A stretch of DNA of 64,000 nt from Deminuibacter soli (GTDB lineage Bacteria > Bacteroidota > Bacteroidia > Chitinophagales > Chitinophagaceae): positions 62,001-126,000 of the forward strand of contig NZ_QTJU01000002.1 of the NCBI RefSeq assembly GCF_003412455.1, read 5' to 3'. This document shows, piece by piece, positions 1-64,000 of the stretch (position 1 is the first letter of the stretch; each line of letters opens with the position of its first letter). Under the pieces are notes generated by a model, which saw only the letters and a program-made list of their open reading frames with translations, had not been told where the DNA came from and did no database searches. The translations under genes were made by a program, and so were the position numbers.

Positions 1-1926
1 TGCTACGGTGTAGAAGCTGTACATATTGTCTGCCGGGATGTTGATGTAGCCGGTGTAGTACAGGGCAAATTTGCTCGCGCGTTCTTTGGGTACCACATTG
101 ATATTGTCTGCAATGCCGGTTGTTTTGGGTGCCAGGTTATTGATAAGCGCAAAGTTGATGGTGCTGTCTGTTTCAAAGTACTGGTAACGCACGCCGGGTT
201 CAACCTGTTTTACCTGTATGGGCGGAAGCCGGTTATAGATCACGGCTTTGTCGCTTGCAGCAAAGCTGGTCAGGGCATCAGCAGCAGTTCCAATGGCCTG
301 TACGGTGGCGCTCTGTTTTACAGTAAATGGTTTTTTGTATACGGGTGATGCTTCTGTTGGCAGGGTGCCATCTGTAGTGTAATGAATGGCAGCTGCTGTT
401 TTATCGCCCGTGATGGTTACAACAGGTTCTGTTTTGCCCTGCGGGTAACTTACCTGCACCTGTGGTTTGTGTACAAAGCGACCGTAGCCTGCTATTTTTA
501 TTACATAGGCATCTGTAACAGTGATTTTGTTGGGGTTGTATTGCGGCAGGTGTACTACCACATTGCTGTTGGTATTTTCCCAATGCAGTGTTTCACCTGT
601 GGCGAGGAAGGTAAGGGCTGTGCCTTCGGGCAGGTGCATCTTTTTCAGTGTGATATTGTTGTTATCGGGGTAGCGTGGCAGTATGGCGTAGAGGTTATTG
701 TTTTTCCCGTTATAGGTATAAAAGACTTCTTTCACCGCGTAACCAGGGTTGGGGTTGATGGTGCTTTTGAGTATCGGGTCTTCACCGCGGGCAGGTTTGT
801 AGGTGGTTTTACCTTCGCTCCATTGAAAGGCAGTTCTCCAGCGGGTGGTGTTGTAAATGGCTTCACCGTTCAGTTTCAGCCACTGGCCAATGCTTAACAG
901 GCGCTCCTGCATAATGGGTGGTATTTTGCCGTGTGCATCCGGACCAATATCGAGCAAAAAGTTGCCGCCACGACTTACTTTATCTACCAGCTGCAACACC
1001 AGTGATTGTGCGGTGTTGTAGTCCCACGCATCTTCTGTGCGGTTGTAACCGTATGAGTAACCGATGCCGCGGCTTTCTTCCCAGTAGTGATTGTCGAATT
1101 CAAGATCAGGCTGGTACTCGGGTGTAAAGAAGCCTGCATGATGAAAGCGCACTTCTTTTCCCCAGCGGTCGTTTACCACAATGCTGTCTTTCACGCTGCT
1201 GCTGTTGTACAGCCAGGCCAGGAAGGGTTTCGATTTCCACTGGTCTGCACTCATTTCCCATTCGCCGTCTGTCCACAATACATACGGGTGGTATTGTTTA
1301 ATGAGGTCTTTCATCTGTGGTATTTCGTGCTGGGCAACATACTTGTCTTTATCGTGCAGCCACAGCGGGTTATACCATTCGTACAGGGAGAAGTACAGGC
1401 CGGGTTTTACTGATGTTTTGGCTACGGCCTTAAACAGGTCGCCGATTAAGTCGCGCTTAGGGCCTGCGGTTACTGCATTCCAGGGAAAGCCCCAGTCTTT
1501 ATCGGCTTCCTTGCTGGGCCACAGGCAAAAGCCATCGTGGTGTTTGGAAGTAAGTACAATGTATTTGGCGCCCGATTGCTCGAACAGCTTAGCCCATGCT
1601 TCGGGATCAAACAACTCGGCTTTAAACTGGCTGGCCAGCTGGTAGTACGTGGTATTGCCGTATTGCTGCTGGTGCCAGTCGGTAACCGCACCGTTATAAC
1701 TCTTGTTCACCAGCCAATGCTGGTACCATTCGGCATAGTTGCCTTTGGGCGTATAAGCAGGAACGGAGTAAACGCCCCAGTGAATGAAAATGCCAAATTT
1801 GGCGTCTTTAAACCATTGCGGAACGGGTCGTGTATCGAGGCTTTCCCAGTTGGGCTGGTAGGTTTGGGCAAGGGAAAATGTGCTGCAGCAGCAGAGGCAG
1901 GCAAATAGCAACCAGTGTACTTTCAT
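1..1926 (-). CDS. GH29 alpha-L-fucosidase, multidomain, 3' end outside the window
   Basis: Secreted exo-fucosidase that should release alpha-linked L-fucose in the periplasm or at the surface. The ATG at 1926 begins a signal peptide (MKVHWLLFACLCCCSTFSLA). The GH29 barrel follows, with FGIFIHWGVYSVPAY, the substrate loop SKHHDGFCLW, and the predicted nucleophile Asp220 in LWTDGEW; GH29 is a retaining family with Asp in this place. After the barrel comes a chitobiase/hexosaminidase C-terminal-type segment (AAIHYTTDGTLPTEASPVY). The reading frame is still open at base 1 inside what looks like a PA14 domain (FALYYTGYINIPADNMYSFY). The frame is continuous over 642 codons, longer than a single-domain GH29. 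A possible LacI-type operator lies upstream at 1993-2010. The family call is firm; linkage specificity cannot be read from the sequence. Confidence 0.93.
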   Translation of the reverse strand, partial: MKVHWLLFACLCCCSTFSLAQTYQPNWESLDTRPVPQWFKDAKFGIFIHWGVYSVPAYTPKGNYAEWYQHWLVNKSYNGAVTDWHQQQYGNTTYYQLASQFKAELFDPEAWAKLFEQSGAKYIVLTSKHHDGFCLWPSKEADKDWGFPWNAVTAGPKRDLIGDLFKAVAKTSVKPGLYFSLYEWYNPLWLHDKDKYVAQHEIPQMKDLIKQYHPYVLWTDGEWEMSADQWKSKPFLAWLYNSSSVKDSIVVNDRWGKEVRFHHAGFFTPEYQPDLEFDNHYWEESRGIGYSYGYNRTEDAWDYNTAQSLVLQLVDKVSRGGNFLLDIGPDAHGKIPPIMQERLLSIGQWLKLNGEAIYNTTRWRTAFQWSEGKTTYKPARGEDPILKSTINPNPGYAVKEVFYTYNGKNNNLYAILPRYPDNNNITLKKMHLPEGTALTFLATGETLHWENTNSNVVVHLPQYNPNKITVTDAYVIKIAGYGRFVHKPQVQVSYPQGKTEPVVTITGDKTAAAIHYTTDGTLPTEASPVYKKPFTVKQSATVQAIGTAADALTSFAASDKAVIYNRLPPIQVKQVEPGVRYQYFETDSTINFALINNLAPKTTGIADNINVVPKERASKFALYYTGYINIPADNMYSFYTVA

Positions 1927-1992
1927 AATAAAGGTTTAAGCAGAAATTTTCTATAGGTCTTGTTCGATATGGGAAAAATAAACAATATCTCC

Positions 1993-2010
1993 TGTAGAAC
2001 CGGTTGAAAG
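1993..2010. promoter_or_regulatory. possible LacI-family operator upstream of the fucosidase
   Basis: TGTAGAACCGGTTGAAAG has the AAnCGnTT core typical of LacI-family operators and resembles the two palindromes near susC and lacI, though with several mismatches. It lies about 67 bp before the GH29 start, where a repressor could act. It may belong to a different LacI paralogue. Confidence 0.3.
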
Positions 2011-2175
2011 CGCTGTTTTTTTATTCAAAATGAATAAGATTCGCCATTTTTACCGGGGTAATCCCATTTTACCGTGCCCTTGCACAGGGAAAGGTACTTA
2101 CGATAGGTACCTGATTTAGCTGAAGACCTGTATGTACGGTAGTTTCAAAAATTTTTGAAAAAAATATTACTAATA

Positions 2176-2207
2176 TTTGTTAGTGTCAATGAAACGCTGT
2201 TATTTTG
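2176..2207 (+). promoter_or_regulatory. Bacteroidota-type promoter candidate
   Basis: TTTG at 2176-2179 is followed after 20 bp by TTATTTTG at 2200-2207, which matches 7 of 8 positions of the Bacteroidota -7 consensus TAnnTTTG. The known spacing is 19-21 bp. No protein gene follows on this strand, only a terminator 130 bp downstream. Confidence 0.4.
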
Positions 2208-2213
2208 GTTCAG

Positions 2214-2367
2214 CAAATGCAAATAATGCAGTTGCTCTTTAACGATTCTTGCTACGATTCTTGCCAATTTAAGATTGCCCGGCTTTGCCAAAGCCATATG
2301 AAAAAACGGAGATTTTATTGTTTTTCTACAAAAGATAGCACGCTGTTTCTGCAGCGTGCCTTTTTTT
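2214..2367 (+). ncRNA. possible small RNA between promoter-like site and terminator
   Basis: About 150 nt lie between the promoter candidate and a strong terminator. The stretch holds a tandem repeat of ACGATTCTTGC (2242-2252 and 2254-2264) and a palindrome GGCTTTGcCAAAGCC (2281-2295). No convincing ORF is present; the only short one, from 2298, runs through the terminator stem. I do not recognise an RNA family. Support is structural only. Confidence 0.35.
2338..2367 (+). terminator. rho-independent terminator
   Basis: Arms GCACGCTG (2338-2345) and CAGCGTGC (2352-2359) pair perfectly around a 6-nt loop and are followed by seven T residues (2361-2367). The orientation is plus, with no annotated plus-strand gene before it. 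Confidence 0.75.
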
Positions 2368-2452
2368 CTACCTATCCCAGTATTTTCTAACAATGCGGCC
2401 ACGTTTTCTCCTGATGTTCTCATGAGCTCTGGTGAGTTTCTCCATAATTAAA

Positions 2453-2993
2453 TTACCGCGTTTTCCTGTTTGTACTCCCGGCAATGGTAATGCGGCCATT
2501 GTCAACAAAACGGCGGTGGCTTACCACCCTGGCCAAAGGCGTAATACGCTGCAGGGGTTGAATGAAGTTGTGGAAAGTAGTCACGGTTTTGCCATCGAGC
2601 AGGCCGGCAAGGGAAAGCACACCTGCGCCTGTACAAACCGACATAATGATGGCCGAATCTGCCGCATTGCGCTGTAACCAGCTGCGGAGCACTGTATCCT
2701 GCATGGCTTCTTCTACATCACCACCGGGTATGATGATGATATCGGGCTTTGGCGCATTCGCCGGGTTGTGCTGCGGCGTAATGGAAACAAACTGCTGGGC
2801 GGTAATGGGCGCCGGTGGTGCCAACGGTGTATTCTGTAAAGCCGTTTACATAGGCAAACACTTCTCCGGGGCCGGCGGTGCGCCATAATCAGCGGCTTCA
2901 TAAAAAATATGGGCAGGCCCCGCAAGGTCAAGCAGGTGCACCTGCGGCGGAACAACAAAGGCAATGGTAGCTGGGGCAGACAATAGATGTGTG
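2453..2993 (-). pseudogene. broken DJ-1/PfpI-family gene
   Basis: Pieces of one DJ-1/PfpI (GATase1-like) protein lie in different frames. The N-terminal piece reads IAFVVPPQVHLLDLAGPAHI then FYEAADYGAPP, from about 2993 to 2860. The next piece (VFAYVNGFTEYTVGTTGAHY) is in another frame. The C-terminal piece, 2824-2453, carries PDIIIIPGG, the nucleophile-elbow motif SVCTGAGVLSLAGLLDGK, and HRRFVDNGRITIAG, then loses homology where intact relatives continue with SAGID. At least two frameshifts and a missing C-terminus are therefore needed to explain it. No AraC-type HTH is found nearby, so I cannot tell whether this was a stand-alone amidase-like protein or the sensor half of a GlxA-type regulator. 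Confidence 0.75.
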
Positions 2994-3047
2994 TTTAGAT
3001 CGAATGTAAATAATTTGTGTGAAGCACTTAGCCGGGCGTTCAGCTAT

Positions 3048-3096
3048 AAAAAAAGCATAGCAACTGCTGTATGAAAACAACAGCAGTTGCTATGCT
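3048..3096 (-). terminator. strong terminator after the 78-aa gene
   Basis: A 17-bp perfect inverted repeat (3054-3070 with 3080-3096, arm AGCATAGCAACTGCTGT) has a 9-nt loop. In the minus direction it is followed by a run of seven T (A run 3048-3054 on plus). It lies 26 bp after the stop of the small minus-strand gene and supports that gene. Confidence 0.85.
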
Positions 3097-3121
3097 CGTC
3101 TGCCAGTGATGGTCAATAATT

Positions 3122-3358
3122 TTATCGGTTCGACTGGAACCTGATGGCGATATCCCTGATACGTTCGGGAATGAGGTTGTTGCGATACTGGATTTCTTCA
3201 GAATATAACCTGATGCGGCCATTCGTTAACATAACCGTTAAATTCTTGTCTTCATCATTTACCGTATGGGCCTCATATTCTCCAATTTCTTTTCGCACAT
3301 TTCTGGCTTTTGAAAGAACTTGTTCAATTTCCGGTTGCCCGTAGTTTTCCACATTCAT
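3122..3358 (-). CDS. small hypothetical protein (78 aa)
   Basis: A 78-residue soluble protein with no signal peptide or TM segment, rich in charged residues, with a C-terminal basic stretch (RIRDIAIRFQSNR). I do not recognise a family. The strand choice rests on the near-perfect terminator directly downstream and on the amino-acid composition, which looks like a real protein; the overlapping plus-strand frame has no such support. It stands alone between the GH43-like gene and the DJ-1 pseudogene. An ACAAAG-type dispersed repeat lies about 75 bp upstream. Confidence 0.55.
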   Translation of the reverse strand: MNVENYGQPEIEQVLSKARNVRKEIGEYEAHTVNDEDKNLTVMLTNGRIRLYSEEIQYRNNLIPERIRDIAIRFQSNR

Positions 3359-3434
3359 TCTAACTACAATTTTAAGTTTCGGGACTAGGGTCGTGATTCT
3401 TCAGTCAATGTCGTTCAGTTAAGATCTTTTGTGT

Positions 3435-3500
3435 TGGTTTCACGCAAAGGAGCAAAGTCGCAAACGCATAAACGAAGCGCTTACTAAATGACATTGATTC
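3435..3500 (+). repeat. ACAAAG-family dispersed repeat, degenerate copy
   Basis: The stretch contains ACGCAAAGGAGCAAAG and ends TTACTAAATGACATTG, matching the other copies at 22029, 31081 and 40453. The rest of gap 3359-3645 shows nothing clear. Confidence 0.5.
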
Positions 3501-3645
3501 TAAAGTACCTGCTAATGTCGGAAAAATTTGTCAATCCGAAGCCGGTATGCAGCAAAGGAAAGGGTTTAAATGTTAATAATAGGTTGAAAATGAGTTGTAA
3601 TATATTTTATAAATAGGTGTTTTAATTTCATTAACCTTTGCTTCA

Positions 3646-4665
3646 CTACTCGTTTGGCAGCCAGAAATCAAACGGCGCATCGCGGTTGCAGGTGAGTGTT
3701 CCGTTTTCAAAAACCAGTTCTGCCACCTGAATCGATGAGCGGCGCAGATCGAATGGGATGATGCCGTTGGGGCCGGCAGGTGCTTCGCCATGCGATTTGC
3801 GGCCGGGATGTGTGAAGTAAAAAATATAGGCTTTGTTGTTTACTACAATCACATCGCCATGCGCACCGGTAGGTGTGTCTTCAGGGCGTTTGCCGGGTAC
3901 ATCGAGCACACGCTGCTGTTTTTCCCAGTGATCCAGGTCGGTTGAGCGGTATACGCGCATACCTGCCCACTCATCGGTTAACAGCCAGTAATAGCCATTG
4001 AAGGAAAATACTTTGGGTCCTTCCTGGCCATGACCGGGAAACAAAGGCTGATCGTGGGTTTGCCAGTGCTGCAGGTCTTTGCTTTCTGCCATCAGCATAT
4101 TGCCTACAGGGTTCTTGCTGTCTTTATACCACATGCGCCAGGTTTTGTTGGGCAGCTGAAACAAGGTGGCATCTATCACATCTTCTGACGTGAGTTTGGG
4201 AAAATCAACCAACTGCCAGTTCCATAAATCAGTGCTGGTAAAATGCGACATGCGTGCACGTCCGCCCCAGTGTGTGCGCACGCCTTCAATATAGGTTACA
4301 AATAAATGGTATTTGCCGTTGAAGTATTGTACATCGGGCGCCCAAAAGGTATTCATGCCTTTGTCTATCTGCAGGTTCAGGGTGCCGCGGTATACCCATG
4401 TTTTGCCATTGTCGCTGCTGCTGGCAATACCGATGGCGGTGCCGTAACAATACGATACATCTTCTGCTTCGGTATTGGCGCGACGCTGGGAGTATACCAT
4501 CCACCAGCTTTTTTCTTCCCTGTTCCAGAAAATAGACGGGTCTGCCGCGCCGTCTGTGACAGGATCGCGGAACAAAGGAGCAGGTGCTTTATGCAAGGTT
4601 GTGTTTTGCGCGAAGGCTGCCGAGGTAACCAGTAATAAAACGGGCAGCCATTTGAATATAGCCAT
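3646..4665 (-). CDS. GH43-like five-bladed propeller glycosidase
   Basis: Secreted glycoside hydrolase of the GH43/GH32-type five-bladed propeller fold, probably an exo-enzyme acting on oligosaccharides. The signal peptide is MAIFKWLPVLLLVTSAAFA. The three carboxylates expected of GH43 are present: Asp42 in GAADPSIFW (base), Asp165 in DVIDATLF (pKa modulator) and Glu215 in GQEGPKVF (acid). WAPDVQYFNGKYHLF is a typical second blade. At 339 aa it is a single-domain enzyme without a carbohydrate-binding module. It is the last gene of the block 9565-3646, 35 bp after the haloperoxidase-type gene. Related propeller families such as GH117 are possible; substrate (arabinose, xylose or another sugar) cannot be assigned. 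Confidence 0.8.
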   Translation of the reverse strand: MAIFKWLPVLLLVTSAAFAQNTTLHKAPAPLFRDPVTDGAADPSIFWNREEKSWWMVYSQRRANTEAEDVSYCYGTAIGIASSSDNGKTWVYRGTLNLQIDKGMNTFWAPDVQYFNGKYHLFVTYIEGVRTHWGGRARMSHFTSTDLWNWQLVDFPKLTSEDVIDATLFQLPNKTWRMWYKDSKNPVGNMLMAESKDLQHWQTHDQPLFPGHGQEGPKVFSFNGYYWLLTDEWAGMRVYRSTDLDHWEKQQRVLDVPGKRPEDTPTGAHGDVIVVNNKAYIFYFTHPGRKSHGEAPAGPNGIIPFDLRRSSIQVAELVFENGTLTCNRDAPFDFWLPNE

Positions 4666-4700
4666 AGTATATTGTTTTAAACAGCGGATAGGTGTATGTA

Positions 4701-6041
4701 TTAATTCCCGGTGGTAGTTTGCATGCCGTTTTTACGGGTACGCAATCTGCCAGCAACAAACAGCCCGATGTTTTTGCCTTCTTCATAACCGTTGTTGATG
4801 GAATTCATGTAGTGAATGCCGCCATAAAAACGGCTGATCGCTGCTTCTTTGGCTGCCTGCTCAAAAGAAGTAAAGCTGCGCGGCAGCAAACCAAATTCAC
4901 TTTCGGTTGAATCGGTATAACTGAAGTGTTCGCCAAACAACTGGTTAAGAATAACCGCAGCTGCAGCAGATACCACGCTATGCCCGCTGGTGTATTCGGG
5001 GAAAGGTGGTGTTTGCAAAGTGGGCAGCCAGGCTGTATCAATGTACTGGTTGATATAAGTCTCGGGACGTACTACGCGGCTGCGGTATTTTTCATCCCAG
5101 CAGCTGATAAAGCAATCTGCCAGTGCAATAGATAAACGGGCGTAGGCTTCTGCGCTTTGTATGGCGCTGGTTTTTGTTTTTTCACAAGCCTGCCTGGTTA
5201 TATTAATCCAGTGGCCGTTGGGAGATATTTTCTTGGTGGCGTACATCACGTGTCCGCGTACGTTCATCTTGAAAGGATTACAATCCCAGAAATTGGCAAT
5301 CTCGCTTTGTTCGGCAGTAAGGTTGTTTACAGCATCGTGCACGGCCATTACCTGTTTGTAAAATGCGCTGCCTGGCTTTGCGGAGAATGCAGTGGCAGGT
5401 GCCGGTTTAAACTGTGCGGCAGAATCAATCATAAATGTGCGGATGCTGTTCCAGTGCGGTTCAACTGCCTTGATGTAGGCCGGTGGTGTGGGCCGCCAGG
5501 TGGCAGGGTTTTCATCCACAGGGTATTTGGGCAGGGAGCGTGATTCACGGTAGTTATCTTTTGCAGACCATGCGATGATGTGTTCGGCAACTTTTTGTCC
5601 GTATGCAATAGAATAATTGAAGCTCGCAGTATCGATGCCCGTGTTTTTAAATTCCTGCAGCAGCTGTTCTTTAAAGGCATCTATCTTTTCTTCTGATATT
5701 ACCATGGTTTTACCCACGGTTAATATGGCCTGCACAGCTGCCAGCGCATAACTGCAGCTGCGGCCCGGTAATGGCTGTGGCATTGGTTGCAGGCCATGCA
5801 GCTGGCCTGCCAGGCTCTGGTAGCCTTCATTACCCGGCACCAGGCATTCGTAGGCAGCGGTACAGATGTAGGCATAGGTGCGGCTGGCTACCGGTGGTGA
5901 ATAAATATCGTATACAATTACGTCGGTTACTTTTTTAATGGCACGATGTACATAATCTGCCTGCTCGGTTTGCTGTTTCCAGCTTTGCGTATGTGCAAGG
6001 GTAGTAGTGAAGAGGCCAACGAATAACAGCAGCTTTCTCAT
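4701..6041 (-). CDS. vanadium-dependent haloperoxidase / PAP2-type phosphatase
   Basis: Periplasmic protein of the acid phosphatase/vanadium haloperoxidase superfamily. A signal peptide opens the 446-aa chain. All residues that bind vanadate or phosphate are visible: Lys318 and Arg325 (K-x6-RP in KYRSRVVRP), Ser352-Gly353-His354 (YTSGHS) and Arg404 with His410 (SRFYGGIH). The catalytic His of haloperoxidases corresponds to the SGH histidine. The start codon overlaps the stop of the preceding UnbV gene by 4 bp (6038-6041), so the two are translationally coupled. Pairs of this kind recur beside SusC/SusD genes in Bacteroidota but their function is not established. Whether this one is a haloperoxidase or a phosphatase cannot be decided by eye. 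Confidence 0.88.
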   Translation of the reverse strand: MRKLLLFVGLFTTTLAHTQSWKQQTEQADYVHRAIKKVTDVIVYDIYSPPVASRTYAYICTAAYECLVPGNEGYQSLAGQLHGLQPMPQPLPGRSCSYALAAVQAILTVGKTMVISEEKIDAFKEQLLQEFKNTGIDTASFNYSIAYGQKVAEHIIAWSAKDNYRESRSLPKYPVDENPATWRPTPPAYIKAVEPHWNSIRTFMIDSAAQFKPAPATAFSAKPGSAFYKQVMAVHDAVNNLTAEQSEIANFWDCNPFKMNVRGHVMYATKKISPNGHWINITRQACEKTKTSAIQSAEAYARLSIALADCFISCWDEKYRSRVVRPETYINQYIDTAWLPTLQTPPFPEYTSGHSVVSAAAAVILNQLFGEHFSYTDSTESEFGLLPRSFTSFEQAAKEAAISRFYGGIHYMNSINNGYEEGKNIGLFVAGRLRTRKNGMQTTTGN

Positions 6042-9000
6042 AAAACTTTTCTTTTAGTACCCATGTAATTGGTGATAATAACCTGTGTGATATTGCTGTT
6101 CACAGGTATACTGCGTGATGATTGTGATAAAAAGCCCGAGCCATAGTAGAACTCCATTTTGCGCGTAGTGCCATTGGCCAGTGTAATTACTGCACTGCAG
6201 TCACCGGGTTTCAGCTGTATGCGTTTGGCAGGTGCGCTGCCTGCCTGGTGAAACAGCAGCAGGCTATCCTGGTTTTGCGTGGCAATCACCAGCTGTTCGT
6301 TTTGTGCATTGAAGATGTTGGCCAGTGCCTTGCCATCGCCGGTAATGCAGAAGCCGCTTTTGCTTAAAGGCACATCACTGAAATTGCCCTTGCCATCGCC
6401 ATGCAGGTATAGGCCGGCAAATGCATCGTGGCGGCCGCTGTAGGGCTCCATGCCATAATCGTTGCCAGTGAGCAGCAGGTCAAGGTTGCCATCGTTGTCT
6501 ACATCCTGCGCCAGCATGCCAAATACCGGTGCGGTTTGTGCAGCAGCAGGTAAGGGTGTTATGGCAAACCGGCCATTGCCTTTGTTCTCGATGTAGCACG
6601 ATGCCATGTTGGTGGCTTGCAGACTAATAGCGCCATCCCTTTCTTTAGCGCGCCATATATCAGTCATGGTGGCCATGCCGAATGATTTATAGGTAGGGTA
6701 TCTTTTGCGGATAGAGATTACCTGCGCCACCATATCGTCGCGGGTTGACATGGGGAAGGATTTCCTGGTGCCATCTGCAGCTTTCATGTAACAGAACACC
6801 ATGGCATCCATAGAGCCGTTGTTGTCCATGTCTTTGGCAAGCAGGGTAAGCGGTTCCTGTGCAGTTGCCTGGTAATTGCTGTTGAGGCCTAGGTTACCGG
6901 CTACATAGTCCATATCGCCATCGTTGTCAAAATCACCTGCTGCCAGGCTGTTCCACCAACCGGTGGCGGTGGCAATACCTGTGTTGGCGGTAACATTCAC
7001 CAGTGCGGTACCGGTATTTTTAAAGAAGCTTACCGGCATCCATTCACCGGTAACAATCAAATCAATTTTACCATCGTTGTCAAAGTCGGTCCACAATGCA
7101 TCGGTAACCATGCCTATGTTTGCGAGTTCCGGACAGTATTGCGCTGTTACATCCGTGAACTTGCCGTGGTTGTTTTTGTACAGGAAACTGCGTGGTGCAG
7201 TGGGATAGGAGCCGGATACCACACGGCCGCCTACAAACAAATCCAGGTCGCCATCGCCGTCAAAGTCTGCCGCGCGCACGCAGGAGCCGTTGGTTGAATC
7301 TGCAGGCAGGGCTGTTTCGCTTTTGCTGAAGCGGCCTTTGCCGTTGTTGATAAACAGGCGGTCATTGCTGATGGGGTGGTTGGGTGGTATTTCGTAACTG
7401 CCGCTTACGAGGTACAGGTCAAGATCGCCATCGTTGTCGGCATCAAAGAACAGTACGCCCATGTCTTCATACAGGGGATCATCTTTCACTGCGAAACGCG
7501 CAGAATCGATGGTGAATTTACCGCCCTGCTGCTGCATGAAAAAAACACCGCTGTTGCCCGAAGTACCGCCGAGGTAAAAGTCTTCCAGCCCGTTGTTGTC
7601 AATATCACCTACAGCAATGCCGGGGCCATACTGGCTGAGTTTATGCGGTATGGTAGGTTGTATATCGTAGTCTACAAAGTCACGTTCCTTCGGTTTAAAA
7701 CGGATACCATACTTTGAAGCAACATTGGTGAACACCGGCTTTGCAGCAGGGGCAGCCTGTGTTTTGCTGATGGCGTCTTTGTATGCAATGGTGAAGGGTT
7801 TGCCTGCGGGCACATTGGTCCATAACTGTGTTTTGCCATCAGGCCACTGTACAACAATGGAATCGGCCTGTGTGGCGGTACCCAGACCAAAATGGGCTCT
7901 TGCATCATCGGTTGACAGGTAACCGCGGGCAGGCTGGTGCTGGTAATACAGCATTTTATCGCCGTAATGCACGGTAAGCTGTGCACCATAGCCATTGGTG
8001 TTTTGCGCAGGCCCGGCAATGGTTATGGTAAGACTGTGGGTATTGGTACCGTCTAAAGTATTTTCATACACAAATGCCTCATCGTTGATATTGTTGATCA
8101 CCACATCCAGGTCGCCGTCGTTATCAAGATCAGCATATACGGCGCCATTTGAAAACGAAGGATGGGTAAAGCCCCAGCTTTGCGAGGTGTTCTGGAAGCT
8201 GGTGCCGGTGGTGTTTTTAAACGAGTAGTTAGGCAGCTTTACTACAGGCAGTGAATCAGTCATAGCCAGTGTATAGTTGCCTGCGGCACGTTGCTGACCG
8301 TTGTTGAAATCAATATAGTCCAGGTCGGTTACATCACGCGGCAGGCCGTTTGAGATAATGATGTCCCGCAGGCCATCGTTGTCAAAATCTGCAATCAGCG
8401 GGCACCAGCTCCAGTCTGTCTGGTATACACCGGCCATATACCCGATATCGCTGAACACGGGTTTGCCAGCTGCGGTAAGGCCGCGGTTTAACTGCAATAC
8501 ATTGCGTACATACTGGTGTGTATAACCGTAACGTGCGCTGTTGGTATAGTTGTAATATTCGTTACCGCTGAGCATGCGTTTTTTGCGGAGGTTGTCTTCC
8601 GGCAGCATTTCGAGCGATAGGAAATCAATCAATCCGTCGTTGTTAATGTCCACTGCATCGGTGCCCATGGCATTCCAGGCAGTGTGTCTGAAGTATTCAC
8701 CCAGGCGGTCGGTGAAAGTACCGTCGTGGTTGTTGATGTAACACAAATCGTTCGACACAAAATCGTTGGCCACATATACGTCGGGCCAGCCATCCCTGTT
8801 AATATCGGTGATACAGGCTGCGTGGCCCCAGCCTTCTGTTTGTATACCGGCTTGTTTAGATACGTTGGTAAACGTACCGTTGCCGTTATTGCGAAACAGG
8901 CGGTCAGTGTTTTTGGCGCTGCCGTCTTTTACTTTCGGTCTGAATTTGATGGGCGTTTTAGGATCATAGAGTTCGTTGGTAACCAGGTACAGGTCAAGAT

Positions 9001-9565
9001 CGCCGTCTTTATCGTAGTCGAAGAAATAAGCCTGTGTGCTGAAGCCGGTATCATCCAATCCATAGGCTGCGGCTGATTCTTTAAAGGTGGGGATGCCATC
9101 TTTGCCCACACCCTGGTTAATGTACAGCAGGTTGGTGCGCAGGCGTGCATCTTTTCTGAAAGAAGCGCATACATAGATATCCTGCAGCCCGTCGTTGTTA
9201 ATGTCTACCACAGAAACACCGGTACACCAGTGCCCGTTACCGCCAACACCTGCCGCATCTGTTACATCGGTAAAATCCATGCCGCCCTTGTTCAGGTACA
9301 ATTTGTTGGATACCATGTTGCCTGCAAAATACAGGTCGGGCAGGCCATCGTTGTTGAAATCGCCGGTGCCTACACCGCCGCCGTTGTAAATATTGGCCTG
9401 GTTTAATATGTTGATGGTATCGCTCTCGGTGAGCTGGTTTTTAAAACTGATGCCTGTTTGTGAAGAAGGGCGCAGCTGGAATAAGGTTTTGCCTGTTTGT
9501 GCTGCTGCAGGCAGCGCGGGTAATACAACGATACAGGCTAATGGCAGCAGGTTCCTGAGTATCAT
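6038..9565 (-). CDS. FG-GAP/VCBS repeat protein with ASPIC/UnbV domain (CRTAC1-like)
   Basis: Large secreted beta-propeller protein (1175 aa). The signal peptide is followed by many FG-GAP/VCBS repeats with calcium-type loops such as DFNNDGLPDLYFAG, DINNDGLQDIY and DYDKDGDLDLYLV. An ASPIC/UnbV domain sits at about residues 510-597 (RGYLSTDDARAHFGLGTA, DSIVVQWPDG). A second propeller fills residues 610-1175 (GDIDNNGLEDFYLGG, DFDGDGDLDLFVGG). Such proteins are thought to bind ligands or proteins at the cell surface; no catalytic site is evident. It opens the transcription block that continues with the haloperoxidase-type and GH43-like genes. A strong terminator upstream at 9651-9693 separates it from the DUF4965 gene, although no clear promoter was found in the gap. 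Confidence 0.9.
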   Translation of the reverse strand: MILRNLLPLACIVVLPALPAAAQTGKTLFQLRPSSQTGISFKNQLTESDTINILNQANIYNGGGVGTGDFNNDGLPDLYFAGNMVSNKLYLNKGGMDFTDVTDAAGVGGNGHWCTGVSVVDINNDGLQDIYVCASFRKDARLRTNLLYINQGVGKDGIPTFKESAAAYGLDDTGFSTQAYFFDYDKDGDLDLYLVTNELYDPKTPIKFRPKVKDGSAKNTDRLFRNNGNGTFTNVSKQAGIQTEGWGHAACITDINRDGWPDVYVANDFVSNDLCYINNHDGTFTDRLGEYFRHTAWNAMGTDAVDINNDGLIDFLSLEMLPEDNLRKKRMLSGNEYYNYTNSARYGYTHQYVRNVLQLNRGLTAAGKPVFSDIGYMAGVYQTDWSWCPLIADFDNDGLRDIIISNGLPRDVTDLDYIDFNNGQQRAAGNYTLAMTDSLPVVKLPNYSFKNTTGTSFQNTSQSWGFTHPSFSNGAVYADLDNDGDLDVVINNINDEAFVYENTLDGTNTHSLTITIAGPAQNTNGYGAQLTVHYGDKMLYYQHQPARGYLSTDDARAHFGLGTATQADSIVVQWPDGKTQLWTNVPAGKPFTIAYKDAISKTQAAPAAKPVFTNVASKYGIRFKPKERDFVDYDIQPTIPHKLSQYGPGIAVGDIDNNGLEDFYLGGTSGNSGVFFMQQQGGKFTIDSARFAVKDDPLYEDMGVLFFDADNDGDLDLYLVSGSYEIPPNHPISNDRLFINNGKGRFSKSETALPADSTNGSCVRAADFDGDGDLDLFVGGRVVSGSYPTAPRSFLYKNNHGKFTDVTAQYCPELANIGMVTDALWTDFDNDGKIDLIVTGEWMPVSFFKNTGTALVNVTANTGIATATGWWNSLAAGDFDNDGDMDYVAGNLGLNSNYQATAQEPLTLLAKDMDNNGSMDAMVFCYMKAADGTRKSFPMSTRDDMVAQVISIRKRYPTYKSFGMATMTDIWRAKERDGAISLQATNMASCYIENKGNGRFAITPLPAAAQTAPVFGMLAQDVDNDGNLDLLLTGNDYGMEPYSGRHDAFAGLYLHGDGKGNFSDVPLSKSGFCITGDGKALANIFNAQNEQLVIATQNQDSLLLFHQAGSAPAKRIQLKPGDCSAVITLANGTTRKMEFYYGSGFLSQSSRSIPVNSNITQVIITNYMGTKRKVL

Positions 9566-9650
9566 ATGGCAGTTGGTTGTGGTGTATGCAATCTAAGCAT
9601 TAAAGCAGTGGGTTGGGCAGGTTGGGTACAGCTATTTAAATGAACAGCAT

Positions 9651-9693
9651 AAAAAACGCGGCCCGCCCGGGAGTAGACAGGCGGTACCGCGTT
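9651..9693 (-). terminator. terminator between the DUF4965-type gene and the UnbV gene
   Basis: Stem AACGCGG (9655-9661) pairs with CCGCGTT (9687-9693), extended inside by CCGCC/GGCGG. The minus-direction T run corresponds to A 9651-9656. The hairpin begins 8 bp after the stop at 9701 and should end or attenuate the upstream PUL transcript. Confidence 0.8.
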
Positions 9694-9700
9694 GTCAGTA

Positions 9701-12163
9701 TTATTTGTTGATTTTGTCGTTCAGCATTTTCATAAAGTAACCGCCTACAACGCTGCGGGCCTGGAAACCTACCTGTTTGCCATCAGTGGTTTCGTGCCAG
9801 TCGCTCAGGGGCACGCGTGTGGGTGTTTCGGCGATGTAGGTACCCAGCGGGGCTACCAATGCCTGGAAATCGTTACTGTTATCAGCTAAAGTGGCTGTCC
9901 ATATAATCCAGTCACTCTTGGTGTAAGTTTTACGGCTGTCGAGGGGCAGACCAAATTTGTTCTGGTGTGCCAGGTAAAACTTCATTTCTTTCTGGTACAC
10001 ATCTTTAGGGAACAGGTTTAAGCCAAGCACTTTATCCCAAACCAGGTTGTATTTCTGGCTCCAGGTACCGTTCTTGTCAAACGTAAGTGCGAAGTGATCG
10101 CCTTCATCACACATGCTGCCCCATTTGTTGGCCATATCCTGTGCAATAGCGCGGTACTTGGCTGCAGTTGCTTTTTCACCGATCATGTCGGCCAGCATGG
10201 CGTAGCTGCCAATGCCTACGATGGCTTTTACAGAAAGGTTCGCATTGCGTGCGAGGTGACCTGCGAAGTCATCGGTACATAACTGGTTAGCGGGATCAAA
10301 GCCGTATTTCACCAGGTAGTCTGTCCAGGTGGTTAAAGTAGCCCAGTGTTTTTTGGCGTAGTCTGCATTGCCTTCTGCTTTGGCAACAGCTGCGGTGAGA
10401 ATGGTCATGTTGCCTGATTCTTCAACCGGCATACCGCCGCCGCCGTATACTTCACCATTGGCCAGGGGATAGGTACCCAGGTCGTGTGCTGCATAAGGCT
10501 TTGTGTATTTGCCGCTTTCGCTGAAGTAAAAGATGCCGGTAAGCATGCCTTTCATTAATTTAGGATTGTACAGCAAAAACAGTGGTGCAGATGGATAGGT
10601 TACGTCAACGGTATTGATACAGCCATTGCTGAAGTTTTCTTTAGAGAGGAACAGCACATCGCCCTGCGGGCTTTTTACCAGTTTGTGAGCTGCAATGCTT
10701 TGCCTGTATGCCAGGGCACAAAGCTCAGCATAGGTTTTGCCACCTGCTTTAACGGCATCGTTGTACATGCTTTCGTTAAAGGTGTTGCATTGCTGCAGTA
10801 CAGTAGTGTAATCAGCAGCAGCTTTTACCAGTTGCTTTTCGATGGTTTGTGATGCATCATTTTTCCACCAGGGCTGCAGGTTCTGGCCAAAGTACTGGAT
10901 AGAATAGATATCATCGTAACCCAGTAAAAACACCTGCTCTTTGCTGTCGCCGCTTACTTTACCAAGCGATACCACGCTGTTGAGCACAAAGTTTTTACCG
11001 GTGCGTGGTGCAACGGCAGCAGCTTTGCCTGCAAACACGGCAGGGATATCAATTGATTTGGCATCAGTGATCGACTGTATCGATTTAGCAGCTGAAGGCA
11101 CGGCTACATAGATATAGCCCCAATCAATACGCAGGTCATCACCTTTTTTCTGCAGTACGGGCTGTGCGGTGGTACCTGCTTTCAGCATGTTGAGCTGCGG
11201 CAGGTTTTCCTGGCTGGCTTTTACTTCCTGTGCAGGTGTGTTTGTTGCAACATTGGTAGAAGCGCCAAAGTATACCTGTACATTGTGCGATTGCCCGTCT
11301 GTTGATTTAACGGCATAGCTGATATACGAAACCGGGCGTGATAACAGGTCCAGGTCGTTCAGCAGCAGGGGCGAGGTAAAGCTGAGTGTTGCGTCAACCG
11401 GTCCGCAGGCAAACTGGTAAATGGTTTGTGTTGCGTTGAGCTGTACGCCTTTCTGTTCTGCCGTAAGTATGGCTGCATTTTTCTTTAACGCGGGTTCGTT
11501 GGAGATACCTGCATCAAGCATGGCGCCGCCTACATTGTTTCTAACGTGAATGGCCAGTACGTTGCTGCCTTTTTTAAGCTTGCCTGTAACTGCCTGTTCC
11601 AGGGTAAAGTACTGGAACTTGTTGAGCCAGCCTTTGTAACTGTAAGCGAGCACGCCGTTTACATATACTTCGGCATCATCGTCGTGGTTAATTTTCAGGA
11701 ACAGTTTGTTGTAATCGAGTTTGGTGAGCGTAAACGTTCTGCGGAACCAGATATCCTTTGTGTCCCATTTGGTACCACCGCCACGACCGTTATCGGTAAA
11801 AGGCGCTTTGGCCGCTTTCCATGAGCCGTCGTTAAAGTCAGTATTCTGCCAGCCTGCTGCAGGTTCGGCATAGGTGTATTTTGCAGTATAGCTTTGTTCA
11901 TCGCTGGTAGGTACTACACTTTCATAGCTCTGGCTTTCTGCGCCGAGTACGCGGTATATCTTGTTGTCTACTTTCACATAACCGGTGAGTGACTGGTCGG
12001 CACCTGTCCAGTGTTTGGTAGGTGTTGCATTCAGTTCATTGCTGGTGCTCCAGATGCTGAAATAGGGGTCGTGTGTTACCAGGGGATAAGCCGGAGCCTG
12101 CTGCTGCGCCAGGGCCGGGCTGGCCGTAACCAGCAGGGAATACAAAAACGGTTTGAGTTTCAT
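9701..12163 (-). CDS. glutaminase A-type (DUF4964/5127/4965/1793) secreted protein
   Basis: Secreted 820-aa protein with the domain order of fungal glutaminase A (GtaA) relatives: N-terminal DUF4964/DUF5127 beta region (YPLVTHDPYFSIWSTSNEL) and a C-terminal (alpha/alpha)6 region about residues 430-810 (FDPANQLCTDDFAGHLARN, LGLNLFPKDVYQKEMKFY, ETPTRVPLSDWHETTDG). Between them, about residues 100-225, sits a GH2-like jelly roll (DIWFRRTFTL, LKINHDDDAEVYVNGVL, NVLAIHVRNNVGGAML), as in sugar-binding modules. Pipelines usually label this family glutaminase, but the toroid fold is shared with many glycosidases, and its place inside a PUL between GH2 and the terminator favours a glycan-related role. 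Catalytic activity is unproven. Gap 12164-12288 upstream holds only an inverted repeat. Confidence 0.8.
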   Translation of the reverse strand: MKLKPFLYSLLVTASPALAQQQAPAYPLVTHDPYFSIWSTSNELNATPTKHWTGADQSLTGYVKVDNKIYRVLGAESQSYESVVPTSDEQSYTAKYTYAEPAAGWQNTDFNDGSWKAAKAPFTDNGRGGGTKWDTKDIWFRRTFTLTKLDYNKLFLKINHDDDAEVYVNGVLAYSYKGWLNKFQYFTLEQAVTGKLKKGSNVLAIHVRNNVGGAMLDAGISNEPALKKNAAILTAEQKGVQLNATQTIYQFACGPVDATLSFTSPLLLNDLDLLSRPVSYISYAVKSTDGQSHNVQVYFGASTNVATNTPAQEVKASQENLPQLNMLKAGTTAQPVLQKKGDDLRIDWGYIYVAVPSAAKSIQSITDAKSIDIPAVFAGKAAAVAPRTGKNFVLNSVVSLGKVSGDSKEQVFLLGYDDIYSIQYFGQNLQPWWKNDASQTIEKQLVKAAADYTTVLQQCNTFNESMYNDAVKAGGKTYAELCALAYRQSIAAHKLVKSPQGDVLFLSKENFSNGCINTVDVTYPSAPLFLLYNPKLMKGMLTGIFYFSESGKYTKPYAAHDLGTYPLANGEVYGGGGMPVEESGNMTILTAAVAKAEGNADYAKKHWATLTTWTDYLVKYGFDPANQLCTDDFAGHLARNANLSVKAIVGIGSYAMLADMIGEKATAAKYRAIAQDMANKWGSMCDEGDHFALTFDKNGTWSQKYNLVWDKVLGLNLFPKDVYQKEMKFYLAHQNKFGLPLDSRKTYTKSDWIIWTATLADNSNDFQALVAPLGTYIAETPTRVPLSDWHETTDGKQVGFQARSVVGGYFMKMLNDKINK

Positions 12164-12225
12164 GTCGCGAAATTGAAAATGATTGTTGAGTTGCCTGATT
12201 GTTCTATGGTTGAATATTGTTATTT

Positions 12226-12272
12226 GGCTTGATGGTTCAATGGCTGCAATTCAACCATTGAACCATCAAGCC
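12226..12272. repeat. 18-bp perfect inverted repeat
   Basis: Arms 12226-12243 and 12255-12272 are exact inverses (GGCTTGATGGTTCAATGG) around an 11-nt loop. No T run follows in either direction, so it is not a normal terminator; it may be an mRNA processing or stability element between the GH2 and DUF4965 genes. CATTGAACC recurs once more at its right edge. Confidence 0.7.
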
Positions 12273-12288
12273 ATTGAACCATTTCCGG

Positions 12289-14121
12289 TTATTTATTGTA
12301 CAATGCCTCGTTCACCTGTTTCAGTTTGTCGAGCGGCATTTTCATTTCTTTCCTGTCGTAGGTCATAAATCCGTTTACTTCACCTTCCACGTCGGTGGTT
12401 TGGGTGTATACTGCTGCAGAAAGACCATGGCTGATTAACATGGAGAGCCTGTCGGTAAACGTGGTATAGCGTTTGAACATTTCGTCGCTGTCCTTGAAAT
12501 TCTGGTAACCCCAGTTTTTATTGCTCTGCCAGGTGTGGCCGTCCAGTGGCATACCGAGACCGCCGAATTCACCTACCACCAGAGCCTGTTTGGCGCCAAA
12601 CAAATCGGGGCGTGGCATAGCTGGGTCAGGATAACTGTGCAGGTCAAGGATATGGCCAACTGCACCGGGCTCGTAGTTGCCACCGCTGGCGCTGTTTACC
12701 AAACGGCTGGGATCTTTGTGCATGGTCCACTCCGTAATTTCTTTTGTTTTAAACTGGCCCCATGCTTCGTTGAAAGGTGTCCATACAATAATGCTGGGGA
12801 AGTTGTAGAGGGCATCGATAATGGCATTCCATTCTTTGCGGTAATAACCTTCAGAAGCGGCGGTGCGGTTCTGGTCTGTAGCGCGGCCCAGCACACCGGG
12901 GCGGTTTTCCCAATGGTTGCCGAGGTCGCCGCTTGGCATATCCTGCCATACCAGCATACCCAGTTTATCGCAATAGTAGTACCAGCGTGCAGGTTCTACC
13001 TTAATGTGTTTGCGGATCATGTTAAAGCCCATTTCCTTTGTTTTGGCAATGTCGAACTGCAGGGCCTCATCGGTTGGTGCAGTGTACAAACCATCGGGCC
13101 ACCAGCCCTGGTCGAGCGGGCCGTATTCAAACAGGAAGGCATTGTTCAGCATCATTTTCTGGATGCCGCTGTTGTCGGGTGCAATGGATATTTTACGCAT
13201 GGCGAAATAGCTTTTTATTTCGTCAATGGTTTTGCCCTTGCGTGTTACAGTCACTTTTACATCATACAGGAATGGGTTGGAAGGCGACCAGGCTTTTGCA
13301 TTGGGAATGCTGAGTGTGGCGCTGGTATCATGACCTGTTTTGGTGGCTACCTGTTCGGTGCCATCAAAAGCGGCGATGGTAATTTCATCTGTGGGCTGCA
13401 GGTTCTGCACGCTTGCGCTGATGCTTACCTGTTTGCTATCGAGGTCGGGTGTTTGGTGGGTGCCGGTGATATAGGTTTCAGGCACTGTTTCGAGCCAAAC
13501 GGTTTGCCAGATACCGGTTACGGGTGTGTACCAGATACCTTCGGGTTTTTTCACCTGTTTGCCGTGCGGCTGAGGGCCATCATCCGTAGGGTCCCATATG
13601 CGAACAGCGATTTGCTGGGCGGCACCTTTTTTCAGTGCAGCAGTTATATCAAAAGTAAACGGATCGTAACCACCTTCGTGGGTGCCTACGGGTGTGCCGT
13701 TGATGTAAACATCCGCACGCCAGTCTGCCGCGCCAATATGCAGCAATACTTTTTTGCCCTTGGTATTACCGTTGAGCGTAAAGCCGCGCTGGTACCATAA
13801 CACACTGTCTTTGCCTACTGTTTTACCAACACCCGAGAGGGCCGATTCAATGGCAAAAGGCACGAGTATATTACCCTGGAAGCTTGCGGGCAGGCTGTTA
13901 CCCTGGGCTTGTGGCAATACGCTATACTGCCACAAACCGTTTAGGTTTTGCCATTCGCTGCGCTGCAGTTGCGGGCGGGGATATTCGGGAAGTACACTGG
14001 CCGGGTTTACCTTTTCGGCCCAGGGTGAGCTTATTTTACCGGGCACCATTTGCCAGGATGCAGTTTGCGCTGAAGCGATGCCGGTGATGAGCACAGAAGA
14101 GAGCAGGAGTAGTTTGTTCAT
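12289..14121 (-). CDS. GH2 glycoside hydrolase (beta-galactosidase/glucuronidase type)
   Basis: Secreted GH2 enzyme of 610 aa. The start is placed at the ATG at 14121, which gives a clean signal peptide (MNKLLLLSSVLITGIASAQ); the frame opens earlier but without one. The order is N-terminal sugar-binding jelly roll (LQRSEWQNLNGLWQYSV, ADVYINGTPVGTHEGGYDPF), immunoglobulin-like domain, and TIM barrel (GFNMIRKHIKVEPARWYYY). The acid/base is Glu452 in TPFNEAWGQF and the nucleophile Glu518 in VVGEFGG. It lacks the extra C-terminal domains of LacZ-size enzymes. It follows the SusCD-lipoprotein genes, with a hairpin in between. Known activities of such short GH2 proteins include beta-galactosidase, beta-glucuronidase and beta-mannosidase; none can be chosen here. 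Confidence 0.92.
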   Translation of the reverse strand: MNKLLLLSSVLITGIASAQTASWQMVPGKISSPWAEKVNPASVLPEYPRPQLQRSEWQNLNGLWQYSVLPQAQGNSLPASFQGNILVPFAIESALSGVGKTVGKDSVLWYQRGFTLNGNTKGKKVLLHIGAADWRADVYINGTPVGTHEGGYDPFTFDITAALKKGAAQQIAVRIWDPTDDGPQPHGKQVKKPEGIWYTPVTGIWQTVWLETVPETYITGTHQTPDLDSKQVSISASVQNLQPTDEITIAAFDGTEQVATKTGHDTSATLSIPNAKAWSPSNPFLYDVKVTVTRKGKTIDEIKSYFAMRKISIAPDNSGIQKMMLNNAFLFEYGPLDQGWWPDGLYTAPTDEALQFDIAKTKEMGFNMIRKHIKVEPARWYYYCDKLGMLVWQDMPSGDLGNHWENRPGVLGRATDQNRTAASEGYYRKEWNAIIDALYNFPSIIVWTPFNEAWGQFKTKEITEWTMHKDPSRLVNSASGGNYEPGAVGHILDLHSYPDPAMPRPDLFGAKQALVVGEFGGLGMPLDGHTWQSNKNWGYQNFKDSDEMFKRYTTFTDRLSMLISHGLSAAVYTQTTDVEGEVNGFMTYDRKEMKMPLDKLKQVNEALYNK

Positions 14122-14162
14122 ACGTTGCTGATAAAAGTGTTTATTGATGAAAAGCGGAAGGT

Positions 14163-14197
14163 AAAGAAATGCCACATCAGTGACATGGCATTTCTTT
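14163..14197 (-). terminator. hairpin between the surface-lipoprotein and enzyme genes
   Basis: Arms AAAGAAATGCCA (14163-14174) and TGGCATTTCTTT (14186-14197) pair perfectly with an 11-nt loop. It lies 8 bp after the stop of the DUF3823 gene. The T-rich 3' arm could give partial termination, lowering enzyme gene expression relative to susCD. Confidence 0.6.
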
Positions 14198-14204
14198 CAT
14201 TTAA

Positions 14205-14900
14205 CTACAAGGGAATTTGCTGAACAGAGCCATACAACAGATCTTCCACGCCCTGTATTTTAACAGCGATACGTGCAAATACGTATTTCTGCGGGGCTAC
14301 GTTTGGCGCAGCCAGGGTAATGGTAATATTGTTGGGGTCAGTGATATCGCCGCCGTTAATGCTGGCAGAAGCCAGCGGGTTGGCATTGGATGCAAACTGT
14401 GTTTTGTCAACAAACAGTACTACGCGTTCAATACCTTTTGCATTGGCATCGGTGATAATCTGCTCTGCTTTAAAATTAGCCGTGAGCGTTCCGCCGCTGT
14501 TGGTAATTTTTGCATTGCGGATCATGTAGAACGGTGTAACCTCGATGTTGATGTGCTGGCTTCCGTTCATGGTAATGGATAAGCTGTCGGGTGCGCCGGC
14601 AGGTGTTTGCGGCCACATAAACGGTCCCTGCCCGTTAGGGATAATGAACTTGTAGTTGCCGTTAAACAGCAGCTGGCTCATGTTGCCGTCGGGTGCAAAA
14701 GTGCCGTCAATAGAACCTGTTTTACCAAAACCGAACTGGTACAATTGGTAAGGCACCTGGTTATATTCAACGCCTACCGTATCGCCTTTATACAACAGGG
14801 TGCCTGTGAGCGATGAACTGGGTGGCGCATAGTTGTCTTTTTTGCAGGCAAATGCAGTAAGCATTACACCAGCGAGCAGACTATAAGATAGAGATTTCAT
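14205..14900 (-). CDS. DUF3823 surface lipoprotein (SusE/F position)
   Basis: Lipoprotein of 231 aa placed directly after susD, where SusE/SusF-like glycan-binding lipoproteins normally sit. The start at ATG 14900 gives the signal MKSLSYSLLAGVMLTAFAC with the lipidated Cys followed by KKD. The next part matches the DUF3823 pattern (LTGTLLYKGDTVGVEYNQV, FNGNYKFIIPNGQGPF). The C-terminal half is predicted beta-sandwich (IERVVLFVDKTQF, YVFARIAVKIQG). It probably helps capture oligosaccharides at the outer surface. There is a 21-bp gap from the susD stop, consistent with one operon. A strong hairpin follows. Confidence 0.85.
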   Translation of the reverse strand: MKSLSYSLLAGVMLTAFACKKDNYAPPSSSLTGTLLYKGDTVGVEYNQVPYQLYQFGFGKTGSIDGTFAPDGNMSQLLFNGNYKFIIPNGQGPFMWPQTPAGAPDSLSITMNGSQHINIEVTPFYMIRNAKITNSGGTLTANFKAEQIITDANAKGIERVVLFVDKTQFASNANPLASASINGGDITDPNNITITLAAPNVAPQKYVFARIAVKIQGVEDLLYGSVQQIPL

Positions 14901-14921
14901 AACAAACAATTTAAAGTGAAC

Positions 14922-16829
14922 TTACTGGTTGGGCTGCCTTACAATTTTCGGGTTGGCAGAGCGTACATCGTCGCCGATGAAAGAATAATAGTTGCCCAGC
15001 TGGAAACGGTTTACACCGGTAACAGGCGATGGCAATACTTCTTTATACAACCACTTGCCATTGTTGGGGCTGCCGGGGTTGTAGTATTTGTATGGCCACA
15101 AACCCCAGGGCTGTGTGCTTTTTTTGGTAGCGCTGCCGATATTGCTGAGCAGGTCTGCCTTAGAGGTTGGTGTACCATCCCATACGGCTGTAGCAAGGCG
15201 CCAGCGTTTCATATCATATAACTGGTGGCCTTCAAAAGCCAGTTCTACACGGCGTTCGTGCACAATGCGGTCGAAGGTGATTTCACCCGTAGTTAATGGT
15301 ATAGTTAAGCCGGCCCTTGCGCGTACCTGGTTCATGTATAAGGCTGCAGTGTTCATATCGCCCAGTTCAAAAGCTGCTTCTGCTGCATTCAGCAATACTT
15401 CAGCAAAACGGTAGCGGATGAAGGCCACATCACTGCCACGTCCCCTGCGGCCTGAACCCACCTGGGGATCGAGCCATTTGCGGATGTAGAAGCCGGATTG
15501 TGTTCTCAGTTCCAGACCGCCAATAGGGCCGTCGTTACCCACTACCTGTATCGGCGTTGTGGTGCCGGGTAATGGTTTCTGGTTGGTGGCGTTGTCGCTG
15601 GTGAAAATGCTGCCGTCTGCCAGTACATAACCTGCCCAGATATCTACGGTATTGCCTTTGAATTTGCTGCCGGGGATAATCACCGTGCCTTCGAGGCGGG
15701 CGTCGCGGCCTGCAAATATTTTCTGCAGTGTATCGTAGTAAATAGGATTGCCGGCACCGTCAACTGTAGGCAGCGGGGCATAGGTATTGTCGAGCTTTTC
15801 AAACGCTTCCACGAAGTTCAGCGAAGGGTTCAGCCTGCCTGCGTCACCACCTTCATCAGAGAAGGAGTAAGGCTGGTCGTTGGTGGTAAACGCATGTGTT
15901 TTACCGCCGTTCACTTTAAAGTCTTCGATGAAGATAGATTCCTGGTTTACGCTTGATTTGTCGAGGAAGATAGCGGTGAAATTATCAGCAAGGTTAGGCA
16001 GTACCTGGTACAGTTTGTATGCACCTGCTTCGCCGTTAATGAGCGACTGTGCTGCTTTCAGCGCTTTCTGGTAATAGTCTGCTGCTTTTGAAGAAGGAAT
16101 GCCTACTTCGCCGCCCGGTAAAGAAACCGCAGGTGTGTTGGCACCGTATTTGGCGATAGAGCCTGCATACAATGCAGCCCTTGCTTCCATGGCGAGTGCA
16201 GCCCCTTTGGTTGCGCGTGATTTTTCGTTTACATCGGCTGGCAGGTCATTCTTGATCGCTTCAGCCTCGCTGATCACGAAATCATAGATATCCGATTCTT
16301 TGGCCCTGGCAGATTGCAGGTAAGAAGGATCGCCTTTGAAATCATAATCGAGCGGTGTTAAAATCAAAGGCACACCACCCATGCGTTTAGCCATTTCAAA
16401 GTAAAAGTTGGCGCGCAGGAAGCGGCCTTCCGCGAGGAAGCGTTTTTTATCGTCGGCGGTGAGCTCTTTTGAAGCACTGTCGCGCTGGATAAACAGGTTC
16501 AGGTCGCGGATGTAGTGATAGGCATCGCTCCAGTTTACGCCCCACTGGCTGTAGTCCCAGCCTGTACGGTTCACGTAAAAGTAACTGCCGTTTTCGCTGG
16601 GAAAGCTTTCGCTGAAATCGGTAAAGCTTGACCAGCCATTGTCGAGGCCTGAGAAATCGAGCTGCCTGTTGTACAGGTCACCTGCAACGGCCAGCACCAG
16701 TGCCGGGTCAGAGAAGGTAACATCTGAAGGCAGTACCTGTATAGGTGGTATATCGAGGAATTCACTCTCTTTTTTACAACCGGCAAACAGCGCCATCACC
16801 GGTAATGCAATGAATAGTATCTTTTTCAT
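14922..16829 (-). CDS. susD: SusD/RagB outer-membrane glycan-binding lipoprotein
   Basis: Surface lipoprotein of 635 aa that acts as the lid of the SusC transporter and binds the target glycan. The ATG at 16829 gives MKKILFIALPVMALFAGC followed by KKES, a clear lipobox. TPR-like helices of the SusD fold are visible (RFLAEGRFLRANFYFEMAKRMGGVPLI), and the C-terminal signature FIRYRFAEVLLNAAEAAFEL plus ERRVELAFEGHQLYDMKRW is canonical RagB/SusD. It follows susC by 24 bp. It is longer than many SusD proteins (about 500-550 aa), with a large central insertion around residues 240-420. Glycan specificity is not readable. Confidence 0.96.
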   Translation of the reverse strand: MKKILFIALPVMALFAGCKKESEFLDIPPIQVLPSDVTFSDPALVLAVAGDLYNRQLDFSGLDNGWSSFTDFSESFPSENGSYFYVNRTGWDYSQWGVNWSDAYHYIRDLNLFIQRDSASKELTADDKKRFLAEGRFLRANFYFEMAKRMGGVPLILTPLDYDFKGDPSYLQSARAKESDIYDFVISEAEAIKNDLPADVNEKSRATKGAALAMEARAALYAGSIAKYGANTPAVSLPGGEVGIPSSKAADYYQKALKAAQSLINGEAGAYKLYQVLPNLADNFTAIFLDKSSVNQESIFIEDFKVNGGKTHAFTTNDQPYSFSDEGGDAGRLNPSLNFVEAFEKLDNTYAPLPTVDGAGNPIYYDTLQKIFAGRDARLEGTVIIPGSKFKGNTVDIWAGYVLADGSIFTSDNATNQKPLPGTTTPIQVVGNDGPIGGLELRTQSGFYIRKWLDPQVGSGRRGRGSDVAFIRYRFAEVLLNAAEAAFELGDMNTAALYMNQVRARAGLTIPLTTGEITFDRIVHERRVELAFEGHQLYDMKRWRLATAVWDGTPTSKADLLSNIGSATKKSTQPWGLWPYKYYNPGSPNNGKWLYKEVLPSPVTGVNRFQLGNYYSFIGDDVRSANPKIVRQPNQ

Positions 16830-16853
16830 CGTAATAAAATTTAACAGGGTCAA

Positions 16854-19800
16854 TTAAAAAGTAAGGTTGACGCCAAAGTTGATCACCCTGCTTTGAGGAA
16901 ACTGTAAACCGTTGTCGTCGATTACTTCCGGATCAATGCCATACTGTTTCAGGTTATCGAACGAGAACAGGTTGTAACCATTCACGTAAAACCTTGCACG
17001 TTGTATACCTGCTTTCTTTGTAATAGCTGAAGGAATGGTATAACCGATTTCGATGGTACGTGCCCTGAGTGAAGTGACATTGTGTGTCCAGAAGGTGTTG
17101 GTTACAGGATTGTTGCCGTCGAGCGAGTAATCGCTGTGGCTGGTACCCGGGTTAACCCTGTTTGGCGGGTATTTACCAGGAATCCAGGCACTGTTCGGAT
17201 CAAGCGGGTTGGCCCTGTGCCACCTGTCTTCAAAAATGGAGTTCAGGTTACCGTTGTTCTGGAATGCCCAGCGCATTTCCCAGTTCTGGTACCAGCTGTA
17301 ACCTGCAGCACCGGAGAAGTCGGCATGAAAATCAAATCCTTTGTAAGCAGCGCCGATGGTGAAACCAAAGTTCATTTCAGGCTGTGCGCCGTAACCGTAA
17401 CCGATAGGGCGTGTATCCTGATAGTTGATTTTACCGTCGCCGTTCAGATCTGCATAAATCAAATCACCGGGCAGCAATGTTTTGTTGCCTTTACCGTCGA
17501 TGTTGATTTTGTAGTTGTTGATCTGGTCCTGTGAAGTAAACTGTCCTGTAACAGTATAACCCATTGCATAGTTGTTCAGGCGGTTTTCCTGAGAGCTGTA
17601 GTACTGATCCAGTGAGTTAAAGAAGATGGGGTTATACGAATGCAGGAATTTAGAACGTACGATAGAGAAGTTACCACCTACATTAAAGTTCACTTTGTTA
17701 ATGTGACCATTGTAGTTCAGTGAAAACTCAGCACCATATCTTGCGTCGCTTCCAAGGCTTTCGCTGGGCAGGCTGTAGCCGGCTTCCAGGGGCAGCTGTA
17801 CGTCGTTTTTAACACCGGGTAAGCCGGTACGTTTGCGGTAGAAATAATCTACTGTACCGTTCAGGTGGCCTTTCAGCAAGCTGAAATCCATACCCACATC
17901 TGTCATCCTGCTTTTCAGCCAGGTAATACCGGTTGAAGGCAAACCTTTATCAGCAGCAACAGTTACTGAGTTACCGTCGATGATGGCTGTACCTACGTTG
18001 TAGTTATAACCGGGCAGGTAAGAGTAAGGTGTTACAATGGGCTGAGTGGCATCAGTGAGCGAGCGGTCGTCACCCGTTAAGCCATAAGAAGCCCTGAGTT
18101 TGATATCGGTGATGATATCGATCCTGTTATGCAGCAGGCTTTTAAACCAGGGTTCTTCTGTCATACGCCAGCCGGCAGATACACCGGGGAAATAACCCAC
18201 CCTGTGGCCGGGTGCAAACAGGTAAGATGCATCCCTTCTGATGGTTCCGTCGATGAAATAAGTGTTGGCGTAGTTGTAGGTAAGGCGACCGATATAACCG
18301 ATACGCGTTTCTTCTGTCTGGCTGTCCTGGTACTGGTCAGCAGTAGGGAAGTAAATCAGCGGCAGGTTATTCGATACAGGTGAAGCGTGTATCCAGTTAC
18401 GGGTGTAGGTGCTCCTGATTCTTTCTGCAACTACGGTAGCGCCAACGGTATGTTTGCCGAAGGTGTTGTTGTAATTGAGCTGCAACTGTGCGTTGGTGTT
18501 GATTTGTTTAATCTGCTCACGTTCGCGCCATGGGTTGGTACTGCCGCCTGTTACGTTGTAGGTAGAATCTGCTTCGTTGTAGGTATAGGCTTTGTAAGTG
18601 TACTCGGTATTGTTCAGCAGGTAGTCTGAATAAAAATACGAGTATACACCACGCAGGGTTAAACCTTTAACGTGCGGGATATCCAGGTCAACGTGGAAAA
18701 TCGGGTTGATTACCCTCTTGTCGCTGCGGTAGCGGCCAGACAGTGATTCGTTCAGGAACGCATAGTTGGATTCAGGGTGACCGGTATTGTTGAGATAAGC
18801 CGGGTTGTCGTTGGCATACGGGCGTTCGAGCGGGGTATTGCGCAGTACGGCAAAACGTGCCAGGAAGTAGTCATCCAAACCAGGTACACCCGGGTTTTCG
18901 TAGCTTTCGATACGGCCATTGATGTCCATACCTGCTCTTAAACCGGTAGCCAGTTTAGCGGTGACGTTAGACTGGATATTGCTTCTGTCGAACTTGTATT
19001 CTTTACCCAGTACAGAGTTCTGGTGAAAGTTGCTGCCCGATACATAGTAGCTTACCTTGTCTGAACCACCGTTAATGCTGATGTTGATAGAGTTCTGCGG
19101 CGCGTTGTTATTGCTCATTACATACTTGCGCCAGTCGAAGCTGCGGTATTGCTTACCTGCGCTTGCACCCTGTTTGTATTTGTCCAGTTCTTCCTGTGTA
19201 ATGCTGGTGCTGCCGTTGCTGTTTACCTGTGCTTCTGCGAGGTAACGCATGTAATCGTACGAGTTGTTCACCACATTCGGGAAGCGGAACCATTGCTGGA
19301 AGCCTGCATATGCATCAACATTGATGTTATTGCGGCCAACAGCGCCTTTTTTGGTGGTAACTACCACCACACCGTTACCGGCGCGCACACCGTAAATGGC
19401 GGCTGCAGCATCTTTCAGTACAGAGATGTTTTCGATATCGTTTGGTGAAATGTTGTTAAACTGGGAGGCATCCTGCTGGATACCGTCAATTACATACAAT
19501 GCTGCACCCATGTTGCGGATTTGTATGTTGGCAGCGGCGCCGGGGCGGCCATCTGCCATACGGAAAGTAACGCCGGGGAGTTTGCCCGCAAGTGTAGAAC
19601 TCACCGTTGCACCGGAGTGTACGCGTTCAATGTCTTTGCTGGTAACCGAGACAATCGCGCCGGTAACGGCTGTTTTTTTCTGCGTGCCATAACCCACCAC
19701 GATCACATCACTTAAACCCGCATTTTCAGTGATCATAGCAATGGTGTATGCGCTGGAGCCATTGAGCTGCTGCTCAAAAGGCCGCATACCGATGTAGCTG

Positions 19801-20084
19801 AAGGAGAGCTTCGTATCGGCAGCAGCAACTTTTATGGAAAAAGCGCCGGTTTCATTGGTAACCGTTTTCTTTTTGGATGAATTGGCAGTGACTGTTACGC
19901 CTTGTAATGGTTTGCCTGTTGAATCTGTTACCGTACCGGTAACGGTGGTTGTTGTTTGAGCCTTACCCGCCAGGGTAAACAAAAAGGCAAACAACAGCAG
20001 TAAGCAGCTTTTAAGTAAAGGGGTCGCACCCGGCAGCAAAATTTTCTGTCGCCGCTGCGCGAATAAGTGCAAGCAATGTTTCAT
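16854..20084 (-). CDS. susC: SusC/RagA TonB-dependent outer-membrane transporter
   Basis: TonB-dependent transporter of 1076 aa that imports oligosaccharides with the SusD partner. After the signal peptide lies a carboxypeptidase-D-regulatory-like domain (VTGTVTDSTGKPLQGVTVTA), a TonB box/SusC signature (SDVIVVGYGTQKKTAVTGA), the plug (IQIRNMGAALYVIDGI, ISVLKDAAAAIYGVRAGNGV) and a 22-strand-type barrel ending in FPQSRVINFGVNLTF. The plug motif reads AAAIYGVRAGNGV where the usual form is ATAIYGSRGANGV. It is the first structural gene of the LacI-controlled PUL; the leader of about 200 nt contains the operator at its promoter end. Confidence 0.97.
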   Translation of the reverse strand: MKHCLHLFAQRRQKILLPGATPLLKSCLLLLFAFLFTLAGKAQTTTTVTGTVTDSTGKPLQGVTVTANSSKKKTVTNETGAFSIKVAAADTKLSFSYIGMRPFEQQLNGSSAYTIAMITENAGLSDVIVVGYGTQKKTAVTGAIVSVTSKDIERVHSGATVSSTLAGKLPGVTFRMADGRPGAAANIQIRNMGAALYVIDGIQQDASQFNNISPNDIENISVLKDAAAAIYGVRAGNGVVVVTTKKGAVGRNNINVDAYAGFQQWFRFPNVVNNSYDYMRYLAEAQVNSNGSTSITQEELDKYKQGASAGKQYRSFDWRKYVMSNNNAPQNSINISINGGSDKVSYYVSGSNFHQNSVLGKEYKFDRSNIQSNVTAKLATGLRAGMDINGRIESYENPGVPGLDDYFLARFAVLRNTPLERPYANDNPAYLNNTGHPESNYAFLNESLSGRYRSDKRVINPIFHVDLDIPHVKGLTLRGVYSYFYSDYLLNNTEYTYKAYTYNEADSTYNVTGGSTNPWREREQIKQINTNAQLQLNYNNTFGKHTVGATVVAERIRSTYTRNWIHASPVSNNLPLIYFPTADQYQDSQTEETRIGYIGRLTYNYANTYFIDGTIRRDASYLFAPGHRVGYFPGVSAGWRMTEEPWFKSLLHNRIDIITDIKLRASYGLTGDDRSLTDATQPIVTPYSYLPGYNYNVGTAIIDGNSVTVAADKGLPSTGITWLKSRMTDVGMDFSLLKGHLNGTVDYFYRKRTGLPGVKNDVQLPLEAGYSLPSESLGSDARYGAEFSLNYNGHINKVNFNVGGNFSIVRSKFLHSYNPIFFNSLDQYYSSQENRLNNYAMGYTVTGQFTSQDQINNYKINIDGKGNKTLLPGDLIYADLNGDGKINYQDTRPIGYGYGAQPEMNFGFTIGAAYKGFDFHADFSGAAGYSWYQNWEMRWAFQNNGNLNSIFEDRWHRANPLDPNSAWIPGKYPPNRVNPGTSHSDYSLDGNNPVTNTFWTHNVTSLRARTIEIGYTIPSAITKKAGIQRARFYVNGYNLFSFDNLKQYGIDPEVIDDNGLQFPQSRVINFGVNLTF

Positions 20085-20306
20085 AATGCAAGTTTTTGTT
20101 GGTAGTAAATGGAGGCTAGCCGAAATAGCCCGGTAGTCTTTTTAAAAGGAAATCTTCAGGGTTCATTACATACGCATCAGGTTTAATTTTAATAAATGGT
20201 TTTAGCAATTGTTGTATTGACAGTAATTCCGGTCTTCACGGCATTACAGGCCACCGCGGTGCCCATTTTGTTAGCTGAGCAGGCAAAAAACTGCACATTA
20301 TAAAAA

Positions 20307-20324
20307 TGTACAATCGATTGCACA
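20307..20324. promoter_or_regulatory. LacI-type operator in the susC promoter
   Basis: TGTACAATCGATTGCACA is an almost perfect 18-bp palindrome with the central CG typical of LacI-family sites. On the minus strand it lies inside the spacer between TTGTG and TATAATGTG, so a bound repressor would block polymerase. A closely related copy lies in front of lacI. Confidence 0.8.
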
Positions 20325-20346
20325 AAACAGGCTAAAAAACAATGTT

Positions 20347-21381
20347 TTAACCTTGTGATTTTAATACCATGGATGACTGGCGCACCTGTAACAGCGGTTC
20401 GAGAATCACATTGATCTTTTTTAAACCGTCATTCTTTTTGTCATCCATTAATTTCAGTAATAATGCGAACGCCTCTTTCCCCATTTGCACCGTTTGCTGG
20501 TCAATGGAGGAAAGCGCAGGGCTGATGTGCTCATCGAATGATTCGTTCGCAAAGCCAATAATGCCAAGCTGTTCGGGGATACGAATGTTCTTTTCTTTCG
20601 CGGCTTTAATTACGCCGAGGGCTGTAAAATCTTCTACCGCGAAAATGGCGTCTGGAGGGTTGGTTAGCCCGGTAAAGTATTCCATGGCGTCTTTGCCCGA
20701 TTGGATGGATACGCTACCGCTGTATATCAGTGTCTCATCGGGTGTAATACCTGCAGCCTGCAATGCAGCCAGGTAACCGTTGAGCCGGTCTCTGAAAATT
20801 TTAAGGTGCTGTTGCCCGGAAATATGTGCAACCCGCTTGTAGCCTTGCTTCAGCAGGTGTTCGGTGGCAATGTAGCCACCCTTGAAATCATCTACCAGTA
20901 CAGCGGGAATGTTCAGCATATCCTGGCTGCGGTCAAAGAAAACCAGGGGAATACCCTTGTTGCGCAGGTTCAGGTAATGCGAAAAATCGTGTGTATTCTT
21001 GGCAATGGAAGCCAGTATCCCGTCTACACGCACATCGGTAAAGGTTTCAATGGCTTTCTGCTCGTACTGCTCCGATTCATTGGATTGGTATAACAGGATG
21101 TTGTACCCGTATGTACTGGCAAGGCTTTCAATACCATGCACTACAGAGCCAAAGAAGTTGATTTCTGCACTGGGTATAATAACACCGATGATATTGGTTT
21201 TGCCAAGCCGTAAGGAGGAAGCCAGCCTGTTGGGGCGGTAATTGAGTTTCTCTGCCAGTTCAAGAACGGTTTTCTTGGTACTGTCGCTGATGCGCGGATG
21301 GTTATTCAAAGCCCTCGACACAGTTCCTGTGGTGAGCTTGAGCTGTTCAGCCAGATCTTGTATGGTAACTTTTCGTGACAA
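20347..21381 (-). CDS. LacI-family transcriptional repressor of the PUL
   Basis: One-component sugar-responsive repressor, 344 aa. The N-terminal HTH (KVTIQDLAEQLKLTTGTVSR, ALNNHPRISDST) and hinge helix (NYRPNRLASSLRLGKT) are canonical, followed by a periplasmic-binding-protein-like sensor (NIIGVIIPSAEINFFGSVVH, DGILAS, DFKGGYIATEHLL, AIFAVEDFTALGVIKAA). No ATG is in frame upstream before a stop, so translation appears to start at TTG 21381, which aligns with the usual LacI start. It ends 263 bp before the susC start. A palindromic operator 7 bp upstream suggests autoregulation. The effector is probably a sugar released by the PUL enzymes. Confidence 0.94.
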   Translation of the reverse strand: MSRKVTIQDLAEQLKLTTGTVSRALNNHPRISDSTKKTVLELAEKLNYRPNRLASSLRLGKTNIIGVIIPSAEINFFGSVVHGIESLASTYGYNILLYQSNESEQYEQKAIETFTDVRVDGILASIAKNTHDFSHYLNLRNKGIPLVFFDRSQDMLNIPAVLVDDFKGGYIATEHLLKQGYKRVAHISGQQHLKIFRDRLNGYLAALQAAGITPDETLIYSGSVSIQSGKDAMEYFTGLTNPPDAIFAVEDFTALGVIKAAKEKNIRIPEQLGIIGFANESFDEHISPALSSIDQQTVQMGKEAFALLLKLMDDKKNDGLKKINVILEPLLQVRQSSMVLKSQG

Positions 21382-21387
21382 GCAGTT

Positions 21388-21405
21388 AGGACAATCGATT
21401 ACACA
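21388..21405. promoter_or_regulatory. LacI-type operator upstream of lacI
   Basis: AGGACAATCGATTACACA shares the core ACAATCGATT(G/A)CACA with the susC operator, 13 of 14 bases. It sits 7-24 bp upstream of the TTG start, overlapping or just after a -7-like TTCATTTG on the minus strand, which fits autorepression. Confidence 0.75.
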
Positions 21406-22028
21406 AATGAAGTGCTATTTCTTTTTAGCAAAAAGTTTTGCAACTTATTTTTTTGGCTATCAGAATGAATGTCAACTGTTTTTTATGCGTAACCCATTGC
21501 CATGCTGTGCGCCCGGTATGTTATAACACATATACCTAATACTTGCTGCGCATGTTGTAACCCAGCTGAATCAACCGATTTAGCGGAGTGTTTTTGGTTT
21601 CCGGGGCACTGGTTTAACAGCCCGGTTGTGCTGTATTGTGCGCAAACGATGTGCAATAAAACGCAGGGTTCGAGTGGCCTGTTTAAGGTTTAACGTTTGA
21701 CGTTTAAAGTTGGATGAGGAAGTGCATTCAGTTTAACCCATCCATTCAACAGCAGGGTGAGCTGTACATGCGCGGTGAATTGCAGCATGTGATGTAAACC
21801 GGTGGTGAATGCGCAAGTACGTGCAGGTAATGTTGTGCCAGTGATAGGCCGGTTGCATCTTTGCGCAGCAGGTCGGCAGGACTGATGCAGCGGAGCAGGA
21901 CAGGATGAATACGAAACTAACACATAGCTGCGGGCGTTTTTCCTAAAAACCACTTGATTGGGTTTAAAAGACCGTTAACGGCTGAAATGATCAGTAATAC
22001 TGTTGTTTAGCTAAACGAGCATTCTTTT
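21406..22028. other. intergenic stretch without supported gene
   Basis: Together with the operator and the ACAAAG repeat this fills the 780-bp gap between lacI and the membrane regulator. Short GTTTAA/GTTTGA direct repeats occur near 21685-21710. A minus-strand frame of 87 codons (21953-21690) shows no family, no convincing start context and unusual Cys/His/Pro/Arg composition, so it is not called. Confidence 0.5.
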
Positions 22029-22078
22029 TTACCGCAAAGGGCACAAAGGGAGAACCCACAAAGGACGCAGAGAGGAAA
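22029..22078 (+). repeat. ACAAAG-family dispersed repeat
   Basis: ACCGCAAAGGGCACAAAGGG, then AGAACCCACAAAGGACGCAGAGAGG, matches the copies at 31081 and 40453. It lacks the TTAACTAAATG tail of the others. Confidence 0.6.
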
Positions 22079-22161
22079 ACCGATTTGAAGCAGTCCTATG
22101 TGGCCGGGAATCCTTAAATTTAACCTGTAATACAAGGATACTCATTAGTTTTTGCAGCTGT

Positions 22162-24744
22162 ATGAAAACGATTACCTATCTGTGTTTTTTTGTCTTCTTT
22201 TTTACAACGAGCTATTCTCAGTCATACGGGTTGCGCTTTTACAGTCATGAAGTAGTACAGGAAAAACGAACATCTCTCAATTTAACGCCCGCGGCGCCGC
22301 TTTGCTTAAAGGATGAAGCGGATATTTCGTTCGATTTTAATTTCACACCCAATCATGAGATTTACTTCGGTTATATTGTGCGTATTATTACGGCGGCGAA
22401 TCTCAACATCGATTTAATTTATAACCAGCGGGAGCGCAATTTCAACTTCGTGGTGGGGGAGCGGTTGTCGCATGTGTTTACGATGGATTCGGTTACGCTG
22501 TTTGAAAAATGGAACCACTGCAATATTCACCTCAACCGCAAAACCGGTGAAATCAGCTTCTCCCTTAACCAGCACCGTATCAGCAGCGACCGGGTGCAGA
22601 TGGGCAATAATTGCTGCAAGCTGTTTTTCGGCACCAATAATTACGAGGGGTTTCAAACGGTGGATATTCCGCCAATGAATATCCGGGATATCCGCATCAC
22701 CGAAAATGGTGTGCTTACGCATAACTGGCCGCTGGATGAAACATCGGGCAACCAGGGTAAGGACCAGGTGCAGGGCGGCATGGCGCAGGTAACGAATGCG
22801 GAGTGGATTAAAACGCGTCACCAGAACTGGGAACAGGCGCAAACCCTGCACATTGCCGGCAACCCGAGCATTGCATTTGACAAGGAAAATGAACGCTTGT
22901 ATATTATAGCCACTGATTCATTGTATACGTTATCGTTTAAAAGTCCGGGTGTGAGTGCCGTGAAGCTTTCGCAGCCGCATGATACTTTGCTGCCGGGCAA
23001 CCAATCGGTATACAACCCGTATACGCACAGCCTGCATAATTTTTATATCGATCAGCGGCAATTCAGTACCTACAATTTTGCTGCCCGCCGCTGGGATGCG
23101 GGGGCTGCACGGGATATTTTAACGGTGTACTGGCAGGCGAATAAATTCATCAGCAGTACCGATACTGCTTTATATATACTGGGTGGCTATGGGCAAATGA
23201 AATATAAAAACGAGGTGCAGCGTTACCATATTGCCACGCACCAGTGGGACAGCATTGCCACGGGCGGCGATTATTTTATGCCGCGCTACCTGGCTGCACT
23301 TGGTACCAATACTGCGGGCGATACGGCTTATGTAATGGGTGGTTATGGCAGCTACAATGGTAACCAGGTAATGAATCCCAAGTATTATTACGACCTGCTG
23401 GCTTTTGATGTGCGGCACCACAGTTTTAAAAGGCTGTACCATTTAAAGGAACCGGACAAACAGTTTTGTTTTGCCAATAGCCTGGTGATTGATGAAACCG
23501 AACATGCCTATTACGGGTTGATTTACCCGAAAGACCAGTTTAACAGCACCCTGCAATTAATAAAGGGCTCACTCCATTCACCCGAATACCAGTTACTCGG
23601 TGCCACCATACCTTACCAGTTTCATGATGTGCAGTCGTTCGCGGATTTGTTTTATTGTTCATCAGGTAAAAAGCTGGTGGCCGTAACCCTGTACACCTCC
23701 AAAGAACAGGTGACCAGCATAAATATTTACACACTTGATTTTCCACCCAATGCTGTTGAGGCTACTTCACCGGCTGTACCTGTACCGGGTAAATTCCCCC
23801 TGGGTTACCTGCTGGCATCCCTGGCGCTGGCGGCAGCAGGTTTTGTTGCCTGGAAACTGCTGAAGGCAAAAAGCAAACCGGTTGTTGCATCCCTCACACC
23901 GGTGGGTATTGCAACACTGCCGGTACATGATACGGGTATTACTCCTGTAATACATGACGCGCCACCGCCGGTTGCGGTACATGAAACTGCAGAAGAGTTG
24001 GCAGCTGAAGCGGAAGTAACTGCACCGGCCAAATCACGCGTGTGCCTGTTTGGCCAGTTTGAGGTGAATGATAAAACCGGGGCAGACTGTACGCGCCAGT
24101 TTACGCCTTTGCTGAAAGAAATGTTCCTGCTGATTTCGATCTATACCCTGCGCTCGGGCAAGGGCGTTTCATCGGAAAAACTGTATGCCACTTTGTGGAA
24201 AGACAAATCGAGCAAGGATGCGCAGAATAACCGCTCGGTAAATATGGTAAAGCTGAAAGGCATACTCGACAAGCTGGGCAACTGCAATATTGCAAAACTG
24301 GGCGACCGCTGGGTGCTGCAATATGAAACTGCTGACCTGGATATTGATCTCGCCCTGTTTTTTGAACTGGAACAACACGGCGGTTCACTCAACCACAAAC
24401 AGGTGCGCCGCCTGCTGCAGTTATTGTCGCGCGGCAATTTTTTATACGATACCAGTTATCCCTGGCTGGAGGATATTCAATCTGAAATTTCGGGTAAGGC
24501 GCTTAACCTGCTCTCCGAGGCGCTGGCACGGTTTCATAGTGATCCCGGTTTTCTGCTGGAAATTGCCAACAGCATTTTCCTGTTCGACCCGGTGAACGAG
24601 GAAGCGCTGCGGGTGAAATGCAAGAATCTGAGCCTGCTGGGGCGGCATTCTATGGCGAAGGCGGTTTTTGAGAAGTTTGCAAGGGAGTATCAGCATATGT
24701 ATGGAGAGGAGTTTCAGCAGAGTTTTCATGAGGTGATGGGGTGA
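22162..24744 (+). CDS. transmembrane one-component regulator: LamG/Kelch-like sensor with cytoplasmic SARP-type DNA-binding domain
   Basis: An 860-aa protein that seems to join outside sensing to transcription in one chain. A signal peptide (to about residue 19) leads to a LamG/concanavalin-like beta sandwich (about 45-205), then a Kelch-like propeller (about 225-530; LYILGGYGQMKYKNEVQRY, AYVMGGYGSYNGNQVMNPKY). One TM helix lies at about 547-565 (LGYLLASLALAAAGFVAW). After a Pro/Ala linker comes an AfsR/SARP-type winged helix at about 625-720 (VCLFGQFEVN, KEMFLLISIYTL, VSSEKLYATLWKD, NNRSVNMVKLKGIL) and a BTAD-like helical region to the end. There is no kinase or receiver domain. It stands directly before susC of the second PUL, whose upstream region carries SARP-box-like repeats, so it is the likely activator. 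The ligand is unknown. Confidence 0.85.
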   Translation: MKTITYLCFFVFFFTTSYSQSYGLRFYSHEVVQEKRTSLNLTPAAPLCLKDEADISFDFNFTPNHEIYFGYIVRIITAANLNIDLIYNQRERNFNFVVGERLSHVFTMDSVTLFEKWNHCNIHLNRKTGEISFSLNQHRISSDRVQMGNNCCKLFFGTNNYEGFQTVDIPPMNIRDIRITENGVLTHNWPLDETSGNQGKDQVQGGMAQVTNAEWIKTRHQNWEQAQTLHIAGNPSIAFDKENERLYIIATDSLYTLSFKSPGVSAVKLSQPHDTLLPGNQSVYNPYTHSLHNFYIDQRQFSTYNFAARRWDAGAARDILTVYWQANKFISSTDTALYILGGYGQMKYKNEVQRYHIATHQWDSIATGGDYFMPRYLAALGTNTAGDTAYVMGGYGSYNGNQVMNPKYYYDLLAFDVRHHSFKRLYHLKEPDKQFCFANSLVIDETEHAYYGLIYPKDQFNSTLQLIKGSLHSPEYQLLGATIPYQFHDVQSFADLFYCSSGKKLVAVTLYTSKEQVTSINIYTLDFPPNAVEATSPAVPVPGKFPLGYLLASLALAAAGFVAWKLLKAKSKPVVASLTPVGIATLPVHDTGITPVIHDAPPPVAVHETAEELAAEAEVTAPAKSRVCLFGQFEVNDKTGADCTRQFTPLLKEMFLLISIYTLRSGKGVSSEKLYATLWKDKSSKDAQNNRSVNMVKLKGILDKLGNCNIAKLGDRWVLQYETADLDIDLALFFELEQHGGSLNHKQVRRLLQLLSRGNFLYDTSYPWLEDIQSEISGKALNLLSEALARFHSDPGFLLEIANSIFLFDPVNEEALRVKCKNLSLLGRHSMAKAVFEKFAREYQHMYGEEFQQSFHEVMG

Positions 24745-24960
24745 TCGTGAGTGGTCAGTGGTGAGTGATTGCAGCGGGGGGATCGCTGGTGAATAGTGAA
24801 TAGGCAATAGTGAATGAACTTGGCGAAGGATTGGAGCGGAGATTAGTTGCCGGTGAGGACACCGGGCAACGGCATTGGTGGGGATGACCGGAGCGGAGGT
24901 TTGTTGCGGTGAGGACACCGGGCAACGGTGTTGGAGCGGAGGGTGGCTGTGGGAAGACTT
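24745..24960 (+). repeat. REP-like tandem hairpin repeat cluster
   Basis: Begins at the stop codon with GTGAGT-rich sequence, then GTGAATAGTGAATAGGCAAT and AGTGAATGAACTTGGCGA. Two hairpin units follow, 24846-24870 (GTTGCCGGTG, loop AGGA, CACCGGGCAAC) and 24903-24926, each preceded by GGAGCGGAG. A third GGAGCGGAG starts a truncated unit. Related copies occur at 33424 and 50445. Confidence 0.75.
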
Positions 24961-24992
24961 TTTTCTTTTAAATTATCCTATTAATGCAGTTG

Positions 24993-25022
24993 TTAGGGCA
25001 TAATTAGGGCTTTTGTTAGGGG
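24993..25022 (+). promoter_or_regulatory. three TTAGGG direct repeats, SARP-box-like, upstream of susC
   Basis: TTAGGGC at 24993, TTAGGGC at 25004 and TTAGGGG at 25016 are spaced 11 and 12 bp, one helical turn, on the same face. The last is followed after 9 bp by CTATTTGC, a -7-like element. SARP activators are known to bind heptamer direct repeats at 11-bp multiples with the last about 8 bp from the -10 box. Confidence 0.6.
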
Positions 25023-25065
25023 GGCGATTGCTATTTGCAGTCAGTAAACCGAACAATTGCTTTAT

Positions 25066-28000
25066 ATGAAAAAACTGCTACTGCTGTTTTTGTTCTGCAC
25101 CTTATTGCTGCAGGGCATGGCCCAGCGACCAACTGCGAAAGGGAAAATTACCGGTGACGATGGCAAACCCCTTGCCGGCGCATCGGTTACTGTAAAAGGA
25201 ACCAACCGCTCTGCTGTTACAGACAGCACCGGCCAGTTTGAGGTCTCAACGGGCAACCAGGCCAACCCGGTACTGGTAATTACTTATATCGGATACGTTA
25301 GCCGCGAGTATGCGGTAAGCGGCACATCTGATGTCTCCATTCAACTTCAATCAGAAAACAAGGCGCTTAATGATGTAATTGTGGTGGGTTATGGTACCCA
25401 GCGCAAGCGCGATGTTACCGGCGCCACCAGTACCGTGAAGGCCGAAGAAATTTCCAAACGGCCGCTGGTAAGGGTTGAGCAGGCGCTGCAGGGCACCACT
25501 CCCGGTGTAAATGTGCAGAGCAACAGCGGCCAGCCAGGTACCGGTTTGAGCGTGCGTATCCGCGGCGCCAATTCCATTACCGGCAGCAACGACCCGCTGT
25601 ATGTGATTGATGGGTATATCGGCGGCAATATTGAATCGATCAGCCCGTCGGATATCGAATCGCTCGAAATCCTGAAAGATGCCTCGGCTACGGCTATTTA
25701 TGGTTCAAGGGGCTCAAACGGTGTGGTGCTTATCACTACCAAAAGCGGTAAGGATGGTAAAATGCGCGTAGATTTTAACCCCTGGTTCAGCAAATCGGAA
25801 ATACCCAAAAAGCTGAAGCTGATGGATGCCTACGATTTTGCCAACGCGGTAAATGCACAGTATGCCACCACCGGTCAGCCCGCAGGTTTTACCGATGACC
25901 AGCTGCGCCAGCTGAAAGCCACCGGCGGTACCGACTGGCAGGATGCCGTGCTGCGCAAACCCTGGGTACAGAACTACCAGCTGAGTGTATCGGGCGGCGC
26001 ACAGAATGTGCATTACCTGTTTTCGTTCAACCATCTTGATCAACCCGGTTTGCTGCTGAACCAGTATTACAAACGCACCACGCTGCGCGCCAATATTGAT
26101 GTGAAAGCGAATGACCGTCTCGATCTTAAATTCAATATCACCGCCTTGTTGCCCAATAGCCGCAACAACGGTTACCAGGGTGATATTACCGACCCATTTG
26201 CGCAGGCATTTCAATGGGACCCCACCACGCCTATCCGCGACAGCGCAGGCAATTATATCCTGAAATCTAAATTCGGCAGCAACCAGATAAACCCGGTAGC
26301 GCAGGCCAATAACCAGCTGGATGATAACAGCAGCACCGATGTTACAGGAACAGGCGTGCTGACTTACCGCATCTTAAAAGGACTTACGTTTACCTCGAAC
26401 AATACGTATGAGTTTAACAACGGTTACGGACAGTCAGTATTTGGTCCGCAAACCTCGCTGGGCCTTGTTGGTGCAGATTATGCCGAAACGCGCGCCAGCA
26501 AATCGCGCACCTTCCAGAACAGTAATTTCTTAACGTACCAGACCAGGTTTGGTGATCATGCGCTTACGGTGACTGCCTTGTATGAGCAACGCAAGTTTAC
26601 TTCCATGTCGTCGAATGCAAGGGCCGTAAACCTGTCGACCTATTCGCTGGGATACTACAATCTTGGTTTGGGTGCAACGCAGAAAACAACTTCGGGTTAT
26701 GTATCCGATGCATTACAATCGTATATGGGCAGGGTGAACTATTCGTATAAAGACCGGTACCTGTTAACAGCCAGTGTACGTTCAGACGGCTCATCACATC
26801 TTACCCAGAAATACAGCACTTTCCCCTCTGTGGCATTGGGCTGGAATGTAGCGCGTGAAAGCTTTATGGAAAAAGCGGGTTGGATCTCTGACTTAAAACT
26901 GCGCGCCAGTTATGGTGTAACCGGCAACCAGGCTGTTGCTGCCTATGCTACTATTCCGCAGATAAATTCAGGCACACAGGGTCCTAACCAAACACTGGGT
27001 TATTATTACGATGGATCAACACTTACCATTGCCACTTCACTGGGTGCGCCTGTTGCGCAAAGCCTGAAATGGGAAAACAACAAAGCAGTAGATCTTGGTC
27101 TGGATGCGGCCTTCTTCAAAGGCCGTCTTACCCTGGCAGTAGATGCGTATCATAAAAAAATCACCAACCTGCTGTATAATTACCAGGCACCTTTCTATTT
27201 GGGCGGCGATACCTATGCGCGTAACATCGGCAGCATGGAGAACAAGGGTATTGAGTTTGCCGTTGGCGGTACACCGGTGCAGGGCAGGAATTTTAAATGG
27301 ACCAGCAACCTGACTGTTTCTTTCAACCGCAACAAGGTGCTTAACCTTGGTGGGTTAGACAGTGTGGTGGTGAACAATATCGGTTCTGCACAAACGGGTG
27401 AAGCCATCCTGATTGCAGGCAAATCGCTCGGTGCGTTTTACGGTTACCAGTTCCAGGGCACCTGGAAAGCCAGCGAAGCAGCTGAAGCCGCTTTGTTTGG
27501 TATGAAACCCGGTGATTCAAAATATACTGATGTAAACGGTGACCATAAATATACCAGCGCCGATTTAATGAACATCGGTAATGGTACGCCCAAGTACTCG
27601 TTCGGATTTATCAACGACTTTACCTATGGCAATTTCACGCTGAGTGTAATGTTCCAGGGAACACACGGCAACCAGATTTATTCCGGCACCTTCCCGTATA
27701 CATTCGGCGGACTGGGTGATGCGCGCAATGCCACCAACCAGGACATCATGAACGTATACACAGCGAAGAACGAAACCAATATACCCACGTTTGCCACGAG
27801 CAGCCAGAACTCTATCAACAGCAGCCGTTATGTATATGATGCCAGTTATGTAAAACTCAAAAACCTGCTGATCTCGTACCACCTGCCCGAGCAGCTGGTG
27901 AAACAAATAAAAATGCGTAACGTGGAAATATATGTAAGCGGCCAGAACCTGTTTACCATTACGCATTACCCGGGTTACGACCCTGAAGTATCCAACGCCA

Positions 28001-28095
28001 ATTACGGCCAGTATCCTGCCATTACGCAGGGGCTGGAGACAGGCGTTATTCCTAACCCCAGAACCTATACCATTGGATTGCGTGCAGGTTTTTAA
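25066..28095 (+). CDS. susC: SusC/RagA TonB-dependent transporter of the second PUL
   Basis: TonB-dependent transporter, 1009 aa from ATG 25066 (MKKLLLLFLFCTLLLQGMAQ signal). The N-terminal regulatory domain (AKGKITGDDGKPLAGASVTV), SusC signature (LNDVIVVGYGTQRKRDVTGA), plug (VRIRGANSITGSNDPLYVID, LKDASATAIYGSRGSNGVVL) and barrel ending in PRTYTIGLRAGF are canonical. It should import oligosaccharides produced by the GH99-like, GH92, GH3 and GH95 enzymes encoded downstream. It is preceded by SARP-box-like repeats and followed after 47 bp by susD. It is not close in sequence to the SusC at 16.9-20.1 kb, so the two PULs did not arise by recent duplication. Confidence 0.97.
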   Translation: MKKLLLLFLFCTLLLQGMAQRPTAKGKITGDDGKPLAGASVTVKGTNRSAVTDSTGQFEVSTGNQANPVLVITYIGYVSREYAVSGTSDVSIQLQSENKALNDVIVVGYGTQRKRDVTGATSTVKAEEISKRPLVRVEQALQGTTPGVNVQSNSGQPGTGLSVRIRGANSITGSNDPLYVIDGYIGGNIESISPSDIESLEILKDASATAIYGSRGSNGVVLITTKSGKDGKMRVDFNPWFSKSEIPKKLKLMDAYDFANAVNAQYATTGQPAGFTDDQLRQLKATGGTDWQDAVLRKPWVQNYQLSVSGGAQNVHYLFSFNHLDQPGLLLNQYYKRTTLRANIDVKANDRLDLKFNITALLPNSRNNGYQGDITDPFAQAFQWDPTTPIRDSAGNYILKSKFGSNQINPVAQANNQLDDNSSTDVTGTGVLTYRILKGLTFTSNNTYEFNNGYGQSVFGPQTSLGLVGADYAETRASKSRTFQNSNFLTYQTRFGDHALTVTALYEQRKFTSMSSNARAVNLSTYSLGYYNLGLGATQKTTSGYVSDALQSYMGRVNYSYKDRYLLTASVRSDGSSHLTQKYSTFPSVALGWNVARESFMEKAGWISDLKLRASYGVTGNQAVAAYATIPQINSGTQGPNQTLGYYYDGSTLTIATSLGAPVAQSLKWENNKAVDLGLDAAFFKGRLTLAVDAYHKKITNLLYNYQAPFYLGGDTYARNIGSMENKGIEFAVGGTPVQGRNFKWTSNLTVSFNRNKVLNLGGLDSVVVNNIGSAQTGEAILIAGKSLGAFYGYQFQGTWKASEAAEAALFGMKPGDSKYTDVNGDHKYTSADLMNIGNGTPKYSFGFINDFTYGNFTLSVMFQGTHGNQIYSGTFPYTFGGLGDARNATNQDIMNVYTAKNETNIPTFATSSQNSINSSRYVYDASYVKLKNLLISYHLPEQLVKQIKMRNVEIYVSGQNLFTITHYPGYDPEVSNANYGQYPAITQGLETGVIPNPRTYTIGLRAGF

Positions 28096-28142
28096 CCAGC
28101 TGCATACGGTAACAGATTGATTGTATCATAAATAATAAAGCC

Positions 28143-29687
28143 ATGCGCTCAACATATTTTATTTCCATTACCTGTTCGGTTGTGCTGGCCATTACAGGCT
28201 GCCAGAAACTGGACGAAGATCCCAAGGCAAGTTTAACACCGGTTACGTATTTTAAAACGCAGAGCGACCTGGATGCTGCGCTGGCCGGGGTTTACGAACA
28301 ATATTCCTTTGACGGGGCCTACGGTTTCACCAGCCGTATGACATCTTATTTCGGTTCGGATGATTTAACAACCGACCCGGGTTTGAACAAGGCAGACATG
28401 CGTGACTTTGACCGCCTGAATGGTGGCAGCGCCAACAACAATATGGTTGCACAATGGCAGGGGCCGTGGAAGGCGATTTACCAGGCCAATAACGTACTGG
28501 CCAACTATGAAAAAGTAAGTACGGGTGATGAACAGAAACGCCAGGCCGCAGGGCAGGCGCTGTTTTTACGTGCATGGGGCTATTATAACCTGGTGCGTAC
28601 CTTTGGCCCGGTGCCGCTGATTACAACACCTATTAGTGCAGATGCACGCCCGCCAAGGGATTCAGTAAGCAAGATCTATGCTTCCATTATCAGTGATCTG
28701 CAAACAGCAAAAAGCTGGCTGCCCGAATCGTTCAGCGGGCAGCCCGGTAAAGCCAACCAGTTTGCCGCACGCGCCATGCTGGCCGATGTATACCTTACCA
28801 TGACAGGCTGGCCTTTAAACCAGAGCAATTATTATGCTTCGGCAGCTGCGGAAGCCGATACAGTGATACGCTCCGGCAAATTCAACCTGAGTACACCCTA
28901 TGCACAGGTATTCACCACCAACAATACACCGGAATCTATTTTTGCCTTACAGTTCAATGTTAGCGGAGGCTTGCCGCAGCGCAGTTTCGGCTCATCATCT
29001 GTACCGCTGGATGAAATAGCGCTCGACGGCTCAGGCGGTTGGGATGATTACTACCCGGAGATTAATTTTTACCTCAACGCACCCAAATGCTCCCGCACAG
29101 ACGCAACATTTTATACCACTATCAAACTGTTGCAAAGCGATAACACCTATAAGCTGGTTCCCTGGAATTCAAGTGAAACACATGCAGGGCATCCTTACTT
29201 TAAAAAGTTCAGATCTGGCCTGAATGGGGATGGTGTGAAAGAAACAGAAACCACCATTCAATCCATCAATCCCAGCACCAACAAGGCTTTGGACATTATC
29301 CGTTACCCGCAGGTATTACTGGATTACGCAGAAGCAGTCGCCATGTCGGGCAACGGCCCAACCGGCGATGCCTATGCTGCCATTAACCAGGTGCGCCAGC
29401 GTGCAGGCTTACCGGCATTAACCGGCGGGCTGGATAAAACAGCTTTCCGTGATTCGGTGGTATATGAAAGAGCGTATGAATTTGCGGGTGAGTTTGGCAT
29501 TCGCTGGTTTGATATTGTTCGCCTGCAATTGTTGCCACAGGTGATAGCAGCCAGAAGTCCGCTGGAAAACCAGATACCCGGCACCACGAGTGGCAGTCCC
29601 ACCGTGTTGCAGCAGAAATACCTGTCGCCCATACCGTTTAACGAAATGCTGCGCAACCCGCAGTGGGCGCAGAACACAGGCTATTAA
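28143..29687 (+). CDS. susD: SusD/RagB lipoprotein of the second PUL
   Basis: Surface glycan-binding lipoprotein, 514 aa, of usual SusD length. The signal MRSTYFISITCSVVLAITGC ends in a lipidated Cys followed by QKLDEDPKA. Helical repeats include RQAAGQALFLRAWGYYNLVR (with FGPVPLIT) and the C-terminal signature IRYPQVLLDYAEAVAMSGNG with VYERAYEFAGEFGIRWFDIV. It is paired with the SusC just upstream and followed after 23 bp by the GH99-like gene, which indicates one operon. Confidence 0.96.
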   Translation: MRSTYFISITCSVVLAITGCQKLDEDPKASLTPVTYFKTQSDLDAALAGVYEQYSFDGAYGFTSRMTSYFGSDDLTTDPGLNKADMRDFDRLNGGSANNNMVAQWQGPWKAIYQANNVLANYEKVSTGDEQKRQAAGQALFLRAWGYYNLVRTFGPVPLITTPISADARPPRDSVSKIYASIISDLQTAKSWLPESFSGQPGKANQFAARAMLADVYLTMTGWPLNQSNYYASAAAEADTVIRSGKFNLSTPYAQVFTTNNTPESIFALQFNVSGGLPQRSFGSSSVPLDEIALDGSGGWDDYYPEINFYLNAPKCSRTDATFYTTIKLLQSDNTYKLVPWNSSETHAGHPYFKKFRSGLNGDGVKETETTIQSINPSTNKALDIIRYPQVLLDYAEAVAMSGNGPTGDAYAAINQVRQRAGLPALTGGLDKTAFRDSVVYERAYEFAGEFGIRWFDIVRLQLLPQVIAARSPLENQIPGTTSGSPTVLQQKYLSPIPFNEMLRNPQWAQNTGY

Positions 29688-29710
29688 ACTTTTCAATTTT
29701 CAGCATCTAC

Positions 29711-30991
29711 ATGAAACAAGGCAAATGGAAGCTCACAGCGTTGGCGTTATGCGCCACGCTGCTGGCTTCAGCACAGGTAAAACACAGCAGCGAAACATTG
29801 TATCCCACCTATAAAGGGCTTGTGATGGCCGGCTACCAGGGCTGGTTCAGGGCAGCGGGCGATGCATCGGGATCAACCCACTATGTATATGGTGATGAAC
29901 ACCGCAGCGGTATTGATGTATGGCCCGATGTAAGCGAGTATGAAAAAACATACGCCACCACTTTTACACAACAGGATGGCAAACCTGCACGCTTTTTCAG
30001 CTCGTACGATAAAAGCACGGTAGACCTGCATTTTAAATGGATGCAGCAATATGGTGTGGATGGTGTTTTTATGCAGCGCTTTTTCGATAACACACGGGAA
30101 GGCAGCAGGGGAAAGCAGGAATCGTCTGTGATACTGCAGAACGCAATGGATGCAGCTTCCAAATACAAACGCGCTATTGCGGTGATGTACGATTTATCGG
30201 GCCTGCATGCAAAAGGTGAGGACTGCTCTGCGATTATGGAAGACTGGAAATACCTGGTAGACCAGCTGAAAGTAACCAGCCGTGCCAATAACACCTACCT
30301 GCAGGAAAACGGCAAACCTGTTGTGGCTATCTGGGGTATTGGCTTCCCTGACAGGCCGTATGATATCCGCAACATAGGACTGGAGCGGCTGATAGACTTC
30401 CTGCACAACGACCCTGTATACGGGCATTGCACCGTACTGCTCGGCGTACCCAACAGCTGGCGCGAACTGAATGCAGACTGCATACACGATCCCTACCTGC
30501 ATGGCATTATTAAACAGGCCGATATTATACTGCCGTGGAGCGTGCAGCGCTTTTCACCCTTACTGCACAACGATATGGACCGGTTTCGCGATCAGTTGAT
30601 CGCTGATATGGATTGGTGCAGGCAAAACAAGATACAGTATGTGCCTTGTGTGTATCCCGGCTTCAGCTGGCATAACCTGAGCATGCACGAATTTCCTGAT
30701 GATATAAAACCTGTAGGTTCCATACCCAGGCAGCGTGGCCGGTTTTACTGGCAAATGCTCAGCACCGCGATACAATCAGGTGCTGAAATGTTGTATGTAG
30801 CCATGTTTGATGAAGTAAATGAAGGCACGGCCATTTTTAAATGCAGCGATAACCCGCCGCAGGGAAAAGAGGTGTCGTTTTTATCTATGGAAGGTGTGCC
30901 CAATGATTTATACCTGAAACTCACCGGCGAGGCGGCAAAAATGCTGCGCAGGGAAAAACCGCTGCAGCTGAATTTCCCTGCTAAGTTATAG
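29711..30991 (+). CDS. GH99-like (GH71/99-type) secreted glycosidase
   Basis: Secreted 426-aa protein starting at ATG 29711 (MKQGKWKLTALALCATLLAS signal). The barrel contains GLVMAGYQGWF, STVDLHFKWMQQYGVDGVFM, AIAVMYDLSG and YVPCVYPGFSW. Near the C-terminus MFDEVNEGTAIF matches the GH99 pattern NEWHEGTQIE, placing Glu368 and Glu371 at the 3-residue spacing of the two catalytic glutamates of endo-alpha-mannosidases. The family is often labelled xylosidase/arabinosidase or DUF in databases. Next to a GH92 alpha-mannosidase, an endo- or exo-acting mannosidase role is reasonable but unproven. The gap to the next gene holds an ACAAAG repeat. Confidence 0.75.
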   Translation: MKQGKWKLTALALCATLLASAQVKHSSETLYPTYKGLVMAGYQGWFRAAGDASGSTHYVYGDEHRSGIDVWPDVSEYEKTYATTFTQQDGKPARFFSSYDKSTVDLHFKWMQQYGVDGVFMQRFFDNTREGSRGKQESSVILQNAMDAASKYKRAIAVMYDLSGLHAKGEDCSAIMEDWKYLVDQLKVTSRANNTYLQENGKPVVAIWGIGFPDRPYDIRNIGLERLIDFLHNDPVYGHCTVLLGVPNSWRELNADCIHDPYLHGIIKQADIILPWSVQRFSPLLHNDMDRFRDQLIADMDWCRQNKIQYVPCVYPGFSWHNLSMHEFPDDIKPVGSIPRQRGRFYWQMLSTAIQSGAEMLYVAMFDEVNEGTAIFKCSDNPPQGKEVSFLSMEGVPNDLYLKLTGEAAKMLRREKPLQLNFPAKL

Positions 30992-31080
30992 CGTTACTGA
31001 TTGTTTGTTGCAGTTGCGCGTGCTGCGTATTACATTGTGAAGCGAACGGCATATGATGTGGGTTGGCTGGGAAAGATATT

Positions 31081-31156
31081 TTTTACCACAAAGTAGCGCA
31101 AAGGGAAAACTCACAAAGAACACAAAGAGGTTGCTTAACTAAATGATGTTGCCGAG
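31081..31156 (+). repeat. ACAAAG-family dispersed repeat, full copy
   Basis: TTTTACCACAAAGTAGCGCA, then AAGGGAAAACTCACAAAGAACACAAAGAGG, ending TTAACTAAATGATGTTG. The tail ends about 25 bp before the GH92 start codon. Confidence 0.65.
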
Positions 31157-31180
31157 ATCGTATTGATAAATGCATTATTC

Positions 31181-33433
31181 ATGAGAAACAAATTGAAAAC
31201 ATTCCCCGGCCTGGTCGCATTACTGATGATGGCTGGCAGCATGCAACAGGTGCATGCGAATGATACGCTGACAGCCAAACACAATACCGATTACATTGAT
31301 CCTACCATTGGTAATATGGGGCAATTGTTAGAGCCTACCAGGCCAACGGTGCACCTGCCTAATCAAATGATCCGTTTTACGCCGCAGCGCCGCGATTATA
31401 TGGACGACCAGATCTCCAGCTTCCCGCTCACCGTGGTATCGCACAGGCTGGGGCAGGTGTTTGCCATAAAACCAACCATTGACGCGGTAACACCGGGTGC
31501 ATGGAAAAAGCGCATGACGTATGATCATGGTCTTGAAATAAACAAACCCTGGTATTATTCTACCTATCTAATTGACGACGGTATCACCGTTGAATTTACT
31601 GCTGCAAAAAAAGCAGGCATGTTCCGTTTCAGTTTTCCTGAAGCGGCACAGAAATCATTACTGTTTGGTGCATACAATGGCGGTGAATCATCCTGGAATT
31701 TTGCAGATGGTAAGGTGGTTACCGGTATGGAAACCTGGCACGATGATGTAAAGATTTATGTGTACGGCGTATTGAGCACCGCAGGTGAACCGGGTATCAT
31801 ACAGAACGCGCAGCCGCAACCGGGTAACCACATCAGCGGTACCGGCAGCAAGGCGTACATCAGTTTCCCGGCAGGCACAAAAGCAATAACGCTTAGTTAT
31901 GCCATCAGCTTTATCAGCGCAGAACAGGCAAAGAAGAACTTTGCAGAGATCAATGGTAAAAGTTTTGCAGCAGTTGAAGCGAATGGCAAGCAGGCATGGG
32001 ACAATATTATGGACCAGATAGCCGTAGAGGGCGGTACCGATGTACAAAAGCGCGCTTTTTACACGGCCTTGTACCGTTGCCATGAGCGCATGACCGATAT
32101 TACCGAAGACGGGGCCTATTACAGCGGCTACGATAAAAAGATACACAACGACAAAAGAACTTTTTATGTAGATGACTGGTCGTGGGATACTTACCTGGCC
32201 CTGCACCCGCTGCGTATGATACTGCATCCTGCGCAGGAAGAAGATATGCTGCAATCATACGTGAACATGTATGCGCAAAGCGGCTGGATGCCTACGTTCC
32301 CGGTGTTGTTTGGTGACCATGCCTGTATGAATGGTTTTCATTCATCTATCGTATTCCTTGATGCCTACCGCAAAGGGCTGCGCAATTTTGATACACAGAA
32401 AGCATTTGAAGGCATGAAGAAAAATGCAACAGATGCCACGCTGCTGCCCTGGCGCAATGGTGAAAAAACTGTGCTGGACGATTATTATCATACCCATGGT
32501 TATTTTCCTGCCTTGCCGCCGGGTGCTAAAGAAACAGTTCCGGAAGTGCACCCGTTTGAGAAAAGACAGGCTGTTGCGGTAACACTTGGTGCAGCATATG
32601 ACGACTGGGCTTTGTCACAGATGGCCGGTGAACTGGGCAAAAAAGCTGACGCTGCTACCTTTGCGCCAAGGGGCGAAAATTACCGCAACCTGTGGAATGC
32701 AGAACGGCAGTTTTTTCTGCCAAAAGATGACCAGGGTAACTGGATTAATATTGATCCTGCAATTGACGGCGGTATGGGCGGCCGTGAATACTACGATGAA
32801 AACAATGGCTGGACGTACCTGTGGCAGGTGCAGCAGAATATCCCTGGTCTTATAGATCTCATGGGTGGCAAGCAGGCTTTTGAAAAACGGCTTGACCAGT
32901 TGTACCGCGAACAACTCGGCATGTCTAAATATGCATTCTGGAACAAGTTTCCTGATGCAACCGGGTTGGTGGGACAATACTCTATGGGTAATGAGCCAAG
33001 CTTTCATATTCCTTATCTCTACAACTTTACCGATGCGCCCTGGAAAACACAACAGCGCGTACGCTTTTTGCTGGATGTGTGGTTCAGGGATAATATTTTC
33101 AGCATACCCGGTGATGAAGATGGTGGTGGCATGTCGGCCTTTGTAGTGTTTTCTTCCATGGGCTTTTACCCGGTAACACCCGGCTTGCCTGCATATACCA
33201 TCGGCAGCCCGCTGTTTAAAAAGATTACGATTCACCAGCCTGGCGGCCGCGATTTTGTAGTGAATGCACATGATTGTTCCAATACCAACAAATACATTCA
33301 GCGTGCTGCTATTAACGGTAAGGCGCTGAACACGCCGTGGTTTACCCATCAGCAGCTTACCAGTGGGGCCACGGTGGATTTGTGGATGGGGGATAAGCCG
33401 AATAAGGCGTGGGGGAAGGGGAATGGTGAGTAG
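31181..33433 (+). CDS. GH92 alpha-mannosidase
   Basis: Secreted calcium-dependent exo-alpha-mannosidase, 750 aa from ATG 31181. The signal peptide ends near VHAND. The N-terminal beta-sandwich begins with the family hallmark YIDPTIGNMGQLLEPTRPTV. The catalytic toroid carries GNEPSFHIPYLYNF with Glu605, the equivalent of the GH92 general acid, and PGDEDGGGMSAFVVFSSMGF with Asp645 and Asp647, the equivalents of the base pair of aspartates. DDWSWDTYLALHPL and GDHACMNGFHSSI are also typical. GH92 enzymes invert and trim alpha-1,2, -1,3, -1,4 or -1,6 mannosides; the linkage cannot be told here. It is the strongest indication that the second PUL handles a mannose-containing glycan. Confidence 0.95.
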   Translation: MRNKLKTFPGLVALLMMAGSMQQVHANDTLTAKHNTDYIDPTIGNMGQLLEPTRPTVHLPNQMIRFTPQRRDYMDDQISSFPLTVVSHRLGQVFAIKPTIDAVTPGAWKKRMTYDHGLEINKPWYYSTYLIDDGITVEFTAAKKAGMFRFSFPEAAQKSLLFGAYNGGESSWNFADGKVVTGMETWHDDVKIYVYGVLSTAGEPGIIQNAQPQPGNHISGTGSKAYISFPAGTKAITLSYAISFISAEQAKKNFAEINGKSFAAVEANGKQAWDNIMDQIAVEGGTDVQKRAFYTALYRCHERMTDITEDGAYYSGYDKKIHNDKRTFYVDDWSWDTYLALHPLRMILHPAQEEDMLQSYVNMYAQSGWMPTFPVLFGDHACMNGFHSSIVFLDAYRKGLRNFDTQKAFEGMKKNATDATLLPWRNGEKTVLDDYYHTHGYFPALPPGAKETVPEVHPFEKRQAVAVTLGAAYDDWALSQMAGELGKKADAATFAPRGENYRNLWNAERQFFLPKDDQGNWINIDPAIDGGMGGREYYDENNGWTYLWQVQQNIPGLIDLMGGKQAFEKRLDQLYREQLGMSKYAFWNKFPDATGLVGQYSMGNEPSFHIPYLYNFTDAPWKTQQRVRFLLDVWFRDNIFSIPGDEDGGGMSAFVVFSSMGFYPVTPGLPAYTIGSPLFKKITIHQPGGRDFVVNAHDCSNTNKYIQRAAINGKALNTPWFTHQQLTSGATVDLWMGDKPNKAWGKGNGE

Positions 33434-33513
33434 TGAGGGTGGATCACTGGTGAATAGGCAATAGTGAATAAACTTAGCGATGAAGCGGTGGCTGTGAGGA
33501 CACAGCCACTGGC
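33424..33513 (+). repeat. REP-like hairpin repeat
   Basis: Starts at the GH92 stop codon with TGAGTAGTGAGG, then GGTGAATAGGCAATAGTGAA, TAAACTTAGCGATGAAGCG and the hairpin 33488-33509: GTGGCTGTG, loop AGGA, CACAGCCAC, a perfect 9-bp stem. The stem bases differ from the 24.8 kb copies while the loop is identical. Confidence 0.75.
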
Positions 33514-33525
33514 ATAATAAACAGC

Positions 33526-33593
33526 ATTGAACATTTGAACGATTGAACAATTGAACCAAGATTGCGCATTTGAACGATTTGAACATTTGAACT
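33526..33593 (+). repeat. TTGAAC short direct repeats
   Basis: Eight TTGAAC hexamers at roughly 8-14 bp spacing (for example ATTTGAACGATTGAACAATTG) fill the gap before the GH3 gene. Function unknown; such arrays may evolve by slippage. Confidence 0.6.
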
Positions 33594-33611
33594 TAATTAA
33601 ACGAAGCCATT

Positions 33612-35885
33612 ATGAAAGTGACCAGGTACGGTGCATGCCTGCTGGGTGTATGCGGCATGTTTCTTTTTTACTCATTCGTATATAACAAAGATGCCGGCTA
33701 TGCTTACCGCAATGCTGCATTGCCGGTAAATGAGCGGGTGGCCGATCTGCTGAAACGCATGACGGTGACAGAAAAAATTAAACAGCTGGATATGTACTGG
33801 GGAAAGGAAGTGGCCAACATGCAGGGGCATGAAGCCGCATCCTGGTCGCCTGAAAAAACAAAGGAAATGATCGGCACGGAAGGTATTGGTTCTGTACATG
33901 ACCTGTACCCGCTTACTGCCGGTGTAAGTAACGATATACAACGGTATGCTATGGAGCACACGCGGCTTGGCATACCGGTGTTGTTTATAGAAGAAGGGCT
34001 GCATGGCTATTCGGGTTTGGGCAGTACCGAGTTCCCGGTGCCGCTGCAGTTGTCTGCCATGTGGGATACAGCACTGGTATACAAGGCTGGCCGCACGATT
34101 GCCACAGAAACAAGAGCGCATGGTGTGGATATGATATTGGGCCCTGTGCTTGACCTGGCACGTGACCCGCGCTGGGGCAGGGTGGAAGAAACTTATGGTG
34201 AAGATCCCTATCTCAATGCGCGCAATGGTGTTGCCATGGTGAAAGGTTTGCAGGGAACAGCTTTAAACAGTGACAATGCTGTTGTATCTGAACCCAAACA
34301 CTTTGCCGTACACAGCGTGCCCGAGGGTGGTGCGAATATCAGCGCAGTGAATATGGGCGAGCGGGAAGCACGGTCTTCTTTTTTATATGTGTTTGAGAAA
34401 GCCGTGAAAGAAGGAAAGGCCAAAGGTATTATGGCTGCCTACCACGAGCTGGATGGTGTGCCCTGTGTAGACAACAAGTGGTTGCTCACCGATGTGCTGC
34501 GTAAGGAATGGGGTTTTAACGGCTTTGTACTGTCTGATCTGGGTGCCATTAAAATGAGCCTGGAAGCACACCAGGTGGCGGATGACATGAGCGATGCACT
34601 GGCAGAAACACTGAAGGCCGGTTTGGATATGCAGTTCTACGACTTTGCGCATGCTGATTTTATGAAGGCCATGCAACAGGCAGTGAGCAGTAAAAATCTC
34701 TCCATGCAGGAGCTGGACAGGGCAGTGGGTGATGTGCTGCGTGTAAAATTTATGCTGGGTTTATTCGATCATCCTTACACTGATACACAATTAAAGAACC
34801 AGGTGTTTCATACGCCTGAACATGCGGCGCTTGCCCTGCAGGCTGCACAGGAAGGCATTGTATTGCTGAAAAACGACAATAAGGTATTGCCATTGCGCGC
34901 CAATGAAGGCAGTATTGCTGTGATTGGTGCACTGGCTACCAGCAATTATGTAGGCGGTTATGCCAATGATTCATCCAAAGGTGTCTCTATTCTTGATGCC
35001 CTGAAACAACGAACTGCGGGCAAAGTGAACTTGGCATATGAGCCGGGTTATGCAGATAGCAAAGCGCCTGCTGCAGAACAACAGGCGCTGCTGCAAAAAG
35101 CCGTGGCTGCTGCCCGTAATGCAGATGTGGCAGTTGTGGTGCTGGGCGAGGAATCTGCCGTAATTGGTGAGGGTAAAGACCGTGCGCATCTTGATCTTGG
35201 TCAGCAGCAGATTGATTTGATGAAGGCGCTTGTGGCTACAGGCAAACCGGTGGTTGCAGTACTGTTCAATGGCCGGCCTTTAACATTGGGCTGGGTGGCA
35301 GACAATGTGCCCGCTATTGTTGAAAGCTGGTTTGGTGGCGAAGCAGGCGGTTTGGCTACCGCTGATGTATTGCTCGGCAATATCAATCCATCAGGCAAAC
35401 TGCCGATTTGTTTTCCACGCTCTGTAGGTCAGTTGCCGTTCTATTACAACCGCAAACCAACTACTTCGCATAAATATGTAGATGAAGCAGACACGCCTTT
35501 ATACCCGTTTGGACATGGCCTCAGCTATACACAATTCAACTACTCTGATATTACAGTGCAGCCTGCTGTAATACCTGTGAATGGAAAAGCAACGGTAACT
35601 GTGCACATTAAAAACACCGGCACTACAGCAGGGTCAGAGGTGGTGCAGCTGTACATCCGCGACCGGGTGGGTAGTGTAACCACACCGGTGAAATCGTTAC
35701 GGGGTTTCAGCCGTATTTACCTGAAGTCAGGCGGGGAAGGCACAGTTCAATTTACACTGGGGGCTGAAGAACTGGCCCTGTGGAACAGGGAGATGAAGCA
35801 TGTGGTAGAGCCGGGCTGGTTTACGGTTATGGCGGGCAGCTCTTCGGCGGATATCAGGCAGGTGGATAGTTTGAGGGTGAGATAG
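33612..35885 (+). CDS. GH3 beta-glycosidase
   Basis: Exported retaining GH3 enzyme, 757 aa. A hydrophobic N-terminal segment (GACLLGVCGMFLFYSFVY) may serve as signal peptide or membrane anchor. The first barrel contains FIEEGLHGYSG, GPVLDLARDPRWGRVEETYG, KHFAVHSVPEGG and the predicted nucleophile Asp309 in FVLSDLGAIK, where many relatives have SDW. The alpha/beta sandwich domain follows (AVIGALATSNYVGGYAND, VLGEESAVIGEGKDRAHLDL) and the C-terminal fibronectin-III-like domain (SEVVQLYIRDRVGSVTTPV). Typical activities are beta-glucosidase or beta-xylosidase. It is the third enzyme of the plus-strand PUL. Confidence 0.93.
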   Translation: MKVTRYGACLLGVCGMFLFYSFVYNKDAGYAYRNAALPVNERVADLLKRMTVTEKIKQLDMYWGKEVANMQGHEAASWSPEKTKEMIGTEGIGSVHDLYPLTAGVSNDIQRYAMEHTRLGIPVLFIEEGLHGYSGLGSTEFPVPLQLSAMWDTALVYKAGRTIATETRAHGVDMILGPVLDLARDPRWGRVEETYGEDPYLNARNGVAMVKGLQGTALNSDNAVVSEPKHFAVHSVPEGGANISAVNMGEREARSSFLYVFEKAVKEGKAKGIMAAYHELDGVPCVDNKWLLTDVLRKEWGFNGFVLSDLGAIKMSLEAHQVADDMSDALAETLKAGLDMQFYDFAHADFMKAMQQAVSSKNLSMQELDRAVGDVLRVKFMLGLFDHPYTDTQLKNQVFHTPEHAALALQAAQEGIVLLKNDNKVLPLRANEGSIAVIGALATSNYVGGYANDSSKGVSILDALKQRTAGKVNLAYEPGYADSKAPAAEQQALLQKAVAAARNADVAVVVLGEESAVIGEGKDRAHLDLGQQQIDLMKALVATGKPVVAVLFNGRPLTLGWVADNVPAIVESWFGGEAGGLATADVLLGNINPSGKLPICFPRSVGQLPFYYNRKPTTSHKYVDEADTPLYPFGHGLSYTQFNYSDITVQPAVIPVNGKATVTVHIKNTGTTAGSEVVQLYIRDRVGSVTTPVKSLRGFSRIYLKSGGEGTVQFTLGAEELALWNREMKHVVEPGWFTVMAGSSSADIRQVDSLRVR

Positions 35886-35969
35886 TGAGTTGTGAGTGAA
35901 AGCGGAGATATGGCATGGGGAAGAACATGCGCGCCAGCGCTTTTAATAAAACATCAAAAGCTTTTACGG

Positions 35970-38438
35970 ATGATGATACATAGGGTGATGAAATCTGTAT
36001 TGCCTGCTGCGTTGGCTTTGTGTGCAACAGTGGCCGGCGCGCAGCAAACAGGTATGCAGCTTTGGTACAAACAACCTGCAGGTAAAGTGTGGGAGGCGGC
36101 TTTGCCGGTGGGTAACGGACGCCTGGGTGCCATGGTGTATGGCAATCCCGGTGCCGAATTGCTGAAGCTGAATGAATCTACGGTGTGGAGCGGCGGGCCT
36201 AACCGCAACGATAATCCGCATGCGCTGGCTGCCTTGCCGGAGATCCGCAGGCGCTTGTTTGCGGGTGACTATGTAGGCGCGGATTCGCTGGCTGCTGCCA
36301 ATATTCAGTCGGAGAAGATCAATGGTATGCAATACCAGCCGGTGGGCGATTTATCACTCAGTTTTCCCGGTCATGAGCAATACAATGATTATCGCCGTGA
36401 GCTGGATATAGCGCGTGCGGTGGCTACCACCACTTATACAGCAGGTGGTGTGCGTTATACGCGCGAGGTATTTGTTTCTGCACCTGCACAGGTGATCGTG
36501 GTGCATCTAACGGCCAGCAAACCCTCGGCATTGAGTTTTGATGCAGGTTTCAGCAGTGAACAAAAAAGTGAGATCACTGCTGATAATGATGGATTGCTGT
36601 TAACCGGTATCACCAGCACCAAAGATGGTGTAGCCGGGCAGGTGAAGTTTTGTGCACAGGTGCGGGTGCTGCATACGGGCGGCACTGTACAGGTTAGTGG
36701 CCAACGGCTTAGTGTAAAACAGGCAACAGCAGTGACGCTGCTCATTAGTATGGGCACCAACGTGAATAATTACCATGATCTTACCCGCGATGAAAAAAAA
36801 TATGTAAGCGCTTACATAAATAAGGCGCAGCAACAAACCTATGCGCAGTTGCTCGCAGCACATACAAAAGCATACCAGCAATATTTTAACCGGGTACAAT
36901 TGAATCTCGGTACCACACCTGCTGCGGAATTGCCAACTGATGAACGCCTGAAAGCATTTGCTGCAGGCAATGATCCGCAACTGGTGGCGCTGTATTTCCA
37001 GTACGGGCGTTACCTGCTGATCTCGGCTTCGCAGCCGGGCGGGCAACCCGCCAACCTGCAGGGCATCTGGAACGATAAAATGGTACCGCCATGGGGCAGT
37101 AAGTATACCATTAACATCAATACTGAAATGAATTACTGGCCCAGTGAAGTAACTGCATTACCTGAAATGCATATGCCTTTGCTGCAAATGGTAAAAGAGT
37201 TGTCTGTTACCGGTGAACAGACTGCGAAGGTGATGTACGGCGCACGCGGATGGGTGGCGCATCACAACACGGATCTGTGGCGTATTACTGGGCCTGTTGA
37301 TCCTATTTATTATGGCATGTGGCCCATGGGCGGCGCATGGCTCAGCAGGCATTTGTGGGTGCATTATCTCTATAGCGGAGACAAGCAATACCTGCGTTCT
37401 GCATATCCTGCTTTAAAGGGTGCTGCACAGTTTTTTCTTGACTTCCTGACCGAAGAACCCACGCATCAATGGCTGGTAGTAGCACCTTCTATTTCGCCGG
37501 AGAATAGTCCCAAATCACATAACGGTAAATCTATTGCTGCGGGCGTTACAATGGATAACCAGCTGGTATTTGACCTGTTCTCGAATGTACAACATGCAGC
37601 AGCCGCACTGGATACGGATAAAGCATTTGCTGCACAGGTAACTGCTGCGAAGCTGCGCCTGCCGCCTATGCAGATTGGCCAGCACGGGCAGTTGCAGGAA
37701 TGGCTGCAAGACCTGGATGATCCGGCAGACAAGCACCGGCATATTTCGCATTTGTTTGGTTTGTATCCCGGCAGCCAGGTTTCACCATTCAGTAACCCGG
37801 CATTGTTTGCTGCTGCGCGGCAATCATTGATTTACCGCGGCGATATTTCCACCGGCTGGTCAATGGGCTGGAAAGTAAACTGGTGGGCGCGTTTGCTGGA
37901 TGGCGATCATGCCTACCAATTGATCAGGAACCAGCTAAGCCCGGTTGGTGCACACGATGGCGGCGGTACGTATCCCAATTTGCTGGATGCGCATCCGCCT
38001 TTCCAGATTGATGGTAATTTTGGCTGTGCAGCGGGTATTACTGAGATGCTGTTGCAAACTTATGATGGATGTTTGTATCCGTTGCCTGCATTGCCTGCTG
38101 CCTGGAAAACGGGCAGTGTACAAGGATTGCGTGCCCCGGGTGGCTTTATTATAAAAGATATGCAATGGAACAATGGCAGGCTGGTGAAACTGGTGCTGCA
38201 GTCTGTACTGGGTGGCAACTGCCGGCTGCGTTTGCCTGCTGCGCTGCGTATGCAGGGCGGTGCTGTATTATCTGCGGCAAGCGGCGCTAACAGCAATGTT
38301 TTTTATGCAACAGATGCCATCAAACAACCACTGGTAAGCAGTAAGGCTTTGGTTGCTACATTGCCCTTGCCGGCAACGCAACTGTATGACTTATCTACTG
38401 TAAAAGGGCAAACCTATACACTCATTGCCATTCCATAA
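35970..38438 (+). CDS. GH95 alpha-L-fucosidase/galactosidase type
   Basis: Secreted inverting GH95 enzyme, about 822 aa. Starts at 35970, 35973 or 35988 are possible; all give a signal peptide ending ALALCATVAGAQQ, and the frame reaching back to 35892 is unlikely to be coding. The N-terminal super-sandwich starts WEAALPVGNGRLGAMVYG and LNESTVWSGGPNRND. The toroid holds NINTEMNYWP with Asn382 and Asn384, and FQIDGNFG with Asp681, matching the Asn-Asn-Asp set described for the Bifidobacterium GH95 fucosidase AfcA. GH95 includes alpha-1,2-L-fucosidases and alpha-L-galactosidases. It closes the second PUL; the next gene is convergent with a 93-bp gap and no obvious terminator. Confidence 0.93.
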   Translation: MMIHRVMKSVLPAALALCATVAGAQQTGMQLWYKQPAGKVWEAALPVGNGRLGAMVYGNPGAELLKLNESTVWSGGPNRNDNPHALAALPEIRRRLFAGDYVGADSLAAANIQSEKINGMQYQPVGDLSLSFPGHEQYNDYRRELDIARAVATTTYTAGGVRYTREVFVSAPAQVIVVHLTASKPSALSFDAGFSSEQKSEITADNDGLLLTGITSTKDGVAGQVKFCAQVRVLHTGGTVQVSGQRLSVKQATAVTLLISMGTNVNNYHDLTRDEKKYVSAYINKAQQQTYAQLLAAHTKAYQQYFNRVQLNLGTTPAAELPTDERLKAFAAGNDPQLVALYFQYGRYLLISASQPGGQPANLQGIWNDKMVPPWGSKYTININTEMNYWPSEVTALPEMHMPLLQMVKELSVTGEQTAKVMYGARGWVAHHNTDLWRITGPVDPIYYGMWPMGGAWLSRHLWVHYLYSGDKQYLRSAYPALKGAAQFFLDFLTEEPTHQWLVVAPSISPENSPKSHNGKSIAAGVTMDNQLVFDLFSNVQHAAAALDTDKAFAAQVTAAKLRLPPMQIGQHGQLQEWLQDLDDPADKHRHISHLFGLYPGSQVSPFSNPALFAAARQSLIYRGDISTGWSMGWKVNWWARLLDGDHAYQLIRNQLSPVGAHDGGGTYPNLLDAHPPFQIDGNFGCAAGITEMLLQTYDGCLYPLPALPAAWKTGSVQGLRAPGGFIIKDMQWNNGRLVKLVLQSVLGGNCRLRLPAALRMQGGAVLSAASGANSNVFYATDAIKQPLVSSKALVATLPLPATQLYDLSTVKGQTYTLIAIP

Positions 38439-38531
38439 AGTTATGCGCCTGCGTTTCACCATACCTGTATTAGTTTACCCAACCCTGCACCCATTGTCTC
38501 CTTTATATTGGCAGCCATGGACCATACTTCA

Positions 38532-39104
38532 TTATAACCGCAAACTCATAGACAAGCTGAACCTTGGAAAAGTATATTTCATGGAATGGGTAATCTGTCG
38601 CAGCAGGCCACGTGTGTCGTACTGGTTTTCGACATAGTATTCCCGCTGCGTTTTAACCGTGTAGCCAAGGCTCAAGCTTACGCCCCTGCTGTGTTTATCC
38701 CACAAATGATAACCGATACCGCCTGCTGCAATCAGGCCGTTTTTAAAGCTACTCTCCGTGTAGTGAGAAAAGCCATAATAATGCTGGTCTTTTAAAGGGC
38801 TGGGAATATTGGTGCCAAGCTGTGCATACACAAACGGTGTTTCCGGTTTACGAAACAGCTGGTACTGCGCGGTTGCAAAAACCGGTATGCTGCGTATTTT
38901 ATAGAAGTCCAACCCGCCGCCAATACCTGCCATCCACTTGTTGTGTTGCAAGCCTGCTGATAAAGATACATCGGCACTTACATGGTCGTCGCCGTTGAGC
39001 AGGGATACCTGTGGCATTACAAAAAGGGAAGGCATTTTTACCTGTTGTGCGCACGCACAATGTGCAATGGCAGCAAACAGCACTGCCAGTAAAAAATGTT
39101 TCAT
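38532..39104 (-). CDS. small outer-membrane beta-barrel-type protein
   Basis: A 190-aa exported protein with signal MKHFLLAVLFAAIAHCACAQ. The mature part alternates polar and hydrophobic residues with Gly/Tyr turns (SADVSLSAGLQHNKWMAGIG, LIAAGGIGYHLWD, GVSLSLGYTVKTQREYYV) and ends with an aromatic-hydrophobic strand (RFSLSMSLRL), as in eight-stranded outer-membrane barrels. No specific family is recognised. It follows the LVIVD lipoprotein gene by 3 bp, so the two should be co-transcribed and may act together at the outer membrane. Confidence 0.7.
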   Translation of the reverse strand: MKHFLLAVLFAAIAHCACAQQVKMPSLFVMPQVSLLNGDDHVSADVSLSAGLQHNKWMAGIGGGLDFYKIRSIPVFATAQYQLFRKPETPFVYAQLGTNIPSPLKDQHYYGFSHYTESSFKNGLIAAGGIGYHLWDKHSRGVSLSLGYTVKTQREYYVENQYDTRGLLRQITHSMKYTFPRFSLSMSLRL

Positions 39105-39107
39105 GGG

Positions 39108-40367
39108 TTATTGATTTAGGATGGGTATGCTTGCCAGTACTTTTGCGGAAGCCGGGGTAGTGAAGTCAATGAAATACAAACCCTTGTCGGTTGCCGTAAT
39201 GGCTGTGTGACCTATAGTGACTATGTCGTAGGAATCGGGCACACTTACCTGTGAAATAAGGCTGGGGCTTGCAGGTTTTGTTACATCATAGATTTTTACA
39301 TTGCCATCACATACCAGCAACAGGTTGCCGGTTTTGCTCAATCCTTTGGGTGAAGTCATGCTTAAAGTCACGGGTGTACCGGGGTGATGAATATCAGTAA
39401 TGTCGATGATGTTCAGCTCATTTACATTGCCCTGGCAGCGTGTGTTGGTGTGCAGGGTAACATAAGCTGTTTTTTCATCAGCCACAACAGGGTCGCAGGA
39501 ACGCACATGGCCGAACATGCCCGCTGCAGCCGGATGGTCTGGATCTGCCGTATTGTAGATATACATGCCGGTTGTTGCGCCCAGGAACAGGTTGTCGCCG
39601 AAAGGGAATATTGTTTCTATGTTCGAGGCTATTGGTGCGCTGCCTACGTATGCAGGGTCTGTAGCATTGGATAAATTATAGACCATGAAGTTACCATAGC
39701 GGCAGGTATACAGGCGGTTCTTCAATAAAGCAAAGGCTGACATAGAACCATTTACTCCACTGCTGCTGCCGCCGCCTGATGATGAAGCGCTTGCGAAAGA
39801 CATGGGGTTGTCGGTTACATAGTAAACTAAGCCGGTGGGATTTTTATACACGTCGGAGAACCTGCGTTCAATGGTGGTATCGTGCCGAACCCAGTCTACA
39901 ATTATTTTACTGCTGTCGTTAATAAAAGCATTGCTGTAAAAGCGCTGGCCGAAGGCATTGTTTACTACTTTTTTCAATTGCACATGCTGCGGGTCGCTGA
40001 TGTCAGTAACAGTTAAATCTGTATAGCAATCTGCATAGAGGTAATTGCCTTGTATAGAGGCTTCCCTGTTGCCTGGAATGTTAATAAAGCCAATGTTTTT
40101 GGGCTGTGCTGGGTTACTGTAGTCTATAATATGAATGCCCCTGTCAGGTTCGTTGAGGAAAATATAGTTGCCTTTTACAACCAGTTTGCCGGTACGGTTA
40201 ATAGGTGTGGGCGCGCTGGTTTGTATGTTTTTATATACGGTTTCCCGTTCCTGGTACACGGGTGTGTAAAAGCTGTATTGTTCTTTGGTGGTGTCTTTGG
40301 TACAGCCTGCTATCCAGTAAATAACTGCACAGCAGGCAATAGTTGCCGCTATTAGTTTTGATTTCAT
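39108..40367 (-). CDS. LVIVD-repeat lipoprotein
   Basis: Lipoprotein of 419 aa (signal to IAGC, then TKDTTKE). The chain consists of LVIVD-type propeller repeats of about 40 aa: GNYIFLNEPDRGIHIIDYSN, GNYLYADCYTDLTVTDISD, GDNLFLGATTGMYIYNTADP, GNLLLVCDGNVKIYDVTKP. A Ser/Gly-rich linker (SSGGGSSSG) interrupts it near residues 195-210. LVIVD proteins are surface or periplasmic propellers of unknown function in Bacteroidota. First gene of a two-gene operon with the barrel protein. Confidence 0.87.
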   Translation of the reverse strand: MKSKLIAATIACCAVIYWIAGCTKDTTKEQYSFYTPVYQERETVYKNIQTSAPTPINRTGKLVVKGNYIFLNEPDRGIHIIDYSNPAQPKNIGFINIPGNREASIQGNYLYADCYTDLTVTDISDPQHVQLKKVVNNAFGQRFYSNAFINDSSKIIVDWVRHDTTIERRFSDVYKNPTGLVYYVTDNPMSFASASSSGGGSSSGVNGSMSAFALLKNRLYTCRYGNFMVYNLSNATDPAYVGSAPIASNIETIFPFGDNLFLGATTGMYIYNTADPDHPAAAGMFGHVRSCDPVVADEKTAYVTLHTNTRCQGNVNELNIIDITDIHHPGTPVTLSMTSPKGLSKTGNLLLVCDGNVKIYDVTKPASPSLISQVSVPDSYDIVTIGHTAITATDKGLYFIDFTTPASAKVLASIPILNQ

Positions 40368-40452
40368 ATTATGCGTTTAACCCTTGATGGCAGGCTTGTA
40401 AAAAACGTTGCATGCATAAAGGATATTCCGCAACCGTTCAGGTAATATTTTT

Positions 40453-40540
40453 TACCGCTCCGAAGGAGCCCTGTGGACAAAGAAACACAAAGGGAAAACC
40501 CGCAAAGGCTACAAAGAGCTGTTAACTAAATGGCATTGAA
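40453..40540 (+). repeat. ACAAAG-family dispersed repeat, full copy
   Basis: ACCGCTCCGAAGGAGCCC leads into ACAAAGAAACACAAAGGG, then AAAACCCGCAAAGGCTACAAAGAG and the tail TTAACTAAATGGCATTG, which ends 14 bp before the amidohydrolase stop codon. Confidence 0.65.
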
Positions 40541-40553
40541 TGCCCGAACAGGG

Positions 40554-41825
40554 TCAGGGGTGAATCAGCGATGTAAGAAAGGTGCCGGGGTTATCATACG
40601 CCAATGCCTTTACCTGGTCGGGTGCAAACAGCTCAAGAAAGTTTTTCTGCAGGCCGGGCTCGTCGCCATCTTCTTCTTCCTGTGTTAAATAATAGTCGGT
40701 GCCATACATCAGCTTCTTTATCAATGGGGTTCCCCACCCGTCTACCATATCGGGTTGTTTAAAGCGGTCTATAATGGCCTGTAATGCCTTACGATCGCTG
40801 AGTGTGTAGGAGATATCAGAATATACGTTTTTGTATTTTTTCATGAGTGCAATCACATGCTCGTACCAGTTGTCGTTCAGGTAATCAGGATAGGCCGGGC
40901 CTTCTGATTTTTCGGTGGGAAAGGCACTCCGCCTTACTTCTGTTGAGCCACCGAGATGGGCGAGGCATAATTTAAAGTCGGGGTATTTTTCAAGAATGGG
41001 GATATAGTTCTCCGGGTGACCGAATACATTACACCAGATGCGGTTTTTCTTGTGCAGTGCCGTATCATTCCCTACATTTTGTATGCGTTGCCTGATAGAG
41101 GGCATCACGGTTGCATTTTCATTCAGGCTTTCTACCGGGAAATTGCCGCTGCCTAATATTGAATCGAACCTGCCGAGGTAAAACGATCCGGAGCGTGTGC
41201 AATGCGTCATTACCGGGATACCGTTTCCGGCAGCCCATTTCCATACTTCATCCAGGCGTTTATCGAACGGGAAGAAGCCTGCTGCGGGGTATATTTTCAA
41301 ACCATAAAATCCTGCCTCTGTGTTAATGTATTTTTTTGCCCATTGCTCCAGCAGCGAGAAACCTGTTTGCCTGGAATCGATGCCCAGGAAGGGATAGATA
41401 TTGTCGCGGTAAAGTGCATTGCGCTTCAGGTTGCATACTTCTTCCACTTGTGTTTGCACGCGTATGTGGGTAGATGTTTGTTCGAGATCGAGGAAGTCAA
41501 GCACCTGTGTGAGCACGATGATCTTATGTCCGCCTTCAAAGCGTGCGTAGTATTTATTCAGCGGTTTAAAAATGTCTTCCTGGCTTACAGAGGTGCCTGT
41601 TTCGATAAACTCAATATACCGTTTCACCAGTTCCAGTTTGCCGGGCGAAAAAATAGTGAGCGCTTTTAATGCGCCTTTCATGGCCCAGCGTGTGCCTTTC
41701 TTCTGCAGCAGTTTATTTACCCATTCGGCCAGTGTGGTGTTGGAGATCACTGTTTTCAGGAAGTAATCCGGGGCATGATTTACTGTGAATATATGTGTGT
41801 GTATGTTGGTAAAAGAGGTGTTCAT
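40554..41825 (-). CDS. amidohydrolase-family (TIM-barrel) metal-dependent hydrolase
   Basis: Cytoplasmic 423-aa protein of the amidohydrolase_2 type. Metal-ligand motifs are in order: NIHTHIF (His9, His11), PVMTHCTRSG, LCLAHLGGSTE and a late Asp in YGTDYYLT. There is no signal peptide. The family hydrolyses or decarboxylates small cyclic or amide substrates; the substrate here is unknown. It is encoded 12 bp after the membrane protein at 41838-43001, so the two probably form an operon. Remaining parts show no second domain. Confidence 0.8.
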   Translation of the reverse strand: MNTSFTNIHTHIFTVNHAPDYFLKTVISNTTLAEWVNKLLQKKGTRWAMKGALKALTIFSPGKLELVKRYIEFIETGTSVSQEDIFKPLNKYYARFEGGHKIIVLTQVLDFLDLEQTSTHIRVQTQVEEVCNLKRNALYRDNIYPFLGIDSRQTGFSLLEQWAKKYINTEAGFYGLKIYPAAGFFPFDKRLDEVWKWAAGNGIPVMTHCTRSGSFYLGRFDSILGSGNFPVESLNENATVMPSIRQRIQNVGNDTALHKKNRIWCNVFGHPENYIPILEKYPDFKLCLAHLGGSTEVRRSAFPTEKSEGPAYPDYLNDNWYEHVIALMKKYKNVYSDISYTLSDRKALQAIIDRFKQPDMVDGWGTPLIKKLMYGTDYYLTQEEEDGDEPGLQKNFLELFAPDQVKALAYDNPGTFLTSLIHP

Positions 41826-41837
41826 GTCATTCGTTTT

Positions 41838-43001
41838 TTAGTTGGATGGTTTGGCTCCTGAGCGGCGGATGTTGACTACGCGCAGCAGCAGGTCGAACCA
41901 GAAAGGTGCACCGGCAGTTAATGAGAAACTGGTAATGAAGATACCGGCAACGTAGAGGAAGAAGTTGGTGAACGACCATACTTTGTGTTCTTCAAAATAG
42001 GTTTTGTCTGCAGGTGTTTTATAATTAAACCAGCTCAACGGCGCCATACTGCCCCGCCAGCCCAGCGGCAGGCCGATGGTTGACAGGGAATCAATTTGTA
42101 CCAGTACCTGCTGCAAGTGTTTCGTGGTATCGATATGAGAAAACAGGGTGTCTATCACCGAACGCTGGTTGTGTAGTACATTGTTGTATTTATCAAGCAT
42201 GCGCTGGAAACTGCTGTCTGTGTTTTGCCCGGGTGCTTGAATAGCCTTGTATGCGCGGTCCAGTGCAGCAAGCGAGGTGTCGGTTTTTGCTTCGCTGTAG
42301 CGCTGCGCCATGCTTTCGGCAATTGGTTCCAGTTTATTGCGCAGGTCGGGGCTGCGGTACAGTGTCTGGAAAAGATGGATGCTATCTACATTCAGCACCA
42401 GCGCCACCAGCAGGGCGATATAAAAAATACGGTGGCGCATCCAGGTTTTGTACCAGCCTGAGGTGCGTTCCATCTGGTCGTTGTACCATTGTTGTATTTC
42501 GGTTTTAAGCAGGGGGAGCGGATCGTCTTTGGCTATGTTCTCACACCGTTCCACCATATTCACCAGCAGCATCTTCAGGTCTGTATGGTGCATAAGTTCC
42601 ACGCCTTTTTTAAACTTGTTAAACACGGAATCCGGTACAGGGGTAACGGCCTGGCCGGCTGGCGGTGTGGCGGCACTTGTGCCATAAGAGCGTGCGGTAT
42701 TGCAAATAACATCGATAAGTGTATTGCTGAAAAGGGCAGCACTGATATACTGGGGCAGGCTATATTTGTCTTTTTTCAGGTTCTTCACCATGGGGTGGTG
42801 ATACAGCAGCTGGCCAAAGTTGACATTGATGCCATCGTAAAACATATTGCCGATGGTTTTGTACAAGAGCTGGCCGCGTTCCTGGAAATAACCGTTTACG
42901 GCTTCGGTGAGGGTGCTCACCAGCAGGCTCAGCAAAGCAAAGATGAGCACCAGGCAAATGATGGTTGACAACAATGGGGAGTTGAAGAATCCTGTATTCA
43001 T
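41838..43001 (-). CDS. membrane protein of unknown function, operon partner of the amidohydrolase
   Basis: Inner-membrane protein of 387 aa starting at ATG 43001. TM segments are visible near the N-terminus (LLSTIICLVLIFALLSLLVS), in the middle (IFYIALLVALVLNVDSIHLF) and at the C-terminus (FTNFFLYVAGIFITSFSLTA). A loop of about 130 residues between the last two is polar and helix-prone (AQRYSEAKTDTSLAALDRAY). I do not recognise a named family. The C-terminal GAPFWFDLLLRVVNIRRSGA resembles the end of membrane proteins annotated only as hypothetical. Coupling to a metal hydrolase gene is the main clue to function. Confidence 0.75.
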   Translation of the reverse strand: MNTGFFNSPLLSTIICLVLIFALLSLLVSTLTEAVNGYFQERGQLLYKTIGNMFYDGINVNFGQLLYHHPMVKNLKKDKYSLPQYISAALFSNTLIDVICNTARSYGTSAATPPAGQAVTPVPDSVFNKFKKGVELMHHTDLKMLLVNMVERCENIAKDDPLPLLKTEIQQWYNDQMERTSGWYKTWMRHRIFYIALLVALVLNVDSIHLFQTLYRSPDLRNKLEPIAESMAQRYSEAKTDTSLAALDRAYKAIQAPGQNTDSSFQRMLDKYNNVLHNQRSVIDTLFSHIDTTKHLQQVLVQIDSLSTIGLPLGWRGSMAPLSWFNYKTPADKTYFEEHKVWSFTNFFLYVAGIFITSFSLTAGAPFWFDLLLRVVNIRRSGAKPSN

Positions 43002-43318
43002 GGCAAAGCGGTTAAAGCATAATAAATGGTGTGCCTGTGCAGGCATGCGTTTTTACGGGAGGAGTTGGGTGTGCAGCGGGGGAATAAAAGCATAGCAATG
43101 CTGCACTGTTGTAAACAGCGGGTCTTATCTGGAACGGGAAAGAAACCGGTGAAATTCCACAAGCGGAGGTAAATGCCGGGAACAGTAACTGTGTTTATAA
43201 AGTTTGAAAATTATTTCGAATAATGCAAGTGATTGCGGCTGATTAATTTTGTACAGGAGTGCGCATGCGGTGAATGCCGTATTTTTCAGTACGTTTTTTA
43301 TCATTAAAATATACAGTT
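43002..43318. other. intergenic gap with promoter for the DinB-like gene
   Basis: The gap separates two divergent genes. A GTGCAGC/GCTGCAC inverted repeat lies near 43070-43110. Apart from the TAATTTTG element near the right end nothing else stands out. Confidence 0.4.
43244..43251 (+). promoter_or_regulatory. -7 promoter element TAATTTTG
   Basis: An exact match to TAnnTTTG, 68 bp before the DinB-like start codon. A good -33 TTTG at the normal distance is not visible. Confidence 0.45.
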
Positions 43319-43780
43319 ATGTCGGCCCCTGTTTTGGCTTATTTGTACCAGCGCGAGTTGGGTAAAGTACTCACTGAACTGAAAGCTTATACTTCAGCAG
43401 AAGCTTTGTGGACAGCAGTTCCCGGAACCATTAACACCGGCGGGCACCTGGCGCAGCACCTGGTGGGCAACCTGCGCACCTATATCGGTATGGGGGTAGG
43501 TAATATTGCTTACCAGCGAAACCGGGATGCGGAATTTAACAGCCGCGGGTTTACGCTGGAACAATTGCAGGCTGAATTTGAAGAATTGGTTGTATTGGTT
43601 CCCGGTATTATCGGCAGTTTAACGGAAGCTGATCTGCAAAAGGAATATCCTGCGGATATACTGGTGACGAATGGCGGCAATACCGTGGACTATGTACTCT
43701 GGCATTTGCTATCGCACCTGAGTTATCACCTGGGGCAGCTGAATTACCAGCGGCGGTATACAGGGGCGGTTGCCGGTTAA
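43319..43780 (+). CDS. DinB-superfamily protein
   Basis: Small cytoplasmic four-helix-bundle protein, 153 aa from ATG 43319 (MSAPVLAYLYQRELGKVLTE). The metal-binding histidines of the DinB/YfiT fold are visible in NTGGHLAQHLVGNL and in the C-terminal WHLLSHLSYHLGQLNYQRR. Members act as metal-dependent thiol S-transferases or have no known role. Single gene with its own -7 element and a strong bidirectional terminator 2 bp after the stop. Confidence 0.85.
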   Translation: MSAPVLAYLYQRELGKVLTELKAYTSAEALWTAVPGTINTGGHLAQHLVGNLRTYIGMGVGNIAYQRNRDAEFNSRGFTLEQLQAEFEELVVLVPGIIGSLTEADLQKEYPADILVTNGGNTVDYVLWHLLSHLSYHLGQLNYQRRYTGAVAG

Positions 43781-43781
43781 C

Positions 43782-43816
43782 AAAAAGCTCCCCGTACTTG
43801 TAGCGGGGAGCTTTTT
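43782..43816. terminator. bidirectional terminator
   Basis: AAAAAGCTCCCCG (43782-43794), 9-nt loop, CGGGGAGCTTTTT (43804-43816). It serves both the DinB-like gene (plus) and the small lipoprotein gene (minus). Confidence 0.92.
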
Positions 43817-43827
43817 GTTTGTTGTGC

Positions 43828-44178
43828 TTATTGAAGGTCGATGCTGAGCCGGTAGGTATTTCTTTCGCGTACCTGCAGGCTTTTGCTGCCGGTAACCTGT
43901 TTGTCCTGTGCTTTTCCTTTTACCAGGAAAAAATAACTGCCGGGTTCAACGGCATTGTACCAGTATTCGCCCATTGAATCGGCACGTATTTCCAGGTCGT
44001 AATTACCGGGGCTTGTTTGGGGATCGGTCAGTGTGCCTGACTTTACATAAATGACCACACCGGTTACGGATGCGCCTGTATAATTCATGGTAAACTGCAC
44101 CAGGCCTTTATTGGAATTTTTCTCACAACCTGCTAATAGTAATACTGCTGCAAAGGCCAGTAATAAAGAGAAGCGCAT
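43828..44178 (-). CDS. small lipoprotein of unknown function (116 aa)
   Basis: Exported lipoprotein: MRFSLLLAFAAVLLLAGC then EKNSNKG. The mature part of about 98 residues has the pattern of one immunoglobulin-like/transthyretin-like beta sandwich (GVVIYVKSGTL, WYNAVEPGSYFFLVKGKAQD). No family is recognised. It lies 51 bp after the efflux adaptor gene, so it could be the last gene of the efflux operon, but a functional link is unproven. A bidirectional terminator follows. Confidence 0.7.
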   Translation of the reverse strand: MRFSLLLAFAAVLLLAGCEKNSNKGLVQFTMNYTGASVTGVVIYVKSGTLTDPQTSPGNYDLEIRADSMGEYWYNAVEPGSYFFLVKGKAQDKQVTGSKSLQVRERNTYRLSIDLQ

Positions 44179-44229
44179 ACAAAGTGTTTTAAATGGATGA
44201 TCGGTTTTTGGAAAGGCTGCGATGTGGGG

Positions 44230-45375
44230 TTATCCTTCTTCACCGCTGTTTTTCATTTTCATTAAAAGGGTGTAGGCATTCTTTGTTACAATTTTACCGG
44301 CGGGCAGGGTTGATTTGATTTCGATAAAGCCATTGTTGGTTGCGCCGGTTTCAACTGGCACCAGGCGGTAGCTGTTGGCAGCTTCCTCCGTAAACAGGAA
44401 GTAGTTGTTTTCCCATTTCACTACTGCCTCTTCAGGCACTGCCTGCACGGCTGCATTGTTCAGCTCGATAGCTGCATTCATGTAAGTGCCAGGGAACAGG
44501 TTGTTGTTGTCTTTATCAAAATGGCAGTGCACCTCGGTTGTCCTGTTTTCACCTATGCTGGGTGTAATTAAATGGATAGTGGCATTGTATTTTACATCGG
44601 GCTGGTTGTTGGTAAAACAGGTGATTTTCTGACCAACGGAAAGATGTACTGCATCATTTTCAAATACAGTAAGCGTTAAATGCAGGTCGTCGCGGTTTAC
44701 CAGTTCAAACAATACATCGGTAGGTGTAACGTATTTGCCGATGTTGACATTTACCTTGGTTACAAACCCGCTGATAGGTGCGTAAATACTGATGCTGCGC
44801 GAGATATTGTTTTCATTGAGTGCATCTGGACTGATACCGATAAGTCTTAACTTTTCAGCGAGTGATTTTACCAGCACTTTCTGGCTGTTGAATTCAGCCT
44901 GTGCCTGCTGGAACACTTTGTCGCTCGTGGCCTTGGTTTCGTTCAGGCCTTTTTGCCTGTTATAATCTGCTTCCAGGTATTGCAGCCTGTTTTTGGCGGT
45001 GAGGTAATCCTGCTGCAGCTGAATGTACTGCTGGTCTTCCAGCGTGGCCAGCACACTGCCTTTGCTTACGCGTTCGCCGGGAATCAGGGACATCCGTTTT
45101 AAATAGCCACCCAGCGGCATGCTTACCGAAACAATATTGTTGGGCGGCACGTCAATTACACCACTTACCTTGATGGTGCTGTGCATTTCTTTTTTTTCAG
45201 CCTCGCCTGTTGTGATGCCTGCGTTTTTAATTTGTTCGGGTGAGAGCTGCACCACGTTATTGGCTACGGCAGCGGCTTTCGTTGTATCCTGTTTAACTGC
45301 CGCCTCTTTGGGAGAACTGTGGCAGGCGCTGAGCAATATAATGCAGGCTGCCGGTATAATGATATGCGATTTCAT
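44230..45375 (-). CDS. RND efflux periplasmic adaptor (CusB/CzcB-like)
   Basis: Membrane-fusion protein of 381 aa that links the inner-membrane RND pump to the outer-membrane channel. It is a lipoprotein (IILLSAC, then HSSPKEAA). The order is barrel-sandwich hybrid half (VSMPLGGYLKRMSLIPGERV), alpha hairpin (LQQDYLTAKNRLQYLEADYN), lipoyl return (APISGFVTKVNVNIGKYV) and beta-barrel (LHLTLTVFENDAVHLSVGQK). It lies 17 bp after the CzcA-TolC fusion gene. No metal-binding N-terminal Met/His cluster is evident, so the metal is unclear. Confidence 0.92.
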   Translation of the reverse strand: MKSHIIIPAACIILLSACHSSPKEAAVKQDTTKAAAVANNVVQLSPEQIKNAGITTGEAEKKEMHSTIKVSGVIDVPPNNIVSVSMPLGGYLKRMSLIPGERVSKGSVLATLEDQQYIQLQQDYLTAKNRLQYLEADYNRQKGLNETKATSDKVFQQAQAEFNSQKVLVKSLAEKLRLIGISPDALNENNISRSISIYAPISGFVTKVNVNIGKYVTPTDVLFELVNRDDLHLTLTVFENDAVHLSVGQKITCFTNNQPDVKYNATIHLITPSIGENRTTEVHCHFDKDNNNLFPGTYMNAAIELNNAAVQAVPEEAVVKWENNYFLFTEEAANSYRLVPVETGATNNGFIEIKSTLPAGKIVTKNAYTLLMKMKNSGEEG

Positions 45376-45392
45376 GCGATTGATTTTATACG

Positions 45393-48300
45393 TTAACGAA
45401 TGGCGCTTAATTTTTCTATTTCAAAAGCTGCCTCATTGAGCTGCTGAACGGTTCCGAAATATTCACTGCGTATCTGGAGCGACTGGTTAATGAGCATTAC
45501 CCAATCGAGATAGCCAATTTCACCTGCGCTCATTTTATCGGTAGCGGTGTTTATAATGGCCGCAGCGTTGGGCAGCAGGGTAGTGGCATAGGATTGTACC
45601 AGTTGCCTGTTGTGTGCATACAGCTGCACGGCATTGCTGAACTGCATACCCAGTGCCTGCCGGGTGGCATCCAGCTCCTGCTTGCGTTGCCTGATCAATA
45701 CATTGGATGCATTGATGCGCGAGCGTTGTGCGCCGGAGAAAATGGGAATGCCTACGCCTACGTTGAATGAGTTGAAACGTCTGCTGCCGCCATAATACTT
45801 TTCACTGCTCTGTGAAGTAGCCTGCCAGCCGATAATAGTAGCGCTGTTGACACCTGCACTGAGTGATGGCAGCAGTTTGCTTTTTTCCAGTTTGTGTTCC
45901 TCTTCCGATAACTGCATTTGCTGTTGCTGCAATTGCAGCAGGGGATTGCCGTTAAGGCTGCCGGTATCGGGTAAAACAGCCAGCTGGTATTGAATGGTGT
46001 CTGCAACCGGCTCTAAAGGCCTATCGCTGTTCACCAGCAGGTTAAAACGGTTAAGCAGTATGGCATAGTCGGTAGCCAGTGCCTGTGCCTGGTTGGCGAT
46101 TTGCATACGCTGGTTTTCTGCAGTTGTTTTTTCCAGCAAATCCACATCGCCTGCTTTAAAACGCTGCTGTGATTTTTGCAGGAAGGCTGCATACACGCTA
46201 TCTGCCTGCTGCAACAGTTTGCGCTTTTGCTGCAATACCACCAGCTGGTAAAAAAGCTGTTTTACGCCGGCAGTTATATCCAGCTCTTTTTGTTTGAGAC
46301 TGGTTTCGCTGATGCGGATATTGGTTTGGTTAATGGTGCCCTGGTGTTTGTACACGGTGGGGAACTGTATGGTTTGCGACAGTGTGAATTTATTGTCGTT
46401 CGCGATGCTGTTGAGCTTCCCGTATTCAAACCCGGCATTGGTTTTATCAATATCGAGGTTGCTTTTTTTCAATGCCTGGTAATAGGTAACGGCTGTTTTG
46501 GATACCTGTAAACCTGCATTGTTTTTTAAAGCCGTGTCGATGGCTGTTTGCAAACGCACCGGTGTTTGCGCCTGTGCACCGGTTACTACGAATAGCAGCA
46601 TTGCTGCAACGGCAAGCGTTCTTTTCTTTGGTTTGAAATAACGGAAGCCTTTTTCAAACAGGATATATAAAATGGGCAGTACGAATAAAGTAAGCATGGT
46701 TGAAATAATTAAGCCGCCAATAACAACCGTGGCCAGTGGTTTCTGCACTTCGCCACCTGCACCGGTGCTGATGGCCATGGGGATAAAACCGAGTGAGGGT
46801 ACCAGTGCCGTCATTAACACTGCCCGCAGTTTTGATTTGGTGGCATGGGCTACGATGCGTTTTACATCTGTCCAGCCCTCGCTCTTTAAGCGGTTAAATT
46901 CAGATACCAGCAATATGCCGTTCAATACTGCTACACCAAACAAGGCGATAAAGCCCACACCCGCAGATATGCTGAAGGGCATGCCTCTTGCCCAAAGTGC
47001 GAGTATGCCGCCGGTAGCAGACAAGGGGATGGCAGAGTAAATAAGCAGCCCTTGTTTTACTGAACCAAAGGCAAAGTACAGGAGAAGGAAAATCATGAGC
47101 AATGCAACAGGCACAACAATACCCAGCCTTTGTTTGGCAGCTGTCATGTTTTCAAATGAACCGCCGTATACAATGTTGTAGCTTTTTGAAATATGCAACT
47201 GCTGCTGTACTTTCTGCTGCAGCTCCTGCACGATAGATTGTACATCGCGACCGGTTACGTTAAAACCAACAATGATCCTGCGTTTGGTATTCTCGCGCTG
47301 AACCTGGTTTACGCCTTCTGTTTCTTCAATGGCTGCCACGTAGGATAAGGGTATCTGCGTGCCTTGTTTGGTTGCGATCACCAGGTTCTGCACGTCATCG
47401 AGGGTTTTGCGTGCATCGCCTGCCAGGCGTACAACCATATCAAAGCGTTTTTCTCCTTCATATACCTGGCCGGCTACCTGGCCTGCAAAGGCGGTGTTTA
47501 CTACACGGTTGATGTCTGTTACCGTAAGACCATATTTGGCCATGCCATCCCTGTTGTATTTAATTACCACCTGCGGCATGCCGGTTACGCGTTCTTCATA
47601 AATGTTCACTGCACCATTTACGGTTTTAATAATATCTGTAAGGCGGTGTGCATAACCGGTGAGGGTGTCGAGATCTTCACCGAATATTTTACACACCACA
47701 TCCTGCCTGGCGCCGGTCATCAGTTCATTAAAGCGCATCTGTACCGGAAACTGGAAGCCTACCGTAATGCCGGGCACTTCTTCGAGGGCTTTGGTCATTT
47801 TCCCGCTCAGCTCAGGGAATGTTTTGGCAGAAGTCCATTCCTTTTTGTCTTTCAGTATTACCATCATGTCACCTGCTTCAAAAGGCATGGGGTCTGTGGG
47901 TATTTCTGCACTGCCTATCTTGGTTACTACCTTCTGTACTTCCGGGAAGCGTTGCAGCAGGATTTTGGAAGCCTGTTGTGTGGAGTGGATAGTATTGCTG
48001 AGGTTGCTGCCGGTAAGCAAGCGTGTTTCCACGGCAAAATCACCTTCTTCCAGTTGCGGGATAAATTCACCGCCCATGCGGCCAAGTATCAGCATGGCTG
48101 CTGCAAAAATGGCGAGCGTAACGGTGATGATGGTTTTGGGGTAACGTGTTGCCCTGGCCAGCAGGGGCTGGTACTTACGCTCCAGCCATATCATGAGTTT
48201 ATCTGTCATAGTGTGTTTGTGCGATAACTTTTTCTTCAGGCACAGGGCGGCCATCATGGGCACATAGGTAACAGATAATACAAAGGCCCCGAGTATGGCA

Positions 48301-49757
48301 AAGGCAATGGTAAAGGCCATTGGTTTGAACATTTTGCCTTCGATGCCTTCGAGCGAAAGAATAGGGAGGTATACGATGAGGATGATGATTTGGCTGAAGA
48401 CAGCGGATTTAATCATTGCGCCGGTTGACTGGCTGACGGCGTTGTTCATTTCATCCTGGTTGAGTACACCGATGCTTTTGAAGTGTTTGGAATGCGAGAA
48501 CCGGTGTAAAATGGCTTCCACTACAATCACCGATCCGTCTACAATCAGGCCGAAGTCAATAGCGCCAAGGCTCATCAGGTTGCCGCCTACGCCAAACTTG
48601 TTCATGAGTATAATGGCGAAGAGCATGGACAGGGGGATGACAGAGGAAACAATCAGCCCGGCCCGCAGGTTGCCAAGGAAGAATACGAGCACAAAGATTA
48701 CGATCAGCGCGCCTTCCATGAGGTTTGATTCTACTGTTTTAATGGCATTGTTCACCATCTTGGTCCTGTCGAGGAAGGGCTCGATCACTACGCCTTCAGG
48801 CAGCATTTTTTGTATTTCCGCCACCCTGGCTTTTACGCGTTTGATGACTTCGGATGAGTTTTCTCCTTTCAGCATCATTACAACTGCGCCGGCTACTTCG
48901 CCTTTGTCGTTAAACGTCATGGCGCCGTAACGTATGGCAGATCCGTATTGCACGGTGGCTACATCGCGCATTAACAAGGGCGTGCCGTTGTCGAGGTTTT
49001 TAACAACAATCCTGCTGATATCATCGAGCGTAGTGGTTAAACCTTCGCTGCGTATGTACAATACGGTGGGGCCTTTTTCAATATAGGCGCCGCCTGTATT
49101 CTGGTTGTTTTGTTCCAGTGCGGTGAATACATCACCGATGGTAAGGTTGTAGGCTTTCAGCTGCTCCTGCCGAACGGCTATTTCGTATTGTTTTAACCTG
49201 CCGCCAAAGCTGGCTACTTCAGCAACACCAGGCGTGCCCATTAACTGGCGGCGTACAATCCAGTCCTGTATGGTACGTAAGTCCATTTCATTGTACTTGC
49301 CTTCATACCCTTTCAGCGGCCGTACCACATACTGGTATATTTCGCCGAGGCCTGTTGAAACCGGCGCCATTTCGGGCGAGCCGATGCCTGCGGGAATATC
49401 CTGCGCCACCTGTTGCAGGCGCTCGCTGATTTGCTGCCTGGCCCAGTACACATCGGTTTCGTCGTTAAATACAATGGTTACCAGTGAAAGGCCGAAGCGG
49501 GAGAAACTCCTGATTTGTTTTAAACCGGGGATGTTGCTGCATGCCTGTTCAATGGGGAAAGTAATGAGGCGTTCCACATCGGGTGCGCCGAGTGAAGGGG
49601 AAACGGTGATTACCTGCACCTGGTTGTCGGTGATGTCGGGAACAGCGTCTATCGGGAGGCGGGTAACTTCGTAGGTGCCCCAGCCTATGAGTGCGAGCAC
49701 AAACAGCCCAACGATCAGCTTGTTCTTTACAGAAAAACCAATGATCTTATTCAGCAT
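45393..49757 (-). CDS. CzcA/CusA-type RND pump fused to a TolC-family outer-membrane channel
   Basis: Heavy-metal-type RND transporter of 1454 aa from ATG 49757. Residues 1 to about 1040 are a full HME-RND pump: RLPIDAVPDITDNQVQVIT, two periplasmic porter halves and 12 TM helices. Asp401, Asp407 and Glu414 in AIDFGLIVDGSVIVVEAIL correspond to the proton-relay acids Asp402, Asp408 and Glu415 of CzcA. About residues 1045-1062 form a signal-peptide-like segment (TLAVAAMLLFVVTGAQAQ) and the rest is an outer-membrane efflux (TolC/CzcC) domain with its coiled-coil helices (LQTAIDTALKNNAGLQVSK, LLEKTTAENQRMQIANQAQA). Such fusions are known in Bacteroidota; cleavage after AQA would free the channel. 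Operon: fusion, adaptor, small lipoprotein. Confidence 0.94.
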   Translation of the reverse strand: MLNKIIGFSVKNKLIVGLFVLALIGWGTYEVTRLPIDAVPDITDNQVQVITVSPSLGAPDVERLITFPIEQACSNIPGLKQIRSFSRFGLSLVTIVFNDETDVYWARQQISERLQQVAQDIPAGIGSPEMAPVSTGLGEIYQYVVRPLKGYEGKYNEMDLRTIQDWIVRRQLMGTPGVAEVASFGGRLKQYEIAVRQEQLKAYNLTIGDVFTALEQNNQNTGGAYIEKGPTVLYIRSEGLTTTLDDISRIVVKNLDNGTPLLMRDVATVQYGSAIRYGAMTFNDKGEVAGAVVMMLKGENSSEVIKRVKARVAEIQKMLPEGVVIEPFLDRTKMVNNAIKTVESNLMEGALIVIFVLVFFLGNLRAGLIVSSVIPLSMLFAIILMNKFGVGGNLMSLGAIDFGLIVDGSVIVVEAILHRFSHSKHFKSIGVLNQDEMNNAVSQSTGAMIKSAVFSQIIILIVYLPILSLEGIEGKMFKPMAFTIAFAILGAFVLSVTYVPMMAALCLKKKLSHKHTMTDKLMIWLERKYQPLLARATRYPKTIITVTLAIFAAAMLILGRMGGEFIPQLEEGDFAVETRLLTGSNLSNTIHSTQQASKILLQRFPEVQKVVTKIGSAEIPTDPMPFEAGDMMVILKDKKEWTSAKTFPELSGKMTKALEEVPGITVGFQFPVQMRFNELMTGARQDVVCKIFGEDLDTLTGYAHRLTDIIKTVNGAVNIYEERVTGMPQVVIKYNRDGMAKYGLTVTDINRVVNTAFAGQVAGQVYEGEKRFDMVVRLAGDARKTLDDVQNLVIATKQGTQIPLSYVAAIEETEGVNQVQRENTKRRIIVGFNVTGRDVQSIVQELQQKVQQQLHISKSYNIVYGGSFENMTAAKQRLGIVVPVALLMIFLLLYFAFGSVKQGLLIYSAIPLSATGGILALWARGMPFSISAGVGFIALFGVAVLNGILLVSEFNRLKSEGWTDVKRIVAHATKSKLRAVLMTALVPSLGFIPMAISTGAGGEVQKPLATVVIGGLIISTMLTLFVLPILYILFEKGFRYFKPKKRTLAVAAMLLFVVTGAQAQTPVRLQTAIDTALKNNAGLQVSKTAVTYYQALKKSNLDIDKTNAGFEYGKLNSIANDNKFTLSQTIQFPTVYKHQGTINQTNIRISETSLKQKELDITAGVKQLFYQLVVLQQKRKLLQQADSVYAAFLQKSQQRFKAGDVDLLEKTTAENQRMQIANQAQALATDYAILLNRFNLLVNSDRPLEPVADTIQYQLAVLPDTGSLNGNPLLQLQQQQMQLSEEEHKLEKSKLLPSLSAGVNSATIIGWQATSQSSEKYYGGSRRFNSFNVGVGIPIFSGAQRSRINASNVLIRQRKQELDATRQALGMQFSNAVQLYAHNRQLVQSYATTLLPNAAAIINTATDKMSAGEIGYLDWVMLINQSLQIRSEYFGTVQQLNEAAFEIEKLSAIR

Positions 49758-49979
49758 AACCTGTCGTAATGTTTTAGCCAATGCCTGTGCTGCACACTGT
49801 TTGTTGTGCCTGTTAAAAGCACAGCATACAGGTACATCCCTACAGTGATGGGTGCCATCAATGCCAGTTGGTTAAGCGTGGTGCCCGGGCACGATGCCTT
49901 AAGCCAATGCCATACATTGTTAATGGAAGAAATAACTTGCTACCGGCGTTCAGTGCCGGGTGTAAATACGAAAAAGTGG

Positions 49980-50360
49980 CTAGGCCCGCGGAGGTCTGAA
50001 TAAGGAGGCGCGTGCGGGATCGGGCAGGTATTGATCTTTTATCGCGGGATAGTTGATGACCGTGCAATGATCCTCACGCTGCTTTAATGCGATGGGTTTT
50101 AACAGCGGTACGAAGGAGCAGTGAAGGGAATGCATGTCAACCGTTTTAAAAGGCAGTTGCCTGTCACGGTCGTCGTCATTGTCATTGATGTCTTTGCCCC
50201 AGTAGTGCATAGACAGGAAATCGAGCACAGAAATATGGCTGTCGCGGTGCTGGTGCTCTATATAATGCGCCACCAGTACAGGCAGCTTCAGCAGCTGGTT
50301 TAATGCTGTGCTGTGTAATACCAAAAGAAGTAATAATATGTAAGTAAGCTTCTTTTTCAA
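49980..50360 (-). CDS. short secreted protein near the metal efflux operon (126 aa)
   Basis: Small exported protein with a hydrophobic N-terminus (LTYILLLLLVLHSTALNQ). The next part is rich in His and acidic residues (VAHYIEHQHRDSHISVLDFL, MHYWGKDINDNDDDRDRQLPF), a composition suited to metal binding. Similar short proteins of unknown function occur beside CzcA-type pumps in Bacteroidota. No in-frame ATG precedes the first Met at residue 51, so the start appears to be TTG 50360. It is the first gene of the minus-strand block that continues with the pump 222 bp downstream. Confidence 0.65.
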   Translation of the reverse strand: MKKKLTYILLLLLVLHSTALNQLLKLPVLVAHYIEHQHRDSHISVLDFLSMHYWGKDINDNDDDRDRQLPFKTVDMHSLHCSFVPLLKPIALKQREDHCTVINYPAIKDQYLPDPARASLFRPPRA

Positions 50361-50444
50361 CGGTGCAAATATAGGTCAACGGGCCGGTTTGACTGTACAA
50401 TGCCCTTTTGAAATATTGCAACAATGGTTCAAGAGGGGAAGAAT

Positions 50445-50505
50445 GCCAGTGAATATTGAATAGGCAATGGTGAATGATTTTTGCGAAGGGGAAACTGGTG
50501 AGCAG
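50445..50505 (+). repeat. REP-like repeat, partial copy without hairpin
   Basis: GTGAATATTGAATAGGCAAT, then GGTGAATGATTTTTGCGAAGG, is the left half of the element at 24.77 and 33.43 kb; the AGGA hairpin is missing. It lies in the divergent gap 50361-50639, otherwise without clear features. Confidence 0.55.
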
Positions 50506-50639
50506 CGCATCACCTGCACCCAGCTATTGCATTTACTCCATGTAACGGTTACTTTTATACCAAGACATGTTACAACATGCCTTTTGGCCGTTATGTTTGT
50601 TATTGCCGAACATACCTGTTTATCTGCAAAACACCGTTT

Positions 50640-53036
50640 ATGAAAGCGATTACCTGTATTGTATGCCTGTTCGCCTGCATCCTGCAGGCTTATTGCCAGC
50701 AACAGATTTCCTGGCCCAAATCGATCCCGTTAAACAGCGGCGGCACCATTACCGTGTACGAGCCGCAGCCTGAACAACTGAGTGGTAATAAATTGACCGG
50801 GCGCGCAGCCGTTTCGATAAAGAAAAACAGCAGTGCAGACCCTGTGTTCGGCGCTTTGTGGTTTACGGCCGATTTGCAAACCGATAAGGATAAACGCACA
50901 GCCAGCCTGGAATCGATAGCCATTACCCGCGTTAAATTCAGCAACGATGAATCGCAGGATGAGCTGGATAATTTAACCGGTGTAATTGAACAGGAAGTTC
51001 CCCGCTGGAACCTGGTGTTTTCGATGGAGGAGCTGGTGGCCTCGGTACGGCAGGAGCAGCAGCTGAATGATCCCGATCTCAACAATAAAGCCCCCAGGAT
51101 ATTGTATCAAACCCAGGCCAGTACGCTGGTGCTGATTGATGGCGATCCTATTCTGCAGGAAGACAAGGATATTAAAATGGAGCGCGTAGTGAACTCACCC
51201 TTCCTGATTGTAAAGAATCCCGATGACAAAAAATACTATCTCAATGCCGGCAGCTTCTGGTATAGTTCTATTGCGCCAACAGCAGGTTATACGCCTGTAA
51301 CCAAACTGCCTTCGCGTATCCGGAAACTGGATAAAACAGTGAAGTCTAAAGAAGATGCCGGTTACACGGAAGACCGCTTTACCACACCCACGCAAATACT
51401 GGTAAGTACCGAACCTGCCGAGCTGATACAAACTGAAGGCGAGGCCCAGTTTAAAAGTATTGGCGGCACCAGTTTGTTGTATGTAGACAATACGCTGGAC
51501 GATATATTTAAAGACCTGAATACGCAACAGGATTATATACTGCTGGCCGGCCGCTGGTACCGGTCGGGCTCATTGAACGGCCCGTGGACTTATGTAGCGG
51601 CTGATCAGCTGCCTGCTGATTTTGCCAAAATACCCGAGGGTTCTGAGAAAGACGGTGTGCTGGCAAATGTGGCGGGTACCGAAGCTGCACAGGATGCCTT
51701 AACCGATGCGGCTATACCGCAAACGGCTAAAGTAGAACGCTCATCTGCCAAATGCACGGTTAGCTATGATGGTGCACCGCAATTCTCGAATATTGACAAT
51801 ACGGGTTTGGCTGTTGCTGAGAACAGTAATATTACCGTACTGCGCGCCGCCAACGGGCAGTATTACGCAGTAGACAATGGTGTGTGGTTTAATAGTGCCA
51901 GGCCTGATGGTCCGTGGGCAGTTGCAACAGACCGGCCTGCGGATGTTGATAAAATTCCCGCCAGCAATAAAGCGTACAATACGCGGTACGTGTATGTGTA
52001 TGATGTAACACCCCAGTACATTTATACGGGTTATACGCCAGGGTACCTGGGTTGTTATGTATACGGCCCCACCGTTGTATGGGGCACCGGCTGGTACTAC
52101 CGGCCCTGGTACCGCACTTATTATTACCCGCGGCCTTTTACCTGGGGTTTTGGTATGTGTTACAACCCGTGGACGGGCTGGAACATGAGCTTTGGTATGA
52201 GCTTTAATTTCGGCTGGCTCAATATTGGCATTGGCACCGCGCCGGGCTGGGGCGGCTGGTTTGGTCCGCCTGCGTTCAGGCCGCCTTACAGGCCCTGGGG
52301 ATGGAATGGCGGTTATTACGGCAGCAGGCCGGTAATTATTAACCGGCCCAATATCAACATCAACCGGCCTGTGTATCGCCGCGAGTTGCCCGCAACCCGG
52401 AATGTTAACCGCGGTAACAATATTTACCAGAGCAGGCCGGGCGTAACCACCCGTGATATACAGCGCAGACCTGCGCCTGCAAGGCCAGGCACCACGCCCG
52501 GTAATGCTACAAGGCCCGGCAACAATGGCGGCAGGCCCATTAATAACGGCAGGCCGGGTACAACCAACCCGACCACGCCTGGTAACAATACGCGGCCTGG
52601 TATAACCAACCCTGCAACGTCGGGTAACAGCAACCGGCCTGTCAACAATGGCAGGCCTGGCACAACCAACCCCACCACACCGGGCAATACAACCAGGCCG
52701 GGCAATAACGCGCGACCAACTGTAACGCCGCCCGGCAATCAAACGCGCCCGGTGGCAAGACCAGGCGGTGGCAGCAACAATATTATTTCGGACAGGAATG
52801 GCAATATTTACCGGCAAGATCAGCAGGGTAACTGGCAGCAACGCGACAACCGTAACTGGGCACCTGCAAATAACAACCGCCCGCCTGAATTGAACCGGGG
52901 TATGCAGCAACGCGGCAGGGCACAAACCAGGGAACAGAATTTTAACCGCAGCCAGGCACGCCCTGCGCCACAGCGTTCTGCCCCTGCAGCACGGCCCAGT
53001 GCGCCGGCCTCGCGCCCGCAGCCCGGCAGGCGTTAA
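50640..53036 (+). CDS. large secreted protein with aromatic/Gly-rich core and Pro/Asn/Arg-rich tail
   Basis: Exported protein of 798 aa from ATG 50640 (MKAITCIVCLFACILQAYCQ signal). Residues about 20-440 form repeated beta units (YYLNAGSFWYSS, YILLAGRWYRSGSLNGPWTY, YYAVDNGVWFNSARPDGPW), each like a small sandwich reading display/use of a value. Residues about 450-560 are extremely rich in Tyr, Trp and Gly (WGTGWYYRPWYRTYYYP). The tail from about 600 is low complexity with a tandem unit GRPGTTNPTTPGNNTRPG-like, nearly free of acidic residues. Pipelines call relatives carbohydrate-binding family V/XII proteins; I see no catalytic motif. The tail could bind peptidoglycan, polyanions or the cell surface. 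It appears monocistronic. Confidence 0.8.
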   Translation: MKAITCIVCLFACILQAYCQQQISWPKSIPLNSGGTITVYEPQPEQLSGNKLTGRAAVSIKKNSSADPVFGALWFTADLQTDKDKRTASLESIAITRVKFSNDESQDELDNLTGVIEQEVPRWNLVFSMEELVASVRQEQQLNDPDLNNKAPRILYQTQASTLVLIDGDPILQEDKDIKMERVVNSPFLIVKNPDDKKYYLNAGSFWYSSIAPTAGYTPVTKLPSRIRKLDKTVKSKEDAGYTEDRFTTPTQILVSTEPAELIQTEGEAQFKSIGGTSLLYVDNTLDDIFKDLNTQQDYILLAGRWYRSGSLNGPWTYVAADQLPADFAKIPEGSEKDGVLANVAGTEAAQDALTDAAIPQTAKVERSSAKCTVSYDGAPQFSNIDNTGLAVAENSNITVLRAANGQYYAVDNGVWFNSARPDGPWAVATDRPADVDKIPASNKAYNTRYVYVYDVTPQYIYTGYTPGYLGCYVYGPTVVWGTGWYYRPWYRTYYYPRPFTWGFGMCYNPWTGWNMSFGMSFNFGWLNIGIGTAPGWGGWFGPPAFRPPYRPWGWNGGYYGSRPVIINRPNININRPVYRRELPATRNVNRGNNIYQSRPGVTTRDIQRRPAPARPGTTPGNATRPGNNGGRPINNGRPGTTNPTTPGNNTRPGITNPATSGNSNRPVNNGRPGTTNPTTPGNTTRPGNNARPTVTPPGNQTRPVARPGGGSNNIISDRNGNIYRQDQQGNWQQRDNRNWAPANNNRPPELNRGMQQRGRAQTREQNFNRSQARPAPQRSAPAARPSAPASRPQPGRR
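52536..52740 (+). repeat. in-frame tandem repeat in the secreted protein gene
   Basis: Units encoding N-(N/G)-G-R-P-G-T-T-N-P-T-T-P-G-N and T-R-P-G recur from about 52536 to 52740 with third-base differences, so the array is old but may vary in length between strains. Confidence 0.7.
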
Positions 53037-53109
53037 ATGAACAATGGCACTGTGTTTGACTTTGAGTAATTAAAGGCGTAATATTGGGCGCCGCAAAAAC
53101 AATAATACC

Positions 53110-53412
53110 ATGTCAGATTTAAACATCAGTGTACCGCATAGTTTGCCGAAAGAGGAAGCCCTCACACGTATTAAAAACATGATTCAGCAGTTGCAGCGTG
53201 AGCAGGCAGGCACTATATCAAATGTGCAGGAAAACTGGGAAGGCAATACCGGTAATTTCAGCTTTAGCGCAAAAGGATTTGACCTTGCAGGTACTATACT
53301 GGTAAACGACAGCAATGTGGAGATTAATTCAAAGCTGCCATTTGCAGTGTCGTTGTTTAAGGGTGCTATCAGTTCGATGATTCAGCAGAAAGCTTCGGCC
53401 TTACTGGCGTAA
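53110..53412 (+). CDS. polyhydroxyalkanoic acid system family protein (PHA_gran_rgn)
   Basis: Cytoplasmic 100-aa protein matching the PHA granule-associated small protein family: MSDLNISVPHSLPKEEALTR, a central WEGNTGNFSFSAKGFDLAGT and a C-terminal amphipathic helix (LFKGAISSMIQQKASALL). In its family it is linked to polyhydroxyalkanoate systems, but no phaC or phasin lies nearby, so a broader role is possible. It follows the secreted protein by 73 bp and ends in a strong terminator. Confidence 0.8.
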   Translation: MSDLNISVPHSLPKEEALTRIKNMIQQLQREQAGTISNVQENWEGNTGNFSFSAKGFDLAGTILVNDSNVEINSKLPFAVSLFKGAISSMIQQKASALLA

Positions 53413-53432
53413 AAAAGTTATAGGGATAAAAG

Positions 53433-53460
53433 AAAAGCCGGCAAGTAATTGCCGGCTTTT
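53433..53460. terminator. bidirectional terminator
   Basis: AAAAGCCGGCAA (53433-53444), loop GTAA, TTGCCGGCTTTT (53449-53460). It terminates the PHA_gran_rgn gene on plus and could end a minus transcript from the small ORF at 53481-53579. Confidence 0.9.
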
Positions 53461-53480
53461 GTGTATCTGCAAATGCATTG

Positions 53481-53579
53481 TTACTGCCATGCATTGTACG
53501 ACTGCGTTTTGCCTGCAGCAGTGCGCAGGGCATTTGATTTAAGCCTTACAACAGGGGCGTACATCATACGGCGCGGCAT
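53481..53579 (-). CDS. possible 32-aa small ORF
   Basis: An ATG at 53579 opens a basic 32-residue frame (starting MPRRMMYAPVVRLKS) that stops at 53481, 21 bp before the T-rich side of the terminator at 53433-53460. It fills the otherwise empty gap 53461-53663. No family is recognised, and chance is a real possibility at this length. Confidence 0.25.
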   Translation of the reverse strand: MPRRMMYAPVVRLKSNALRTAAGKTQSYNAWQ

Positions 53580-53663
53580 GCTAAAACCTGTGGTCGTTAA
53601 TTTATAACTGCGTTTGGTTGTAACAGTTTACCTTGTAGAAGCTATTGCTTAAAGGCTTATTTT

Positions 53664-54530
53664 ATGATGCGAAGTTTTATTTTATATAGGATGTTACTGG
53701 TTATGGTATTGCTGCAAATGGGGTGCTCGGTATTTACCGGTGATAAGGGCTATTTTATTATTCACCAGCAGGTGAGTAAAGATTCGGCGGTGTTGCTGAA
53801 GAATAGCATCAATGGTTCGGTTAGTAATGATGTGTTTCAGCCATTGGTTTATAAAGAAGCCGGTAACAGCAGCCTCCCATACAGGATGCTTGCGCCTGAA
53901 ACGCTTTCCGGTAAACAGCGGTACCCGCTGGTGCTGGTGTTGCATGGTTCGGGTGCGGTGGGTACGGATAATGTTGCGCAACTGGGCATATTGGCCAAGC
54001 TGTGGGCGCAGCCGGGTATACGGGCAAAATATCCTGCATATGTGGTAGCGCCGCAGTTTCCGCAACGCTCATCCAGCTACGTAATGGATAAAAACCTGGG
54101 CGTGCTTGTTTCTTCACCGGGTGCCTGTTTAACAACTGCTTTGCAACTGGTAGATTCATTAAAAAAGGCGCTTCCTGTTGATGAACGCAAAATTTACGTG
54201 GTTGGTTTTTCGATGGGCGCTTCCAGCGTAATCAATGCCGTAAGTATGCGCCCGGGGCTGTTTGCAGCGGGTGTGGCTGTGTCGGGCATTCCTTCATTTA
54301 CCCAGCTGGATAACCTTAAGAACACGCCATTATGGATTGTACATGGCAATGCCGATACGGAAAACCCAATGGCAAGCGATTCGCTGCTGCACCAGCAGCT
54401 GCATGCAAAACATGCCGACCACCAGCTGAAGTACTGGGAGGTCGTCAATCTTGACCACAGTATCTACAATGAATTGTACAGCGGCGATGCATTGCCTAAG
54501 TGGTTGTTTAAGCACGGGCGGAAGCGGTAG
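53664..54530 (+). CDS. alpha/beta hydrolase lipoprotein (PHB-depolymerase/prolyl-oligopeptidase-like esterase)
   Basis: Exported lipoprotein esterase-type hydrolase of 288 aa. The signal ends LLQMGC, then SVFTGDKG. The oxyanion region LVLVLHGSGAVGTDN, nucleophile elbow GFSMGA with Ser183, acid in WIVHGNADTENP and the late His in NLDHSIYNELY form a complete triad. The layout resembles secreted feruloyl/acetyl esterases and PHB-depolymerase-like enzymes. It may remove ester groups from polysaccharides or act on small esters. The last 23 bp overlap the 3' end of the convergent membrane-protein gene. Confidence 0.88.
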   Translation: MMRSFILYRMLLVMVLLQMGCSVFTGDKGYFIIHQQVSKDSAVLLKNSINGSVSNDVFQPLVYKEAGNSSLPYRMLAPETLSGKQRYPLVLVLHGSGAVGTDNVAQLGILAKLWAQPGIRAKYPAYVVAPQFPQRSSSYVMDKNLGVLVSSPGACLTTALQLVDSLKKALPVDERKIYVVGFSMGASSVINAVSMRPGLFAAGVAVSGIPSFTQLDNLKNTPLWIVHGNADTENPMASDSLLHQQLHAKHADHQLKYWEVVNLDHSIYNELYSGDALPKWLFKHGRKR

Positions 54531-54996
54531 GAGTAGCTTGTTTATACACTCTCCACAAATAATATAACATAACTCCGCCAACGAAGAATTGCGCGATGCC
54601 GGTGGTTTCTATTAATACATTATCGGGCTGCTGGTAGGTGGGGGCAGGGTATAATGCACGCCATGTATGCATGTTTAATCCCCCGAAATAAAATATATTC
54701 TTCAGCAGGTGGTTATATGCACCTTCAAACACAGTAATACCAAGGCCGAATAACAGGGCTACAATTGCCAGGTACATCATAAGAAAGATGCGTTTGTGGT
54801 AATGCCGGTACAGGTACAAGGCTAATACGATTAAAACTATTGCAGCGCCGCCTGCAGGTACAATATGCTGCCGCCAGGGTGTGCGGTAAACCAGGCCACC
54901 GTAATAGTGATGAAAACCGGTAAGGATAAAAAGCAGTACGGTCCACAGGAGTGACTGATTAAGCCATTTGTTTTGCTGATGTGCTGTTGTTGACAT
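54508..54996 (-). CDS. small four- to five-TM membrane protein
   Basis: Inner-membrane protein of 162 aa from ATG 54996. TM segments: SLLWTVLLFILTGFHHYYGG, GGAAIVLIVLALYLYRHY, IFLMMYLAIVALLFGLGITV and a last one around IAQFFVGGVMLYYLWRVY. No family name is certain; it resembles small membrane proteins found beside TetR regulators. It is divergent from the TetR gene with a 128-bp shared promoter region that holds two palindromes, so it is the likely regulatory target. Confidence 0.75.
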   Translation of the reverse strand: MSTTAHQQNKWLNQSLLWTVLLFILTGFHHYYGGLVYRTPWRQHIVPAGGAAIVLIVLALYLYRHYHKRIFLMMYLAIVALLFGLGITVFEGAYNHLLKNIFYFGGLNMHTWRALYPAPTYQQPDNVLIETTGIAQFFVGGVMLYYLWRVYKQATPTASARA

Positions 54997-55017
54997 GATA
55001 GACAATTATTAGAAACT

Positions 55018-55029
55018 GAACACTTGTTC
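55018..55029. promoter_or_regulatory. palindrome GAACActTGTTC, candidate TetR operator
   Basis: A 12-bp perfect palindrome, 22 bp upstream of the membrane-protein start. It shares GAAC/GTTC half-sites with the palindrome at 55085-55104. Confidence 0.5.
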
Positions 55030-55084
55030 TATATTTACAAAGTAAAATATTGCCTGCGGTACAGCCCAGGCATAAAAAGCCGTC

Positions 55085-55104
55085 TTTGTTCGATAGTGAA
55101 CAAA
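55085..55104. promoter_or_regulatory. inverted repeat TTTGTTC-n6-GAACAAA, candidate TetR operator
   Basis: Two 7-bp perfect arms, 20 bp in total, a size typical for TetR-family sites. It lies 21 bp upstream of the TetR start codon, suitable for autorepression. Confidence 0.55.
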
Positions 55105-55124
55105 TCCTCAAAAAAGTTCAGCGT

Positions 55125-55706
55125 ATGGCTAGCCGTCAACATACATTACAGGATGACCGGAGAACACAAAAGACCCGCAAACTGCTGGCAGAAGCGTTAA
55201 AGGAACTGATTGCCGAAAAAGGCTACGACGCCATTACCATACAGGATATTATTGATCGCGCCAACGTAGGCAGAAGTACATTTTACAGTCATTATGAAAG
55301 CAAGGAACAATTGCTGGTGGGGAATATCAATTTTCAGCAGGCATTGCTGGATGCACCGCTGCATGAGCCGGAGCAATATCCATGGGGAGTGAATTTGTCT
55401 TATCTTTTTTACCACACGAAAGAGCATATGCACCTGGTAAAATCGTTAACCAAAACAGGAAGCATTGGCATACTCAGTAACTTTTTTGCAGACTTATGTG
55501 CCGGTAAAATAGTGGCATACTGCAAGGCCAATTATACAATAAGCAAAAAAGACCTGCGGATGATTGAGTATAAAGCTGCGGCTGCTGCAGGCGGGGTTGT
55601 GCGGATGTTATTTAAATGGCTGGCCGATGGGGCAAAAACACCTGAGCAGGAAATGATCAGCTATGCGGCCGGCGTACTGGATTATTGTATGGAGGCAGCA
55701 CCGTAA
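55125..55706 (+). CDS. TetR-family transcriptional regulator
   Basis: Dimeric one-component repressor of 193 aa from ATG 55125. The N-terminal HTH is canonical (LLAEALKELIAEKGYDAITI, QDIIDRANVGRSTFYSHYES). The C-terminal ligand domain (YLFYHTKEHMHLVKSLTK, AAAAAGGVVRMLFKWLADGA) matches TetR C-terminal domains of the DhaS/TetR_C type. The frame extends upstream to 55050 but only by a non-ATG codon. It probably controls the divergent membrane-protein gene and itself through the inverted repeats between them. Confidence 0.92.
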   Translation: MASRQHTLQDDRRTQKTRKLLAEALKELIAEKGYDAITIQDIIDRANVGRSTFYSHYESKEQLLVGNINFQQALLDAPLHEPEQYPWGVNLSYLFYHTKEHMHLVKSLTKTGSIGILSNFFADLCAGKIVAYCKANYTISKKDLRMIEYKAAAAAGGVVRMLFKWLADGAKTPEQEMISYAAGVLDYCMEAAP

Positions 55707-55770
55707 TCTCGCCGGCTGGATGCTTTTAAATAACCGGGATTTAAATTATATTTAACCTAAATGAACAATC

Positions 55771-56280
55771 ATGCTGTCAAAAACAATACAGGAAGCTTTA
55801 AACAACCAGGTTAAATTAGAGGCCGCATCTTCACACGCCTATCTGGCGATGGCCAACTGGGCCGATATACAACCGGGACTTGACAATGTGGCTGAATACT
55901 TTTTTCAGCAAAGTGATGAAGAGCGCGTGCATATGCTGAAGCTGATGCGTTTTATCAACGAGCGCGGCGGTTTTGCATTTGTGCCCACACTGGAACAGCC
56001 TATCATTACGTTCAAGGGTATCAAAAGCATGTTTGAAGACTTCCTGAAGCATGAAATTGTGGTGTCTATCAGCATCAATGAACTGGTAGACCTCGCTTTG
56101 AAAGAAAAAGACTACGCCACCCACAACTTTTTACAGTGGTATGTAAGCGAGCAGATTGAAGAAGAAAAAAGTGCGCGTGTGCTGAATGATAAACTGGAAA
56201 TGATTGGCGAAGATAAAAGCGGTTTGTACCTGTTTGACAGGGATATCATGATGACAAGGCAACGCCCGAGAGGCAAATAA
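55771..56280 (+). CDS. ftnA: ferritin (FtnA type)
   Basis: Cytoplasmic iron-storage protein, 169 aa, normal length for bacterial non-haem ferritin; 24 subunits form the cage. Ferroxidase ligands are visible: Glu17 in KLEAASSHAYLAMANW, Glu51 and His54 in DEERVHMLKLM, Glu in HEIVVSISINELVDLALKEK and the QIEEEKSAR helix. It lies 64 bp after the TetR gene but has no evident functional link with it. In the stretch before the start, AATTATATTTAACC could hold a promoter. No terminator of good quality follows in the 56-bp convergent gap. Confidence 0.95.
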   Translation: MLSKTIQEALNNQVKLEAASSHAYLAMANWADIQPGLDNVAEYFFQQSDEERVHMLKLMRFINERGGFAFVPTLEQPIITFKGIKSMFEDFLKHEIVVSISINELVDLALKEKDYATHNFLQWYVSEQIEEEKSARVLNDKLEMIGEDKSGLYLFDRDIMMTRQRPRGK

Positions 56281-56336
56281 GCAGGGCGACACCTGAATTA
56301 TATTGTTACAGGGCTTGCAACGTTTATCCACAGCGC

Positions 56337-57641
56337 TTATGAATGAAAGCGGATGGTGAATGCTGTGAGCCCTTCGCGTATATTCTTCAGTGAAAATTCA
56401 AAGCCGTGGTTGTGCAGTATTTCTTTGATAAGGGTAAGCCCTATTCCCTGCCCATCGGGCTTAGTGCTGAAAAAAGGACTGAACAGCTGTGCTGAAGCGG
56501 CTTCGCTGATGCCCTTGCCGGTATCGGTGATTTGCAATACGCGGCTGGTTCTGTTGAGCAAAAAACCAATTTCCCCGTTTGTTTCAATGGCATCAATCGC
56601 ATTCTGGATGATATTGATCAATACCTGCTCCATCTGCTGTGCATCGCACACAATAAAGAACGGTTCTTCATCCATGCGGTAAGTAAACCGGATGGCTTTT
56701 TCTCCTGCCTTTTTCTCCATTAAGCGGGTGATGGATTGCAGCAATGCATGAAAGTCTGTTGACTTCGCTGCAGGTGCCGGCAGTCGCACCAGGTCGGCGA
56801 AATTGCGCATGAATGCATTCAGGTTGTGGTTACGGTCTATCGCAACCTGCAGGGCATGTTGCAACGGCTGGTGCCGGCTGTTTTGCCAGATGGTTTGTAC
56901 GCTGAGTGCAGATTGTAAAATGGAGTTAACCGGGCCAATACTGTTGTTTACTTCATGCGCCATCATGCGGATGACTTTGCCGTAAGCTTTTTTCTCTGCT
57001 GCCAGTATCTCTGCTGTCAGCTCTTCAATCATTACGAAGTGGCGCGGGAAACCACGGTCTATAAAATGCGATTTCTGCAGCTTGTAAGTGGCGGTGCCGT
57101 TGATGGTAAATGTTGCAGACTGACCTGAGGCCAGCTGCTGCATTTGTTTGAATACAGGATGTGTTAATGTGTGAATGGATTGCGCGCGCAGGTCTTCTGC
57201 TTTTACGTCGAGTAATTGTAATGCCTTCGGGTTTACCTGTTGTATGTTGTTGTCAAAGTCGAGTATGATAATGCCGGTGGGAGAGGTGTAGATCAGCTTT
57301 TCGAGAAACAGGTGCTGTTGTTCCTGCCGGGTGCGCTCGGTACGCAGTGCATCCATCATCTGGTTATATACCAGTATCAGCCGGTCCATTTCATAACTGC
57401 CTACAGGTAAAAACTTCACGGTGAAATCCTTGTCCTTCATGGCTTCTGCGCCATCGGTGAGCAGTTTCAGCGGCTGCAGTAACTGCCTGAACAATTGCCA
57501 GGATAATATCACAGACAAAATGATAACTGCTTCGGCAGCGATAAACAGCAGCTTGTTTTCGCGGAATACATAATACGACAATACGAGCGCCGTAAGATGC
57601 AGCAGGGCTATGAAAAGAATGTATTTAGTCCGCAGTTTCAT
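56337..57641 (-). CDS. sensor histidine kinase (NtrB/NtrY-like)
   Basis: Membrane-bound histidine kinase of 434 aa. Two TM helices (about 5-25 and 31-51) leave an outside loop of only a few residues, so sensing is likely in or near the membrane. HAMP follows (about 52-105), then PAS (about 112-205; TSPTGIIILDFDNNIQQVNP), the H box with His229 (RMMAHEVNNSIGPVNSIL), N box (QVLINIIQNAIDAIE) and G boxes (ITDTGKGIS, FSTKPDGQGIGLTL). The start overlaps the response-regulator gene by 17 bp. It probably responds to envelope stress or to substrates of the adjacent ABC exporter. Confidence 0.93.
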   Translation of the reverse strand: MKLRTKYILFIALLHLTALVLSYYVFRENKLLFIAAEAVIILSVILSWQLFRQLLQPLKLLTDGAEAMKDKDFTVKFLPVGSYEMDRLILVYNQMMDALRTERTRQEQQHLFLEKLIYTSPTGIIILDFDNNIQQVNPKALQLLDVKAEDLRAQSIHTLTHPVFKQMQQLASGQSATFTINGTATYKLQKSHFIDRGFPRHFVMIEELTAEILAAEKKAYGKVIRMMAHEVNNSIGPVNSILQSALSVQTIWQNSRHQPLQHALQVAIDRNHNLNAFMRNFADLVRLPAPAAKSTDFHALLQSITRLMEKKAGEKAIRFTYRMDEEPFFIVCDAQQMEQVLINIIQNAIDAIETNGEIGFLLNRTSRVLQITDTGKGISEAASAQLFSPFFSTKPDGQGIGLTLIKEILHNHGFEFSLKNIREGLTAFTIRFHS

Positions 57642-58998
57642 CGTAAGGGATATTGTATTTTTCCAGGCGCCTGTACAGTGAACTGCGGGTAATGCCCAGT
57701 GCTGCTGCTGCTTTGGCTATTTTGTTTTTGTGAAAAGCCATTGCTTTCTGAATCATCTGCATCTCCAGCTCATCCAGTGTAATGCTGCCTACTTCGGGCA
57801 GTTGCAGGTTGCCTTTTTTTACGGTAGACATGGCCAGTTGCGAGCGAAAATTTTCCGTGTCGAGCTCATCTTTACGGCTAACGAGTACCGATCTTTCTAT
57901 CAGGTTTTTCAGCTGGCGGATATTGCCGGGTAAGGGTAATTGCTGCAGCCATTTCAAAGCGGCAGGGGTAACCGTAAGTGCAGGGCGGTTATACATTTCT
58001 TTCAGGTTGCGGATAAAGAAGTTTACCAGCAGGGGAATATCGCCGGGGCGCTCGCGCAATGCAGGCAGGTGCAGCGTAATAAGGTTGATGCGGTAAAACA
58101 GGTCTTCCCTGAACGTGCCCTTGCTCACCATTTCTTCCAATGGTTTGTTGGTGGCGCATACCACGCGGATATCAACCGTTTTGGTACGGCTGCTGCCGAG
58201 TACTTCATAGGTTCTGTCTTGCAGCACGCGCAGCAGTTTTACCTGGCTGCCTGTTTCCAGTTCGCCAATTTCATCGAGAAAGATGGTGCCCTTGCCGGCC
58301 ATTTCAAAACGACCAATGCGGTCTGTTCTGGCATCGGTGAAGGCGCCTCTTACATGACCGAACATTTCGCTTTCGAACAGGGAAGTGGAAATGCCGCCGA
58401 GGTTTACTTTCACAAACGGTTTTTGTTTGCGCAGGCTGTTGAGGTGGATGGCTTCTGCGATCAGCTCTTTGCCGGTGCCGCTTTCGCCGGTGATCAGTAC
58501 ACTGGCATCTGTAGCTGCAATGCGGCCAATGGTTTCAAGAATATCCAGCAGGCGTTCATCTTCACCAATAATGTTACCGAACTGGTACAAACTGTCGAGC
58601 TGTTTGCGGGTACGGTGCAGCGGTTTTGTTTCCTGTAAATGCAGCAGGGTTTTAACGGATTGCAGCAGGTAGGCATTGTCCCAGGGTTTGTTGATAAAAT
58701 CATTCGCACCCAGTTTCATGCCCTGTACAGCCAGTTCAATGGTACCCCATCCGGTGATAAGCACCACCGGCACGGCCGGGTTTACCTGTTTCAGTTGCTT
58801 CAATAATTCCATGCCTTCCTTGCCTGATGTTTCGATAGAGAAATTCAGGTCGAGCATCACCAGTGAGATATTACCCTGTGCCAGCAGCTGCAAGGCTTCC
58901 TGTGGTGCGGATGCAGCAACGGCCCGCATGCCTTCATTTTGAAAAAGCAGCAGCAGCGAGGTTCTTACGGCGATATCATCGTCAATAATCAGTAGCAT
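57625..58998 (-). CDS. sigma-54-dependent NtrC-family response regulator
   Basis: Activator of 457 aa in three domains. The receiver has acidic residues Asp6-Asp8, phospho-acceptor Asp50 (LVMLDLNF) and Lys104 (INKPW). The AAA+ domain has Walker A at 171-178 (GESGTGKE), Walker B (GTIFLDEIGEL) and the sigma-54 contact loop GAFTDA at 218-223, instead of the classical GAFTGA. A Fis-type HTH closes it (KIAKAAAALGITRSSLYRRL). It is translationally coupled to the kinase. A terminator-like hairpin separates it from the upstream permease gene, so it may be partly transcribed on its own. Likely target: the ABC exporter operon. Confidence 0.95.
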   Translation of the reverse strand: MLLIIDDDIAVRTSLLLLFQNEGMRAVAASAPQEALQLLAQGNISLVMLDLNFSIETSGKEGMELLKQLKQVNPAVPVVLITGWGTIELAVQGMKLGANDFINKPWDNAYLLQSVKTLLHLQETKPLHRTRKQLDSLYQFGNIIGEDERLLDILETIGRIAATDASVLITGESGTGKELIAEAIHLNSLRKQKPFVKVNLGGISTSLFESEMFGHVRGAFTDARTDRIGRFEMAGKGTIFLDEIGELETGSQVKLLRVLQDRTYEVLGSSRTKTVDIRVVCATNKPLEEMVSKGTFREDLFYRINLITLHLPALRERPGDIPLLVNFFIRNLKEMYNRPALTVTPAALKWLQQLPLPGNIRQLKNLIERSVLVSRKDELDTENFRSQLAMSTVKKGNLQLPEVGSITLDELEMQMIQKAMAFHKNKIAKAAAALGITRSSLYRRLEKYNIPYDETAD

Positions 58999-59049
58999 AG
59001 TTACAGGGCAAGTTAACGATTTTGCGGGGCAGGTGAAAAGTGTTGTTCA

Positions 59050-59088
59050 AAACAGGCTGCGGTTGATATAATACAGCGCAGCCTGTTT
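59050..59088 (-). terminator. hairpin after the ABC permease gene
   Basis: AAACAGGCTGCG (59050-59061) pairs perfectly with CGCAGCCTGTTT (59077-59088), 15-nt loop; on the minus strand the stem ends in TTTTG. It lies 15 bp after the permease stop and before the response regulator. Confidence 0.65.
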
Positions 59089-59102
59089 CATGTAATTGAC
59101 CG

Positions 59103-60281
59103 CTAATCTTCGTGTAAGGCCACTGCCGGGTAAATGGCAGCCGCCTGTTTGCCGGGATACAGGCTGCAAACCAATACCAACGCATAAATAAACACAATGG
59201 CAAACAGCAATGCCCAGAGATATACGCCAGTGGGTAGATCCAATACATTCAATAAAGGGAATTGTATGGCGAAGAAAATGCCGACAAGCAGGGCCAGGGT
59301 GGCAAGCAGCAGTGATTCGGCTACCAGCTGGCCTGAAATACCATTGCCTGTGGCGCCAACTGCCCTGCGCAAACCAATTTCGCCCCTGCGTTTGTTGATG
59401 TTGTACCAGAGTACGCCAAACAAGCCAAGTGCAACGTTAATAATCAGAAATCCGCTTACCGTGCCAAGTATAATCACGGGTACCAGGGTTGTGTTATTGG
59501 CGCTTTTCCGTTTGTCTTCCAGGTGGGTAATTTCGATGTTGGCGTTTTTCATGGTATTGGCCATGAGTTTATACAAGCGGCCTTCAAAGGCAGCGTCTGA
59601 ACCGGGCGCCACTCTTATCATTGCTGTACCCATCCAGTGGTATTCACTGGTGTCGGGACGTACGTACATGGCTTTGCCGGCGGGCATATATTCGTTGGTG
59701 TATTTGCCATCTTCCACAACGCCGATCACCTGCATTTGGTTTTTATCGTCACCTACCAGTTGGCCCAATGCTTTACCGGTGCCAAACAGTTCTGTTTTTA
59801 GTTTATTGTTGATAACAATAGGTTTGTTTTTGGCAGCACCCTCGTTCTTTGCAAACCAGCGGCCTTCCAGCAAATGCAGTTGCAGCGCATCTTTATAACT
59901 ATCTTCTGCCAGGTAGTAGTTGATGCTGCGCACGTCTTTCCCTTTGTACGGGAAGCCGGTTTGCGAAGTGTTGCCCGAAAACGGCGTGTTGGCGTTGGTA
60001 AAACAAACCGCTTTTACCTGTGGCAGTGACAGCATGTTGCGGCGCAGGTTATCGTAAAACATGGCGGCAGAATCGCCATTGGTGGTACCAAGGTCGTTGT
60101 TGAAATTGGCTACCCATACATTACTGTATTCAAAGCCGCGTGGTTTGCTGTAGTTGCGGTAATTAAACACGAGCAGGGTGAACACCGCGAACAGTACCAG
60201 GAAGGATACCAGTACCTCGGTGAGCAGCAGGGAATTCTGCTTTTTCTTATTCCAGATAAGGATAAATAGATGTTTGAGCAT
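59103..60281 (-). CDS. ABC transporter permease (MacB/FtsX type)
   Basis: Inner-membrane permease of 392 aa. TM1 (LLLTEVLVSFLVLFAVFTLL) is followed by a periplasmic MacB_PCD domain (about 45-265; LLEGRWFAKNEGAAKNKPIV, GTGKALGQLVGDDKNQMQVI) and a C-terminal FtsX block of three TM helices (IILGTVSGFLIINVALGLFG, KRRGEIGLRRAVGATGNGIS, LFAIVFIYALVLVCSLYPGK). The cytoplasmic loop RRGEIGLRRAVGA is the coupling motif that contacts the ATPase. Gap to the upstream permease is 26 bp. The pair probably forms a heterodimer that exports a substrate with the adaptor and TolC. Confidence 0.93.
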   Translation of the reverse strand: MLKHLFILIWNKKKQNSLLLTEVLVSFLVLFAVFTLLVFNYRNYSKPRGFEYSNVWVANFNNDLGTTNGDSAAMFYDNLRRNMLSLPQVKAVCFTNANTPFSGNTSQTGFPYKGKDVRSINYYLAEDSYKDALQLHLLEGRWFAKNEGAAKNKPIVINNKLKTELFGTGKALGQLVGDDKNQMQVIGVVEDGKYTNEYMPAGKAMYVRPDTSEYHWMGTAMIRVAPGSDAAFEGRLYKLMANTMKNANIEITHLEDKRKSANNTTLVPVIILGTVSGFLIINVALGLFGVLWYNINKRRGEIGLRRAVGATGNGISGQLVAESLLLATLALLVGIFFAIQFPLLNVLDLPTGVYLWALLFAIVFIYALVLVCSLYPGKQAAAIYPAVALHED

Positions 60282-60307
60282 AACAGCCGTTTAAACGATG
60301 AATGATT

Positions 60308-61534
60308 TTATTGTGCCTTTAATGCGTTCACCACATTGAGCCGCGACATGCGCCAGGCCGGGTATACACCCGATACGAGGCCAAATACAAGGCATATTAC
60401 CAGTCCGATGATCAATACCATATAGTTGATGCTTAACTCGAGATTGGGAATAAATTCCATGTGATTGATGACCGCAAGAATGATGGCTGAAAACACGATA
60501 CCGATTAAACCGCCCAGCAGGGTAAGTATCAGGTTCTCTACCAGGAATTGCTGTACCAGCGCACCCGAAGATGCACCGAATGCTTTGCGTACGCCTATTT
60601 CAGAAGAGCGCTCCATAATGCGCGTTATGTTAATGTTTACCAGGTTAAGGGTGGGCAATAACATGACAAACAACGTGAAAACGGCGAGCGCGGTAATTGC
60701 AACAGACAAACCTGAGTGCTTTTCGTTACCGGTATTTACAATGGCGTTGATAAAGGTGCCGGCAGTGCAGTTAATGTGATCGTACTGTTTGTCTGGCAAA
60801 GGCAGGCGTGCCACCATCTGTGAAAACTCTTTCTGTATTTTGGGCAGATCGCTTTTGGATTCGGCCAGCAGTATGCCCATGTATCCGCCCTGATAACCTT
60901 TATCGTTGTAATCCCTTTTAGACACGGTATAAGGCAGGTAGATGTCGGAATACAACATATACAGGGTAGAAGGGATGTTCTTTACCACACCTGTTACGCG
61001 GTACTGCACATTGTCTGCTTCAATATACTTGCCGGTAACGGATGTTGCATTACCAAAATAGGCTTTGCGCATGTCTTCCGATATCACCGTTACGTGCTCG
61101 CCGTTGGCAATCTGTTGCGCGGTGAAAGGCTTGCCTTCCAGGAATTCATGGTCCAGTACATCCCAGAAATCGGCATTGGTGTATTTGTAGTTGACCGCTA
61201 TTTTCTTGTTATTGACATAGGTGTTGGTACCCGCTGAGCTGGAAGAGATGGCTATTTTAACGGGTGTTGCAATACTGCGGGCATAATGGTCAAGAAAATA
61301 AAAAGAGAGCCCGCTGCCGTTCATGGAATTGGGGCCACACAGTTCAATATGGTTGATGTAGAGGCAGCGGTCGCGTTTTTTATCGGGGTAATTATCGCCC
61401 ACTACTTTGGTAATGAAGGCTGCCAGTACCAGCATAATGGTTAGTGTAAAGCTGATGCCAAAGAGGCTGATGAACGTAAAGAATTTCCTTCTTTTTAAAA
61501 CGGCGATGGCTATTTTGAAATAGTTGATAAGCAT
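60308..61534 (-). CDS. ABC transporter permease (MacB/FtsX type), second subunit
   Basis: Inner-membrane permease of 408 aa with the same architecture as the next gene: TM1 (KFFTFISLFGISFTLTIMLV), periplasmic domain (about 45-280; FLEGKPFTAQQIANGEHVTV, YRVTGVVKNIPSTLYMLYSD) and C-terminal FtsX block (LFVMLLPTLNLVNINITRIM, RSSEIGVRKAFGASSGALVQ, VSGVYPAWRMSRLNVVNALK). EIGVRKAFGA is the ATPase coupling loop. It lies 26 bp after the ATPase gene. The two permeases are clearly diverged, as usual for heteromeric systems of this type. Confidence 0.93.
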   Translation of the reverse strand: MLINYFKIAIAVLKRRKFFTFISLFGISFTLTIMLVLAAFITKVVGDNYPDKKRDRCLYINHIELCGPNSMNGSGLSFYFLDHYARSIATPVKIAISSSSAGTNTYVNNKKIAVNYKYTNADFWDVLDHEFLEGKPFTAQQIANGEHVTVISEDMRKAYFGNATSVTGKYIEADNVQYRVTGVVKNIPSTLYMLYSDIYLPYTVSKRDYNDKGYQGGYMGILLAESKSDLPKIQKEFSQMVARLPLPDKQYDHINCTAGTFINAIVNTGNEKHSGLSVAITALAVFTLFVMLLPTLNLVNINITRIMERSSEIGVRKAFGASSGALVQQFLVENLILTLLGGLIGIVFSAIILAVINHMEFIPNLELSINYMVLIIGLVICLVFGLVSGVYPAWRMSRLNVVNALKAQ

Positions 61535-61560
61535 GCTGTTCAGGTTGATGCGTTGTTGAA

Positions 61561-62226
61561 TTATTGTACCTGTGTTCCGTCGAACAGGCGAACGAGGCGA
61601 TGGGTTTTGCGTGCCATGTTTTCATCGTGTGTAACCATTACGATGGTGGTGCCGTCTGTTTTATTCAGCTCCAGCAATATGTCCATTATCTCGTTGCCCA
61701 TGGCGCTGTCGAGGTTGCCTGTTGGTTCATCAGCCAATATAATTTCCGGTTTGCCAACAATGGCGCGTGCAATGGCAACACGTTGCTTTTGTCCGCCGGA
61801 GAGCTGTTTGGGAAAATGTTTGATGCGGTTGCTCAATCCCACTTTTTCCAGTGCCTCGGTTGCCAGCTGTTTTCTTTCGCCTGCACTGCTGTTGCGGTAC
61901 AGCATGGGCAGCTCTACATTGTCCAGCACTTTTAAATCGTTGATAAGGTGGTAGCTCTGGAAAATGAAACCGATTTTCCTGTTGCGGAAATGCGCCAGCT
62001 GTTTGTCTGACAAGGCGGTGGTTGCCTGGTCATCAATCTGCACCTGGCCATTGCTGGGCGTATCGAGCAGGCCCATAATGTTAAGCAGCGTGCTTTTGCC
62101 GCAACCGGAAGGGCCCATGATGGAGAGGAATTCGCCTTTGGCAATGTCGAGGCTGATGCTGTTGAGTGCAAGGGTTTCTACCGTATCGGTGCGGTAGATT
62201 TTTTCAATGTTTCTTAAGCGTATCAT
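61561..62226 (-). CDS. ABC transporter ATP-binding protein (LolD/MacB type)
   Basis: Cytoplasmic ATPase of 221 aa, standard length for the LolD/MacB family. Walker A GPSGCGKSTLL, Q loop GFIFQSYHLI, signature LSGGQKQRVAIARAIVGKPE, Walker B IILADEPTGNLDS and H-loop VMVTHDENMA are all intact. The N-terminus (MIRLRNIEKIYRTDTVETLA) fits the start. It powers the two permeases encoded just downstream; with the adaptor and TolC proteins upstream it forms a MacAB-TolC-like exporter. Confidence 0.97.
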   Translation of the reverse strand: MIRLRNIEKIYRTDTVETLALNSISLDIAKGEFLSIMGPSGCGKSTLLNIMGLLDTPSNGQVQIDDQATTALSDKQLAHFRNRKIGFIFQSYHLINDLKVLDNVELPMLYRNSSAGERKQLATEALEKVGLSNRIKHFPKQLSGGQKQRVAIARAIVGKPEIILADEPTGNLDSAMGNEIMDILLELNKTDGTTIVMVTHDENMARKTHRLVRLFDGTQVQ

Positions 62227-62262
62227 AAATGTTATTGGTATTAGATGACAGAATATATGTTG

Positions 62263-63723
62263 TTACCGGTAAGTGATTTTTTCGTTCTTTTCAAAGTCGT
62301 ACAGCGATAAATACCGCAGCTGGTAATAAGCTCCCCAGAAGTCGCGTAGTGCCATAATATAGTCCCGTTTGGCCTGGTCTTTCTCCTGGAAGGCGATGCT
62401 AAGATCGGTGATGCTCAGTTTGCCCAGTGTATAGCTTTCTTTGGCAATCTGGTATTTCTCCGCAGCGATGCTGTCTGCTGCTGCGGTAAGTACCAGCTGG
62501 TCTTTCATCATATCGAACAAGGTTACCTGCGTTACAATTTCCTGTGTAAATATCTGCTTATCCTGTTCTACCGCATATGCAGTAAACTCCATATTGGCTT
62601 CCGCGGTTTTGGTTCTCGATTTGGAACGGCCCCAGTCTAAAATCGGTATGGTGAATGTAAGCTGTATTTCCTGCTGATTCTGCGGCGACTGGTACACTTT
62701 CGATATGGTCGGGGCACTTTTGCTGTAACCCAGCTGGGCAGTGAGCGCCGCATTCAAACCATTATCCCCCCTGGCTTTGGCAATATCCCTCCTGGCTTCG
62801 GCCATACGGCGAATAAAGGCAATGGCATCGCTGCGGTTGGCATAGGCTTCTGATAAAACTTTGTCTGTAGGCGCCTGCATGCGGCTGATGCTGTCTGGCA
62901 GTAACAAGCCGATTTTTTCACTGGTTTGCAAACCCGTAAAAGCGCTGAGGTTAAGCGTGGCGATTTCCATTTCACGCCTGGCTGTACCTGCTGCTTTCTG
63001 TGATTTCAGCAGTTCAAGCTGCAGCTGCAGTATTTCGTTTTTGGATACTTTACCTAACTCCAGTTTTTCTTTTGCAATGGCCAGTATTTTTTGTGTGTTC
63101 TGCAGGTTGGTTGCTGCAATCTGCCAGTTTACCTGTGCCAGCAGCAGATCGAAAAAGTAACCACTGGCGGTAATGGCCACCTGTTCCATCGATTCAATAA
63201 AGGCCTGGGTGCTTTCACGGTATTTCAACGGCTCAATTTTTCTGTCCCATTTCAGTTGGTTAAACTGCCAAAGGGGTTGACTGTATCCTATGCCAAACGG
63301 CACACCATTGTACAAAATAGTTTTTCTGTCAAAGTCGTCAAAACGCTGCATCTGCGTGGTGCCAAAGATTGTGGCGCCTGTTGCGGCGATGGTTTGACTG
63401 AATGACAGATCGAGCAGGGAGTTGTTGTTGTGTATGGATTGAAACAATATCGTTCCGTCTGGCTGTGTTACCTGTGTAAATGTTTTGTTGTAACCGGGCA
63501 AGGTGCCGTTGAGTGATAGCTGCGGCTGGTAGTTAGACTGGTAGGTACGGTATTGCCAGTACTTTGTTTTTTTGGTTGTGATGGCCTGTTTGGATGCAAT
63601 GGATTTTTCTTTCGCCATTTGCACCACCTGTTGCAGGGTAAGCACAAGGGTGTCGCTGGTTTGCGCAAACAGCACACTGCCGGTAAAGAGTAAAAGAGTA
63701 GTATAACATAATTTCAGCAACAT
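62263..63723 (-). CDS. TolC-family outer-membrane efflux protein
   Basis: Outer-membrane channel of 486 aa starting at ATG 63723 (MLLKLCYTTLLLFTGSVLFA signal); an upstream ATG in frame would put 24 residues before the signal peptide. The two OEP repeats show long coiled-coil helices (VVQMAKEKSIASKQAITTKK, LLAQVNWQIAATNLQNTQKI, KVSKNEILQLQLELLKSQKA, ALRDFWGAYYQLRYL). It lies 36 bp before the ATPase gene and 31 bp after the adaptor gene, so it belongs to the same operon and supplies the exit duct of the ABC exporter. Confidence 0.94.
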   Translation of the reverse strand: MLLKLCYTTLLLFTGSVLFAQTSDTLVLTLQQVVQMAKEKSIASKQAITTKKTKYWQYRTYQSNYQPQLSLNGTLPGYNKTFTQVTQPDGTILFQSIHNNNSLLDLSFSQTIAATGATIFGTTQMQRFDDFDRKTILYNGVPFGIGYSQPLWQFNQLKWDRKIEPLKYRESTQAFIESMEQVAITASGYFFDLLLAQVNWQIAATNLQNTQKILAIAKEKLELGKVSKNEILQLQLELLKSQKAAGTARREMEIATLNLSAFTGLQTSEKIGLLLPDSISRMQAPTDKVLSEAYANRSDAIAFIRRMAEARRDIAKARGDNGLNAALTAQLGYSKSAPTISKVYQSPQNQQEIQLTFTIPILDWGRSKSRTKTAEANMEFTAYAVEQDKQIFTQEIVTQVTLFDMMKDQLVLTAAADSIAAEKYQIAKESYTLGKLSITDLSIAFQEKDQAKRDYIMALRDFWGAYYQLRYLSLYDFEKNEKITYR

Positions 63724-63754
63724 AGCAGGTGTTGAAAGGATTAGTTGTAGGTAA

Positions 63755-64000
63755 TTAGTTTTCCAATGTAATGATGCGTGCATTTTTATAGGCACTCATG
63801 TCTGAGGTAATGATCACATCGCCGGGTTTTACCTTGTCTTTTATTTCCACGTAATCAAAATTGCTCATGCCTATGTGCACGCTTATTCTTTCTGCCTTGC
63901 CATTGCGCACCACAAAAATATCCTGGGCAGCAGCGCCCCTGAAAGCCGGTCCGTTGGCTACGCGCAGCACATTGTTTTGTGCGGCAGTGACAATGTATAC
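63755..64000 (-). CDS. periplasmic adaptor (HlyD/MacA-like), C-terminal part only
   Basis: The frame enters from beyond base 64000 and ends at 63755; about 81 codons are inside. The visible part reads like the beta-barrel and membrane-proximal end of a membrane-fusion protein: NNVLRVANGPAFRGAAAQDI, AERISVHIGMSNFDYVEIKD, VKPGDVIITSDMSAYKNARI. The GDxVIxSDMSxY pattern near the end is common in ABC/RND adaptors of Bacteroidota. It precedes TolC and the ABC genes in one operon. Confidence 0.85.
   Translation of the reverse strand, partial: VYIVTAAQNNVLRVANGPAFRGAAAQDIFVVRNGKAERISVHIGMSNFDYVEIKDKVKPGDVIITSDMSAYKNARIITLEN

Follow-up and report, generated by a model that had tools for sequence, protein, structure and literature searches.

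The window analysed here, a stretch of 64,000 nucleotides from Deminuibacter soli, encodes a regulator (P0001) that appears to belong to a widespread and, as far as the literature searched goes, undescribed class of membrane-anchored SARPs. On balance we favour the view that across Bacteroidota this class governs the PULs for alpha-mannan, and others related to them, by means of a shared heptad-array operator, and that its way of reading DNA is conserved with that of the SARPs of Actinomycetota, a DNA-binding type best known from antibiotic regulators. P0001 itself is very likely a membrane-anchored one-component activator of the adjoining PUL, DNA binding and activation being the parts of this reading that we infer. 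Computed directly were the architecture of the protein and its SARP-type fold, the family, the association with susC and its orientation, and the array, including how its repeats are spaced and that a -7-like element follows it. The features of the window on which the argument turns are collected in Table 1.

Table 1. Predicted parts of the regulator P0001, its candidate operator and the genes of the adjoining operon (positions in the window).
Feature	Position	Strand	Basis or remark
Regulator gene P0001, 860 aa	22162..24744	+	ORF, AlphaFold2 model, family alignment
P0001 putative N-terminal signal sequence, residues 1-20	22162..22221	+	helix 2-14 in model
P0001 beta-sandwich, lectin-like domain, residues 21-215	22222..22806	+	AlphaFold2 model
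P0001 Kelch beta-propeller, residues 218-531	22813..23754	+	Pfam Kelch and fold match
P0001 single TM helix, residues 547-568	23800..23865	+	model and hydropathy
P0001 cytoplasmic linker, residues 569-621	23866..24024	+	low model confidence, variable across family
P0001 OmpR-type winged helix, residues 622-721	24025..24324	+	predicted fold; presumed recognition helix 684-705
P0001 BTAD-like helical domain, residues 726-859	24337..24738	+	predicted fold and joint profile
Candidate operator, four direct heptads	24981..25022	+	repeat scan, pattern search
-7-like promoter element TATTTG	25032..25037	+	16 nt after last heptad start
susC-like TonB-dependent transporter	25066..28095	+	likely ATG start 25066; ORF listed from TTG 25057
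susD-like lipoprotein	28143..29687	+	
GH99-like enzyme	29663..30991	+	Pfam match spans positions 236-337 of the 341-position profile
GH92 alpha-mannosidase	31163..33433	+	
GH3 enzyme	33612..35885	+	
GH95 enzyme	35892..38438	+	

The reading frame proposed for this regulator in a first-pass annotation is real: full-length relatives occur in many genera, which rules out a chance reading of the ORF. Within the taxonomic family of the organism, relatives of P0001 are present in 28 of 294 genomes, its own included, where at the thresholds used the regulator is a single-copy gene. A contig scan confirmed 443 of 494 candidate stretches, and 80 loci were kept; the genera represented are Chitinophaga, Segetibacter, Paraflavitalea, Pinibacter, Pedobacter, Mucilaginibacter, Larkinella, Spirosoma and others. 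The collection comprises 107 distinct regulator ORFs, those identical over the last 200 aa being counted once.

The full-length AlphaFold2 model of P0001, calculated with alignment A1 (35 sequences, namely that of the window and those of 34 out of 39 fetched loci), has a mean pLDDT of 84.8. From the N-terminus it runs through a helix (residues 2-14), a beta-rich region (~23-211), a propeller (224-531) and the TM helix (547-568), which is followed by a low-confidence linker (570-621), a winged helix and an all-helical domain. Of the LamG and Kelch sensor that had been read from the sequence, the Kelch half is confirmed: Pfam Kelch_6, Kelch_3 and Kelch_1 exceed their cut-offs in P0001, Kelch models match all 35 members (E up to 0.1), and the propeller of the full model matches Kelch domains in VIA with Z = 22.4. 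The VIA rows obtained with the full model are Kelch chains and carry no information on the SARP part. The LamG half of the claim is weak, as Laminin_G_3 matches 3 of the 35 members (best E 3.3e-5, E up to 0.1), P0001 not being among them, and a search of PDB sequences with a profile built on this domain gave no match; for the beta sandwich predicted by the model we consider "lectin-like sandwich" a safer name.

The single TM helix, originally placed at about residues 547-565, agrees with the model, and a segment in the expected place passes a hydropathy cut-off of 1.6 in 94 of the 104 full-length members (regulator ORFs shorter than 780 aa were excluded from this survey). A second hydrophobic segment of this kind between the N-terminal segment and the TM is seen in 1/104 members, and Lys/Arg residues are commoner after the TM than before it in 101/104. 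The predicted orientation, with the N-terminus outside and the C-terminus inside, and the TM itself hold throughout the family. The claimed signal peptide is borne out in part: the model has a helix at residues 2-14, and the N-terminal hydrophobic segment passes the cut-off of 1.6 in 73/104 members, P0001 itself falling below it.

The C-terminal part of P0001 was also modelled alone with a 104-sequence alignment (A2, consisting of 103 of the 107 regulator ORFs, without W, L069, L083 and L125, and of the window added as its own reference), giving a pLDDT of 95.4. The predicted fold contains the winged helix whose presence the first-pass annotation had proposed to verify by structure prediction. 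When this model is searched with Foldseek, the best six rows are all AfsR or EmbR (E from 7.8e-7 to 7.7e-6, the best values being 7.8e-7 for AfsR and 1.7e-6 for EmbR) with both domains covered, and the next row is an unrelated chain with E = 0.041. VIA yields Z = 15.7 (rmsd 4.9, 227 residues) for AfsR and Z = 14.9 (rmsd 4.7, 231 residues) for EmbR, with the next row at Z = 8.0; the DNA-binding domain of CadC (5ju7) is in the same fold list with Z = 7.0. The only strong structural matches are SARPs, as expected from the AfsR/SARP pattern and BTAD-like end recognized at the outset, and the whole-chain fold match supports the prediction that the C-terminus is SARP-type, with an OmpR-type winged helix followed by a BTAD.

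At the level of sequence the link to SARPs is indirect, passing through intermediate sequences. A Pfam and NCBIfam scan of P0001 returned Kelch only and no DNA-binding family; Pfam models of BTAD and Trans_reg_C have no match in P0001, which is a matter of detectability and not a biological trait. BTAD is matched in 1/35 members (Pfam, E up to 0.1), and weak single-member matches to BTAD (12/104) and Trans_reg_C (11/104) are no commoner than those to the unrelated OST_P2 (16/104). Compared with PDB sequences, the family C-terminal profile alone retrieves no SARP (best E 0.55, PhoB-type). Over 395 genomes of the phylum the same profile has matches in 25, own genome included, and the remote matches in Bacteroidota reach E values of 1.1e-11 (9.8e-14 in a small set). 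Fourteen profile matches are remote and have other architectures; all seven of these that were scanned contain BTAD (PF03704) above cut-off, in the arrangements receiver-BTAD, STAND-TPR-BTAD, BTAD-TPR and BTAD-TM-TPR, and none of the three closer relatives scanned does. A joint profile of the family and this remote group finds AfsR (2.8e-12) and EmbR (8.6e-8) over both domains; since it was built with BTAD proteins, the match to AfsR is not independent of those, and an engineered TPR repeat protein outranks AfsR (4.9e-13, from summed repeats). In our reading of the joint-profile alignment, T88 and R92 of AfsR, which contact bases according to the available text of PMC10936776, align respectively to V693, invariant in A2, and to K697, conserved in at least 90% of A2.

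The relatives of P0001 are strongly associated with susC, in one orientation. In the window the regulator gene is followed by an operon with the order susC, susD, GH99-like, GH92, GH3, GH95. Throughout the family, susC lies within 6 kb and is transcribed away from the regulator in 62/81 loci (controls 12/87), so that the enrichment of homologues beside susC anticipated in the first-pass annotation is indeed found; susC is transcribed towards the regulator in 5/81 loci (controls 19/87), is present in either orientation in 65/81 (controls 28/87), and went undetected at this distance in 16/81. The 81 loci are those with both 6-kb flanks among 105, after dropping the split ORFs L069 and L083. The controls are long ORFs (n = 87) in 40 random 20-kb stretches from genomes of the same set; these stretches come only from 20 contigs outside the genus-named ones of the contig scan. 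Within 1 kb, 37 and 0 of 94 regulators have susC transcribed respectively away from and towards them, as compared with 11 and 14 of 237 controls. With only one representative per 50%-identity cluster, and with regulator ORFs shorter than 780 aa excluded, susC points away from the regulator in 17/22 cases and towards it in 1/22. Since the queries were the two susC proteins of the window, distant susC may be missed in all these counts.

The enzymes of the operon suggest what the substrate might be. With regulator ORFs shorter than 780 aa excluded, GH92 relatives are found in 56/103 family loci versus 3/40 control loci, GH99-like relatives in 50/103 versus 0/40, GH3 relatives in 21/103 versus 1/40, and GH95 relatives in 7/103 versus 3/40. 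Since GH92 and GH99 act on alpha-mannosides, the signal is likely to be alpha-mannan or high-mannose glycans. A gene for a LacI regulator is located ~0.8 kb upstream of the P0001 gene in the window; LacI relatives, counted with the same exclusion, occur in 6/103 family loci and 3/40 control loci.

Because direct repeats are what SARPs use, these were sought in 40 intergenic regions preceding regulator-linked susC genes, every offset from 8 to 35 being treated alike. Exact 6-mer direct repeats were observed 24 times at offset 11 (4.0 expected), 40 times at offset 12 (4.7 expected) and 22 times at offset 22 (4.2 expected), the expected counts being derived from 10 shuffles; offsets 10 and 13 are at background (3 and 4 found), and smaller excesses are seen at offsets 14, 15, 20 and 23 (z = 3.1-4.3, 10 shuffles). 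The repeat unit is TTA(A/G), frequently with a C in position seven (TTA(A/G)NNC), and occurs in rows of three to five, with steps that are mostly 12-11-12, 11-11, 12-12-12 or 11-12-12.

If a chain is defined as three or more TTA(A/G) at steps of 11 or 12, there are 254 strand-wise matches in the 2.06 Mb of the 104 family loci whose regulator ORF has at least 780 aa (157 of them at most 800 bp from the regulator) and 9 in the 0.80 Mb of the random loci, TTAA arrays scoring on both strands in this count. With ORFs shorter than 780 aa excluded, a chain is found within 800 bp of 82/104 regulator genes versus 7/260 control ORFs, and of 15/24 regulators after clustering at 50% identity; at 22/104 regulator genes there is none in this range. 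In the corresponding count for susC, from which susC ORFs shorter than 600 aa and upstream regions shorter than 400 bases were excluded, a chain is present upstream of 42/72 linked susC genes, as compared with an average of 0.52/72 and a maximum of 3/72 in 50 shuffles; it is absent at 30/72, and looser repeats are seen at several of the genes without a chain. Other pairs of steps upstream of susC give counts of 0 to 3, or 13 for the two adjacent pairs that have one step (11 or 12) in common with the chain. The susC genes at most 750 bp from the regulator, which were used in the discovery, have a chain in 27/38 cases, and those more than 750 bp away, which were held out, in 15/34; susC genes of opposite orientation in family loci also have it in 4/6 cases. 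A role of the array as a general promoter element of susC was rejected, since a chain precedes 0/19 susC genes in random loci (n = 19).

A second element recurs downstream of the chain: TA[ACT]TT is found at +14 to +22 from the start of the last repeat in 27/42 cases (2.0 expected), and in 28/42 the distance from the last heptad to the first base of a TA element is 15 or 16 nt when counted from the start of the heptad, and 8 or 9 nt when counted from its end. The label "-7-like" that we use for it rests on the Bacteroidota -7 consensus. The full consensus TAnnTTTG was rejected as a description, since it is present upstream of susC in only 2/40 regions, the recurring element being one or two bases shorter.

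In the window the four heptads start at 24981, 24993, 25004 and 25016 (steps 12, 11, 12), just before susC. The strict pattern of three TTARNNC with 4-5-nt spacers, which was written with the array of the window among the examples, occurs once in the 5.8-Mb genome, between the P0001 gene and susC, and its reversed control 0 times. The loose pattern of three TTAR was set aside as unspecific (46 strand-wise matches in the same genome versus 30 for the reversed control). Overall, these statistics make the heptad array a candidate operator for the P0001 family. Published SARP operators, as far as the text at hand of PMC10936776 and PMC5930380 goes, consist of direct repeats separated by one or two turns of the helix, near the -10 element; the rule given there is that the repeats are spaced by 11 or 22 bp and that the 3' repeat is ~8 bp from the -10 element, and the operators of PimR have three heptads with 4-nt spacers (PMC5930380). 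The spacing and promoter distance of the candidate array follow these rules. The core of the heptad is different, TTA(A/G) in the P0001 family versus CGGCAAG in PimR (PMC5930380, in part).

These results can be combined in a mechanism in which the lectin-like and Kelch domains would bind, in the periplasm, an oligosaccharide from the PUL substrate, probably an alpha-manno-oligosaccharide. Binding would put this single-TM protein into another state, most probably through a gathering or reorientation of monomers, and the cytoplasmic SARP domains, on their flexible linker, would fill three to five heptads side by side and cooperatively. With about one heptad per helical turn, in the would-be -33 region immediately before the susC operon's -7 element, the SARP domains might then recruit RNA polymerase, by analogy with AfsR.

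The main rival for the transmission step is regulated proteolysis, in which cleavage in or near the TM, on ligand or in its absence, would free a soluble SARP domain to activate the PUL. In its favour are the linker between the TM and the SARP domain, which is long, variable and modelled with low confidence, and the existence of loci in which the SARP part is an ORF of its own (L069; L230, 271 aa without TM). Nearly all members, however, have kept the TM (94/104 by the hydropathy survey), and we regard proteolysis as rather unlikely. A different outcome of DNA binding would be repression, with the SARP domain covering the region upstream of the -7 element until it is released upon ligand binding. 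The position of the array would fit a repressor too, but AfsR and PimR, the SARPs used for comparison, are described in the available text of PMC10936776 and PMC5930380 as activators binding such repeats, and repression appears very unlikely.

We give still less credence to the possibility that the array is the target of some other factor, a LacI protein or a sigma factor for instance, with the Kelch-SARP protein regulating something else. Binding of P0001 to the array is a prediction, and the LacI gene near that of P0001 offers one such factor. Nevertheless, the array accompanies the regulator in many genera, at the frequencies already given for regulator genes and control ORFs, and it has the spacing and promoter distance reported for SARPs in the sources quoted above; moreover, the genome has a single strict array and, at the thresholds used, a single copy of the regulator, and the counts of LacI relatives in family and control loci likewise speak against this assignment.

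If P0001 and its relatives are indeed membrane-anchored activators, SARP DNA reading, with one protomer per helical turn beside a -10 or -7 element, would be conserved between Actinomycetota and Bacteroidota despite their different promoters, and a periplasmic sensor could drive it; by way of the arrays, regulons, and through them ligands, could then be read from genomes. It is in gut Bacteroides, with their HTCS, SusR and sigma/anti-sigma pairs, that the control of PULs is known best. In other Bacteroidota the P0001 family would add another route, for which the operator, the promoter geometry and the class of substrate are predicted and whose regulon can be listed by sequence search. It would also take SARPs out of their usual setting, and might provide a simple periplasmic-sensor-to-DNA device for engineering.

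Several known systems share parts of this design. ToxR and CadC, like P0001, are one-component regulators with an OmpR-type winged helix and one TM helix; in them the DNA-binding domain is at the N-terminus, and they are not known to have a BTAD. AfsR from Streptomyces and EmbR from Mycobacterium have a winged helix and a BTAD in the same order as P0001, with a fold match in both domains. The SARPs treated in the available text of PMC10936776 and PMC5930380 are soluble Streptomyces proteins, whereas the predicted SARP domain of P0001 is C-terminal, membrane-anchored, coupled to a periplasmic sensor and found at PULs. The hybrid two-component systems of Bacteroides also combine a periplasmic sensor with PUL control in one polypeptide (PMC3878776, in part), but, unlike in these, no histidine kinase, receiver or AraC domain was found in P0001 by Pfam or in the model. 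In more general terms, a TTR is defined as a single chain with a DNA-binding domain and at least one TM region (PMC10269533, in the portion available), and P0001, as modelled, falls under this definition. Membrane-bound transcription regulators are numerous in Bacteroidota according to that survey, which used Pfam DNA-binding models and whose main text mentions neither SARP nor BTAD nor Kelch (PMC10269533). Since Pfam is blind to the DNA-binding part of P0001, a survey based on it may miss the P0001 family.

Among the papers listed by the literature searches, which comprised neither subscription papers nor preprints, none dealt with SARPs in membranes or at PULs, or with this sensor or heptad operator, in keeping with the earlier remark that no described member was known. 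The suggestion that the layout constitutes a further mode of PUL control must be narrowed, because SusR is a precedent for a sensor joined to a DNA-binding end, and that layout alone is not new; what survives of it is the SARP output and the sensor, for which no report was found. The sensor of SusR is not known to be a LamG/Kelch pair. According to the available text of PMC3878776, SusR binds maltose in the periplasm and has a putative helix-turn-helix near its C-terminus; SusR-like proteins (BT3705, BT3091) resemble P0001 in joining periplasmic sugar sensing and a C-terminal DNA-binding end in one protein, and, as in the P0001 family, they often adjoin susC/susD and are accompanied by direct-repeat motifs. 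The same source describes the DNA-binding end of SusR as without similarity to known types, and its predicted repeats as 67 or 77 bp apart, whereas the DNA-binding end of P0001 is predicted to be SARP-type and the repeats of its family are 11-12 bp apart. Thus, SusR already provides a case in which one chain at a PUL both senses in the periplasm and binds DNA directly (PMC3878776, in part), and what is new here, as far as we could find, is that SusR-like work would be carried out with SARP parts, a lectin-like/Kelch sensor and a heptad operator.

In five of the loci collected from related genomes (L031, L071, L073, L126 and L140) the candidate operator, a row of TTA(A/G) direct repeats at 11/12-bp steps, is present as two arrays: the first lies shortly after the regulator and the second starts about 43–100 bp upstream of a susC located 3–5 kb farther along, an arrangement that would suit the joint control of two operons. 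In the window, the gap between regulator and array (24851-24928) contains a 22-base stretch in two copies, at 24851-24872 and 24907-24928. Another PUL-like cluster, divergent, occupies window positions 6038-21381 of the minus strand; a search upstream of its susC found no TTA chain.

The tandem regulator ORFs of L229 and L238 encode 853 and 683 aa, and the two proteins may form a heteromer; a Pfam scan recognizes Kelch in the 853-aa protein of L229 and yields no match for its 683-aa neighbour. The SARP-part ORFs of L069, L230 and L231 may represent split genes, frameshifts or genuine soluble partners.

Features of the window and of the collected loci (L-numbers; coordinates local to each locus)
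Feature	Location	Strand	Remarks
susC	window 16854-20084	-	second PUL-like cluster
susD	window 14922-16853	-	same cluster
DUF3823	window 14205-14909	-	same cluster
GH2	window 12289-14175	-	same cluster
GtaA-like	window 9701-12163	-	same cluster
FG-GAP/UnbV	window 6038-9565	-	same cluster
LacI regulator	window 20347-21381	-	adjoins this cluster
Two regulator-family genes in tandem	L229, about 8628-13119	-	overlapping ORFs
Two regulator-family genes in tandem	L238, about 8666-13157	-	overlapping ORFs
Separate SARP-part ORF	L069:8683-11303		245 aa, overlaps sensor ORF
Separate SARP-part ORF	L230:10158-10970		271 aa, without TM
SARP part with TM	L231:9365-10456		364 aa, without sensor
GDSL-lipase + TPR protein	L071:12641-14716		near distant regulator-family member
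GDSL-lipase + TPR protein	L132:20255-22291		near distant regulator-family member
SARP-profile protein	L223:7954-10356	-	801 aa; BTAD, TM, TPRs

In the L223 protein, the match to the SARP profile, with BTAD, spans residues 5-224 and is followed by a TM helix (295-313) and then by the TPRs. This protein is a membrane SARP whose domain order is opposite to that of the window regulator, the SARP part being N-terminal in L223.
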